This document shows positions 1 to 64,000 of a DNA stretch of 64,000 nt, piece by piece (positions within the stretch are counted from its first letter, which is position 1; each line of letters begins with the position of its first letter). The position numbers and the translations under genes are program-made. The stretch is from positions 7,196,770 to 7,260,769 of the forward strand of contig NC_049990.1 of assembly GCF_000003815.2 (NCBI RefSeq). Reading direction: 5' to 3'. The notes under the pieces are model-generated. The model did not search any database. It saw nothing but the letters and a program-made list of their open reading frames with translations, and was not told where the DNA came from. The stretch is from Branchiostoma floridae. Lineage: Eukaryota; Chordata; Leptocardii; Amphioxiformes; Branchiostomatidae.

Positions 1-545
1 TTTATTCAGGTCCTTTTTTTGCGCGTTACTTTTTTGTTTACGATAAAATCTCTGTATATATTTCACATGTTATAACTTATATTGTACGGTATTTGTACCT
101 CTCAAATCAACATGATATATTTCATCAGGTCATTTTATGCATGTTACTTTTTTGTTCACGATAAAATCTCTGTATACATCCCAAAAATTACACTGTACCT
201 CTCCAACCTACCTGATGTATTTCTTCAGGTCTTTTGTGCTCGTTATTTTTTGTTCGTTTGTTTATGATAAAATCTATGTACACAATGTTATATTGTACCT
301 CTCCAATCTATCCGATATCTTTTTTTAGGTCACTTTGTGCTCGTTACTTTTTTGTTGATGATAAAATCTCAGTAAATATTACTTTTTGTTTGTGATAAAA
401 TCTCAAAATACATCCCAAACATTACATTTTACCTCTCCAACCTACCTGATTTTTTTAAGTCCTACATTTGTACGGTAAGTACCTGATTCATCTTTTTAGG
501 TCCTTTTGTGCTCGTTACTTTTCTGTTTACGATAAAATCTCTACC
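1..545. repeat. Tandem repeat, unit about 100-120 bp, diverged
   Basis: About five diverged copies of a unit containing 'cctgatgtatttcttcagg', then 'tgctcgttacttttttgtt', 'gataaaatctctgta' and 'tgtacctctccaa'. The array ends at the splice donor of the minus-strand exon at 549-777, and part of the unit matches that exon border (see findings). Short ORFs over the array shift frame from unit to unit and are not credible genes. Confidence 0.85.
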
Positions 546-548
546 TAC

Positions 549-777
549 CTGATGTATTTTTTGAGGTCCTTCTCCCGGCTGGGTAAGTGTGTCAGGTCCA
601 CCTCTGCATGAGGCAGGGAGAGGTTCCTCTGTAGCAGTCCCTTGTCCACCCAGGTAGTGAACACCAACACTCCCTCCGCCGGCTTGCTGTCCCCGTTCAC
701 GCCCACTTTCGCTCCCTCCTCAAACGTAGAGACGTCGTAGATGAACACTTTCATGTTGTTGTCCTTCCCGCGCCTAC
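549..777 (-). CDS. Internal coding exon of an unrecognised gene (continues left of the window)
   Basis: An open frame of 75 codons on the minus strand, bounded by an acceptor (AG before 777) and a strong donor, GTAGGTAG, at 548-541. The peptide contains DNNMKVFIYDVSTFEEG and VLVFTTWVDKGLLQRN. It is hydrophilic with no membrane segment or low-complexity tract, and looks like part of a globular domain. Phase matches the exon at 912-977 (one base left over there, two taken here). I do not recognise the family. The remaining 3' exons must lie left of position 1, beyond the tandem repeat that fills the intron. Confidence 0.65.
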
Positions 778-911
778 CTTACGCTGAGATAATGACAAAA
801 TAGAGAGGCTAAAAGATCCTAAATCCATGGTATAAAGAGGGGGTCACCTTGTCTCAATCTCTGCCAGGGGTTTGCATGATATACACATAATCAAACTATC
901 CTGTAGCTAAC

Positions 912-977
912 CTCCCACCGTGGCTTGGCACATACGCTGGATGATGTTCACGGGCAGTTCCAAAATTATCTTTGTAT
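912..977 (-). CDS. Small coding exon upstream of 549-777, same unrecognised gene
   Basis: The minus-strand reading frame gives TKIILELPVNIIQRMCQATV, preceded by a T/A-rich tract ending in AG and followed by GTTAGC. It joins in phase to the exon at 549-777 across an intron of 134 bases, giving one peptide of about 97 residues. No start codon is visible, so at least one more exon should lie to the right, between 978 and about 5060. I could not identify it with confidence. Confidence 0.55.
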
Positions 978-1980
978 CTTGGAAAGAGAAATGTTGAAAA
1001 AAAAACAGTCAGGAGATTTGGCAATCTTTTATAGATAATGTAACAAATTACTATCTTTGAGTGTATAGTCCGACTCGGAGATGTAATTTAATCCAATGCA
1101 TTACACCAGAAAAACAGTGTGTGAAGAAAGCTTTGTACATGAATGTTTGGCCACTTTTAATTACTGAAAAATGGAATGACATTGCCATTATGACAAATAT
1201 AATAAAAACAAATGACAACATGTACTATGTTTGTCGCTCAAAGGTCAAAACATTGAACTTTGAATTATGTTGTTCTACATTTCTATATACATATATATGA
1301 AATTTGATTTTTTTCCTGCACATCTGCACAAACACATCTTATTAGGTTCAGCTTTTACCATATACAGGGTCCTTCCCAGTGGATGGAATAACAGCGGCCC
1401 TCCACTATACTCCTGGCCCAGCACCACTATACATACATAGTATACTAATCTACAATTTGGTGTGTTCTTTCCCTATTTTCCTTATTAGTTTTGCTAAAAT
1501 TCATGAAAATTCACAAATTTTTGTGCCAAGCGGCATCACTTTTCCAGTCTACATTGTCTGTAAAGACTTGTGAATAGACGATGATCAAAACACTAGTCGT
1601 TTCTACGCAACATCATTCTTGGAGTCGCTTCGGGTTATTTTTACCAGCCCCTCGAGCTCCACTATACTAAAAAATTGTGGGGAGAACCCTGATATATCAT
1701 ATAGCTGCATGTGATAACATTTGAGCTACACTCGCAGCCTTTGGCAAACACTTATAGTTATACCACTAGGAATTAAACAGAAAACAAAAACGCACTTTAG
1801 TTATACACCTTAGATCTATCATTTGGAACCAAACAGATAAAACTGGTTGCTTTGTTTGATCTTCAATTTCAAAATTCAAAGCAATATTTCCATCAAACGA
1901 AAATGAAATTCTTCTGGCTGGACCACTGACTTCATCGTGTGTCAAACTTGAATTATTCATAAGGCCCAGGAAAAATATTG

Positions 1981-2030
1981 TTTCCGGTTACAGTACCTGA
2001 TCAATCCCAGTAAAAACCTGCTAACCTTGG
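1981..2030 (+). repeat. Dispersed repeat fragment shared with 24479-24526
   Basis: 'acctgatcaatcccagtaaa' here corresponds to 'acctgatcaaccctagcaaa' at 24489, and both are followed by aacctgc. A diverged pair from one repeat family. Confidence 0.55.
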
Positions 2031-2870
2031 CCTGTTTTTGGTTGACCACTGGCAACAGACATCAAATTTTCTAGTGATGGAAATATTTTAGAACCATTTT
2101 CCAGCATATTCTCCTCATTTTCATTGCAGTGAAAAAACTGTACTCCTAGTCCTACAACTACAAGCTATAACATGTATAATCAGAATATGATGTGGAAAAT
2201 AGCAATTTCCTACTGCATATGAGATTTACATGATTACAGTTACTTGAACAATTTTTTCCGCATCACTTTGGCTGTAAACTTAAAAAAAGAGAGAGAATCC
2301 CTTCCCAGATTTTCCAGACTTGTAATCAGAAACACAACATTGGTTTTCCTGCACCTAAGCTACTTTGGGTTAGACATTGTGATAAGGTTATTCATTGGGG
2401 ATTATAGCTAACATGATGAGCAGTCGAGTACAGCATTATATATTTATCTTGTCTCCTTATTGACACTGTGGTTGTCAGACTTCTTTTTCTCCCAAGGGTA
2501 AATTACACGTACCTGCATATTAAAAAGAATGTTTTATCAAAGTAAATTTGACATAAAATTAGCCAGCCTTAAAGTTGTCATTGTTTGAAATTGAGTTGAA
2601 TATAGATCTACAAGTTGATTTGGCAAAAAAAATGGCATGATGTACTAAAGAATGGAATTTTTCAAAATGATGGATTCAAAAAGTCCCTTTTCTTCAATTG
2701 AATACATATACATATACATGAACATATAACTTAAGAACACATATAGTATACTTAATTTCCATTCAGCACTGAGTAGGAGAGTATTCTATATCCTGGGTGG
2801 CTCACTAAATGACATTGCACTGATTTATACTGAAACCATATATAAAAAAAGTGTACTCTCCAATCTCCAA

Positions 2871-3028
2871 TCTCCAAGCAGATCTTGTGGAGGCATAAGA
2901 TAGTATCATACTAGTAAGCTTTGGAAGGAGTTTAGCCGGCAGAAGAGCTTCATTGTCCACCTCTGATGGCTTAACTCCTTCCCAAGCTACTACTAGTATC
3001 TTATGCTACCGCAAGACCTGCTTGGAGA
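2871..3028. mobile_element. Foldback/MITE element with about 60-bp inverted arms
   Basis: The left arm starts tctccaagcagatcttgtgg and the right arm ends ccgcaagacctgcttggaga, its near-exact inverse. Pairing continues through gcataagata and ctttggaaggagtt towards a short centre. It has no coding capacity. It shares the 'ctccaagcag' terminus with the longer dispersed repeat at 33121-33350 and 40750-40951. Confidence 0.8.
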
Positions 3029-3819
3029 ATATACAAATAGTATGATTTAGAACATGATTACCTGGCAATGTGAATTAAGAAGTTTCAGCTTTTACACTTA
3101 CAGCACCTTCTTCTTAAGTGATTCACCTGTATTCAAGTTGGGCCACCACCTTTTTAACCTTCTTTTTTTATCAACTTCCTCCCTGCTGAAGTGGCCCTTT
3201 GTAACCAACTTTGTGTTGCTTACAGCAAGGACAGAGTTAGGCAGCACGGATAAGTTCAAAGCCAAATTGCACTGACCATAATTCTGATCTTTGCTAGCAG
3301 AACATGGAAAGTTTGCAAAGTGATATGATACTCTCTGAAGCCTTAACAGGACCTACAATATTATCAACCTGCATGAAGCACACTCAGGTACCTATCGTTA
3401 ATTGCCTCCTTGGGAGAGGTTCCTGCACTCAAACCGGGCCGTTGACGTAAGTGCAAATTGATATGTAAATTTCTCTTCAGGGTTCTATTGTACTCCACAA
3501 TGCAAGCCAGCATAATGCTTACGTACAGACAAATTCCTGGGACAATTCTATGAAAGGGGACACTTTTGTAAACGAAAATGCGAATAATGCTATAATGAAT
3601 ACTATATCTGGACTCTTCTAAGCAATGGAATAAACACATTGCACCAAATTGCTATAATCTTTCTATGTAGAATCAATATATTGCTTTTTATGGGTCCACT
3701 TTTGCCCTTTTCAGATCAACTGCATCATGTTCCTTTCTAGATTTCTGGGGAGAATAGCATAACAGTGGGTTTCACCAACTGCTAAACTGACCATGCCGAA
3801 TGGAATGGCTTTAAGCCTT

Positions 3820-4005
3820 TGGGCAAAATGGTTTAGTATCTGGGTTTGAGATCTGGTAGCCAGGGATCAGTGTAGGTTCGAATCCCGGGAGTCAGGATAT
3901 TGTTTTTTCTGTTTCTACTCCTTTCTTACATAGGTCCCCACACAGGGAATCGAACCCAGGCCTTAACGGTAAGAGTGCCAAATGCTATATCCTTATGCCA
4001 AAAGA
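3820..4005. repeat. Two tRNA-like SINE heads in opposite orientation
   Basis: On the plus strand a Pol III B-box-like GGTTCGAATCCC (about 3874) follows an A-box-like ggtttagtatctggg. On the minus strand 3936-4003 reads as a second tRNA-like fragment with gggttcgattccc. Neither folds into a full tRNA that I can draw, so they are called SINE fragments rather than tRNA genes. Confidence 0.5.
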
Positions 4006-5423
4006 CATTTGACATTTTGCAGTCTAACAGTCCTTGAAAGCCACTGTTACAGCTGAATATAAAAAGTACTACTACAGCAGAAGATGTTTCTCCAGACTGA
4101 GATGAACATGTGTATTGATCTGGCCTTCGTCTTCGAGAGATGACAAGTGCCACACTGCCACCTGCTCCTGGCAACAGCAACGTGACTGTTTTACAGAATT
4201 TTCCTGGTGTGCAGTTCAACAATGCTTTATATGGAGATGTCAAGAGATATTCCTATACAAGTGCACAGCAAATGTCATAAATCTTTATGCCTATAGCTTC
4301 CATCGTGACCAGTCAATACAGAATACTGATCATGGATTAACTCTTTCTGTCCTTTCTTTCTTGTCACAAGTACATAAGAAGTAGTTATATATAATCACCC
4401 TTATCATAACAGTAGTCAGATAAATCATCAATAGAAAATGATATGGATAATGGATATCTGGATACTGTATACAATCATGGAAGTCTACTAATCTATGTTA
4501 CATATTGACACAATTGCATACTAATGTATTGATGACCACGAAATCATAGCCACCATCTATACTAAGTCCTGTTACTGTGTCACAGAAATAAAGCACACAA
4601 CATGTAGACTGGCTTGTCTCAATAACGACGGAGAGTTTCCTACATAATCCTTTTTTCTCTGCAGCAAAAATCGCAAGAAATTATAATTTTCGTACCGTCC
4701 AGTTATTTCCGTATTTGTTCAGAAATTTCGGCTTCTTTGGCACGTACCTTTCGAGCTGGCTAAAGACAGTTTTACCCTAAAATTCCTACATCAGACCGCC
4801 CCTTATATGATACAAAATACAGTCTTTTTATGCTGTTGAGTTAGAAGGAAAACACGAGACCGATTTTGGGAGTGACCTCCTAGGACCTTTAAATCTGCCC
4901 CCCTCCCCAGTCGGACGCCCTTTGATGCAAGGTATTTCCATTCTCACGCAATTATCATGTGTAAAAAGCTGGCATCAAATTGCTTACCTAGTTGTGTTGA
5001 TTTGAGCGTCTCCGCGATGATTTTAGCGACGTCTAGGCTGCAAAATCGACGTACAACCTGGAGAGGAATTTAAATCCCAACCCAAAGGCGCCATTTTGGA
5101 AATCCTCTCTGAAGAATGACGGGTAAATCAAGAGCGGGAACACAAAAGTTTTGAAATTATATCATACAAAATATCATCAAAGTTAATAACAGTAAGTTAC
5201 GAGATTTTAGCTAGTTTTAAAAAGAGTGTATGTCAAAAATGAAGCAGTAAGATCATATCAAGGAGGTTGATTTGTAACCTTTGACCTCAATAGAGTCTCC
5301 CGGGAATTTTTAGGAGGGAGGTGCGAAACGTCACGCGGCTTGTCTCGAGTTGTCAAACTTTGGAAGAGACAAGTTTCGTCCTTCTTCAGCTTTCTAGTCT
5401 TACCTTTAACTTAGACGTCGAAG

Positions 5424-8400
5424 ATGTCGACAGGACGTGGTCGTGGAAGAGGGTTTGGACGGGGGAGAATCCCAGGAATAGGCGGGAACGGTGGTGGTAG
5501 CGCGGCCGGGGACTCTGCGCCGCGTCCCGGCGGGCTGTCGACCAGAGGGTCGGTGACTGAAAACGGGACCGTTAGCCAATCAGTTAAAACTAACAACGCT
5601 GGTGGTGGATCAGGCGTACAGAACAACAGAAGAGAAGCTCAGGAGACACGGTTAAAAGGTTGTTTGTCCGTTGTTGATTCTAACTGTGATAATCAACTTG
5701 TTTTTGATACTGGGAAATGTGATTTATGGCTGATTTGCATATTCTTGGAGGACGTGTAAGGGGTTTGGAGTTTGCCATACTGAAGTGACAACGAAAAGTT
5801 GGTGTACAATATATCGTTGTGGATTTATGAATCTATTAAATGGGCAAAATTTGTATGTGCTCAAACTATTCTTGTAACATTAAATGAAGGAATCATGTCT
5901 TTATTGATTGACTAGTGAATGAATACATCATTACTCAAATGTTTTAAGCCAAAGTGTAAATGTTAACTTTAATTTTAAGATGTCTCTCTTAAAATCATGA
6001 TTGACAGGTAACCAAAAGGAAGATCCAGAGCCCAAGAAAGCTGGTGTGACCCTGATGGCCAAGTACAGCTACAAGGCCAACCCTGACCAGCCTGGCGGCT
6101 TTCCTGAACTGTCTGTCAAGCAGGCACAGATGCTGACGCTGGTCAAGAAGCATCCGAACAACGAACACTGGTGGGAGGCCAAGAATGAGGACGGGGAGGT
6201 CGGCTTTGTGCCCGCATCTTACATGATGGTGAGGAAAGTACATATAGAATACAACACTGTGTATTCTGCATTACTCGAGATACCAGCCCAACCGCCAGTC
6301 GGATCGCCAGAAGGCCAGAGGGCGATTCGATCCGTGGGAGGGCTGAGACAGAGGGTGATGTGGAATACACCACGTTGTATTTTATCTATGTCATATCCAG
6401 GTCTGAAAACACTGATTTAATTGCCAAACTGCTAGTAAAAAGGATAAAAACACATTGTTTCAACCTACGCCACCAACTTTATTCTTCAACATCTAAAAGA
6501 ATTTCATAAGCTTCCAGTGGAGTGCGCGGAGTATGTTCTATTTAATCAATTGAAGCCTGTGTGGTTCGGAAAATTATGACCTAGTCTGGAATACCCGTAT
6601 CAAACGTTATTGTGGCCCAGGTATAACATAAATTTGTAGTATCAATTGGTCCAGAGCTTTAATTTAGTTTCAGGTGCAGACCTGTACCTGGAGCCGGTCC
6701 AGTCTTGATGATAAGTTTTAGTCTGTTGTGAAAAATGTACAGTCTCATATCATTGCAGTTTGAGACATGTACTAGTACTGTTATACCTGCAGTAATGGTA
6801 CATTAGCACTAGGGTCAACCCTTATCTCCAGCAGACAGACTGCTTTTAAGTACTAGAGCTGGACCTTAATGAGATAGGCAATGGCCCAGGAAATCATAAT
6901 CTTCTTGAAAATAGGTTTTGAATTCTGGCTAGAGCAAAAGGCCTTCTCTGGGCATGACAAGGACTTAATTCATTTACATTTTTAAGTTAAATATAATGTT
7001 GGCCATACAATTTGAAATTTGGTGCTCTTAACAAAGTACAAGGTATCAGTGGGGTAAGAATGTCATGGTGATAAAGATGTTTCAAGTTAGTCTAGATCTG
7101 TATAGACAGATCTTGACGACTGTCCATCACAATTAGCTTTTGAACCAATAATAAATTGCATGCCAATTAGCAGTTTCTCCAATTAGAGAGTGGCTGGCAT
7201 GTCCTTCACCTATTGGCATTTATAATTATATGTCTTTTGTTTGCATTTCTACATTTTTTATGGAGGAAGAGGGATGAGTTTGATATTGTCTTCCACTAGG
7301 ATGTCATTGTTAGCTACTGTATTGTAGATGTGTGACTATTACTGGAAACATATACATCTAAGACGAAGAAGATCAATATTCAGACATTGGTATGACATGG
7401 AATGCCATCAGTATCAAACAGAATAAAGCCTGTGCGTACATTTATGGAGATAGGTCTAAGTCTAGCTAGGCTCTTAAGACAGTAAAGATAAGAAAGGGTA
7501 CAATGGCCTTTTTACCCCTGGCTTGGATGTCGTGCTGTTTGAATCGTTATCCATGCCCCAAAGGTAGTAATAGTCCCCTCATAATGGCCCTGTCACTGCG
7601 TTATGAATACATGTATGACTTTCCTTGCAAGAAAGGCTTTCTAGTGCAGCCAAGCCTAAAACTGTAATTTCTACCTAGGGCATTCAAAGTTGACATAAAC
7701 TTTGCTGGAGAAATAAACGTTACTAGTAGAGTTGTCATTTAATTTCTTGATTCCTAGATCAGCTACTTTTTTTGGCTGATTTAGAAAAAGAATGATTATA
7801 CTATTGAATCAGCTTCAAATGCTCATACTATAGTCATACATGTATTTTTCTTCTAGCAAAACACTTAGTAACAGTTGAAGAAAGCCCGTGTCCTCCAATT
7901 TGTTAGAGCTTTCCATCTATCAGTGCATTGAAAATTCATTTTTTATTGAAAGTGTTGATAAGCCTTGAATGATGTATTATGGCTTCTTTGGTAATATAGT
8001 ATTTGAGCAGATGCTAGGATACCTTTTAATTTCTCTTGCCCATTCCATTATAATTCAATTTTATATGATACAGTATCTGTGAAAAAATCTAGGAACCAGG
8101 AAATTGAATCAGTGTGTCCTAATGCGCTACTGCTATAATACTGACATCTATGGGTGGTTTAGAGTGTGAAAAGCTATTTGAGTCCTGTTTGCCCATTTTC
8201 AGTTGGGATCATATCAGGGGTTGCAATTTTCCCTTGCCCCCTGAAAGTATGGGTCTCATTTATATCACAGAAGAGTCAGTGTCCTAGCAACTGGTAGCTA
8301 GACAATTTCCACAGTGTCTCTGGTGAAACAAAGTCATTTTCAAACTGATGGGGGAAAAGTTGGCTAGTCTCCATGCAGGCAGAAAAAAATCAGTTCAAGC

Positions 8401-11400
8401 CCTGATTGCCAAATTGGTAAGCTAGTTCACGGGAGTTTGAAGTGCGTATGAGCAGTATGACGTATTGTGGCTATTATGTCAGTTGAATTCTTTACAATTT
8501 GCCAGAGGCCTTCAACTTTAGAACGTTGGAATTTCGAACACCAAAATTTCCATTTTCTTCTGGCACATTTACATTTACAGACTACAGAGTACTGTTTGGG
8601 GTGGGTATGACATGATCAAAATATAACATTTTGTATATAACATCTCCCATGGGTGGGTTGGGATGTTGGATGATCTCACCTGCAGCTGGGCTGGAATACA
8701 TCATGTTCCTGTTGTTTTCTGTTATATTCATCATTTCAAATAGTGAAGTCAAGGCAGCCAGCCCTGTGTATGACTATGAGGAAGTTTCAATCAGGTGTCA
8801 AACCTCTGCATTTAAAAAATCTCCAATACACTTGTCGAGAAGAGTAGGGGTGACTTGTTGTGCTTGGCCACATACATAAGCCGTAGCAAATCCCCATCAC
8901 ACCACCAGCTAACAAAAAAGCATCATACTTCATGAAGTTCATCCTCAGTCTGCTTTACCTTTTTTTACGTTATATTTTGACATGGGATAACTTATGTACA
9001 AATGTATATCTCTTTTTGCAGATTATGGAGCAGAAACCTTCGGCCCTTCCATGGCTGCAGAACAGAGAACCAGAGGAAGTGAAAGAGCCTGAAGTCAACA
9101 GAAATGCTAAACCTAACGTGTTTGGGAGACCACCACAAGGTACACTTATTTCTATTTGTCTGCTGAGAAAGTGTGCTTACATTGTATTGCTGCTGTGCTA
9201 CAGAATTGTTTCAACCTGTTGCAAAATACATCACAGCAAAGACCTCCTTCTCTCTTTTGCCTTCCTACCACTACCAAGTCCCTGCAAAGATACAAATTGG
9301 AGGATGTTGAACAATACCTTGCATGTTGTTGTTTTTTTACAAGAAAGTCTTCTCTGCTCCACAGTTTCACATGGTCAGTTCTCATATTCTCGGGTAAAAG
9401 GAGTTTGATGGGGGTGCAATTGTTCTTTTGCTTTTGTAACAACCTTGTTATATATTTATCTCACAGGATCCTACAAGCCATACAAATCAGCCTATGCTGA
9501 CGTCAGGGAGAAAGAGAAGGAGAGAGATAAACAACAGTATTACTGCAAGGTACGTGTACACGATGATTCAATGCTTGGAATTTGCAGGGTTCGAAATACC
9601 ACCTGCATATGCAGGTTAGTGCAGGTAAATTGGAGTTATGCAGGTATATCTGCACCTAACCTGCACTTGTCTATGTACTGATTCTGTACATAAATGTCAT
9701 ATGATGTAGGTGTATGTGTGATTGTTAATAGCTGCATTGACTGTTAGTGTTACCAACTACTGTATATACAGTTACCAAGTATAGAAGAAAAATAGCAATG
9801 GTTCCTGAAAAAGTTTAGTATGATCCATACTTCCTTAATTCAGAGTGGTGCAGGTAAAATTTGTCTGGTGCAGGTAATTTTCAATGTTACCTGCACCAGT
9901 GCAGGTATGCAGAAACAAGTATTTTGAGTCCTGTTACACATTGTCAAACCATAGTCATCTTCAAACAAATGTGTTTGAAATGAATTGAACTCTTGCCAGG
10001 TTTTGCACTATCTCTCGCTGGCAGGGGTTAATGACCCCCTTGCCAGTGGCGACTGTCAGACTCTAGGTACATGGATGAGTCAGGCTAAATTGAATTTTGG
10101 ACCAGTCATAAAAGAACCAGACATGATATTGAAGATTTTCCACTGTCTTACAACACCAAAATTAGCTTGCCTCGAATCTTCAGTCGCACTTCCGTCGACC
10201 TTCTTCAGGAGGACGGAAGTGCGACTGAAAATTCGAGGTAAGCTAATTTTGGTGTTGTAAGACCGTGGAAAATCTTCAATATGTACAACATCAACACAGA
10301 TGAGCTTTCATGCTAACCAGACATGATATATATCTGTAATAAGCATATATGCAGGGGGGGGGGGGTCAGAAAGTAATGCCATTGGTTTTATAACAGGCCC
10401 ATTATTTCATTGAATGAGTTGACATTTGGAACAAAGGTAAAGGCATATATCCTATTGATATTGAAACATCTCAATTTGTTGTTCAGATTTTTATGAGCAA
10501 CTGAGTTGATTTCAAGATCTGACCCACAACAATTGTTGGAAGCTGAAATTTTACCTGTATAATAGTTAGTGTCTCTATAGGTTACATGCCAACTTTCATT
10601 TCTAAACTCTCAATGGTTCCTCATTTACAGCTGCTAGAATGGAGCAAGTTGCTACATTACCGGCAGATTGATTAATAGCCAAATACTCGATTTGTTGATT
10701 TAAGGCTTATGTAGACTGCTTTTTCATTAACCAAAAGATGCGAAACGTGGCACAATTATTAGCTATTTCAAGACCAAGAAGTGTGCTAAGCTGGATATCT
10801 CCCAGTTAATAAGAAAGTTGGCTACGGAAACTTTAATCAGCCCACCCCTGATCCACGATGCTGACAACCGCTCTTAATCCTCACTTCACCCTAGGAACGA
10901 AAAAAAGAAAACCTGATTGGATTTCAAAGGTGAAAATAGGCATGTGGCTTAACAAGAAATGCAGTTTGATACATGGGCAGGTATCTTACAGTAGCTTCAA
11001 GTGAGTCAGGGACATTATCAATTACATGTTAATTGAGCCTCTCATTTCTTCCAACGGGCTACCAAGGGTGTGGTCATCTTGAAATCAACTCAGTGACAGT
11101 CAGTCTCTCATAAAAACCTGCACTACAAATTGAGATATTTCAATCTCAACAAGGAGGTTGAAAGAGGTTCAACCTCCTTGATCTCAAGAAGATACATATA
11201 TGCCTTTACTCTCACCTCTCAAATAGAAGTACCCCCTGGAATAAAAGTACCCCCCGGACAAATCTTCAAAATCTAATAAAAGTACCCCCTGGAATAAAAG
11301 TACCCCCCGGAAAAATACCAAATTGACATGTAAACTGGGTCTGCCTGCTCGTTTGCACTCGTTTGTGGTGTTTAGGCATACCGATGTAAACTGTGTCCAT

Positions 11401-12924
11401 GCTACTTCTGTCCAAGAGAATATGATAAGTAGGTAGGTTCTCTTTATTTATTTGTGCCTGAGTACCGTATCAGTTGATTGTATATATAATGAACAGAATC
11501 TCTTGTTATCAATTCTAGAAATTTAGTGAGAGAAAGAAGTCAAAGAACACAGAAAATATTTAACATTTTACACCTCCCTCTACATTCATATCGTATTGTT
11601 GATTCCTCTGCAGGCATTACCGCAAGATAGAAAAAAAGCACGTTCCTTTGAGCCCTTTGTAAATTTTGACTCCAGCTTTGAAACTGATACACACCAAATA
11701 TGGCTTAATGTATTCATCTATGAGGCAGGGAAACACTTTCCCACCGCTTATATGCACACTGCCCCGCCCACTGCACCATGCCTGCTGGCGGTAAAAGTCC
11801 TAAAAGGCCTGAAGAGACTTGACTCCGCCCCTTTGGGGGCGTTGTCCAGTCAGGTTTACTTTTGGGGAGTGCTGATGGCATTTGGATTTTCCAAAACATA
11901 ACACACGTTAGAATGAAATCGGGTGGAACTGACAATAACTGATGATTAAATGACAGTAACAAACGCTCATAAACATATCTGATGACAACAGTGCTCCAAC
12001 TTTTCAAAAATATTTCATATTATATATTGTTAGTTTAGTTTCTACTTTGATAAAATGACCAAAAGTATCTGCTATCGTGAAGAACTTTCAACAGCCTCCC
12101 ACAGCCTGATCGGAACGTACCAAGTGTCTGAGGGACAAGTGTCTGATTATATATTTTTTGCCTCCATAAAAATTATACTAATGCTGTTAAGTGGAGGAAG
12201 GCGCGGAAGTTACGAGGAAAAAGTGTTGAGAACGAGGAGGAAACATATTTGTACTAGTAGTTGTATTTGTACAAGTTCCACCAAAAATATTGTCATACAA
12301 GAACACTCCCTCGGAAAGCCGACACTCTTGGCTTGCCACATGGGAGACCCGCCCTGTGCGTACNNNNNNNNNNNNNNNNNNNNNNNNNNNNNNNNNNNNN
12401 NNNNNNNNNNNNNNNNNNNNNNNNNNNNNNNNNNNNNNNNNNNNNNNNNNNNNNNNNNNNNNNGTCACGTCAGGCAGCTCCCCTCAAAATAGTAAATTTT
12501 GAGCAAAAATACCACGAAAATATCGGCAGAAAAACCCAAAATTTCAATATTTTTGGGGTCCTAGGTTAGTAATGAAAGCCCCAATTTGAAAAAATAAATA
12601 ACGTACCGTCTAAAATAAGAATGTACCGGGTGGATTTTGAGGCTGAAAAAAATAAACGTACCGGTACGTTTATTTGAGAGGTGAGAGTACCTTTGTGCAA
12701 AATGTCAACTCATTCGATTAAGAAATGAGCCTGTTATAATACCAATGGCATTACTTTCTGAACCACCCTCGTAACTATATGAACTACAGGGGTGTTTTCA
12801 TCTTTTCCAGATCTGTGAGAAACAGTTGAACGGTCCCAAGCCCTATGCAGCTCACATGGCCAGCAAACTCCACAAGGAGAATGTGGAACTGGAACGGGAG
12901 ATGGGACGGGTTTCCTTGTCCTAG
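5424..12924 (+). CDS. Small SH3-domain protein with U1-type C2H2 zinc finger (five coding exons)
   Basis: Coding exons are 5424-5658, 6008-6228, 9022-9139, 9467-9549 and 12811-12924. All introns are GT-AG, phases fit, and the joined frame is 256 codons ending in TAG. Residues 1-78 are Gly/Arg-rich (RGRGRGFGRGR) and then Ser/Asn-rich, like RNA-binding RGG tails. Residues about 89-152 are an SH3 domain: the usual ALYDY is AKYSY, followed by HWWEAKNEDGEVGFVPASYM. A charged linker (NREPEEVKEPEVN, then DVREKEKERDKQQ) leads to a zinc finger C218-x2-C221-x12-H234-x5-H240 with LNGPKPYAAHMASKLHK, the U1/matrin RNA-binding type. A role as an RNP-associated adaptor is inferred. The ATG lies in a CpG-rich first exon and is the first in frame. 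I do not recognise an orthologue name. Confidence 0.8.
6008..6228 (+). CDS. SH3-domain exon of the SH3/zinc-finger gene
   Basis: This single exon carries nearly the whole SH3 fold, from GVTLMAKYSYKAN through the Trp pair (HWWEAKNEDGE) to the FVPASYM strand. The acceptor is 'ttgacag' and the donor gtgagg. The frame stays open beyond the donor to 6420, but the codons there lack SH3 character and the splice site is good, so the intron reading is preferred. Confidence 0.85.
6229..9021 (+). other. Intron 2 of the SH3/zinc-finger gene
   Basis: About 2.8 kb of AT-rich sequence with no convincing exon or clear mobile element. Short open frames (for example near 8630-8880) have no domain character. 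Confidence 0.5.
9022..9139 (+). CDS. Linker exon of the SH3/zinc-finger gene
   Basis: It follows 'tctttttgcag' and ends before gtacac. It encodes an acidic/proline linker beginning IMEQKPSALPWLQNREPEE and ending in GRPPQ with one base carried over. The next exon (9467-9549) starts two bases into the same codon and continues SYKPYKSAYADVREKEKERD to YYCK, giving the first zinc-finger cysteine. Confidence 0.8.
9588..9935. mobile_element. Foldback repeat rich in ACCTGCA/TGCAGGT
   Basis: The left arm begins gggttcgaaataccacctgc and contains repeated tgcaggt. The right arm is an inverse version ending gtattttgagtcc. The arms are several tens of bases long and imperfect. It lies in intron 4 of the SH3/zinc-finger gene, just after the 9549 donor. 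Confidence 0.6.
10126..10282. mobile_element. Nearly perfect 157-bp hairpin element (MITE)
   Basis: The arms are about 70 bp: atattgaagattttccactg on the left against its inverse at the right end (tggaaaatcttcaatat). Only a few mismatches separate them, with a short central loop around gaccttcttcagg. High arm identity suggests recent insertion or conversion. No open frame. Confidence 0.85.
11209..12687. mobile_element. TA-flanked DNA transposon nested in the previous element
   Basis: It starts CTCTCACCTCTCAAATA and ends with the exact inverse TATTTGAGAGGTGAGAG, a 17-bp terminal inverted repeat. Both sides are flanked by TA (11207-11208 and 12688-12689), the target duplication used by Tc1/mariner-type elements. 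The subterminal part has repeats of agtaccccctggaataaa. A 100-N gap lies inside (12364-12463). No recognisable transposase is visible. Confidence 0.8.
12364..12463. other. Assembly gap (100 N)
   Basis: Exactly 100 N, so the true length is probably unknown. Open frames crossing it are meaningless. Confidence 0.99.
12811..12924 (+). CDS. Terminal exon: U1-type zinc finger and stop
   Basis: It begins after 'catcttttccag' with ICEKQLNGPKPYAAHMASK, completes the C2H2 finger started at the end of the previous exon, and stops at TAG 12922-12924. The finger is thus split by a phase-0 intron between its first Cys-Lys and Ile-Cys. Confidence 0.85.
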   Translation: MCEKQLNGPKPYAAHMASKLHKENVELEREMGRVSLS

Positions 12925-13590
12925 CCGGGCTCCCAAGTTGTTCATCCTATCATGCCAGGCCCACTGTTTGTATATTTATGTCAAGTAACAGTCTTAGGGT
13001 ATCAGCCTACTGTGGCCACTGGCCAGGCTGCACAGGGTGCTGGAAAATTGTAGAAATTAGCCAAATAAGACAGAAAACACACCAGAGGTGTTAGATGGCT
13101 GAGGAGTAGTTTGCGCCTTGACCATCTGACTCCTCTGGAGTGTTTTCTGTCTTATCTGGCCAATTTCTACTATTTTTCCAGACACCTGTGAAACCTGGTA
13201 AAGGCTAACTGTGGCCTAAAATTTGGCCTCCCTGTAACTAGTGTTAGCACTGCTCACCTTCCTGTTGTGGAAGTGAAGGTTATCAGCCAATCATGTCGCT
13301 TCTTGATTGTAGGGGACAATGTGATTGGCTGATGATGACTAGCCAGCCAGCGAGAAGGAAATATCACAGCAAAAAGGAAAGATCGCAGTGTGAAGGAAAT
13401 ATCTCGGAGAAGGAAAGGATAAAGTTTAAAGAAACGGTGCTATCATGTACAGTGCTACAAACATGTATCATGTACTGTACGGTGTACATCATACTACTAT
13501 ATGTTCTGTTTTATGAAGAAGCCTGGGACAGCATTTTTACAGTATTATTTAGTTTTGTTGTCATGTCAATAAAGGTTTTTGTTGGCTATG
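12925..13590 (+). other. 3' UTR and poly(A) signal of the SH3/zinc-finger gene
   Basis: AATAAA at 13568-13573 is followed by a T/G-rich tract (gtttttgttggctatgtttgg), a conventional cleavage signal. The inferred 3' UTR contains a foldback element at about 13005-13215. The following 1.8 kb (13590-15391) holds no gene that I can see. Confidence 0.6.
13005..13215. mobile_element. Foldback element in the 3' UTR, family A
   Basis: The left arm ctggaaaattgtagaaatta...agacagaaaacac is matched by the inverse of tgttttctgtcttatctggc...tttttccag. The outer arms run into acctggtaaaggctaac. A second copy is at 38338-38518. Confidence 0.8.
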
Positions 13591-15391
13591 TTTGGTGTCA
13601 CGTGTGTCACTTCTGATAGTCCAATATACTGTAAATCTTGGACTTAATGCAACTTGGTTTGATTTTCAGTTACCTCTCCACCTCCAACTCATGGCACCGC
13701 AAATATGTTTTTCCATTCCACAAAAGTTTTTCAACTGCAAACACAGAAAAAGTCTAGTTTCTTGATACGCAATATTCAGCCCCTTAAAAATGATTACGCA
13801 TTTACATTAAAAAAAAACCAAGGATGTTTATATGGTGTTGATACAAGGGTTTATTTCACAGGATCTAAAACCATACATACATGTAGACCTACTGAAATAG
13901 GAAGTCAACTTGCCGAGACATGCAAAATATGTTAACTTTCACAAATTAAAGGTCTGTACACCTCATTGCAGAGAAACGTAACAACGTCAAACAGATCAGT
14001 TATATGTAATGCTACACTTTGAGTTTCTGTACTTATTTACTTATCTTACTAGTATCATTTAACGGTTGAGTAAAGAAGTTTACATTTTGGTTACATAAAA
14101 CTTTAATCTTATATGGAAAGGGTACAGAGTACTAGCTACATTACAGTGGTTATAAAAGTAGAAACTCAACATCAGCTTTATGTATCCCTAAAAACGCCTT
14201 TGGGAACCCATCATTTCAAGCACACTGTATTAAACAGCAACAATAATGTACATGATTGTTGATATAACTTACAAGAAACGACAATCTGCAGTGCTATTGA
14301 AGTTTGGACTTTTGCTGCTTTTGAACTTGAAAAAGTTAACACTACACAGTGAAATACATTATTGGAAAGCCCATTGCCTTGAAATATCTCAAAGGAGGTA
14401 GAAGATAATATCAGTTTCATGCACTCCTGCAAGTTCAAATTCTGTTTCCAATGAACTTTGGCCATACATATACCAGTTGATACAGTTTATGCCAACATAG
14501 TTATGAAAATGCAGGAGCAAAATTTATCACACATGTTACTCAATACATTAAAATATGGAAGAAGTTTTCACTAAAGGCCAGTTCATGTTTTTTAGTGCAC
14601 AAGTGCAGTATGATATTGCAGCCAATACTATGTCAAAGTTAAATGAACCTAACCTTTGTTTATGTATTGCAGGGGCCTTTGACAAATAATAACCCACAAT
14701 GACTATACTACACATGCGCTCTTCGAACAATGAACAAGCTTATTATCATGCCAAGGTTGGTTGCCTAAAATGGGCAAGCTGCTCTTCTGTTCCATATACT
14801 ACATACTTTGCAGCAGTGAACTAATGCTGTAGGATATAAAAACAATCACCAGTCCTATCAATATAGGGTTAGTGCACAAATGTGTATGTGCTAGGCTACA
14901 GAACTAGTAATATTGAATAAGCTGCCTCTAGTCATGTAGATTAATAAACTTGTACATACTTCCCACAACTAGCATCTAATTAGCTAGATTAAAGGTCTTT
15001 TAAATAGATGCTAATGATTGGATATCAAAATCTAGATATATGATTATTGAAAAAAAAGTAGCAAGACTGTTATGCAAATGTTGCAAAATCAATAATTTAC
15101 AAGAAGACACCGAAGCGCCTCAATACCTTGGGCTACTACACGAGTTGTGCACAATTTTTTCTCCCTTCCCCAACCACAAGAATAGTATGTAATGGCTCGT
15201 TATTAATAGACCTGTGGTAAACTACATAATGTATCAGTTCAACCATACCACAAAGTCAATTCCATGATGAAATTTTCTCCTTGAAGTTCATTATATGTCA
15301 AATATTTTTTCTGAAACATTGATGTAACGGATCTTTAAATTATTGATTAACTGTTCCGTTAAATATCTCAGTAGTTTGTCATACGTCTATG
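13590..15391. other. Intergenic stretch without recognisable genes
   Basis: AT-rich. Short open frames on both strands have no domain character and no good splice pair. The 3' end of the astacin-like gene may extend into it, but I found no exon. Confidence 0.4.
13629..13716 (+). repeat. Repeat fragment shared with 18796-18862
   Basis: ctgtaaatctt and then accgcaaatatgtttttc recur as ctgtaaatcttc and actgcaaatatgtgtttttg at 18796-18862. Probably remnants of one MITE family. Confidence 0.4.
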
Positions 15392-15491
15392 NNNNNNNNN
15401 NNNNNNNNNNNNNNNNNNNNNNNNNNNNNNNNNNNNNNNNNNNNNNNNNNNNNNNNNNNNNNNNNNNNNNNNNNNNNNNNNNNNNNNNNNN
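15392..15491. other. Assembly gap (100 N)
   Basis: Exactly 100 N. It lies downstream of the last detected exon of the minus-strand astacin-like gene and could hide its missing 3' exons. Confidence 0.99.
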
Positions 15492-15518
15492 CTATCAAAC
15501 TGGTTTCAAACCCAAACC

Positions 15519-15720
15519 TACCAATTTTTACCCTGGGAGTCAGCCAGGATTTGGCAGCTAGGACAGTTTATTCGGTGGCCCAAGACAGTCAGGCCTGCCT
15601 GATCTCCTATTAGCGCCCTGTGAGTTTAAGTTATGTGAGATCGGCGGACTGACTGCCTTGGCTCCCCGAATAAAACTCATTAGCTACCCGGTCCTGGCTG
15701 GCTCCCAGGGTAACCAATTT
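15519..15720. mobile_element. Foldback element next to an assembly gap
   Basis: The left arm (taccctgggagtcagccagg ... tttattcggtggcc ... gatctc) is matched by the inverse right arm (gagatcggcggactgactgc ... ccgaataaaactc ... gctcccagggta). The palindromic repeat probably explains the gap beside it. Confidence 0.8.
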
Positions 15721-16314
15721 TAGTTTTTTTACATCTGCTTGACATCCATGCCACTATATGACTAAAGAAAGGCAACAGGGAAGGCCGTATACAATGTACA
15801 TACATTGTATACTAGTATTTCTCTAATGTGCCATTGGTTTTGTGATATGCAAAATCAAAGAAGGAAGAACATCTGTTAGGGAATCTTTGACCAGCACATG
15901 TAGCAGTTACATTTATCATTTGAACCAGATGACATGGATTTTGATCAAGACTGACTTGTTGATTAAAACCAGTTGGATTTGGGATCTCTGGAATGATTCA
16001 AGTATGTCAGTGAGGCCACAGCAAGTAAATCTTATGGATGACATCCTTTGCTAACGTCAAATCAAATATCCAATACAGAGTGCAAATAGAGATCTAATCG
16101 AAGTGACAGACCAACTATCATAGTCAAAGACCCTTTTTAACTTCTGTATTGCACAAAGAAGAAGAAGTGCACAAAGTGACTCATCTGTAGTTGCATTGTG
16201 TCACTTACCAACTTTGCAACTGCAAATTGTACATTCAAGGCTATCACATTTGCGTCACTTCTTCAACCACACAACTAGTTTCACTTCTACAACTTTACAC
16301 TGAAATAAACTTAC

Positions 16315-16380
16315 ATCTCGTCGTGGATGTTTGGCCTCTGTAGGTATCACCACGTCCCTTGTAACAGTCAGTCCCAGAGC
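16315..16380 (-). CDS. Exon 13: start of a second kringle (incomplete)
   Basis: SGTDCYKGRGDTYRGQTSTT matches the kringle opening. The donor is gtaagt at 16314. No matching second exon with NYCRNP or PWCY could be found between 13600 and 16314 on this strand. It may lie in the 100-N gap or be lost. Confidence 0.75.
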
Positions 16381-19300
16381 CTGGAAACATATAGAATGTG
16401 CTTCATCTATTTCTGTGCCTTAGACATGTATCAATATAAAGTTAACCCTCACATTACCATCACTAACCTTAGTATGACCAAATCAAAGATGATGAATACA
16501 ATAGATAGCTTACAGATACATGTGTACTAGACAATCTTATAGCTTACCATCAAGTTTGTTGAATGTTGAGTAATACCAGTAAAATTGCTTTGTATACTAA
16601 TTTGGCACACCTGATGACTTAAATTGGTAATTCAGGATTTGAGGTGTGCACAGTAATACATTTTGTGTGCTTTGTCGATAATACAGTGTATGTCAAAGTT
16701 GAAGGTACTTTTATGTAATGCCAGGGGACTTGTACACTGCATATTGTGGTATGCACCTTTAAAACCATGAATGACCTTGTACAGTATTCAATCAAAGGGA
16801 TTGAGACCCTATAACTAATGTTACATGTACTTACATGTACCGCACATTTAGACCACGAATTACAAAACTTACCTCACAGAGTATTCAATCAAAGATTGAG
16901 ACCCTATTCCATGCTACCACACACTTTAAACCATGAATAACTTCATACAGTATTCAAATCAGTGAGTATTCAATCTTTTGAGATTGAGGCCCTGTACCAG
17001 GATATATGTTCTTACCGCCACACTTGAGTGGGTTGGTCGGTACAGACCAGGTCCCATCCACCTGGCACACAGTGGCAGAGAAGGTGAGCATTCCGCCGTC
17101 GGCTTCGCAAGCCAGGTTACACACGGTTCCGGGTGGGTACGCCCCTCCGTTGATGCAGTTGGAGATGATCATTTTAGGGATAGTCAGTGGGTCACAGGTC
17201 TTGATGGCTGGGTTAGGGTTGGTCAAACCTGGAAAAAGAGTGAGGAATGGCATTGAATCAGGGACCTACCAATGCATCATAACTTGACCAATACATGTAC
17301 TTTCAATGTACCACTACTGTATCACTACTGATGTAAAGAATTGTTTAAACAGCAAATGCCACAAGAAGCTCCTTTAAGTCCCCTTCTAATGCAAAATCCT
17401 TGCAAAAATAAACTTGTCTACAGTAACAAGTAAAGCTGGAGGTCCTGAATTTCAGGAGAGAGACACCTTGAGCATGTTAAAGATCCCACCGGTCACTACA
17501 CTTAGAGAAGAGTAGGGGTCCTTTGATGGAGCGATATCGATTGGATCAAACACTTCAGTGCGGTCTTACATAGCTTGTGCTTACTATACGTAACTGGTGT
17601 ATTATGCCCATAGCTAGTTTACAGGTTATGCCAAACAGTTACGGTTTGGTTACTGTACACAAATCCACGTTTCATCCAGACATCATCATTAACTTGGGTT
17701 CTTATTCTGTTTATTCTGTCAGCACTGTGTGTCTGTGGATGAAAACAAACATGGCTGAATTCTGCAGAATGAGACAATTCAAAATCCAAATATAGGGTAT
17801 TTCTGAAGTTTCAGTACCCTTCATTATGCCATAACTTTGTCAATCCCAGCTGGTCTAGACTGTCTTACTCAGCAGCACACCGGCCCTTATAACTATGATA
17901 ATATAAAGCAGACATCAGTAACACCACCATGCAGTTGACCCACTGTGATGTAAGTCCTTCCCTCAGCTGGACCTAATCTGCATCACTTTGTGTTTCTGAT
18001 GCCAGGCCTCTTGAAGATGGTCTTGATTTTTGTCAAGGACAGTTCAAGGTCAGAATCGTGGAGGTCGACCTTCTGGCCTCCGTGTGACACAACCATTGAT
18101 CTCTGTGGTTTCCTTTGACTTTAAGATCATCAATTAAGGCTTTATCAGGAAGCTAAGGGCCAATCAGAACCATCCTGTCAGGACCTTCCTATTCACTCCA
18201 TCTGGATCACTCCCCAACTAAGGTCATTGCTGGGTTGGGTTTAGACTGGAATCCATCCTATTCCTTCAAAAAAATATGACCTTCCCCAGTTTGATTTGTC
18301 AAAATTTATAGTTGAACTTGTGAAAACAGGTTAGGAGAGGAATGTCCATCTAAACCGGACTGCTTCCAAACCAAGATTGCTCTGATTGGTCGAGGGCGGT
18401 CAGGTGACCGTTGCAATTCTTTGCTACCCTGCCTGATGGCGCGGTGCCAACATACTGGTGGCTTTCCTAGAGTATTTTCCCAACCATGATGGTCTAGAGA
18501 AGGCCAGTAGGAGCCCATGGTCCATTAGTTCTGGGGGACAGAAACTACCATTTGCTTGCTATCAGTGTTGGGATGGTTTTGTAGTGTTGTGAAAGAAACA
18601 TCAACTCTGCCTTTTCACCATCCCCTCCATTTTATTCCTATGCCACACTTACCGCTAGCACTGGGGTTGCCGGAGGTCACACACTTGGGAACGACGCAGA
18701 AGTCCCAGTCCAGTTTGGACTGCACATAGCACCAGGGCCGGTCCAACAGGGTGGGGTCAGGGTTTCTGAAAAATCATACAAACAACATTATCAGCTGTAA
18801 ATCTTCAAATATAATTTTCGTGGTGTCTTCCCGCAATCATGACACTGCAAATATGTGTTTTTGATAGGCAAAGGGGTAACCAACCGGAATTCTGAGAACA
18901 CTCTAACTATAGGACCTTGCAGTCTAACTTCCCGTCACACAATAGATATTTTTGTGATCGGGCGGGGGTCTGGCATCCAGGCTATGACATGCCCAGCCAC
19001 TCACATACATGTAAATGTAGATGCACAAGCAAGCAAACAGACAGAAACAGAAAACAGACAAACCTCCACACACGCAGAGGTGTAATATCGACGAGGAGCA
19101 CTAACCTGCAGTAGTTGTGTGGTCCAATGAAGTACTTGGCGAGCTGGGTGGGGAACTTGGCCATGTTGTAAAAGCGGTCCAGAGCCTGGTTCCATGGCAC
19201 ACAGGTCTCCCCGGTCTGAGTCTTGGACACCGTGCCCTGGTACTTCTCACCCCTGTTGGAGTAGCAGTTCTTGTCTGCAAAGACAGGAAGTTGGTCAAAC

Positions 19301-22300
19301 CATCAGAGGATTTTAACCAGAGTTGGTATACTAACAAAATATACCAATCCCTCAGAATATTAGCTGTTCGTGGTTCCACCAATGTGACTGTGGCTGTACA
19401 TGTATGTCTGTCATATATTTGCACTTTGATGTTTTCATTTTGCATTTCTACATTTTGATGGATAAGGTTTATGGATACGTTACAGCCCTGTATGAGAGGG
19501 CTTTGTTATTTAAACATTTATGGAGGTGTTAGAGAAAGCAAACATGTCTTCTTACTGACCTTGATTAGGATCTGACTGCCCAGGGCAGACGGCTGCCACC
19601 CTCCAGTTGTTGGGATCTGGACACATGCACGCACACTGCTCACTACGGTAGCCTGCTGCCGGGCACGGGGTCGCACGGTTTGCACACTTGGCTGGGGAGG
19701 AAGGAGGACAATATGGCAGACTTTGAGATCAACCAACTGATTTGAAAATTAATGTACAGTAACTGCTGAATGTTATACATGATGTATCTATCTGTTTTGA
19801 GTATCGCTCAGGGCTGTCTCAACTCCTGGACCCGTCCTTCCGACCCAAAATTTGCTTGTTGGAACAGAAAATAACTTCCATAACTTCCATAACATCCATC
19901 CCCAAAAGTGCCATGAAATTGTTGAAAATGTATTTTTATCAACAACATGGACACCCAAACAATGAGTGGGACGAAAAAAGATTTCAAGCTGGTGACAGCC
20001 CTGGTATCGCCTATTCACATGTTTTCACAGGGACCAGAAGCATACCTGTACCTGAATTTTCTGAACTAGAACCCACCAATATATCTATGTATGCAAAACC
20101 GAAAATCAAAGAAAGTAAAACAAAAGCTTACAATCGCAGGTGTAGAGCTTGTTGACAAACTTGATGTCATAGTAGCTGAGACTGGTGCGTTGGCCAAGAA
20201 GGTTCTGGAAGTATGGGTTCTTGGAGATAATCGTCTTGCGGTTGGCAGGGCTCGCACTGTATGTCTGTAGAATAAACAGGAAATGAAAGTTACAGGATTG
20301 ACCACCAGTTGTGCATGGTGTGCATAGTCCAGTGGTTAGCGCCCCTGTCTCTGGAACTAGCCGTGAGTTTGATTCTGGCTGTGTCGATCACCCAACATGC
20401 ATGCTACAGGAAAGGGTTGCAGTCCTTATGACGGGAAGTTAAGCCGTGGTCCACCGTTCATTGTGCTTGTCGAAAAAGCTAGGGGAATTTCCCCTGTACA
20501 ATGAACCTGTGAATACTGTATATAGTTCTATCCTTTCAATCACGACCAGTGGATGACTAGCTCTTCAGTGAGTTAAAACTAGATAAGATCACTTTCCTTT
20601 CTTACCAAACACAGCAATACATATACTCAGTCAGTTGATGTCATGTCATTTTAGTAGCTCTCAAAGGATGCAAAAGATTATCCAGTCACAAAAAGTGACA
20701 AGAAATACCAGAAGTTCTGCTTCAGCACCAAGGACAGATGCCAGTAGGCCAGAAATCATAGCCAAATTTCGACAGGTTAATACCTGACCACGTGCATAGT
20801 TTCTCAACAATCTTCTTGAGTTATGCTGTTCAATCCCAGTGAAACACAGCTACGCTCCCAAAACATAACCTTGACAAAGGTAAATATTATGAAAATGTCT
20901 GTAACTGACAACTAGTAAATGAACGACGATATGCATATTATAAATACCCTTGTTGACAAACGTACTAACTGTTACAACTCTTCTATCTAGTCCGTTGACA
21001 AAAATGTAATTTCAACATTCTAGTTACAAGCAGAGATGTTGGTAACAAATGGTTGATAAAGACACTGACCGCATCGTCCCACTGCATGATGGACAGGTAG
21101 TCAAATGGGATGTCGAACAGGTTGATCTGGCCCGGGGTTAGCTTGGCAAACTTGGATCTGCATGGGTAGATCGTAAAAAGGTAAACATAGCTCGGATATA
21201 TTCTCTTGACAAATATCATCCTTTCATAGCCCTTGCCTAGTCGCATCATAATAGCCAATCTCTACTTGATTAAAATATGCCCCAAAAGCAGTTTCTCAAG
21301 CAACTGGATATGATTTTGGACACGGTAAGACGTTTGAGGTAGAATCCACTGCCTTTTGCCAGCTTTTTGGCGCATCTAACTTCTGGATGTTAAACATTGT
21401 TGTCAGAATGTATGCTTAACACTTTTGCTAGCCATACATGACACTAATAAATTTATGACTTGACAACAAAGTTGGCAGGAATATGGCTGACGGAAACAAA
21501 CATTTATAGCTTGCATTTGAACTTGTTGTTAAATCCTACTACAAAAGATTTCCTTCAATCTTGAATGTCTTTAGCATTACAAATTTACACCTACTCTTCT
21601 CCCTTCTTGATGTTCTCGGTGAGAACGATGACTCTCTGGTCACGGTCTGGACGTCGGATCTCAGGATACAGCCCCATCGCACTGCCCAGAAGATGCATCG
21701 CTACAGCTGACTGTATGGTTGGAGGTAGAAACACATTCATTTTAATTTTTTTTTTTTCGACTCATATTAGGATTAACATTGTAGAATTGATTTGCCATAC
21801 TTTGTTGTTAGTTAAATTGTGTTAATATTTGTTGATTCTTGCTGTATTACCATTTGTTTGATTTGACATTGTTATCAATTGGTGTTGTGTTGTATGTATG
21901 GGTTTTTCCCCCCAGGGATCTTTGAAAAATGCCAACTAGGTGACAGGTAACCCTGGTTTAATTTTTTTTTAAATAGTCTATTAGGGTCTAACATACCCCA
22001 CTTCTTCCCAACATCAAATGCTATCTGCCACAACAAAATTAAGACCATCGATGATAACACGTCTAGTACAGAATGTACACAATAAAACAAGTTCCACTAA
22101 AAGTTCTAGGATGACAAACACGAAATAAGAAATGAACAAGTAACTAAAGTGATACACACCGGATCATTTTTGTAGCTGCCGTACATACAGGAGTCAGAGT
22201 ACGTCACTGCTTGTGAGCCTGTTCGCGCTCTTCCTGTACCAGCCCCACAGTTTCTAGAAAGAGAGAAAAAAAACACCAAATGTTGGTGAAAAAGAGCGCA

Positions 22301-25300
22301 TACTAGTGAAACCGCTTTTAATTGCTTTTGATAATCTTAATGTACGGTTGGTTCAATCCTTCAAATGTTGAAATATAGCAGCAAACATCCCTTTAACTGC
22401 AAACTTAATATGTCTGTATTAACAAAAACAAGCTACCGAGACAAGCTAAAAAAAGTACAAAGCCAAGCAACCAGATTCAGCATGAACAACTACCACAAAG
22501 GTGCTACATGTACCTACAGTGTTACAGAACCACAACAGTTCACAGTGTTACGTCTACATGTGTCCAGTCTTACGTTGAGTGTTTGACGAATGTGATGAAG
22601 TCCTGGTGCCCTAAGGTTCCTGCCAGTTGTGGTGTAGACTCAGCAAACTTCACGCAGGTCTGTGAGCTCCATGTGGACATGGCCTTCATCAGCTCTGCTC
22701 TATCCCTGGGTGCTGCACACAAGGCAAAAACAGTATAAATCTACACATCGTTTCGATGTCTATCAGACACCATAATCAGGGTTAGAATGACTGGATCTGA
22801 TTCTTGCTGCTACTTATAGCCGATGTAGGTGGCGCTGCTGCAGCAAGAATGCTGTCCCAAATTTTTCTCAGCTAGTATCCCTCCTTGTCTCTGTTTATGC
22901 TGAGTACTTTACCAACCTGATAAAACTATTTTCAGATATTAATCTGCGCTCATAATGTAATGTAATGTAAAATGCACTCCAATGTACTTAAGAGCACCAA
23001 ATTAAAAATAATTATTTACATAAGAGATCTACTATCTGAATATCTCAAAATACTAAGCCATAGGCTAAGTAGGTTGTCATCCAGTGTATAGGTCACTATA
23101 TTGAAAAGGGATAGCCCATCCCTCTCCTTTTAGTTTTACATCCCGACAGAAGTCAAGTACTGATTTTTCAACCAGATGAGGGTAGATATAGAATTAGAAA
23201 TACCATGTTAAGTGCCTTTCACAAGGACACTACAAATGTACGTCAAGCCAGATTTGCTGGAATCAATACTGTGACCTTTTGATCTCATGTCTGCTAGTAT
23301 ATCCACTCTATACTATACTGTCAGTCAGTCTATGCAGACTATGACAAAACGCAAGTACAATGACAGCGTACAACGACAACGAAAAAATACATAAACTTAA
23401 TGATACAACTTGGAAACTATTAAGGTCCAGAGCTCAATTCAAGGGGCTTGTTGGCCTATGGCCACGTCACTATATCCACTCTAAACCTTTGATAATAAGA
23501 ACAAATTGTGTTAGAATTTTCACTCACCTACACTGGCATCGAACTTGTAAGGAACAGTTGCTTGTGGCCATAACAACAGGGGATCCTTGGCAGCTTTCCT
23601 TTTTACCCTGGTGGACCTCGGATTTGGTGACTGAAAATGAAACAAATCAACATGTACAATTTTGTGTAAGACTAAAAGGTAAAGGTCCCAAGGTAGTGAT
23701 ATGCTTTTACCTTCCCAACCGAAATCGAGTACATGTTACACCAAAAGTTAGATGGAGTCAGGAAGGTCAATGGATTTCCAAGTAAACGTCCGACCCAGTG
23801 CTACCAGGAGTTGGACCCATGGCGCTCACTCTCGTGTCTGGAGGCCTAACTACTAGGCCATCAAGGCAATACATTAATGATTCTGTAACATGAAATTTGA
23901 TGAAACGTTCCTTTCATATGCAATATGGAGGATGAAGAACTCCATCTTCACAGAGGGAAAAGTGAACAGAATTTGGATAATGTTCCATAGCCCGTCGTTC
24001 TGTAGTGCTGGTGAATAGTGGTGAATCCACTTTTCGTGTTCTTGTAGATTACTAAAAGTTTGATAAACATAGTAGACAATCCCATTACAAAATATCTTGT
24101 TTTAATATTAAGGAAAGGAACCTCTAGAATTGTTAGTAAATAATAAAGACAACGATTTCTAAGTTTCATTTCAAGTACACTTGAGATTCAAACAATGTTG
24201 TCAGCTGCAGCATCATGTTGTACAGTTATATGGGTTTTGTTCCCGCCACACAATTATATCCCAGGCGAAAGACCACATGTGCTTTGGCTTTCAAGTGCTC
24301 AAAGGTAGATAGACATAATCATGATCGTCTTGAGTAGAATGAAAGCTGACAGGCTGGATTGTGGTGCCATCTGGCATGTGTGGTGCCCAAAGGTAAGGTG
24401 TGAACATACCAAGGGCTGGTTCCCACATAGGACGAGCTCGAGGGGCATATCTTTGTTAGGCTTAGGGGGGAAATTTTGTGTTTCCCGTTACCTGATCAAC
24501 CCTAGCAAAAACCTGCGTACCCTAGTTTTATGGGGGGGGGGGGGACTCTGCGAAGGGACGTTTTTTTCATAATGTATCTTTGTGATGAAATTTTACAAAA
24601 ATAATCATCTGGTGTATTTTGCCAGCCAGCAGGTACCCAATGAGTAGTGAGGCTGTTTAACGTGGTCGCGGAATTAACCCCTCAAGGCTTTCTATATTTG
24701 AGATCATGACTTCGAGCAGTTCATGTTAGAATTGGCAGTAACTATTGTACGCTGAGATGCACCCTTACAATTTTGATAAGTGGGGTCGGTTATTTTGAGA
24801 TAAACGAGCTCAAGGTGTGATCTCCTCGAACAAGGGACCTCTGGCTCTATAACCCATCAAACAGGATGTATGTAGTCGGATCAAGGTGCTTACTTTCACC
24901 TGACCTCACCTGGGTCGAATGAGGAAAAAGGTAATTGGCGCCTTTCCCAAGGATACAACATTTGGGCCTACTAGAGGTTCGAACCAAGAACCTTTGGTTT
25001 TTAGTAAGCGACCTTAATCACAAGACCACCATGCCATCCTCGGCCTCCGTTTTGGCGATGATGACACACTCATCTCTTGGGGCAAACTGGGTGACCACAG
25101 GCTTAAGTCAGCCCAGATGTCACTAAGGTCTTTGCAATGTCGGCACTTTTTGTGTGTGTGGAAGGACGGGGCACTTATCAGATTATCTGATGGTGGATTC
25201 CCTTGCGGTCACTTGGCGGTTGACGTCTGACAATCGTAACATGGTGTGGTGATGCTTACAATTATCCATGGGCTGAAGTCGAAAAATCTTAGCCTGGAAG

Positions 25301-28300
25301 CCAGGCTATTTCCTGGGACTACAAATACCAGCAATCTCTTCGGCTCTGGAGTCACTGAATCAGAGCCTAAGATTCTGTTATTTTGAGTGAAGTGAGGAAA
25401 GCCATATAAAGTGCCTTTCCCAAGGGCACTCGGTCCGCAGCATATCAACAGATTTGAACCCAGGATCTTTGGGTTACGAACACCCTCCCGTTACCCCACA
25501 CAACCCCACCCCACTGTGACTGTGTGTGAGTCGTCTTCAAAGCTAAGGGGCCTGGGCAACCTTACCTTGGCCTGGGGGTATGTTGGACCTGTAGCCGAAG
25601 AACGTGCCTGTGTATGCCCTCAAAAAAGTTTGAGTTCTAGGCTTAAAGATCTCTACTATCGGAGGTCTCTTCTTTCAGATAGCGGGAAAGACATCTTCCC
25701 ACTTGGTAGCCCCTTTGCCTTGATAAATATAGCAATACTCGTAAGCTTCAAAGTGGCTACCGTTTCCGTCTGGAATCCATCACCCCGAAAGGCTAAATGA
25801 GGCAACAGGTTCTTCCTCATCATAAGCCTTGTTTGGTCATTTAAAACCGAGCGCTTAAGTGTCTTTTGACACAAATCCTTTCCAGATCTGCCAAGGTAGC
25901 TTGCTGAGAATAAATTGCGTAAGATATGCGCCTGTCTAAAACTAGCTTGAAGTTGCCGTTTGTTCGCGAAAAGGTTCAACAGCTGCTGCGCATTAGCGCT
26001 GCCCCCTGGCGGGGAGCCAGGGAAAGTCAACATCAAGGCTTACGCCATTTTGATTCTAATCAGTACTCCCCTAAGGTCGTATCGTGTTGTTTCTGTCGTT
26101 TTTCTTTTTCAGAAATTTTACCCTTTTCAGGCTGCCAATATTCAAGACATTGGCTTCTTCCTAATAACGAACATCTACGTGTCATAGAGTGTACTCAATC
26201 TAGAGTCAAATGATAAGAATTGAGTGTTGTGGAGAATAGACAAATTTCGCATACTGCCTATTAGATGTTTCTCAGTATGATAGAGAGGGCGTTTCAGGTC
26301 ACCTGAAAGGCTGAAACACTACCCAGATGTTAAGCCTCTGGGCGGCTCATATATCACATACCTTGGTGTCACGATACAAGGATAATGAAAACGCCCATGT
26401 ATGCTGACATAGCTGCACAATGATGACAATCATTACTAATGACTGATGCATAAATCCCTCTATCTACCCATCATTCGTCGATATAATATGTTTTTAATTG
26501 CTAGATGATTGTCAAAGAACCCGACACAATCATCGTCATGAGGCTTAGACGGGAAAAGTTCGACTTCAGTGTCCTTCTACATGAAACGATCTTTGAAGTG
26601 TTCTTAGCTTTGCAAGGTCAAGGTCGTCGGCGTGGTTGACATTGACGATGCTCCGCTAGCAGTGTCACTGATGAAAACTGGTGGATACCAGTTGAAACGT
26701 CTGACCGTTTCCAAAATCATATCCAGTTGCCTGAGTAATTGCATTTTGGCATATCTTATTACCTGGATGTCTAACGTTCATCGACGCTCCATTGGCAGGT
26801 GTTCGATCAGTGATGAAAACAAATGTTAAAAGGGAACTTCCCTCAAGAGGTAGTGACTAGTGGCAATGTGACACCAAGTCTGAAGCACTAATATCATTTG
26901 AACACGACTAAACGTTTTCTCTTTGATCATAATTTAGATCGTTTGTTGCGTTCAGTCTTTCTTCATTTCCTACACCTTGGATCTTGTGAGCTCACTAAGC
27001 GATCGTAGTTTTCTTCTGTTCGTGGAGTATAGGGTATACAGTCAAACCTGTCTATAGTGGCCACATTTGTCCGGTCCCTTGAGTGGCCGCTATAGACAGG
27101 TTTGACTGTAGGTGCACTACCACAACTGTTACATGGAGATTTCCAGTAAAACCGAAAATATCCATTGCCATTGAAATAGTCATTCAATGTAGTACGTCTA
27201 CAACTTCGACTCTGTGAGTTAGGAAGGCACAATCACCGTGTTGACACTTTCTCTCAACCGGGACGTGGGGCGATATTGACTTCCAACAACCATTGACCCA
27301 TTGCTGACATCACACGTGCATGCAGTCACGTGTCCTGAGCAAAGGGGTGAGGCGGCTTAAGAGGAGAGACCGATCTAAGTTTTTGGGGTCCTGAAGAAAA
27401 GATTATGTTTTTCACACTTTCACAGCGTCTTTACTTTTGTATCTAGAGCAACAACAGAGGGGTGCAGCAAAGTGGCTGCATTCAGATGTTGAAGATTTGT
27501 AACAGGACCAATAGGGCCTGAAGAGAAGAGTAGGTCACTGGGCCGACTGTAGATACAAACTGAAGGATGCAATTACAGTGAAACATGTACAAGAGAGCTC
27601 TACTACAAGCTGACCACCTGGCCAATGTGACCATTTCTTAAGGTCTCTCAGAAGTTTTCCCATTGACACACACAAAATTTAGAATCCTGCCTATAGTGAC
27701 CACCTTACCACATAAACCTGATTTTCTCGATCCTTTGAATGGTCTTCTTGGGCAGTTTCTACTGTACTCCTTTATAGCAAAGTTTAACATTGTTTAGAGT
27801 GTTGCCCATTCACAAGTTTTTACAGATAATTAGGTCCAGGTACAGGTCAGGACCTGGACATGATCCTCTATACCTGGACCGTACCTGTACCTGAAGTTTC
27901 TGTACCGGTACCCACCGGCACCCCTAGTGCTTCTTTGCATGGTGGCTGCGAGGGTCGCTGGCTCAGATCAGGCACAGGTTTGTTCTCATTATCCGCATTT
28001 GTAGATCGGCGAGAACGAGACATTAAACTGACTACCGTTCATTTCTCAGTCATGATTTTCACCACATGACTCGAATTGGTAGCCCATTACGGCGACCTTT
28101 TCTGTCCTGGGTGTTCTTTAAACCCACCTATATTTACAACCTTCTGTAATACTTCAGAACAAGAAAGTGAGAGGTTGGGATCAGAACCAGTTTTTCGTGC
28201 CGCACTGCGTGTGGTACAGCTCATTGTTTTGGTTTGCATAAACGGTAAATCGCCTTTATATTTGTCCAGTACCTATAAGCTGCTTGCTTAATAAGACCAG

Positions 28301-31300
28301 AGAGTAAGGTTTGACTTACTCACTTTCGGATTGACACCTACATTTTTGGAATGGACACTAACATTTTCGAAAAGTGCATGAGGTGGCATCTTTAATGTTT
28401 TCAAGGTGTGGCTCTCAAGCACATGATCTCCATTTTCGACTGAGAGTTACGTTCCTAACCGATGTTGGGTACCCATGTTCCCCTGAGTCGAGTGGGGAAA
28501 TAGGTGTAAACTTAAATGCCTGTTAAGTCAGCAACGTTAACCAAAAGAACACCTTGCCATCTTCAATTAAGCCGTATATCGGCGGCGTTCACGATCGTTA
28601 GCCACAGCTGCTGGTAGCTGAGCATAGGAGACACGATATTAGATTAGAAACAAAGGCTGCTGTAAGATCCTCTTCCAGGGCAACATATTTCCGAATGCAC
28701 CACTCACCACAGCGAGAAACATCTGTCTCTCGTTATGCCTTCGATCCATAATGTTTGCATCAAGATAAAGCCTCAAGAAAATTCCAAGACGGCCACTTTG
28801 AACGACGTGACTTGTCAAAAGAGCTGAACTGCTTCGGGTCGTTTTCAAAAGATGACAACAAAGTTAGCAGCGTATTGACGGTATTTTTATTAGGCACCTA
28901 ATGGTGCTGCAATTCGAAAGTAAGTATGTGGTCAACAAGTTTGGGAGCGTGGATTACAGTGTGTTCTGAGGATTTTTATCATACTTCTGTCCCGGCTTAT
29001 AGCGGCCCGCCCAACATCCAGCCAGCCGGGAGGGGCCAGTTACAGCCCTTTACGGCGGCGAAGTTTAGCGAAACACAGCTAGTACTACCGGTAAATGTGT
29101 GGTCTACAAATTGTGTTTACATCCTTCGATAAATGAGTTAATGGGATCATTAGAGTCTGTTCTTACATCACTAATGAGGTCGCCATTCTCAAATAAACTT
29201 CAGTGAACTGCATTGAACCACGTTGATGAGGCTCCTTGATTGTACGAGTACAACCAACGTGACTCGAGATTCCTGCTTTAAAGCCTTCACACACTCAGGA
29301 CTTTCCCAAGACTTTGCTCATGACCACTCCCCAGCCAAGGCCAAGTGCTGGGTTGTTGGAGTATCCTAGAATCTATCCTATTCTAACTCTAGTTCGATCC
29401 TCTTATCACTTTCAGGCAGAATATGGCTTGCCAGATTGATTTTTCAAAATTCATAGTCACAAACTTTAGTATATTCAAAGACCGGCAGAGTACCTCGCCG
29501 ACCAACTCCCGACCACAGATGACCTTGCGGTTAACTGCTACTAACCATGGTCTGGGAAGGTCGGGAGGTCATGAGTCAGCTTTTAAAGACTTTCTGCATG
29601 AGGTACTCCATCAAAGTTGCGGCAGGGGCACGTAATAAATCTACTAGTCTCGGGGCAAATAAAAAAAATTATGGACCTTGTATCAAAACACATTTCTGCA
29701 GCTACTGCTAACAGGACAGTCGCCTTGCCCAAATTAACGGTTCAGACCACCCATGTTCATGAAATTGAGCAAGAAACTAGGACTACATACAGTATTAGAT
29801 AACATAAAAGCACATGTTTACGGCCATTCTAGCATTCAGCCCTTGATAAAAGTAGACATACCTCCAGTATTTTCTTTAGCTGCTCCCCTCTCTCCTTTGA
29901 TAACACAACATTGAGGTGGAAATCAATTGTGTCGTGCTCCTGAAACAAACACAAATATGTTAGCAATAAGAAGAATAATCCCACACATCCACCAGGCTTT
30001 TAATTCTTTAGATAACGTAGAACATCTTTTCTACTTACTCCCGTGAGCAACTGAGTTGTGTATGTAAGGTCGCGTTCTTGCTTGCTACTGTTGAGACTAC
30101 TAAATGAGATTGTTTATCGCCAAATGTCTCTGAGAATGTACTTTATGTCCTCTATGAACACAATTGACGCCACTGTTTTTACGCTTCAGGTCTAGACAAG
30201 AGTACGTATGTGGGTTGCTGAGAAAATAGCTAAAAGAGGACAAATGGGCTGAATGATATGCCAGAGGAGTTAGCACAGAGGCAAGCAAGGATGGGTAACT
30301 GGTCGATATTCTATGGCAGCCTATAGTACAGTAGTGGAAGCCGCTTTATTGCACACCCTATTTTCCAGTACATTTCGTTCAATTATCCGAATGGTACAAA
30401 CCGCACCACCATGGGATTTGGGGATTTCGTGCAATTAGCAGAAGTGTGTGATTATTCATTGTGCAATTAACTGGCTTCTACTGTATTTTCTCAGCCACCC
30501 AAGGAGTCTGGTTAGAGACTAGTGCCGGTTGTGGTCTCATTAGCCTGCGCTCTCTGATGAGAAGAGATGCTTCTTCTTTTCGTTAGTCCCGAAAATGCGG
30601 ACCATCTGTTGCCCGGCAGGGTCGCGCTTAGAACCGTTGGAGGATATGCAGGGTGACATAAGACAAGGCCTTTGGTCGCCCTGGGTGTCAAGAGAAGCGA
30701 CTTTGAACTGAAAGTCATTCAGTGGGGCTTGTGCATAGAGAAGGATTAGGCGTCAAAAGCCTTCACGTCTGATAGCCCAACACACTTATTGTAGAGGCAA
30801 TTCGGTGTGATGGACCAAATTCGTGGCGACATCACATGACATGTTCATACCTACTCTCCGTACTCCCTAGCTGTTTCGACGCCGTTCTATTCTAAAATAC
30901 TAGTATAAACGCTTTGTTGGGCGTTTTTGTCTTTAGATATGCTGAAAAGAATACACAAAAAGCTGCCAAAAATAAAAAGCCCGAAAAACTCCTAACGCAG
31001 TAAAGGACGTAAAGAACAAGTCGAAGCCTATCTCTTCCGTCATTTGATGATCACGAGCAATCTGAGCAATAACCAACTTTGATACGTTCCAGCGATCTGG
31101 TGTTGACTTGTAGTTTCCTTCGTTATATTTCTATTCAACAGAGACCACACAGGGCATTTGCCAAGGCATTCGTATTTCTCCATGTTATATTGTGGGAATT
31201 TTTAGACCATTTCAGCGATCCGTGACCTTGGATACTGCCTGTGTCAAGTTGAGCCAGACGCCGCATCAAGTAAGATGGCCGACGGCGTTCATCAACGTAG

Positions 31301-34300
31301 CGATGATCTAACTCAACAGCCATCACTCCTCCTTCGTACAGATTCTTTAAGTGCTAACCAGGCTTACTTAAGGTCACACATCTGGATCTTGAAGTGACAA
31401 GGTCAACTTGGGCCCAATTACAAGTAATTATTGGAAGATGAAGGGCAATGAAAGCAGGTGTAGGGAGGTCGTGTGTATCTATCTATCACTGTTTTTACTA
31501 GTATTTGTTTACCGTTACCTCAATTTCATGGACCAGCGAGGAGAAAACAAAGAAAATCTGTGTGGTTCCCTGAGGCCCGAAAAACCATCGCCTCGGTAGT
31601 AGACCCAGGTGACATTCGATTCGTCGTGCTATTTAGTCGTACGATCGCAAACTGGGGAAATTATTGGGATTCGTACACAACTCAGCTGTCTTGATACCGA
31701 ACAGACTGTTTTAGATCTATGTTTTCGGTCGATTCAGTCTGCTTGAAATTCTACGACATAAAATTCGCACGACAGCCTACAACTAGCCTGTTTTTAGGGG
31801 GGGGGGGGTGTTGGCCCAAGAGCCGAAGACTTGGTCTGTGACAACTAGGCCCTGATAAACAGTCTGGAATCCAGGTTTGCCTACGACGAATGTAACTGCT
31901 CTATTTACTCATCCGATTAAGGAGAACAATCGCAAGAATCTTTCGATCAGACAGCTTCTAGTTGTAAGAAGTATAGAGGGTTCCCTCCCACGCCGCGCAC
32001 CCGTGCAGAACGGCATCTAAATCCTAAGCAGAAGGGTTGAAACAGGTCGCGCGCGCAGCCGGATATGTCCACTTTGTCTATCGGGAAGTCAGGGATGGGG
32101 ATGCGACAGAGAGATAAAACAGCATCAAGGCCGGGAAACTCTCTGTGAAGGCTGGCTTTGATACCAGACTCCATAGCCTGGATATACGGACGACGATTCT
32201 GCGGCAATCGCCCGAGCCTCGCTTATAATGATAACTTAATTGCACAACAAATGTACAAGGTACAAAGTATGGCTTATATGTGACAGGCTGGGGTGTGGTA
32301 CCCAGGCTACAGACTCCAGGGACCTGCTGTAGAACTTCCTTGGGGGCATGTTGGCCCTGGAGCTGAGGAGTTGGGCTGTATAGGCCTTGGAAACAGCCTA
32401 GCACCCAGGCTAGGTGAAGGCGTGTCCAACAAATTTTCTGCACAGTAGAGGGCTCACCTCTCCTCACCTAGTCCCATCCTCATCTAGAGGGTCGGGAACC
32501 ATGGTTGCCTCAAGCACAAGTCTCCTCCATCCATCCCTGTTCTTAGCCTCAGTAGAGGGCTAGGGCATGATCTCATGGCTAGGGTCTACTTATAAATAGC
32601 ATCCTTGAAACTCTTTCTTTCCTTGAAATGTTTGTCCAATTTGGAGATTTTTAGGGGGCGTGTTGGCCCAAGGTCCTTGCCCACACGAACTTAATCAATT
32701 CCAGAAAATCCACCAATGAAATCAATCAATCTTTCACCAATCCCCTTCATCCCATCCATCAAAATATTCACCAATCCTTTCTGCCCTTTTAGCCTCAAGC
32801 ATGTCAAGTAGGTTTCGATTAATATTTCTTTCTGTCTGGAAGAGCCCTGGCGTCTTTTCTGAAACGGTGACTGGAACACTTAGCGCGGCCGCACAAAAAG
32901 CATCCGAAAATTGACCCGAGGAAGACACATGTCCAGACCAACATCCGTGACATTGGATCCTTTTGAGAGGCCGCCTTTGTTGTTATCCAGAACCCCCCGG
33001 AGACGGGGAGATCCTCTCACAGATATCGGGCCGAACATTCCTGGAGTTCCGAGCTTACTTTGTACAGTGTGCGGCCTCCAGCCTAGCCTGGGTACATCCA
33101 GCCTTGTACTATACATGTTATAGTCTCTACCAGACTTCGGACTGGCCGAATAGCACTAGTAATAGGGGACTATGGCCAAGTTAGGAATAAAAGCCTAGTA
33201 GGAATTGATTGGCCTAGAAGTGAACTGACCGGCCGTCGAATAGATAGACTGCAAAAGACTGACTGAAATCCCATGGCGACCTATTTGTCCCTATTTGGCC
33301 AAATTTTTCTATTTTTCATCCAGCTGACAGATCTGCTTGGAGACTACCTGTGCTACCATGGGGCCAAGGAAAGCCACCATGGGGCGTTGGGCAAAATCTA
33401 GATGTACGATGAATTGGTAAAAATGACATGCATAGCCAAGTACTTTCGACCAAGACAGCCAAATTCATCATGACCATCTAAATAATGTATTAGCCTGAGT
33501 ATCATCCTAGTATAGTAACCATACGTCTATATATAACCTTTCCAAGGAAATGCTAGCGTTTACACACACACTATGCATACATGTAGTTGTTTGGCCTGGC
33601 TTGGAATCCAATTCTTACAAGTATCTACCCGAAAACAAACCACAACGTGCCCTATACCCCCACCGACTTCGCAATTCACTACATTCTTACGTGTCACCAA
33701 GGTTAATTCTCGGGAAATATCTTGGCATTAAGAAATATTGGACGGAGCTCAAAGTTGAAATACAAAACCTATGACATGTGCCATGTGGTTATCTTCGTGA
33801 CTTTTCGCCATTCTTGACATTCTTGTACAATTTTCTGGCATGGTGATTTTTATAGGTGAACCGTGAATGTTTACCATTCAAGTGTTACGTTTTGCGAGCT
33901 GGATGTAAAAACCCCTGGTAGCAGCCTGGCATCCAGGCTAGTCTAAGGTCGACCTCTTTACTTTTTTCTACAGGGATATGTCCTTGCCTAAATAGATAAG
34001 GACCAGAATTTATGTCCCGTCGTAGAGATCTAGACATGGGGTGATAGCCAGGGGAACAGACTGGGTCCGAACTTTGACCGTAACGAATGACAAATGACCT
34101 TGGGCAAGCTGGAATGTTGTCTGGTCTAGGTCGTAGACAAAATGGTAGATGGAGAGTTGGATAGTCGTAAATGGGATTGGATAAGCACAAAATACAATAC
34201 ATGTTCTATAAAAGAGGGAAATGTTCCCGGTGGTCTTGTGTTTGCGGTTTTCGCTAGCGCTGTGATCTTTTCACCGCGAACTCAAAACGAACTAAAAAAA

Positions 34301-37300
34301 CACTCCGAAAATTTTGTTGATCTCCTGCTGGCTTACCCCCTTGTTTCAAATTGTAGTCTTATGGTTAGGGTCGAAATCCTAAGTAAAGGCTCTGGCCATC
34401 ACGAACACCTAGTCGTAATTGCAAAGAGGAGAGAAGAGACTCGGGAGCTATATTATGGCTGGATACCAGGCTAACGAACACCCACATGCACACCCCTGTC
34501 GCGAAATTTCATGCCCTTTTACAGGTGGTAAAAACGGCTCTAGAACTTACATCTATCAATCAGTCGATCATCACCCGCTAAGATACGGAAAGAGTCAACA
34601 TAGTTTAAGTAAATACTCCGACGAACAGAAGGACTTGGCCGTGAAGGGTTGCCAGCATACTAGGTAGTTGTTGGCAGATCGGTCCGCCAGGTTTTGTTAT
34701 TCCAAGTGCTAAAAGGTAAGGAAGTGAGTTTGCTGTTTTAACTGGAAAATAGCCAGTAATCTAGCCTCAACTTCAAGTTCAACAGCTTGCGTCGTTGGGC
34801 AACAGAAGGCGTCCGAGTCCGAAAATAAGGCCACAACATACAGGTGACAACTGCGCGCGCATAGATTTTCGTCCGTTCCAAGAAAGAGGTTTAAATACTA
34901 TAAATCAATCATACACAGCTGAAAATTGGCAAATGTATGCCGAAAGTTGACGAATGGTTATGAGTAAACTACAAAGACTTCCTAAGTCAAAAAAAATAGA
35001 TGAAGGACAAAGATGGAGAATTTAGAATGTTTTGGTATGCCACATACGCTCTGTGTGTTTCAGTCATATGACTTCAACCTTCCAGACCACTTAGATTTCA
35101 AAATCGGTAGGCAACTTTTGCCCATTTTTTTTGCACTATTACATCATTTTTGGGGAGCCAAGAATATGCCATTCATACTGTCAACTATTTACTGTATCCT
35201 GTCTGCTCTTAGAGCTTTGAAATAAAGAAAGTGGGAAGGGAGCGACCATCAGCCTGGCCCTAGTAGTAAGACACATGAGCAATTTCAGAATTGTTTCCTT
35301 ATTTCTGTTATTTCTAGTAATGTTAAGACATTGTTGCAAAAGAAGTCTAGTACCAGTATAGACTATAGTGTCCTTGACCCTGACATCTATCTACAGGGTT
35401 ACTTCCATCCATTTTTCAGGCGTCGACGCGTCGTCTGTGACCAATGACAACCAGCAAAAGTAATTCCGTATGTCATCTTTCTCAGACGTGTCGCGGATAT
35501 CAAAAGCGTATGTTGGAGGTCCTTCTAGCCTGGAAGCCAGACTGTTCCAGGACCAGCTCCTCGGCATCAGGGACAATCAATGCTCTACAAAGGACATTTT
35601 GCCTCGACTACCTGTGGCCCAGGGTCTTCATGATCATCACGGAGGTAAAATCAAAGCATGTTGACCCTGGAGCCACCGAGGTGGTGCTGGACTGTGTTAG
35701 CCGGGGGTCCGACCTTATTCGCTTTGGTCCGCTCTCGAACTAGTCGAAGGTCGCTACCCTGCCAAGAAAGGAAGCGACCTTCGGAAGCGCACCAAAGCGA
35801 ACAAGGCCGGACTCCAGGCTAGCATTGTGTCCCCTGGAAACAGACTGCTTCCAGACTTAAGACCTAACATAGGCCAAAGACAAGAAATGTACCGTCCGGG
35901 GACTGACTAGCCTGGTTACCAAACCCCAGCCCGATCTCAAAGTATCTACCGTGCTCAAAACACGAAAGATATTTTTGAGGTTTGGGTATGGTATCCAGGC
36001 TAGGGACTGACAAGATTCCCACCGTTTCGAGACTTTGGCATTTCCGTGTGGCTAATAACTGACTGGTGAGACCACAATGTGGGGGATTCCACAGTCTGAG
36101 TAGACTGATAAATGGTATCCATGTAATCATTAAGGTCAAATATTTATCTTTTGACTGAATCCATGTGCTTTCAGCCTCCGCCCTATCTTAAATTATGGTA
36201 GGACTGCTCTTTTGTACTTGAAAAACATCAATATTAATATACAATTGTAGTTTAGCCTGGACGCCAGACAGTTCCTTGGGCCTACACAAGCAAGCTTGTC
36301 GGCTATCGTGCCAACATGCCATCAGATCAATGAAAGTTTACGATAGACAACTAGTTGAAAGCACTTAAAATCTTTCATGGGGCTATGACAAACGTTTATT
36401 GGCGGCGTGTTGGTCATAGAGCCGAGGAGCTGGCTTGTGTAGGCCCAAAGTCCCTGGAAACAATCTGGCACCCAGGCTACTATCAAAGTTGGCTGCAGAA
36501 CTGACAGTCGAAAACCTCTGTCTTGTGCACTTCCAAAGGTTACGATTAAAGGCTGCTGGCTAGTGTCATAATGCATTGTACTTGTCGCAACTTGAATAAA
36601 GTTAAGTATGGTAAAGCAAGGTTGCTCTCCTAACCAGGCTGGATTCCAGGCTACTAACGCCCCTCCCCTGTACCCAACACCCCCCCCCCCCTTTCCAGCC
36701 TTATCGCAGCTATTTGGGAGTATTATTTCCTCCCTATCTGGGCCGGATCTGCCGACCGATAAAACGGGTAGAAAATGGATTAACTGCAGAGAGCCCTCCC
36801 GGGTCGCGCCAAACTGGATCAGGAACAGCGCTGCTAGAAAATCCCCCAGTCAGATGTGGCAGGGCAGTGCACATTGTCCTTTCCGTCGAACCAGATGCGA
36901 AAGGTCCATGTTACATATTCACGGACTTTCCATGGCAGTCAGTCCTCACCAAACAAAGTCGGCACTGGGTTAGCAGTAGCATGGAAATCCTCCTATCCTA
37001 TCTAGCCCCAGTTCACTACACTGTTCACATTCAAGCAGAACTGAGGTCATATGAAATTATCAAATATGTTTTTTTTAATTCATAGTCGACTGACGTGACT
37101 TCTAAAGATGACCATGCAGTCTTACCGACCAACTCCCAACCAAAGTTAACCGTGCAGTGACGACCTACTCCCAACCATGTTATGGAGAAGGTCATGAGGC
37201 CATGCGTGACAGGCTTGGGACGGAGCGTCATGATTTTCCGTAACTGAGAATCACGTTTATGACCAAGGACACCGCTCAACCCTACTCTTCTCTTTGTATG

Positions 37301-39442
37301 AGTGTTGGGCTCCCGAAAATAGTTTCATCAGGTTGGTAGAATATAGGATGAAGGAGAATTCTTTGTACACAACCAGTGGGTACTTACATAGCTTACGTTT
37401 CGATGTCTCTCAGACACCTTCGTCAGAGCTTCTCAGTGTTGGGCTCTTTAAAGTACTGGGGGTTTGACGCTCAAAGCCTCCACATAGAGGGCGTTCTTGA
37501 CCTATTTGACACTGTCTTAAGTTTGTTTGATTTTTCTCTATTCCGTATTTGTTTACTTTAATTTGACGGCACAAAGCCAAGAAAATTATGTGGTGCCCGC
37601 ACCAGGTTCAAAATTAGAGTTTTGTTTTCAATCAAACGGGAATTTGATGGACTCCCTTGGAAACCCACTTTGGCAAAGCGGAAGGGACCACCCATTTGTT
37701 TTTGGATACTGAGTAAGTAAACGGTCCTGGGGTTTGGCCGCCCCCTCCTCTACATGAGTTGTGTGCGTAAATCAAATATCATGATTTACTACCCTTTCCA
37801 CCATGTCAACTGTAGTGATTGAGTGGGTACTAGTATACATGTGACAACGGGACGGGAAAATTCAAATTGGTCAGTTAGATGAATACCTTGAAAAATAACA
37901 CTGATTTGTGAATCATTCTGTGTCCAGAAGTAAAGAAAGAAGTGCCATGAAAAAGTTGTCACCAGATGCCTAATAAGCCTACTTTCGGAAGGAATGCAAT
38001 TCGCAATGCTTGCAAAATCATTGGATTCAGAAATTAAGAAACTGGAATTCTACAGTTTTCTATACTTGGCCTATGGTCTAAGACTATTGTAACCGGGCCA
38101 CCACCCTCGAATCTTTGGCTATCCTAGTTGCCAGACTGTTTCCGGGCCTACATAGGCCAGCTCTTTAGTCCTTTAGATCTAGGGCAAAATACCCCTAAGG
38201 AAATTTTCCCTAAGCTCCCATGGAAAGAACTTTTTAGACAGGCAAAAGTCGTGTTGTCCGGGCGGGGATAGAAGCAAGTACCGAAGAAACCCAGTCTGAA
38301 TTCCTAAGAGAGACTGTTGGTCAGGTTAGGTACTAGGCGTTAGCCTCTACCAGGCTCCAGAAAAATACCAGGCTCCAGAAAAATACTAGTAGTAGAAATT
38401 GGCCAAATATTGTACTCCTCGACCATGTAACTCCTCTGGCGTGTTTTCTGTCTTATTTGGCCAATTTCTACTATTTTCCCAGCGACCCGTGGAGCCTGCT
38501 GGTGGAGGTTACTAGTATTAGATAGGCGTTACTCTGATTACGGCGAAATGGGAGCGCAGGAGAAGTCTCCGAGCCGCGGGGCGCATCTGGATCCAGTTTT
38601 ATTTCTCCGTTTGATGCATGGTTCTGATTTGAAGCGGCGTACTTTCAATACCTCGCCTGGAATGTCTCAGCAAAACCGACCAAACCGACTCCACAGGACT
38701 AAAAAAAGCGCTGAAAAAGTCGTGTCCATTTTTTTATCGAACTTCCAGTGTTCATGGAGTGGAGCCATGACGTAAACCAGTCATCAGCAAACATTATGAG
38801 CTCATAAAATATATGTGTTTACGACGATATTGTGAAGTAAAGGAAAACGCAAAGCTTCTTTGGTTGAAGTATCACAACTCTCTTTTCTAAATAGATTCAA
38901 GGAAAAAACATTGACAATCACTACTAGAAGTCGCAAGACTTTCAGACGAGCCCGCTTCTTATTTGTCGCGTCTAGGACATGCTTGCAGTGTGACATAAGG
39001 TCGCAGTGTTATCTAACGCAGTTTGACTTGCCACTGTCAGGATTAGGGTACTTCCCTGTCTCAACAGACACGGCTTTACAACCTGAGCTACTACACCTAC
39101 GTGCGAAATCTGATAGTGATCGTTTTCAACCAGAGCGACGCAAAAAAACGCAATTTTTTCCTACCTTATCTGCTGGACAGAAAAGAAAAATAATTTGTGA
39201 CATATGGTCTTGGTTACCGCCTTACGACACTGGGCAAATCTCCAACACGCTGTAAATTTCCGTCCCAATCGTACGATAACCCATCACAGAGAACGGCATA
39301 AACTTGCCACAAGTTTGCAAAAAGCCACTCTATTCTAACACATCATAAAGTGGTAACTAAAAGGTCTTACCTCAGCTGCCGCCATGTAACACATCATTAG
39401 AACTGCTAGCGCACACGCGGCGCAAGTAACTCTGGAATCCAT
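16315..39442 (-). CDS. Secreted astacin-like pseudo-protease with kringle and sushi domains
   Basis: Coding exons in transcript order: 39442-39371, 29939-29862, 23630-23528, 22712-22574, 22253-22160, 21710-21595, 21157-21070, 20264-20132, 19691-19560, 19274-19106, 18765-18653, 17228-17016, 16380-16315. Phases agree at every junction, giving at least 505 residues. Order: signal peptide (1 to about 22), propeptide, furin site R58-V-K-R61, astacin (M12A) domain about 65-273, Cys-rich EGF-like module about 276-318, kringle 322-403, sushi/CCP 424-482, start of a second kringle from 489. Astacin disulfide cysteines are kept (C104, C133, C153, C273). The zinc motif HExxHxxGxxH is HLLGSAMGLYP (168-178) and the Met-turn is SIMQW instead of SIMHY, so catalysis is very unlikely. 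A role as an extracellular binding protein is inferred. The 3' end is not found. Confidence 0.85.
16740..17012. repeat. Short tandem repeat abutting the sushi exon
   Basis: Three to four diverged units of about 75-90 bp containing gtattcaatcaaag, gattgagaccctat, a Cys-rich looking taccgcacattt and accatgaat. The last unit merges into the donor side of exon 17016-17228. Confidence 0.65.
17016..17228 (-). CDS. Exon 12: sushi/CCP domain
   Basis: A one-exon module from T-C424-DPLTIPKM through GTVCNLAC and GMLTFSATVCQVDGTWS to NPLKC482: four cysteines and the Trp before the last one, the classic CCP pattern. Single-exon CCPs flanked by phase-1 introns, as here, are typical of shuffled extracellular modules. 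Confidence 0.9.
18184..18312 (+). repeat. Dispersed repeat shared with 29290-29460
   Basis: Both contain actccccaactaaggtcat / actccccagccaaggccaa, then gctgggtt, an 'atc.atcctatt' block and a 'gatttgtcaaaatttatag' type end. Intronic. Confidence 0.5.
18653..18765 (-). CDS. Exon 11: second part of kringle 1
   Basis: It continues RNPDPTLLDRPWCYVQSKLD and WDFCVVPKC, completing six kringle cysteines (322, about 343, 374, 387, 398, 403). The split in the NYCR|NPD region gives a complete kringle. The lysine-binding Asp-x-Asp pair is not evident, so lysine binding is doubtful. Confidence 0.9.
19106..19274 (-). CDS. Exon 10: first part of kringle 1
   Basis: DKNCYSNRGEKYQGTVSKTQ, TGETCVPW and GPHNYCR match the kringle consensus (CY-x-G-x-G-x-x-Y-x-G ... 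C-x-x-W ... NYCRNPD). Confidence 0.9.
19560..19691 (-). CDS. Exon 9: Cys-rich EGF-like module
   Basis: The pattern KCANRATPCPAAGYRSEQC followed by ACMCPDPNNW resembles the EGF-like module that commonly follows astacin domains. The spacing is not canonical, so the EGF assignment is tentative. Confidence 0.7.
20132..20264 (-). CDS. Exon 8: C-terminal astacin segment
   Basis: KTIISKNPYFQNLLGQRTSL and SYYDIKFVNKLYTCD match the conserved astacin end (IGQR-x-x-LS-x-x-DI-x-x-x-N-x-x-Y-x-C). C273 closes the long disulfide. Confidence 0.85.
20310..20620 (+). repeat. tRNA-derived SINE
   Basis: The head has an A box (tagtccagtggttagcgc) and a B box (gagtttgattctggc) at tRNA-like spacing, followed by a unique body and a simple tail. 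It is in an intron of the astacin-like gene and antisense to it. No intact tRNA cloverleaf. Confidence 0.6.
21070..21157 (-). CDS. Exon 7: Met-turn region
   Basis: 29 codons ending FDIPFDYLSIMQWDDA. FDYxSIM is the astacin Met-turn. The Tyr that acts as the extra zinc ligand in SIMHY is Trp227 here. Confidence 0.85.
21595..21710 (-). CDS. Exon 6: degenerate zinc-binding motif
   Basis: The frame reads SAVAMHLLGSAMGLYPEIRR then PDRDQRVIV. It aligns without gaps to the astacin consensus HELMHAIGFYHE..RxDRD. H168 and the glycine are kept, but the catalytic Glu is Leu169 and the second and third His are Ser172 and Pro178. The acceptor 'ccatacag' (after 21710) and the donor GTAGGT give consistent phases on both sides, so a misread exon border does not explain the changes. 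Confidence 0.85.
22160..22253 (-). CDS. Exon 5: astacin-like domain, short disulfide
   Basis: 31 codons with N-C133-G...DSC153-MYGSYKND. The two cysteines correspond to the second astacin disulfide. Acceptor 'tctttctag', donor gtgtgt. Confidence 0.8.
22574..22712 (-). CDS. Exon 4: astacin-like domain, first half
   Basis: PRDRAELMKAMSTWSSQTCV matches the astacin helix (I-x-x-A-M-x-x-W/I-x-x-x-T-C-I-x-F), followed by HQDFITFVKHS. C104 corresponds to the first cysteine of the long astacin disulfide. Confidence 0.85.
22747..22783 (-). ncRNA. Degenerate hammerhead-ribozyme-like motif
   Basis: The minus strand reads CTGATTA, a 7-bp hairpin ggtgtct/agacatc, and GAAACGAT. The conserved CUGANGA box has one change (G to T) and stem III is altered, so it should be inactive. 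Its hairpin is almost identical to the one at 37390-37430, so both probably derive from the same element family. Confidence 0.45.
23528..23630 (-). CDS. Exon 3: furin site and start of the astacin-like domain
   Basis: It encodes STRVKRKAAKDPLLLWPQAT and VPYKFDASV. RVKR is a proprotein-convertase site, and W-x-x-x-x-VPY is the N-terminal strand of the astacin fold. In active astacins the freed N-terminus is buried near the family-specific Glu. The basic site sits a few residues upstream of that position. Confidence 0.85.
23790..23865 (-). repeat. tRNA-like SINE head, minus strand
   Basis: Read on the minus strand: A-box-like tggcctagtagttaggc and B-box-like gggtccaactcc. Intronic. Confidence 0.5.
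24479..24526 (+). repeat. Dispersed repeat fragment shared with 1981-2030
   Basis: gttacctgatcaaccctagc followed by aaaaacctgcgtaccctag matches the piece near the left edge. A poly-G run (24531-24543) follows. Confidence 0.5.
24880..25500 (-). repeat. Two SINE fragments, minus strand
   Basis: 24880-25045 and 25380-25500 both read on the minus strand as tRNA-like heads (ggttcgaacctc; gggttcaaatctg) followed by gggaaaggc..tttcctc bodies. A similar body piece is near 28475-28560. Confidence 0.5.
26664..26705 (+). ncRNA. Candidate minimal hammerhead ribozyme
   Basis: GTCA-CTGATGA, then a perfect 7-bp hairpin AACTGGT/ACCAGTT with GGAT loop, then GAAA, then CGTC and TGAC. It fits the hammerhead core CUGANGA / stem II / GAAA. 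The ACGU after GAA gives the tiny stem III and GUC is the cleavage triplet. The flanking GTCA and TGAC pair exactly as stem I. This is the layout known from retroelement-borne (Penelope-like) hammerheads, which often act as dimers. It lies in intron 2 of the astacin-like gene, antisense to it. Activity is inferred. Confidence 0.65.
26777..26819 (+). repeat. Partial second copy of the hammerhead flank
   Basis: atcgacgctccattggcagg...cagtgatgaaaac repeats the sequence 5' of the 26664 motif (atgctccgctagcagtg...cactgatgaaaac) about 110 bp downstream, but has no hairpin or GAAAC after it. This suggests a head-to-tail remnant of the same element. Confidence 0.45.
27039..27108. mobile_element. 70-bp TA-flanked palindromic MITE
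   Basis: CAGTCAAACCTGTCTATAGT...GCTATAGACAGGTTTGACTG: 28-bp arms with one mismatch, flanked on both sides by TA. A Tc1/mariner/pogo-type deletion derivative is likely. Confidence 0.85.
29290..29580. repeat. Dispersed repeat with internal inversion
   Basis: The first half matches 18184-18312. The second half has ccgaccaactcccgaccac facing an inverted ggtctgggaaggtcgggagg. Related copies are at 37110-37215 and 60850-60930. Confidence 0.55.
29862..29939 (-). CDS. Exon 2: propeptide
   Basis: 26 codons, phase 0 at both ends, with acceptor 'gtttgtttcag' and donor gtatgt. It encodes EHDTIDFHLNVVLSKERGEQ and then LKKILE, a charged helix typical of a protease propeptide. No Cys, so no obvious cysteine-switch or astacin Asp-switch motif can be assigned. 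Confidence 0.75.
30329..30483. mobile_element. TA-flanked MITE, pogo/Tigger-like ends
   Basis: CAGTAGTGGAAGCCGCTTTATTGCAC and the inverse of GTGCAATTAACTGGCTTCTACTG form imperfect terminal repeats of about 25 bp, with TA on both sides (30327-30328, 30484-30485). No coding capacity. Confidence 0.8.
32281..32430 (-). repeat. AGCCTGG-family repeat arm
   Basis: catgttggccctggagctgaggag ... ggccttggaaacagcctagc matches the right arm of the complete palindrome at 36253-36479. Confidence 0.6.
33121..33350 (+). repeat. Dispersed repeat, inverted relative to 40750-40951
   Basis: tagtctctaccagacttcgg, agcctagtagga, tggcctagaagtgaactgac, cggccg, and cagctgacagatctgcttgg occur in the same order, inverted, at 40750-40951. 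No coding capacity seen. Confidence 0.85.
36253..36479. mobile_element. Complete AGCCTGG-family foldback element
   Basis: Starts tagcctggacgccagacagt and ends with the inverse (aatctggcacccaggcta). Inner arms gggcctacacaagc / gcttgtgtaggccc and gccaacatgcc / ggcgtgttggtc also pair. It is the prototype of the most frequent repeat in this window. Confidence 0.8.
37390..37430 (-). ncRNA. Candidate minimal hammerhead ribozyme, sense to the astacin-like gene
   Basis: The minus strand reads AGCT-CTGACGA, a 7-bp hairpin GGTGTCT/AGACATC, GAAA, CGT, A, then AGCT. CUGANGA and GAAA are intact. ACGU can form the minimal stem III with A as cleavage-site base, and the two AGCT tetranucleotides pair as stem I. 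It lies in intron 1 on the transcribed strand. Catalysis has not been shown. Confidence 0.6.
38338..38518. mobile_element. Foldback element, family A, second copy
   Basis: Contains tagtagaaattggccaaata and tgttttctgtcttatttggc facing each other, like 13005-13215. An 18-bp direct repeat (taccaggctccagaaaaa twice) lies in the left arm. Confidence 0.75.
39371..39442 (-). CDS. Exon 1: start codon and signal peptide
   Basis: ATG followed by MDSRVTCAACALAVLMMCYM and AAAE: short polar start, hydrophobic core and small residues before the probable signal-peptidase site. The donor is gtaagacc. The first coding exon is separated from the second by an intron of about 9.4 kb. Confidence 0.8.
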
Positions 39443-39831
39443 GACTCCTTTCTGCTAAAGTTCTACCAAGTCAAGTCTGTTCCAAGATCACGCGATGATC
39501 TGTACTTGCTCTTCCGAAGAGCTTGTAGAAACCTTTCCCGTCTGGTCCACAATCTTCGTTCCCGGTGTAATGATGGTAGTTGTGAGGGGGAAGGTTTGAG
39601 GGGTCCGCCTTCTCGTGTAAGGGCCGTGCCGAAGTGACCGAGCTACGGGGACGGGGCACACCTTCTCTCGCAGATGGAGGGAGAAAGATGACACCTTGGA
39701 GCCTGGCCAATCACGTGAGAGAAGCCTGACCTCTCCACAGTGGGAGACAACGGTCCTGCCAGCAGATTCAGCTGTAGGGAGAAGAAAGGCTCTCTTGGGG
39801 TTTTGAGCTCTTCTGGGGGTTTCAGGCATTA

Positions 39832-40036
39832 CTGTAAATGCATTTAAGTTAGCGGGGATTTAAATTCGAAGCGGGAAAAATGACTTTTCGCGGTGGTTTT
39901 AAGTTTGCGGTAACACCTTAGACTGCAGTGTAATACCATAATAGAGAGATGTTCGCGGTGGTTTTAAGTTCGCGGTGAAGTGGTCACCGCGCAAACCGCG
40001 AACATTAATCAACCACGAACATTTCTGCATTTACAG
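39832..40036. mobile_element. MITE with CTGTAAATGCA ends
   Basis: Begins CTGTAAATGCATTTAAGTT and ends with the inverse GCATTTACAG. The internal ttcgcggtggttttaagtt occurs twice and faces gcgcaaaccgcgaac. It sits about 400 bp upstream of the astacin-like start codon. TA flanks the left side only. Confidence 0.75.
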
Positions 40037-40279
40037 AAAATCTCAAGCAGATGTAAGGCACGGCTCATTGTCTTACATGTGTTTTGTGGAATTTTGGAGG
40101 CGAAAAGATAAAACGCAGATCATCTAAAAGGAAACCTACGTAAAACATGAATTTTTGATTTGAAAAACTCCTGATTTTAGCTCCCTTGGGGAAAAGGATA
40201 TTTTGCGAATCCTGGGCATTTGAAAATCTCTTCAATTTGTCAGAAATACATGGAAAGGGTACTAGTATACAGTATTATG

Positions 40280-40315
40280 CAAGGAGCTTTTATCAACGTT
40301 GATAAAAGCTCCTTG
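40280..40315. repeat. Perfect 36-bp palindrome
   Basis: caaggagcttttatcaac followed directly by its exact inverse gttgataaaagctccttg, with no loop. It is followed by a (tgtat)n-like microsatellite at 40322-40357. Probably a collapsed MITE. Confidence 0.9.
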
Positions 40316-40749
40316 GTATATGGTATTGTATTGTATTGTATTTTATTGTATTGTAAATCATATCAACTAAATCCCTTGGGAATCAGATAATTTGCATATT
40401 GCCAGCAGATTTTCACGCGCACAAAACGGTATCCGAAACAATGCAAGCTAGCGTTGCTAGAAGTCTGCGATCGAGGCTATGCTTTAGTACCGGCTACCAG
40501 GCTACCCTAAATCTGCGCAGCTGCTTGGAGATTGATTTATAATAGGTTAGCCTAGTTAGGTAGGTAGGTAGCCTAGTTACCGGCCGCGTCCACCGGCACG
40601 ACCTACTAACTGACTGAGACATATAAATCAAGACTTCAAACTTATCTGTCGTATTCTTGACTGGACAAGACACACACACAGTTTATGGAAGGCGCGACTG
40701 GTTCTTATTAGGATCCCCGCGGGCCGCCTCCTGTGCCAAGGACGAGGTC

Positions 40750-40951
40750 TGCTAGTCTCCAAGCAGACGTGTCAGCTGGATAAAAAAAAGAAAAGAACTT
40801 GGGCAAATAGGGAAACAAGTTGCAGTCTATCCGCCGGCCGGTCAGTTCACTCCTAGGCCAATAGACTCCTACTAGGCTTGTTGTCTTATAACCTGGCCCC
40901 TATTACCGATTCGGTCAGGCCGGAGTCCAGGTAGGATCTGGTAGAGACTAG
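40750..40951 (-). repeat. Dispersed repeat, inverted partner of 33121-33350
   Basis: On the minus strand: ctagtctctaccagatccta, aataggggccaggtt, agcctagtaggagtctattg, gtgaactgaccggccggcgg, cagctgacacgtctgcttgg. The same order as the partner. Confidence 0.85.
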
Positions 40952-41024
40952 TGGTAGAGGCCTGCATGCCATTTAGGAATTTAGACAAGCTATTCTATTA
41001 AATCTTCCGTAATTTGTAGGAAAA

Positions 41025-41090
41025 GGAATTAGTAGCAATGTAGCTATTGAAAGAAAATGAATTCGTAGCAATGTAGCTATTGAAAGTTTG
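41025..41090 (+). repeat. Direct repeat, two copies of about 27 bp
   Basis: gtagcaatgtagctattgaa occurs twice within 66 bp. Confidence 0.8.
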
Positions 41091-44000
41091 CGTAGCTGGC
41101 AACTCTACTCCTAAATTTATCGAAATGCGTTGTCGCCCCCCCCCCCATGCAGACCCCCTCAAGGACGTTCTAGGTCGCATGATCTCGTATGATGAAAGAT
41201 TTACTAGTTTGCAAAAAAAGGTCCACATTTTCTGCATCACGGTGTCAGAACGATTGTCTTTATGAAGCCTTTGACAACCTTAAGTTAAGAAATATGTTTA
41301 GTCTATATATCGCACATGTCATTCTTTGCAAGGTCAAAGTCAATGCTTTTCAGTCATCAGTATTTTTTAGTGTCCTAAACTCTTCTTCCAAAAACTTTTT
41401 TGATTCTCCATGCATTTTGCCGATTTCCTTTTATCACACTCTACACATCAATTCTTGTTTTTTTATCGCGGGAGTGTACAAAGAATGTATTGAGACCAGA
41501 CATAAATTTCAATTTATTGCTGGACATCGGAAAACATAGACATATTCGTATACAAAGGTCCCATTGGCCCATTAAAACTATTATTCAGAATTGCTACTCA
41601 ACAATTGATCTCAAGAGTCAAATTGGTGAAAGTCTGTAACTGAAAGAATTAGGTGTTAATGTTCGTCAGTCCTCACACTAGGGCGGATGTGCACAGACCT
41701 GAATTTCGGTCGTAAGCGTATAGCGGGAAAGTGCGTCTTGTGTCGTGTAGCTATTAAAGTACAGATTGTATAATTGCCATGAACAGGGATTTTGTGGTGT
41801 GAGATTGTAGGCAATTTTTATCTCACAATTTAGGGTAAATGTACTCACAATAGAATAGATGATATGGGGACATTTCCTGTAGGTTCATTCGTCATCATCA
41901 TCACTAGGAACGCGTTCATGGAACATATCTATTCTTACATTACTTACAATGTATCAAAAGACGTTTAACTCTTCTTATCAAGACCTACCCAGAAGCCTGG
42001 ACTACTGTACGAATATCACTGTCTCCAAGGTCAGGGCCAAGGTGATAAAGAACAAACGTCACTCCAGGCACATAACCTTAATGCAGACAAGACTCGCACG
42101 AAAGTACAGCTCTAGGCTTCACTAATAACTATCCTGGATGACGCACTGTTTCCACGGCCTACACAGGTCACATCCTCGACCAACATGCCCCAACGAAATT
42201 TTATAACTTTACCGATTTATGGGAAACGACTTTTCCATAACTGTGTTCTGCATCTGGGACGAGCTAACTGCCTATAACTTGTCTAGTCAACATGTAGAAG
42301 TTACCACATTCATGTGACGTCATCGGTACATCCTCCGCCAGGTTTTTATTGCATTTAACACCCCGGGTAGCCAATTGTAAAGCTTTCTGAACAACAGGTA
42401 GAGGATTGTCAAACAAGAAATCTTTTTTAAAAAGCTGTGCCTTGCCGCGTATTTTATGTTATTTTGGTAAGTTAGACTAGATTCTACGCTTAAAAATCCC
42501 GAGTTCCACATGTCGCCCCCCTCCCCCCTCATTATCATAATGTATGTCAGATGAATTATTGGTACATTAAACAGGTTTTGTAAAACTTTTTGACCCACAA
42601 TGAATATGCATTATATTTTATTACAAACTAAGTTCCTTCTGATGCAATTTGTGATATATCTTTATATAAACATGGTGAGTTAAAGCGTAGATTTGTTACG
42701 CTGGACCACATACAGTAACATGCGTCTAGAAGAGCGTTTTAATACTCGCCTGGAATGTACCCTTGTCTAACTAAGCCATGAAACTCGGCCGCGATTAGCC
42801 GCGAGTGAGCGAGCGAGCGATTAGCCGCGAGCGAGCGTGGTCCAGTGGATTGGCTTGCCTCCCTAATGTTTGTGTACCCTTAGGGGTCAACTACATATGA
42901 GTATGGTCATTGTATCGAATGGTCATTACTAATTTTGAACTGTCACCTTCCAGCAAAAAGAAGGGCCTTTGGAAGGGGCTTTGGAAGGGCTGGGTTAACA
43001 GGTCCGTCCATCCATGGATCCATGGAAGAAAGCTGGCGTAAAGCCTTGCCGGCGGCAAGGCAAAAAGCCAGCCAGTCAGGACGGAATTTCATCATCTGCC
43101 CGGAGAGTTCAAAACATATTGGTCATATATCAAGCATTGTATTGCACAATATTCCTGCCCCGCATGAAACATTGTACTTTGCCATATTGGTGTCCCTGAT
43201 CATTGTAGCTCGATGCTACAGCGATGAGACACAAAAATGGCGGCCAGCGCTCGTTGCTATGGTATTGCCATGATTGACAGAAGTTTGAAAACACTCCCGC
43301 TAACATATTAGATACATGATTTTTGCTTCTGTCCGGATCTGTGCCTAAGGCCCCGTCATTACCACGTATATCATACCCGAACAGAGTACAAAGTGACACC
43401 GAATTTAGCACTAACACTATGGTGGCCGCTGTTGAGGCTACACTAGGGATTTAGCTATATAACGCTATGGAGGTTGATGCTGAGGCTATGCGTGAGTCGT
43501 GACCACAGGCACGTCTTTCTCTGCGGGAAGGGTGCACAGCAAGGTGAGGGGATCATGCGCAGTAAGGGCGCTTGGAAACCGTACTTCATCTGCTGCTCAT
43601 TTTCGTCACTCGTTAACCTCTACAGCAGGCTCCGTCGCTGGGCCTCTTTGTAGCTAGCCTGGAATCCAGACTTGTTAGCGTTTGTTTACTTAAACTGTCG
43701 CTACCCGCGGTACAAGTCCTGATAAAGTCGCGACCAACTGTTGGACGTAGGCCAACGTTATTGACGAAGACTGGACTCTCAGGCTATCTCTTTGAGGATT
43801 TATTATGTGATCGATGCAATTGCCCAGAGGGCAGTTCCTTTGCATTCGGAAGGTCGGCAGTTCCTTCGACGGTCGGCGCATACAAAGTGGTACATACTAC
43901 TTTCCTTGCTTAGCACTCAGTACGTATAATACAGAGTATGCTAGTTGAACACACTCGATGACTAACCCTGTCCAGGGTGGCCCAAGGGCTATACAGAAAC

Positions 44001-45943
44001 GGAAACGGGCACTCGGCCCTAGTCGTGGAAAGGATTCTAACTTTCACACTTTACCAATTTCATGCACTGTTCACTGATTGTATTTAGTTTTTGAGAACGT
44101 TGAGCCGTCCCAGAGATTTTAGCAGCAGTGAGTCGCTTCTTGTTCTACCCCCTCCCCCTGACTCGTCCTAAGATGACCTAGCCTGGCTGTCATCCAGGGC
44201 TTTCCCTGGCTAGCCCCTCTGTTCTAGGGCCAACATGCTCCAAGAAAATGTTACCATAGAAACTCCTGAGTTCAACATCGACAGGCTTCTGAGAAAACAT
44301 TCTCCATGCATAGCAACATTACGTCACTCCTAGATTAAGAGATTGCATAATCATTGAAAACAGACATGGACCAAGAATAGCGCAGGCACCATTCCACCAT
44401 AGTTTAATCATGCTACTCTGGCTCTCCCTATGTGAAAACTTTGGATGATGGTACCCAGACTAGACAAATTTCCGTTTGATAGATAAATTAAACTACTTTC
44501 TGGGAGGAGATAACCCTTATTGTGTACAAATAGGTAAATATATCTAAGAATGTTTATAACTTAGATCCATATTTGCAAATAACACGCTAGACTCATGTTG
44601 AGTTATTCATATCTAATGTTATTCATATACACTTGTCTGTTTAGTTGTAGTAGGCCTTACAAAAATAGCTGTACTTTTGTTGTGTCAATAAAGATTTCTA
44701 ACCTACCGATTTAGGATCATTTAGTTTACCGGGACTCTCCTACACGCACTCGCCTTGTCAAGTACAGTAGCCCGAGTAAACTAAAGGACAATGTAGGATG
44801 GCACCAGACATACACTGTCAGAAATCTCTTTCGCGTACTCCCCCAAACCTGCAACACGAGGCTAACTAAGGTCAAAGCTGCAAGTGTGGCTGTACCATGG
44901 CATGTTTGTATCTACCACTCAGCTGAAGGCAGGTATAGTCGATGATGATAATGATGATAGTGGGTGTAGTAGATGTAAACATGTCGGGGACAGGGTCGAC
45001 AGCATCCGACGAGCGAGTGTCGTGCATTGCCACGCCCACCACCCGGAAAAGCCAGGCAATCTGGTATGGTACATATACTTTACGGAGTGAAGTCGCGTGA
45101 GAAATCGCAATTTGTCGTCTTCTCTCATATACCCAATTTGTAGCTTATCGAGTCCATCGAGGCTGGGAAACACGGTATCCGAGACTTGATCTGTCAAGAC
45201 TTCCTTGATCTTTTATCTGGCAGATAGAAGTCTTTCCTGGTCTCGTTTTTACCGTAAGACCGACTTTGACAACAGGAAACCAAAAAGGGCACAGTGGGCA
45301 TTTCCTATAGATCCATGGCGACTGATCATCGTCAAAAACGTTTATTGTTTTCTTGGAGACTACTTCATACGTCGCACAAATCAGACTGCTTCCAGTGCCC
45401 GTACTGGCGTACACAAGCCAGCTCGCCGGCCCGGCCAGGGCAAACATGCCGACAAGGAAACTTTTCCTAGTCCCTCAAGGCCGCCTGGATACCAGACCCC
45501 AGCCCGATATCAAGGCAACTCATGGCTTTTGTACTGAGATTTCTTAGCCACGGAGCCTAAGAAATGTCTTATTTAGGCCTAGGTACCATAGTTAATGTTC
45601 GTACCGATAGTCAATGCTGGTAATGACTGTACATTAGAGATCATCGGAGCGACCGCACACTATAATTGTACTTATAATCTTGTTGTAAGTTTGAAATTCT
45701 GTCATGCCATCATGGCGTAAATAATCAATTTTTCCATGATCCACTTGAAACATTTAGTCAAAAGGTATGTGTCTATTTTATAGTGGGACATTTTCCCGCT
45801 AAGTGTAGATAATGGTTTACCCTAGCGCAGCTGCCCTAGCGCCAACTTTTACATCCGAAACGGGTGATCAGAAACGGATGTTTTGTCCAAGGTCATTCTC
45901 CATCCATGTGAAAAGCCGTTTTTTTGTAGTGCGCATGCTTCTG

Positions 45944-46032
45944 TGACGTCAGGTTAATGCTAAATGTCAAGGTCGGCACAGACAAGGTCAAGGTCATGTT
46001 GGAAGACGAATGAAAATCGTAAGCCTATAAAA
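45944..46032 (+). promoter_or_regulatory. Promoter-like module in unit 1: CRE, nuclear-receptor sites, TATA box
   Basis: A perfect TGACGTCA (45944-45951), AGGTCAAGGTCA (45985-45996, two half-sites with extended TCAAGGTCA), then TATAAAA (46026-46032). The spacing fits a focused promoter starting near 46060. No ORF of note follows, so it may drive a noncoding RNA, an upstream exon, or belong to a retroelement. Confidence 0.5.
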
Positions 46033-48619
46033 GCATGAACAGATTGTACTTATTCGAGCTCAACCACTGGGGAAGGCATACCGGCGAAACATGCAGACGG
46101 TTTCTTACGGGAACAATGAGGATCCAACAACGCTTTACACTAAACTCAGGAAGGCACCGGTTACGCTTCACGTAATCATGTGAAACTAGATATCTTTCCC
46201 TATGAATTACGGGAAATTAAAAGTAGCTTGTCTCCGGTTCACGAAAAGGGCATGTAGAGATCTGTAGACCCCCACTCACTCCCTGGCTCGTACCCGAGAC
46301 CACCGTGCCAACACTAACCAGTATGAACCGTGCCCTCGGAGTCGTGACCTTTTAACACTCCTTATCAAATCTCGACCGGAAGCTTTGCACAAACCGCAAC
46401 TAACCGCAACTATAAACGCAATTACGTTGGCCTCCCAATCACGTCCGGCAGACGGAGACACGCATGTAGGAGGTGGAGGTCATTGTCCTGACGCCCTGGG
46501 GTTATGAGTTATGGGTCCCTGCGGCTGCTCTCCAGGAGTTCACAGAACACTAGCCCACAATAGCAGGCTCTACAAGGCGGGCTTCTTTTTAATTTTAGAC
46601 TAGATCACTAGAACAAACTTTTTTTTCTTCTGATGGCTTCGAGGCGCGGCCACAAGGAATCGAGTGCAAACGAACGGATATGCCTTTAAAGCAAAAGAAT
46701 AACCAGTTCGTAGAGGCTATCAAGGTGACTAATGTCACAAATTGGAAAAAAAGACGGGCAGTTCACGAGCTGTCCTTTTTTGCACTTTCGGGCGTGAGAC
46801 CTACTTCGCCCCGTGGAACGCCCTGTGGCTACCAGGCTATATTTGGGCTCGGCAGGGTCCGTTTATTTTTAATCGGAGTTAAAATCAACCTTGGACCCGG
46901 CTACAAATAGACACCGTGATCTACCCGTGAGAACACCCAGAGGTACACCCGCGGTATCTGGCAGTCTTCCGGGACAAATTTGTGGCTTCGATCGGGGCCC
47001 GGCCGGGGCTACATCCAGGACAGGCATGGGCGCACTTGTGACCGAAGCATAAACAGTAGGGCTGACGTCAGAGTTGCGTTGCGCGGTAGAGGGCAAAAAA
47101 TGGGTGTGACTTAAAATCCTTGAAAATCCTTCTTTTCCTTGAAAATTTGTGCCCAATTTGTCTACTTTTTGAGTTAGAAGGGACAGGTAGGGCATAATAT
47201 TTCCTGTTTGGGTCAAAATTTGTTCAGTTTAGCAGTTTAGCTGGTGTCATGACAGGTTTTAGTTATAGGGTGCTACCGGTTGTATCAGGGGGGGAAAGGG
47301 GTCAAAGGTGAGGTTTCTTTCATAGACCGAGCTTTTCTCGGAGAATGAGCCGAACAACCCTCTGTTTTCTTTGAATGGTTATAAACTAGACCCAAGTGAC
47401 TTTCTGGTGGAGAAGAATTTTTAAGATTGAAATATGGGTTAGTACTTTTTTGAAGCCTTCATTCAGTGTATTTCAACATGCTTGTCAATGGGCAGCCCTA
47501 ACTTCGATGGCTGACCTAAATCGCGCTCATCAGTAAGTAACTTGTATGCAGAAATAAGCACGAAGACGTTAGGAATCAAAACATACAGTAAAATTGTATC
47601 TCCATATCTGTTTACGAGCGATGATACCATAATGCCTAATGCCGGGCCTTTTCCTATGTCAAAGGTCTTGAAAAATACTGGCTATGTCTTTCATACTTTT
47701 GAAACCTTATCAATAATTTCAGATAAAAAGAATGGCTCTCCCCCTTGCTGGATCTAGTTGGCATACTTCATATTGCTCACAGTTCTATTAATCGTGGGAT
47801 GCTCTAAATGCGATTTGGAACGGGTTGTTGACAGTGATTTCCGCCCGTTCCTGAACAACTTGCCACAAAACTGTTGACATTGCCATTTCAAGCAGCTACA
47901 TCTAGTATATTGCAGTACTAATGTAGTGTGTCAACGCATAATCATTAAGCCAAACATAAGCAGGGTCATCCGAGGGTGAGTGTTGAATAATCACGACGGG
48001 CCTCCCACGGGAACTGTTGACATTGTCATTATTTAATTGTTCCATTGCACTATATTGTATCATGGCAAACAAGCTTACTACAGTACAGTAGATCATTCAA
48101 ACACGCATTAACGAGGTTATGCGAGGTCATGGACTATCATATCCTGTAAGACTGTTGACATTATCACCATTTCCATTAAATTGCACTGTATTATTAGGAG
48201 ACCAACCCAAAAGACAGGAGGGCAAGTCAAAAATACAGAGAGAGAGAGAGAGACGTTGGCATAGGCAAATGAAACTAGACATAAATGTATCAACGAAAAC
48301 AGCTATCAGAAATCATTCAAACAAGCTTGAAAAGGTCATACGAGGTTGTTTCAGATGAAATCAGATTTACTGGGTAACGTCACCGGTTTAGCAAACGACA
48401 TCTGCCATTGGTTTAAGTGTTCGGTCAACAGTTCAGACTGACGGTAGTAAATGTTTTGCCCTCCGCGGCATCATCAAACAGTTTTTATGGGTTTGGCACG
48501 CCTAGTAGGCGTAATAAAAATATGATAAAAATCATTTCCAATCCATCCTCTTCAGTTACCTCATCTCCTTATGCCATTATAGACTTATTATTTCCTCCGG
48601 AAAAGGTCTGCGATACCCA

Positions 48620-48730
48620 TATAAACTTGGGGGAGCTCAGTTTTATCTATGATAAACGGCTGGCAGTAACGGGGTGAACACCTGCAGATTCTCTTCTTCA
48701 CAGAACGTTTCTTAGGAGAAACCAGAAAAG
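48620..48730 (+). promoter_or_regulatory. TATA box and 5' untranslated exon of receptor 1
   Basis: TATAAA at 48620-48625 (catataaacttgggggagct). About 110 bp downstream is the donor GTAGGT (48731) after accagaaaag, and an acceptor (ttttccgtag) precedes 49299. The ATG at 49334 follows in exon 2. The whole arrangement is conserved in the second copy. Confidence 0.6.
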
Positions 48731-49333
48731 GTAGGTTATAAAGGCTCTATGTCTCTGGCCATAGGGGCATGTTCGGGCATGACGCACCCGTCATGACACA
48801 CGAGTCAGGGTTAGGGGGAACCCCTTGCATCCTTGGTCGGAAGTCATCCTAGGAGACTGAAATTCCAAACAACAAACCTGCATCTGCTGGGGCCGTCTTA
48901 CACGTTGCCCCTGTAGGACTTGCGCCAATGGACGAGAGGGTGGAGAAGGATGTGCACACTCCTCCTTCGCAGGTCAGGCAGACGGGTCGCCTTAAACCCA
49001 CCCTGTCTGCCTACTATTGTCTTCCGAGACAGACGGATGCCAAAAAAATGTCTCTGTGCTTTACTGTACCAAAGTTCATTACAACCAAAGTCGAACCACT
49101 GGATTCGGAGTTGGTAATAATATGCCGTTATATCTGCTTACATTGTTTTTTTTGTCAGATGCTGGCTAGCTACACATATAGGTTTGGGTCTTATTGTTGC
49201 ATTTTCATCAAAAGAGGTTTCAGCTTTGGGCAACATTCTGTCCGAAGACGGTATGTCCATGGTTGAACTAAATTGTCACCTTTTCCATTTTTCCGTAGAT
49301 ACATACTGACCAGAGAAGACGATAAATTGTACC

Positions 49334-50464
49334 ATGGACTACTCAAATACTACTACAAACATGCATTCATTTGCCAACTCAACAGCCTACAACAACACAG
49401 GTGTCGTCAACTGCAGCAATGATACAAGAGGCTCATGGCCACAACCTCCCTCACCAACGCACGAATTAGTGTTTGTATGCATCGGACAGTTGGTGGCAGG
49501 TATAGGACTGCTTGCAAACTTTCTTGTGATCTACATCATCGCGAGATACCCGGCCATGCGAACCGTCCCTAATGTGTTTGTGTTAAACTTAGCGGCCGCG
49601 GACGCTCTGTATTGTTGCGTGACACCTCTTTACACAGTGTATGCTCTCCACGTAGACTGGATACTTGGTAATGCGATGTGTAACGTCTACTTCATCATGG
49701 AGTACGTTAGTGCGTTCTGTAGCGTCTGGTTCCTGACTGCTTTGAGCATCGAACGATACAAGGCCGTCACAGATCCGATAGGACACTCACAGAAGATCTC
49801 CCAGAAGAAAGCCTGGGTAGCTAGCGTTGTTGTTTGGTTCTTTGGTTTAGTTGCTGCATCGCCGACTCTGGTTTTCGTGAAAACTGCCGTTCATGCTTTC
49901 TCCTGTGAGTCGGGAGGCAAAATTCATCACGTAACCCAGTGCGATGTCTTGGCTCCAGAAGGCATACCAGAAGAACTCTTAAATAAACTCCGTGGCATGT
50001 ACGGGTTTACAATAACCTTCGTAGTGCCGTTGTGTATCATCATACCTCTGTATGTTATCATATGGCGCAAACTGCGGGAAAAGAAACCGTCTACTCTATC
50101 CATGCATCTAATCAGGTCCAGGAACAGAGTAACCAGAATGGTTGCCGCTGTTGTAGTCTTCTTTGTTATCGCCTTGCTCCCCTGGCACACTTACTGGATA
50201 CTTCAATATTTTAGCTTGATTCAAAACGTTCCCCACGGTCTGTATGACGCCTGTTTGGCTCTTTACGTCGCAAATTCCGCTGTGAATCCGTTCTTTTATG
50301 CGCTAATGGGCGATAAGTTCAGACGGTATATCAATATTGTGTTTTGTAGATGGCGTCTCTGTAGAAATAATACTCGACAAAAAAGACGGGTGCGGAAAGA
50401 GTTCAATATCCAGTTTGGATCTCCGCAGTCAGAAACAGTTGTGCCCCATGATACACGGCTGTAG
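49334..50464 (+). CDS. Peptide-type class A GPCR (receptor 1, intact)
   Basis: A single-exon CDS of 376 residues with start context accATGG. The extracellular N-terminus (1-43) has several N-glycosylation sequons. Seven hydrophobic segments are present with the family landmarks: N62 in TM1, D90 in TM2 (NLAAAD), C116 at the top of TM3, E140-R-Y, W168 in TM4, C191/C203 in extracellular loop 2, P238 in TM5, P283 in TM6 (ALLPWH; the toggle Trp is Leu), and NPFFY 318-322. The C-tail is basic. MRTVPNVFVLNLA resembles somatostatin/opioid/allatostatin-type receptors. The ligand is unknown, and the peptide-receptor class is inferred. An AATAAA poly(A) signal lies at 50686-50691. Confidence 0.88.
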   Translation: MDYSNTTTNMHSFANSTAYNNTGVVNCSNDTRGSWPQPPSPTHELVFVCIGQLVAGIGLLANFLVIYIIARYPAMRTVPNVFVLNLAAADALYCCVTPLYTVYALHVDWILGNAMCNVYFIMEYVSAFCSVWFLTALSIERYKAVTDPIGHSQKISQKKAWVASVVVWFFGLVAASPTLVFVKTAVHAFSCESGGKIHHVTQCDVLAPEGIPEELLNKLRGMYGFTITFVVPLCIIIPLYVIIWRKLREKKPSTLSMHLIRSRNRVTRMVAAVVVFFVIALLPWHTYWILQYFSLIQNVPHGLYDACLALYVANSAVNPFFYALMGDKFRRYINIVFCRWRLCRNNTRQKRRVRKEFNIQFGSPQSETVVPHDTRL

Positions 50465-51098
50465 AATGCAATTTTACGTTTCCGTTTTCTATATATAGCA
50501 TTTTCTATGTTTTCTATGTTTTGCAGTGCCACTTATATCGTATCCTTTATGTTTTATCTCTCTCAATATAAATCTATCTCTACATATGATATATATATAT
50601 ATTGACTTAAAAAGCACAAAATGAAATGTGATGTATAAAGTGCACGAGAAATTACACACGTCTATTGTATTGTAAAGAGAAGTAAAATAAAATATCTATC
50701 ATGACAAGCTTTATTGACACGACAGAAAGTACAGTGACTTTTGTATGGTCAAATATAAGCTACAAAAAGTGGACACAGCATAAAACTCTTATAAAACTCT
50801 ACTCTCCAATATAGGATAATGAGAAAACCTCCATACAATCAGGTGGAGCTAAACATGAGTGTCTATCTTTTCTAATCACAAAGCAATCTTTTATGTATGT
50901 GCGTACAGTGTGTGGTAGCTTACACGTGCAGGCAGTGTGGCAGAGCTATCATTCTCATCGTCCAGCTGCCCTCCTTTCTTAGAAGAAAAGTTCACATTGA
51001 TAGCTATTTTCATTAACGTGTAAGTGTGGGAGTGGAATTATTGTTGCTTTCTTGCTTAGTCCTTGGTGCTGAAACGTTGATGACAAGCTCAATCCGAT

Positions 51099-51198
51099 NN
51101 NNNNNNNNNNNNNNNNNNNNNNNNNNNNNNNNNNNNNNNNNNNNNNNNNNNNNNNNNNNNNNNNNNNNNNNNNNNNNNNNNNNNNNNNNNNNNNNNNN
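51099..51198. other. Assembly gap (100 N)
   Basis: Exactly 100 N, at the end of duplication unit 1. The corresponding part of unit 2 (57310-57400) is complete. Confidence 0.99.
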
Positions 51199-52045
51199 CA
51201 GATGATTGATTTCATTTCGGGATCCCTGTCAAGTTTGATCCGGACAAATCCACCTGTGAGTTGACATGAGGGCCTTTTCGCGATAAGGTGATCATAAATT
51301 TTAGATAAGTTGTTCATCATGCCGAAGTGATGAATGCAATCCCTTAAACATGCTCGAACCTAGGATCCGTGGCTGATCAAGTCCATCCAGGCTAGAAAAC
51401 ACGGTATCCGAGACTTGGTCTGTCTTGCAAGACATTCTTGATCTTTTATCTGGTACATAGAAGTCTTTCCTGGTTTTGCTTTTACTGTAAGACTGATTTG
51501 GACAACAGGAAACCAGAAAAGGCACGCAATGGGCATACCCCACAGATCCATGGCTACTGATCATCGTCAAAAACATTTATTGTTTTCTTGGAGACTGATT
51601 CATACGTCGTACATATGCTAGAAACCAGACTATTTCCTAGGGCCGGGGCCAACATGCCGACAAGGAAACTTTTCCTAGTCCCTCAAGGCTTAGCCTGGAT
51701 ACCAGACCCCATTCCGACATTTTCAGATAGGGTTGGGGCCTGGTATCCAGGCTACCCAAGGCCTTCCTCAGAGATTCCTTAGAGTGTCCTTAGGCCTAAG
51801 AACTGAGAACTGCCTTTATATTTAGGCCTAGGCACCATGCAAACCGTAATCTTGTTGTAAATTTAAAGTTCTGTCATGCCATCATGGCGTTAAGAATCAA
51901 TTCTTCCTTGATCCACTTGAAACATTTGGTCAAAATGTATATATGTCTATTTTATAGTGGGATATTTTCCCTCTAAGCGTTGATAACGGGTTTACCCTAG
52001 CGCCAACTTTTACACCCGAAACGGGTGATCAGAAACGGATGTTTT

Positions 52046-52490
52046 CAGTCGAACCGCAGAGCTCTATGCGCATCCGTTCTGCGCAGCCTTCTCTTCGACA
52101 GGTCATAAGCCGGAACGCAGTTTGTCCTGGTTTGACCCCTTGTATGCGTATAAACAACTGCCTGTTGTGCAACAAAAAGACCTCAAACCTACATAATGTT
52201 TATACTTTTTCACATCTACAGGATTTGCCCAGCACAGCCATGTGGATATTTATTGCATTGCAAAAGTTCAGCCAACGTTGTGGCCCCCGAAACAAAGCAA
52301 TTTTCGGTCTGTGTATTTGTGATTATCTTTCCTCCAGTTTGCCGGCGCACAGTCAGTTTTGTCCACAGTCGGACAGTCCAGTTCCTCACCTTCACATTGA
52401 CCACTGACCATGCAGCGGGGTCAGTCCGTGACCCGGCGTAAGAGGTATTTCAGAGAATAACGTGTTCTACGGTGACCTGCGGTTCGACTG
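52046..52490. mobile_element. 445-bp non-autonomous DNA transposon with TTTT target duplication
   Basis: Starts CAGTCGAACCGCAG and ends with the exact inverse CTGCGGTTCGACTG. It is flanked by TTTT on both sides (52042-52045, 52491-52494). Unit 1 has the uninterrupted site ggatgttttgtccaagg (TTTT at 45881-45884). An open frame across it has no domain character. Confidence 0.9.
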
Positions 52491-52553
52491 TTTTGTCCAA
52501 GGTCATCCTCAATCCATGTAAGAAGCCGCTTTTTTGTAGTGCGCATGCTCCTG

Positions 52554-52642
52554 TGACGTCAGGTTAATGCTAAACGTCAAGGTCGGCACAGAAAAGGTCA
52601 AGGTCATGTTGGAAGACGAATGAGAAACGTAAGCCTATAAAA
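52554..52642 (+). promoter_or_regulatory. Same promoter-like module in unit 2
   Basis: TGACGTCA (52554-52561), AGGTCAAGGTCA (52595-52606) and TATAAAA (52636-52642) are all unchanged, while flanking sequence differs at scattered positions. Confidence 0.5.
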
Positions 52643-54637
52643 GCATGAACAGATTGTGCATGTGCTCATTCGAGACCACTGGTTAAGTCACATCGGTGAA
52701 ACATGTCTCAGTGTGGCCGGTTTGGACCTATGCCAGGTGTTAATAATGTTCAGAGTTTTGATATAAAACATGTAGTCTTACATATATACGCAACGAATTT
52801 TTGAACGGAGATGGCCGGCATCACCATAAAACCGAGAATGATAACTTGGTAATGGTCAACAGTATTATATCAATTCGTTGCCAAGTAGCAACTCGAAGAC
52901 TGAGACAGAAAAATGTATACGTACCCAGCAGGTATTTTACAGATTTGAATCTGGACAAGGTCGACTTGCTGTATCTATATAGCCAGTATAACCGCTCTTC
53001 GGCGTATCACAGCAGTGTAACGTTTAAGGTAGATGGAGTGCTCAGGTAAATGGAGTGCTCATCCTTACATTAGCGCCACATCTTCAGAGAGGATGCTTGG
53101 GCCGCATAGTCACAAATGGGGGCCTTCATGGAAGGATAACAACGTTGTTGGATAACAACGCACTAGATTCAGGAGGGCACCGGTTACGCTTCACGTGATC
53201 ATGTGAAAGTAGATCTTTCCCTATGAATCACGGGAAATTAAAAGAAGCTTGTCTCCGGTTCACGAAAAGGGCATGTAGAGATCTGTACTGACCCCCGCTC
53301 ACTTTAATACTGGCTCGTACCCGAGACCACCGTGCCAACACTAACCAGTATGAGCAGTGCCCTTGGAGTCGTGACCTTTTACACTCCTTTTTACTCAATC
53401 AGCAACCGGAAGCTATGCACAAACCGCAACTAACCGCAACTATAAAAGTAATTACGCTGGCCTCCCAATCACGTCCGGCAGACGGAGACACGCAGGAGGT
53501 GGAGGTCATTGTCCTGACGCCCTGGGGTTATGGGTTATGGGTCCCTGCGGCTGCTCTCTAGAAGTTCACAGAACACTAGCCTACAATAGCTCTACAATGC
53601 GAGCTTCTCCTTGTTTATTTTAGATTATAACAAAGGCATATTATAAGCTTAAAAAAAGCCTACGGGATATATATTGCCTGACTTATGCCTAGGTCATGAT
53701 TGGAAAAAAAGTGGCCCTGACGGGCAGTTCACGAGCTGTTCTTGGCACTTAAGGGCGGGACTTCTACGTGGGGCCCATGGGACGCCCTGCAGCTATCGGG
53801 CTATATCTGTTACTTTTGGTCAGCTCAGAGTTAAAATCAACCCGGGACCTAGGCGATTTCCGCCAGTCCCTAAACAATCTCCCACAAATCTGTTGACATG
53901 GCAATTACATGTACTTGCATCTAGTATAGTATATCACCCAACAGTTTACTCTTAAAGTATATAATCATGAAGCCATCCGAGGTTAAGTCTCTAAATGACC
54001 TCCCACACAACTGTTGACATTGCCATCAATTCCATGGAGCTATACTGATATTGTATGCAGGCAAACAAGCTTACTACAGTAGATAATTCAATCAATACAT
54101 TAGCGAGGTTATGCGAGGTCATGTAACATCATATCCTGTAGAACTGTTCACAGTGCCACCATTTCTAATAAAGAATATTGTATTGTATTTTAAGAAAACC
54201 AACCCAAATGACTTGAAAGAGCAGCTTGAAGAGAGAGAGAGAGAGAGAACTGTTGGCATCGCCGTTAGACACATGAAACTATTACATAAATGTACACAAA
54301 TCAAATACTCGAAATCATTCAATGAAACGTCAGTAAGGATATATATGGTAGGTTATGTTTTAGATGAAATCATATTTACTGGGTGACGTTACCGGATTAG
54401 CAAACGACATGCGCCATCTGTCACGTTAAGCTTTAGGTCAACAGTTCAGATTGACGCTAGCCATCAGGCAAGTGTATTGCCTTCTGTCGGCATCATCAGA
54501 CAGTTCTTATGGGTGATAATAGCCAGTGGGCGTAACAAAAATATGATAAAAGTCATCTACTTCCTCTTAAGTTAACCCAACTCCTTATGCCATTATAGAC
54601 TTATCATTTCCCCCGGAAACAATGGGCAATACCCGTA

Positions 54638-54751
54638 TATAAACTTGGGGGAGCTCAGTTTTATCCATGACCATCGTCGGCTGACAATAACGGCGTGAAC
54701 ACCTGCAGATTCCCATCATCACAGAACGTTTCCTAGAAGAAACCAGAAAAG
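54638..54751 (+). promoter_or_regulatory. TATA box and 5' untranslated exon of receptor copy 2
   Basis: TATAAA at 54638-54643 in gtatataaacttgggggagc. The exon ends accagaaaag before GTAGGT (54752), and the acceptor tttttctgtag lies before 55024. The module is preserved although the coding part is broken. Confidence 0.6.
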
Positions 54752-55053
54752 GTAGGTTATCAAGGCTCCATGTCTCTGTGCTTTACTGTACCAAAGTTCA
54801 TTACGACCAAAGTTGGATTCAGAGTTGGTAATAATATGCCGTTATATCTGCTTACAATAGCTTTATGTCTTCTCAGGGGCTGACAAGCTATCCATAGGTT
54901 GGGCCCTTGTTGTTGCATTTTTTTCAAAACAGTTTTGAGTTTTGGGCGACATTCTGTTGAAGACGGTATGTCCATGACATGTGTTGAACAAAAGGCATTG
55001 TCACATTTTTCATTTTTCTGTAGATACATACAGAGAAGACGACAAATAGAACC

Positions 55054-56189
55054 ATGGACTACTCAAATATTACTACAAATATGCATTCATATGCCAACTC
55101 AACAGCCTACAACAACACAAGTGTCTTCAACTGCAGCAACGATACAAGAGGTTTATGGCCACAACCTCTCTCACCAACGCATGAACTAGTGTTTGTATGC
55201 ATCGGACAGTTGGTGGCAGGTGTAGGACTGCTTGCAAACCTTTTTGTGATCTACATCATCGCTAGATACCCAGCCATGCGAACCGTTCCCAATGTGTTTG
55301 TACTAAACTTAGCGGCCGCAGACGCGCTGTACTGCTGTGCTGCGCCTCTTTACACCTTGTATGCTCTACACGTAGATGGCTGGATACTCGGCAATGCGAT
55401 GTGTAACGTCTACTTCATCATGGGGTACATCAGTGCGTTCTGTAGCGTCTGGTTTCTGACTGCTTTGAGCATTGAACGATACAAGGCCGTCACAGATCCG
55501 ATAGGACACTCACAGAAAATCTCTCAGAAGAAAGCGTGGGGAGCTAGCGTTGTTGTTTGGTTCGTTGGTTTAGCTGCCGCATCATGGCGCCGGCTCTGGT
55601 TTTCGTGAAAACCGACGTTGAGGCTTACTACTCCTGTGAGTCGGTGGGCAAAATTCATCACGTAACCAAGTGCGATGTCTTCGCGCCAGAAGGTATACCA
55701 GAAGAACTCTTTAACAAACTCCGTGGCATTTACAGCTTTACAGTAAACTTCGCAGTGCCGTTGTGTATCATCATACCTCTGTATGTTATCATATGGCGCA
55801 AACTACGGGAAAAGAAACCGTCTACTCTATCCATGCATCTAATCAGGTCCAGGAACAGAGTAACCAGGATGGTTGCCGCTGTTGTGGTCTTCTTTGTTAT
55901 CGCCTTGCTCCCGTGGCACACTTACTGGATTCTTCAATACTTTAAATTGATTCAAAACATGCCTTATGGTCTGTATGACGTATGTTTGGCTCTGTATGTC
56001 GCAAATTCTACCGTCAATCCGTTCTTTTACGCGCTATTGGGTGATAAGTTCAGACGGTATATCAATATTCTGTTTTGTAAATGGCGTCTATGTGGAAACA
56101 ATGCTCAACAAGAAAGGTGTATTCGGAAAGAGTTCAATATCAATTTTGGATCTCACCCGTCAGAACCGTCTCATGATACACGACTCTAG
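55054..56189 (+). pseudogene. Receptor copy 2, frameshifted GPCR
   Basis: The first 174 or so codons match receptor 1 closely (start, TM1-TM4, ERY). In the TM4 exit, around 55583-55588, five extra bases relative to receptor 1 (gcatcatggcgccggc against gcatcgccggac-type sequence) shift the frame, and the upstream frame stops at about 55608. The rest (ECL2 to C-tail, NPFFY, ending near 56189) is open in another frame. No other lesion was seen, so this is a recent pseudogene, a segregating null allele or an assembly error. The AATAAA of copy 1 is changed here; another is at 56406. Confidence 0.8.
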
Positions 56190-57449
56190 AATGCAAATTT
56201 ACGTTTCCGTTCTATGTATTTGTTTTGCAGTACCTCTTACATCGTATCCTTTGTACTCACTCTCTCTCTCTCTTAAAATATACATAATAACTTACAATGA
56301 ATAACATGTAATGTAATGTAATGTATACAGTGCACGGGAAATTACATATGTTTCGTGTGTTGTAAAGAAAAGTAAAATGATCAAATATTCATCATTTTTA
56401 CTTCTAATAAACATGAAGAGCTGTTCATTCTTATCGTCCAGTTGTCCTCATTTGTATGTACTAAAGCTTATTACACTGATATCTGTCTCCATTAACGCGT
56501 ATGTATGCAACGTGACGTATACTCTTTTGTTTTGTTTTAGAAAACCATTTGAAGGGCATCATATGGGTCATAGGCGTTCTTGTGCTAGAGCACGTATTCG
56601 TAATACATAGTGTCATCTATCCTTGGATAATGTTCAGGTTGAGTTCTAAATCTGTTGTAAAGACATAATATGGCGGAATCCGATTTGTTTCAGGCAGACA
56701 GAATGGAGGATTATCTTGATAAACCTACCATAACTCCATACTAACACGCACACCTGGGATGTGCCCATGTAGCAAGGAACTTTGGCTTCTGGTCATACTA
56801 CGGCCGCATTTACCTATTCGGGGCTGGGCCAGCCTGGAGTCCAGCCTTGTTAGCGTTGGTCCACTCTCGAAAATCACTACCCAGCGGGGTTGTTTTGGAA
56901 ATCGAAGGCATGACATAAAAATCAAGAAATTATACCAAAAATGATTCAAAATGACAAAATCATAACTTCTGCATATTTATTGGCATAAACAATATTTTTG
57001 CTTCTGCAAAGAGCCCGGCCCAGCCAGCAGTTATGATTTTTACGACCGGAAGATTTGTTGGAGATTTGTACTGTCGTTCTTCGTAGTATATGAAAAATGT
57101 GCATATAAACCTTCAATGAGCCACGGCAGCTATAATAAAAGACAAACGAGTTCATAAGGGAAAATAGGCATCTGATTATAGAGATGTGTATCAATACAAA
57201 TATTATTTCATCCTCAAACGACAACCAGAACTGGGTCAGGGAGAATCTTTGTTCCGGCTCCATGCTTAGTCCTCGGTGCTGAAATGGTAATGACAAGCTC
57301 AATCCGATCACCTAGTAAGCCAACAGGTTTCAGCGTGCATTTGTGGCAAATGAGTTGAAATCATGTCGGGCTAGCTGGGTCACCGCCAAGTTTGAACCAG
57401 ACACCTGTGAGTTGATGTGAGAGAGTGATAAGATGGTCATCAAATTGTT

Positions 57450-58578
57450 CATCATCATATCAACTATATGAGGGGGGTTAATTGTGCAGTGATAGCATAG
57501 TTCCATATGTTTTGTTTACCCAATTATTCAGTTGTAACACTACATGTAATAGTACTTAGTATCCCACGTAACACTATCGAATTACTGCATTTTGTGGGTA
57601 GGATCATGCAAATAAAAACCATCACTATGTAAATGGCACAGTTCCGTAATTGTGGTACGACATCTTTCTCTTTGATATGCTGGATGGATGCTCGTCTCTT
57701 AAGCACGTCTGCAAATTCCACTTAGTCTTCACGGTCGCTTTTAACATGGATACATTTGAGACCTCGTGAGTCCTAAGAGTGTTCATGACCGTGAAACTTC
57801 CTAACTGGTACACTGAGTCTGATATCATTTTCTGTGTGCTGAAGTGACTCGAAACTGCATTAGAACTGCACGAATGCTGCCCGGGTCTGCTCGAGCGAAC
57901 ACGTCCGTGCCCGGAATCTAGTCCGTGTGATGATGAGTACTAGTAATCTTCTCCGGCAAGCTGTATTAAGACGATTGAGCTTCCGTAATGTTAGCTTATT
58001 GCCCGTATTGCAATGAGTGCACAGGAGCAAAACAGGAGGATTGAACATCACTTCAGTCGGACCAACACAGCAACACGATACAGGGGTAAGAGAGATTTTA
58101 CCGTGCTGCAGGGTTATCAATGTAGTGATAATAGACTGCCCATGCTCCACTATCATCCAGGAGTTCCCAGAGGACTACATACAGGTAGGATGTTCATGGT
58201 GTTTATATACTAGTACATAAGGCGTTTATGTTTGTTGGTTTTCGCGCGATTTTCCATGAGTACGTCAGGAAATGATCGATGGTAATGACTTTGGATTTCG
58301 GTGACACGTCCGCCACGTAAATAATGGTTTTGTGGTATGTTGTTTTACCACTTGTATTCCATAAATGTACCTTTGTTGTTGTAGGGTTTCTGTCAACACG
58401 CTGACGCCACCAGACGCCGGTGCATTTGTAGCGGGCCATACATTAATTTTTTCGCAAGGCTGAAACAATGTAGCGAGACTTCTTCACATCTGCAAGAAAA
58501 TTGCACATTGTGATACTTCCATTGATCATATCCTGATTCGACCTGCTGTCATAATTCTAGTACGTTATCGAAAAGCGT
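57450..58578. other. Intergenic between receptor copies 2 and 3
   Basis: No gene or clear repeat recognised. The promoter of receptor 3 should lie here, but no TATA box comparable to the other copies is evident. Confidence 0.4.
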
Positions 58579-59640
58579 ATGAGAACAAGGACCATGAATC
58601 ACTCTAACATCATAGATAATTTCATCCCTAACATAAACGATGACAACAGATCTGAAACCTTGAACATCAGCTACAGCGAGTGGCCGATGAATCCCACTTC
58701 AACCACTGTACTAGTCTTTGTGTACATCAGTCAACTAGTGGCAATCGTAGGATTCCTCGCGAACTTGCTGGTCTTGTACATCATCATCCGGTATCCCGAC
58801 ATGCGGACGGTTCCCAATGTTTTCGTCCTCAATTTAGCTCTGGCGGACGCTTCGTATTGTTTGTCCATCACGTTTGACACAGTTGCTCAGATACACGACA
58901 GCGGATGGATATTTGGGCGAGACATGTGCGTTGCCGGCTACGTCATGAGCTACGGCAGTTCGCATTGCAGCGTGTTCTTTCTAACCGCCATCAGTTTCGA
59001 ACGGTACAAGGCTATCACTGACCCTATCGCACAGCAAGGTGTTTGCATGAAGAAGGCTTGGATCACGTGTGCTGCTGTATGGTGTGCTGCTGCACTTTCC
59101 GTAACACCGATTTTCGTAGACCCCAACTTTTTTGTCTACGTCATAGAAAATCATTCAACTGGAGGAAACATTACAAGATCGTCCTGTAAATTTCTGCATC
59201 CGCCCGCGGTATCCACAACGCTGTACGGTAAACTGCGTGTTGTTTACAACTTTGCGGTTACCTACGCCTTCCCAACGTGCATCATGATCAACCTCTACAG
59301 TGTGATATGGCGGAAGCTTCGACAGACCCCGCCGTCCACTCAATGCAAACAAGCAACCGAGTCAAGAAACAAGGTTACCAAGATGGTGGTCGCTGTTGTC
59401 AGCTTTTTTGTCGTTGCCTTGTCTCTTTGGCAGATTAATACGCTACTGCTGGAGTTCAAGTTGGTGACTCATATTCCTGATGCTCTGTTTGAACTTGGTT
59501 TGCTTCTGTATGTCACCAACTCGGCGATAAACCCCGTCTTTTATGCGTTACTAGGAGAGAGGTTTGGCTCGTACGCGCGAAAGACAATGTGCTGTTGGCG
59601 TGTTGGCAGAAAGGACGGGCGGTCAGCCCAAAATGTCTAG
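58579..59640 (+). CDS. Peptide-type class A GPCR (receptor 3, diverged)
   Basis: A single-exon CDS of 353 residues. The first ATG is 58579, but the one at 58594 has the better context (accATGA) and gives MNHSN, resembling the MDYSN start of the other copies. Landmarks: N62, D90 (NLALAD), C117, E141-R-Y, two ECL2-side cysteines, NPVFY in TM7. TM6 reads VVALSLWQINTLLLEF: the conserved proline is Leu and the toggle Trp is absent, which could alter activation. The RYP-D-MRTVPNVFVLNLA block shows shared ancestry with receptor 1. AATAAA at 59963-59968. Ligand unknown. Confidence 0.85.
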   Translation: MRTRTMNHSNIIDNFIPNINDDNRSETLNISYSEWPMNPTSTTVLVFVYISQLVAIVGFLANLLVLYIIIRYPDMRTVPNVFVLNLALADASYCLSITFDTVAQIHDSGWIFGRDMCVAGYVMSYGSSHCSVFFLTAISFERYKAITDPIAQQGVCMKKAWITCAAVWCAAALSVTPIFVDPNFFVYVIENHSTGGNITRSSCKFLHPPAVSTTLYGKLRVVYNFAVTYAFPTCIMINLYSVIWRKLRQTPPSTQCKQATESRNKVTKMVVAVVSFFVVALSLWQINTLLLEFKLVTHIPDALFELGLLLYVTNSAINPVFYALLGERFGSYARKTMCCWRVGRKDGRSAQNV

Positions 59641-60377
59641 TAACTTTGACGTCAGTGATGAATTGATACGTTTAAAGATTGTGCAAACATTGGAAACAAC
59701 TGAACATGTTAATACATGTATATGTAGTCAAAGGAATTGAATGTGCATTTATTGATACAACGTTAGTATGAGACTTCTTCTAAGCAACCAAACATGTCCA
59801 GCTAGCGGAGTGAAATGGTGAAAAGTTGTATAGTTGCGTTTTGAATTGAATTTGTCTTGCCCTTGACTGTACAATGGGAATGTGATGCAAAGTTAAGGTG
59901 TGACGTCATTCTAACTGGTAGTAAACTAGTAGATTTCTATGATACTAGTCATCACGTGTCTGAATAAATTATATATGAAATGCTACATGTCGACAATACG
60001 GCTGGTGTTTGCGTATTAGTTACATTTGACGACAAACAATGACCGATTAAAGGAGAAAGCAAGAAAATTGTCCTTGAAAACTACTAAAAAATCATTGCGA
60101 TTTCAGTATACCTTCCTTTTATACAAGTGTTCTTCGGCGTAAGATATCTTCTAAAAGTATATTCATTTGTGCATTGTCCTTCTCGAAAATAACGACATCT
60201 ACCGGAATATACATCAAATGCCTGTTCGCGTTCCGATCCTTTGAAGGAGCTCATTCTTCTTCTTCTTAGTGTTAAGTTGGCCATCATCATCTTGTTGATG
60301 TTTATGCCATACTAACAGGGGTGCTTATGTAACATAACACGTTAGAAGTGTTTTTGTTTCGAATTATTCGCGCCATA

Positions 60378-60518
60378 GCGCATGCGTTGTTTTATCTTGC
60401 GCGTTCACACGCAATACAAACATCAGAGGTTGGACACTGGCTCACTCGAGTCGGAGGCAAGATAGTCCTCTCTCCCCTTCAACTAGTACAAGAGGCTTCT
60501 GAGTCGGAGAAAAAGCAG
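60378..60518 (+). promoter_or_regulatory. Possible promoter and 5' exon of the White-like gene
   Basis: GCGCATGCG (60378-60386) is a good NRF1-type site in a locally CpG-rich segment, and aaaaagcag|gtaagaac at 60518 is a strong donor. The acceptor gtttgcgtatag before 61670, just upstream of the ATG, could be its partner. The intermediate 1.1 kb contains repeats. Speculative. Confidence 0.35.
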
Positions 60519-60849
60519 GTAAGAACGTTCATTGGAAGCTAAGAATGTCATATATTGACATGGGCATATATTTTATGTCTTTGCGGCATGTATACATTGT
60601 TGCGTCCTGGGTGCCATGCTGGACAGTTCAAGCCCCTGTAACGCACTTAAATCAACAACTTTGCTTTCGACATTCTCCGAACCAAAGTCGGAGTTTGAAT
60701 ACCCAGGGATCCATCGTTTTCTATATCTTTCATAGCTCCGAATCCGCTCTAACTCACTTCTTTGATTGCATTCAAGCAGAATGTAACTGATTTTGTTTTA
60801 AAACCCATGGCCGGTTGGCGCAGGCGAATTTGGAAAACTGATAGGCAGC

Positions 60850-60930
60850 CTCGCTGACCAACTCCCAACCACAAACGACCTTGGTCAAGACCAACCATGG
60901 TCTGAAGAAGGTCGGGAGGCTGTGGTCGGT
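60850..60930. repeat. Dispersed inverted repeat, family of 29494-29580
   Basis: ctgaccaactcccaaccac faces ggtctgaagaaggtcgggag. Related to 29494-29580 and 37110-37215. Confidence 0.5.
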
Positions 60931-61419
60931 TATGTGTAACAGAGACTTAACCAGGGCTATTCTCCTCCTCCCAATAGGAGGCTGGATTACAAGTAAATAT
61001 AAGGTAGGATGGCTCCCAGGCTAGTAGTCTTAGACTTATAATTTGCAAAGAAATGGCGGTATCATAGCGGTCCAGTAGTTACCAAAGTCCGCAAGCAAGT
61101 TCTCAAATTCATTAGATTCACTAATGTTATTAAGTAAACTCATTTTAGTGGAATTTCTGTTGGCAACGTAAATCAGAACCTACTCGTGATCTGGTCGGTT
61201 TCCCATATCACCGACACAGAATGAAATAAGGACGTGGGAATTTGGCGATTAGATCTTCTTGTTATGTTACTTGCATAAACACCTACTGTTGGTAATGAGA
61301 TTAGTTATGCAATGTTTTTGTATAACCGCTCTTCATTTCGTAACTCAGATAAGACAGGGCGAGTGTCATTTAATAATTGACCGTATCATTTGTGTCTTTC
61401 GAGATATTGTTATGGGTGT

Positions 61420-61640
61420 GTCTACCTGCCTGTCTGTCTGTTTGTCTGCCTGTCTGTTTGTGTTTCCGGATTTTTGTAGTCAGCATAACTCAATAACCTC
61501 TGGATACATTACTATGATATTTGGTATGTGGGTAGGTGTTAGAAAGACGAATGTCAAGGTCAATTTTGGGCCGCTTGTATGTGACCTTGATACTGCAGCA
61601 GAGATCCCTTCTTCTGTATCTTTTTACCTGGATGTGCTAT
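61420..61640 (+). repeat. CTGT-rich simple repeat with dispersed repeat body
   Basis: ctgcctgtctgtctgtttgt then a body (tttttgtagtcagcataact...). The open frame through it (CLSVCLSACLFV) reflects the simple repeat, not a gene. Confidence 0.5.
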
Positions 61641-61679
61641 GGTGTTGTTGTTTCACTGTTTGCGTATAGTGATTGCACC

Positions 61680-64000
61680 ATGGGAACCAGGCCTAGCGAC
61701 GAGACTGCTCTCCTGATAGACCACCATGAGAACAGCATCTCCGGCTATAACAGCACCCGGAGTACCGTGGGCAGTACCCGGATGTTAGCGGCTGCACGCA
61801 TGCGCAGGAGATCCACCATCATAGTAGAGAAGCGGCTCCAGCTCACGTGGGAAAACCTGCACGTGTACGTCAACTCTGAAAACAAGGGGTGCTGTGGTGG
61901 AGGGAAAGATAAAGCAACTCCCGTCACTACGCATATACTGAAAGGGGGTAAGGTATAAGTGTTAAATGTCTCATTTTCCAAAGTTCTTGTATGTGTGACA
62001 GGAAAGATTATTGTATCAGAATCATGCGTTATTCGTTTCTAATTATTCAGTGAGCGGAATTGTGAAAGCTGGGAATCTACTCGCCATTATGGGAGCAAGG
62101 TGAGGAACATTAGTCTTAGCGTTGACATGTACGAATGTTCAGAATCCATAGACTGTTCACATAGCGAGAGAGAGAGAGACCACACATCAGCAGAAGCGCA
62201 CACATCCACAGAAACGTGCGCGCGCACACACACTCACTCGCACACGCACGCACAAACAAACACGCACATACTCAAACGCACACACACACACATAAACACA
62301 CACGCACACATGCACACCAGACACACATTATGGTTTGTTACTACGTAGAAAGTATGATAACTATTATATTTGACTCAACGTTAACGACCCTTCATTTCTG
62401 CCCTCCACGTGCAAGTGGTGCTGGGAAAACAACTCTGCTGAACACACTGACTCATCGGAACTGCAGTCAGTTTGACATAGAGGGCGCTGTCAAGGTATGA
62501 TGGTCGAATATGTTTTACACTTTGAGTGTTCTCAATTCATCACATTGAATGGTTAACATTGACGAAAAGCGCATGATAAGACATTTTAGAAATGATTAAG
62601 CACGGTAAGAAATTTACAAAGCTCTAAATACCACACGGAGGTACAATATCTTCCACTTATGTTTGGTATTGCAGGTAAACGGACAACCTTTTTCTCGAAA
62701 CATCAGCAGCATGTCGGCTTACATTCAGCAGAACGATCTCTTCGTCGGAATCCTCACTGTCCGGGAGCACCTCATTTTCCAGGTATGAACAAACAAACAA
62801 ACATACAACCAAACAAACAAATAAATAGATAAACAAGCGCGGTCACATAGGTCGTAAGAACTTCGTACGATCACTAACTTCGGGCAATTTGGAAGACAAT
62901 CATGTACTTCTCCTGCAAAGTTCAACTGTCTTGGTACACAAAATGCTGTTTTAGATCCATGTCGGTCGTTGGTTCTGTCAAAGCCTGCTTAAAGATCCTA
63001 TGGCATCCAAATCGTGCGACGATCGCACGACGATTGTGACCATGCCCTAAGCGTGGAAAAAGGGCAGTGTAATCAAATCAACAGAAGTAGTACGCGGAGA
63101 AACTTGACGGAGAAGAGCAAGGGGCCAGTCACCGGCCTAAGCACCAACCTACATTGTAAGGCAGGCAGAAGTCACAGGAACTGTATTGCATTATACTCCG
63201 AGTGTTTCCTGTAATATAAAACTGCTTTGACGAGAACATTTTGTCATTTTGACGAGAAGATTTTTGTCGTCCCCTTTCCCCAGGCGTCCCTCCGTATGGA
63301 CAAGCACATTACAAGGGAGAACCGGATGGAGCTTGTGGATGAAGTCATCAACGAGGTATATATGTGTGTTCTTTAGGTTGTAACGTGACTAAATTAACCT
63401 TTCATTTGACACGTATGGACTAGTCTGTGTAACGCAAACTCCGCTACAAATGGGTATCTTTTTAAAATCTATCATATCAGATGGGCCTTTCTAAGTGTGC
63501 CGACACCAGGATCGGAACGCCCGGAAGGACCACAGGGATCTCAGGAGGAGAGAGGAAGAGGCTGGCCTTTGCTTCTGAGGTGATGACAACGCTCTACATT
63601 TTCTATCTGTAGCAAAAAGATTTCAACTTGGGACTTATCTGATTAATGTAAATGCCCATTTCCTTGCCCCTTGAAAGAAGTTCGATTTTCGTTTCGACAC
63701 TCCTTCTGTTGCCTTTCCTGGGGGAGCTAATGATTGGATGAAATTGTACATCCTACATTGTGTGTTAAAGGTTCTCGATAGTTGTGAAAACAAAAACCTA
63801 TATTGTTGTCATTGTCGTCCATGGTAGCCGCCATGTTTAATTTTGACGCCATTTTGTTTCCGGTTGGATTTTGGCGTCAGTTCCGGATTAATGTTTACGC
63901 AATGCCTGCTGCATATTGTGTCCGACCTTTTAGCTTTTCTCATGAGAAGCAAATGGCGTAATTATGGTATTTTACTACGTTTCAGTTGCTGACCAACCCG
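61680..64000 (+). CDS. White-like ABCG half-transporter, N-terminal part (runs off the window)
   Basis: Coding exons 61680-61947, 62051-62099, 62416-62494, 62675-62782, 63284-63355, 63481-63579 and 63986-64000 onward. All have GT-AG borders and consistent phase, giving 230 visible residues. The start context is accATGG. After a Ser/Arg-rich N-terminus come [30 protein letters not shown], Walker A GASGAGKT (104-111, interrupted by an intron after GA), the Q-loop region [22 protein letters not shown], and the ABC signature [14 protein letters not shown] (from 212). The last exon begins LLTNP, as before Walker B in ABCG proteins. Domain order (ABC first, TM later) and sequence are closest to Drosophila White. 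Transport of pigment precursors or related small molecules is inferred from the family. A partner half-transporter would be needed. Confidence 0.92.
62160..62330 (+). repeat. CA-rich microsatellite in intron 2 of the White-like gene
   Basis: agagagagag followed by interrupted (CA)n, for example cacacacacacataaacaca. The His/Thr-rich open frames here are artefacts of the repeat. Confidence 0.95.
62416..62494 (+). CDS. Exon with Walker A of the White-like transporter
   Basis: [20 protein letters not shown] then DIEGAVK. The P-loop lysine and threonines that bind ATP are present. Confidence 0.92.
62785..62835 (+). repeat. AAAC microsatellite after exon 4 of the White-like gene
   Basis: aacaaacaaacaaacata...aaataaatagataaac directly behind the donor at 62783. 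Confidence 0.9.
63481..63579 (+). CDS. Exon with the ABC signature motif
   Basis: [20 protein letters not shown] then [13 protein letters not shown]. The SGGE signature contacts ATP in the dimer, and all signature residues are kept. Confidence 0.92.

Follow-up and report, generated by a model that had tools for sequence, protein, structure and literature searches.

The window analysed here, a 64-kb stretch of the Branchiostoma floridae genome, carries at 26664-26705 on the plus strand a short motif (motif A) laid out like a minimal type I hammerhead ribozyme, and three further motifs (B, C and D) on the minus strand. On that strand, two frames match Astacin (PF01400), one at E 3.1e-11 and the other at E 1.6e-4, slightly short of the curated cut-off; conversion of the residue ranges puts the two pieces at about 20135-20261 and 22627-22716. 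Motif B (21271-21366, including the aligned core region) falls between these pieces, which makes an intronic position very probable, and motif D (22743-22786) lies immediately upstream of the second piece, where an intronic position is possible. Motif A had likewise been placed in an intron by an earlier note on this DNA; here, no gene was seen to span 26.7 kb, the six-frame Pfam search of 24001-28802 returning nothing above the curated cut-off (best match DUF5991, E 0.017). By reading, an astacin-like exon lies at about 21595-21710 on the minus strand, with the translation AVAMHLLGSAMGLYPEIRRPDRD. Compared with the astacin motif HExxHxxGFxH, its Glu and two of the three zinc-binding His are replaced, which suggests an inactive protease relative.

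From 5′ to 3′, motif A consists of a stem I arm, GTCA (26664-26667); the core block CTGATGA (26668-26674), which we take to be C3 to A9 in hammerhead numbering; a single unpaired A at the junction of core and stem II (26675); a 7-bp stem II (26676-26693) whose arms, AACTGGT and ACCAGTT, enclose the loop GGAT; the stretch GAA-ACGT-C (26694-26701), which supplies the core GAAA and sets a palindromic ACGT in the place of stem III; and the second stem I arm, TGAC (26702-26705). The 7-bp stem, 4-base loop, GAAA, GTC triplet and GTCA/TGAC arms that had been read from the letters are all present, and the CUGANGA and GAAA blocks stand in type I order. The GTC (GUC) triplet has its C at 26701; self-cleavage after NUH is predicted only, and by established hammerhead knowledge would presumably occur after this base. 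Two features depart from the canonical form. Core and stem II are not joined directly, and because of the extra A at 26675 the core is not strictly intact, so that the former description of an intact core in exact order holds for the order and fails for the intactness. The supposed ACGU minimal stem III is a bare palindrome, from which no stem with a loop can form; the monomer is therefore without stem III, and ACGU pairing is feasible only between molecules. An extra A before stem II is not part of the standard hammerhead core. Insertions of 1-2 nt beside CUGAnGA nevertheless occur within known hammerhead alignments, according to excerpts of PMC10085705, and in a viroid hammerhead weak activity accompanies an extra core nucleotide, as a passage of PMC11014351 reports.

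Motif C (37390-37430, minus strand) is a second motif with both core blocks, reading AGCT, CTGACGA, A, GGTGTCT, GAG, AGACATC, GAA, ACGT, A and AGCT in the same order of parts. It repeats the traits of motif A: the extra A, a 7-bp stem II (with one G-U pair), GAAACGT and a 4-bp stem I. In each of the two motifs a single extra A precedes stem II, ACGT takes the place of stem III and stem I measures 4 bp, and both combine the core blocks with the absence of helix III that marks the minimal Penelope type. The other two motifs are relatives with damaged cores. Motif B has CTGGCAA and CAAACGT as its core blocks and is tied to motif A by a dispersed-repeat segment that takes in the 3′ flank of motif A together with part of the motif itself (26681-26758, plus strand; 82.3% identity over 79 bp to 21271-21349, minus strand). 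Motif D, with two core mismatches (CTGATTA, GAAACGA), has the same stem II arms as motif C (GGTGTCT/AGACATC) and matches it at 87.1% over 31 bp (37396-37426 against 22749-22779, both on the minus strand). The motifs accordingly belong to dispersed repeats, of two families with two copies each in the window. The base opposite the extra A of motif A is A in B and C and T in D. When all four sequences are aligned, the gap is set next to the core and not in the loop. Related copies without the core had been named beforehand as speaking against a hammerhead; such copies do exist (B and D), and motif C keeps its core.

Pattern searches in two contig collections were also run. A 20-mer from the flank shared by A and B had two matches in a viral contig collection, both in one common context that by eye is unlike that of motif A, and a pattern modelled on C and D had none. 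A generic minimal-hammerhead pattern had one match, which was discarded: about two pairs could be seen by eye in the stem II place, and Rfam recognised nothing in it at E up to 1. A 25-mer of the flank found no match in a prokaryotic contig collection, a result to which the collection's prokaryotic scope gives little weight.

How has stem II fared during the history of the repeat? Motifs A and B align through the motif free of gaps. Of the 14 stem II arm positions 8 differ, compared with 8 of the 57 positions in the 3′ flank, a crowding of differences in the arms (Fisher p 0.0017) that leaves the loop GGAT unchanged. Four of the 11 pairs are altered on both sides, three of them in stem II, whose seven pairs divide into these three, two that are unchanged and two that are lost in motif B; two stem I pairs are lost in motif B as well. 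Six pairings in which the partners were slid gave 0 or 1 two-sided changes, and the observed value was reached by 28 of 500 shuffles, in a test that is weak because it has only two sequences to compare. Taken at that weight, the pattern gives moderate support to the idea that stem II was kept as a paired structure.

To what extent motif A exceeds chance was judged from simulated sequence. A loose type I descriptor, scanned over both strands of the window and over 400 first-order Markov simulations matched to it in two-strand length, found three distinct sites in the window (26664-26705 on the plus strand, 37390-37430 and 10170-10212 on the minus strand) against a simulated mean of 0.0225. With a strict descriptor (core CTGANGA/GAAACGT, stem II of 6-7 bp and fully paired), there were two exact-core matches in the window, motifs A and C, and none in 802 second-order simulations; a similar scan (7-bp stem II, one failed pair permitted) produced one exact-core match in 768 third-order simulations. 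Since the details of the descriptor were fixed after motif A had been seen, it is motif C that provides fair evidence; motif A is more than chance, or at least unlikely to be chance. Allowing two mismatches, the third-order scan found motif D (22779) and a site at 32363, with a simulated mean of 0.22. Matches with three mismatches are not clearly in excess: two in the second-order scan (13946 and 27391; simulated mean 0.50) and three in the third-order scan (13946, 38168 and 37436; simulated mean 2.80). The weak descriptor match at 10170-10212 was set aside as chance or too decayed, having a G after GAA instead of the usual A and being without the palindrome; it has the same one-base insertion as motifs A and C. 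The site at 32363 falls inside a different dispersed repeat (32286-32412), with partial matches at 31802, 35908, 36399, 42146, 45435 and 51643; this repeat holds a CTGAGGA...GAAAC stretch and a hairpin in a hammerhead-like layout with two core mismatches.

The best computed monomer fold of motif A, at -13.2 kcal/mol, is better than that of each of 200 shuffles (z -3.46), and it pairs the core GAUG with CGUC at the cleavage site; the hammerhead pairing, at -10.8, is 2.4 kcal/mol worse. Motif C behaves alike but more weakly, with -11.6 and -10.2 (z -1.86, with 12 of 200 shuffles folding at least as well), and motifs B and D alone do not fold into the hammerhead motif (z 0.72 and -1.17). Two copies of motif A can be arranged as a double hammerhead, with ACGU:ACGU pairing, swapped stem I arms and standard pairs throughout. 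In nearest-neighbour energies, which leave out tertiary contacts, this dimer (-19.9) is not favoured over two free monomers (-26.4), and the lowest dimer energy computed (-33.1) belongs to a plain self-complementary duplex.

Searches against family models did not identify a hammerhead. Rfam gave no hammerhead match in the whole window at gathering thresholds, nor in stretches of 701 bp and 91 bp around motif A at E up to 10, with models that may not cover variants lacking stem III; this outcome of the covariance search had been named in advance as counting against the motif. On the protein side, six-frame Pfam searches of four stretches (19501-24002, 24001-28802, 28801-33302 and 35001-39802, about 18.6 of the 64 kb) found no reverse transcriptase or GIY-YIG domain at E up to 1. 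Within that portion, the idea that motif A sits in the pseudo-LTR of an element with a telomerase-like reverse transcriptase and GIY-YIG therefore finds no Pfam match.

Several other explanations have to be weighed. The simplest, that a stable hairpin happened to fall between CTGATGA and GAAACGTC, we consider unlikely. It would fit with the lack of a core in motif B, a clear relative through its 3′ flank, with the Rfam result, with the selection of motif A by a reader out of 64 kb, and with a best monomer fold that is a long hairpin consuming core bases; set against this are the recurrence of this unusual layout within the window as motif C, at exact-core rates of 0 in 802 and 1 in 768 simulations, and the paired changes in stem II. 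A more specific proposal is a small non-autonomous retrozyme, in which units of about 142 bp, repeated in tandem and each bearing one hammerhead, would be cut to monomers and circularised. Its starting point is the incomplete repetition of the core block (TCAGTGATGAAAAC) at 26807-26820 on the plus strand, a 14-nt stretch with 13 matches that had been noted before, its spacing being 142 bp rather than the 110 bp then given. There is some similarity around this recurrence, and PMC7229834 describes tandem repeats of 150-450 bp as the setting of many type I hammerheads in metazoans. However, upstream of the 14-nt match the resemblance is weak, and in an alignment of the two halves the observed score is equalled by 6 or 11 of 500 shuffles under two scoring schemes; the second core is broken (C3 is replaced by G, and no GAAA or GTC follows downstream), and Tandem Repeats Finder reports no array here at a score of 50. 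A stable helix III is moreover possible for most type I hammerheads in invertebrate genomes, in the account excerpted from PMC7761336. Measured against metazoan retrozymes, with a hammerhead in every unit of 150-450 bp, what we see is one partial copy at 142 bp with a broken core, and we regard a retrozyme as improbable; 26807-26820 may be the stump of a tandem unit, and is not expected to serve as a partner core for a double hammerhead.

Two further readings assign motif A a role within a host transcript or a different RNA class. Domestication has been proposed for conserved human intronic hammerheads, and an active hammerhead on a host pre-mRNA would agree with the presence of the core blocks and with the position of B between two Pfam-matched astacin pieces and of D just upstream of one. 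For motif A, the absence of a visible gene across 26.7 kb, the missing stem III, the extra A and the burial of the core in the monomer make such a role very improbable. Still less credible is a C/D box snoRNA with TGATGA as its C box. Sub-threshold Rfam matches at motif A do include SNORD14 (17.5 bits, gathering 64) and SNORD100 (15.7 bits, gathering 58), yet these scores are far under gathering, a terminal stem was not seen by eye and the corresponding position of motif B is not a C box; we rejected this reading for want of a C/D family match above threshold and of a C box in motif B.

We therefore return to the hammerhead reading and consider motif A to be probably a minimal type I hammerhead in relic form, of the kind found in Penelope-like elements, situated on a dispersed repeat. 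Such minimal hammerheads were reportedly described by Cervera and de la Pena in 2014 and by Lunse, Weinberg and Breaker in 2017. All available Penelope-like sequences carry hammerheads, usually minimal ones without helix III or tertiary interactions, according to PMC6155905. PMC7761336 adds that minimal type I motifs number thousands in many metazoan genomes, mostly dispersed in non-coding DNA, that some lie in pseudo-LTRs and that they may cleave as dimers. Motif A resembles the hammerheads of these two accounts (PMC6155905, PMC7761336) in its CTGANGA and GAAA core, its hairpin stem II, the absence of helix III and its dispersed, non-coding setting, and differs in the extra A before stem II that it shares with motif C, which may or may not be usual in the family, and in the absence of a Penelope reverse transcriptase from the roughly 18.6 kb scanned. 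The earlier note had likewise pointed to the minimal hammerheads known from Penelope-like retroelements. The second motif of the same layout, the decayed relatives, the paired changes in stem II and the published descriptions speak for this reading, while the extra A, the broken and weak tandem copy, the lack of a Penelope protein in the scanned portion and of a hammerhead covariance match speak against. The observation as a whole is partly confirmed and its interpretation partly supported.

Self-cleavage of a Penelope-like hammerhead had been reported earlier at 3-25 mM Mg, as stated in PMC11167929. The Poseidon hammerhead of Anolis does not cleave without protein in that account, in agreement with the predicted inactivity of the motif A monomer, but it overlaps the start of the element ORF (PMC11167929, in the same extract), whereas no element ORF was found at motif A. 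Metazoan non-LTR retrozymes share with motif A the type I hammerhead, here in a possible 142-bp tandem, and are distinguished from it by recognisable tandem repeats and by canonical hammerheads with loop contacts, in the sections of PMC7229834 that treat them. The type I hammerheads of newt and axolotl, described in the same excerpts (PMC7229834), come close in having a very weak helix III, a palindromic element and better activity as dimers; the axolotl HHR_Amex1, however, keeps one pair and a tetraloop as well as contacts between the loops of stems I and II, none of which was identified in motif A. A literature search combining amphioxus and hammerhead ribozyme returned no paper on the subject, as judged by titles.

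How might such a motif have worked? In a living element it would have lain in the terminal repeats, and the transcript would have been cut after C26701. In the absence of a stem III, working cores could be built only by two copies that pair through ACGU and swap their stem I arms; at the motif A locus, the element would then have been reduced to a fragment. Because the best fold buries the core, we predict the monomer to be off; if motif A is active at all, it would be so as a dimer or with the help of protein. From the modelled energies we infer that a single copy is probably inert and that a dimer would be weakly active at best. A more far-reaching reading, which we hold to be improbable, is a switch: a hammerhead variant peculiar to the lineage, lacking stem III and with an extra nucleotide fixed in front of stem II. 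Monomers would be kept off by GAUG:CGUC pairing, and cleavage would be turned on when two element RNAs join through ACGU and swapped stem I arms, and cutting would thus depend on the concentration of element RNA.

Motifs A and C would hence join a known and very numerous kind of ribozyme-like element, and the motif A locus by itself is most likely an ordinary element leftover. What they offer are two testable traits: an additional nucleotide next to the core, common to both motifs, and a monomer structure in which the core is concealed.

Two other features of the window deserve mention. At 27037-27110, two 28-nt arms with 96% complementarity, separated by 18 nt, form a hairpin that looks like a miniature inverted-repeat element; at E 0.01 the window contains no further copy, and there is one weak 24-nt match at 27683. 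A cluster of receptor genes occupies 49340-50461, 55024-56189 and 58579-59637, all on the plus strand. The first and third match 7tm_1, and the second, which resembles the first in sequence, is broken across two overlapping reading frames, so that it would be a pseudogene or reflect an assembly error.
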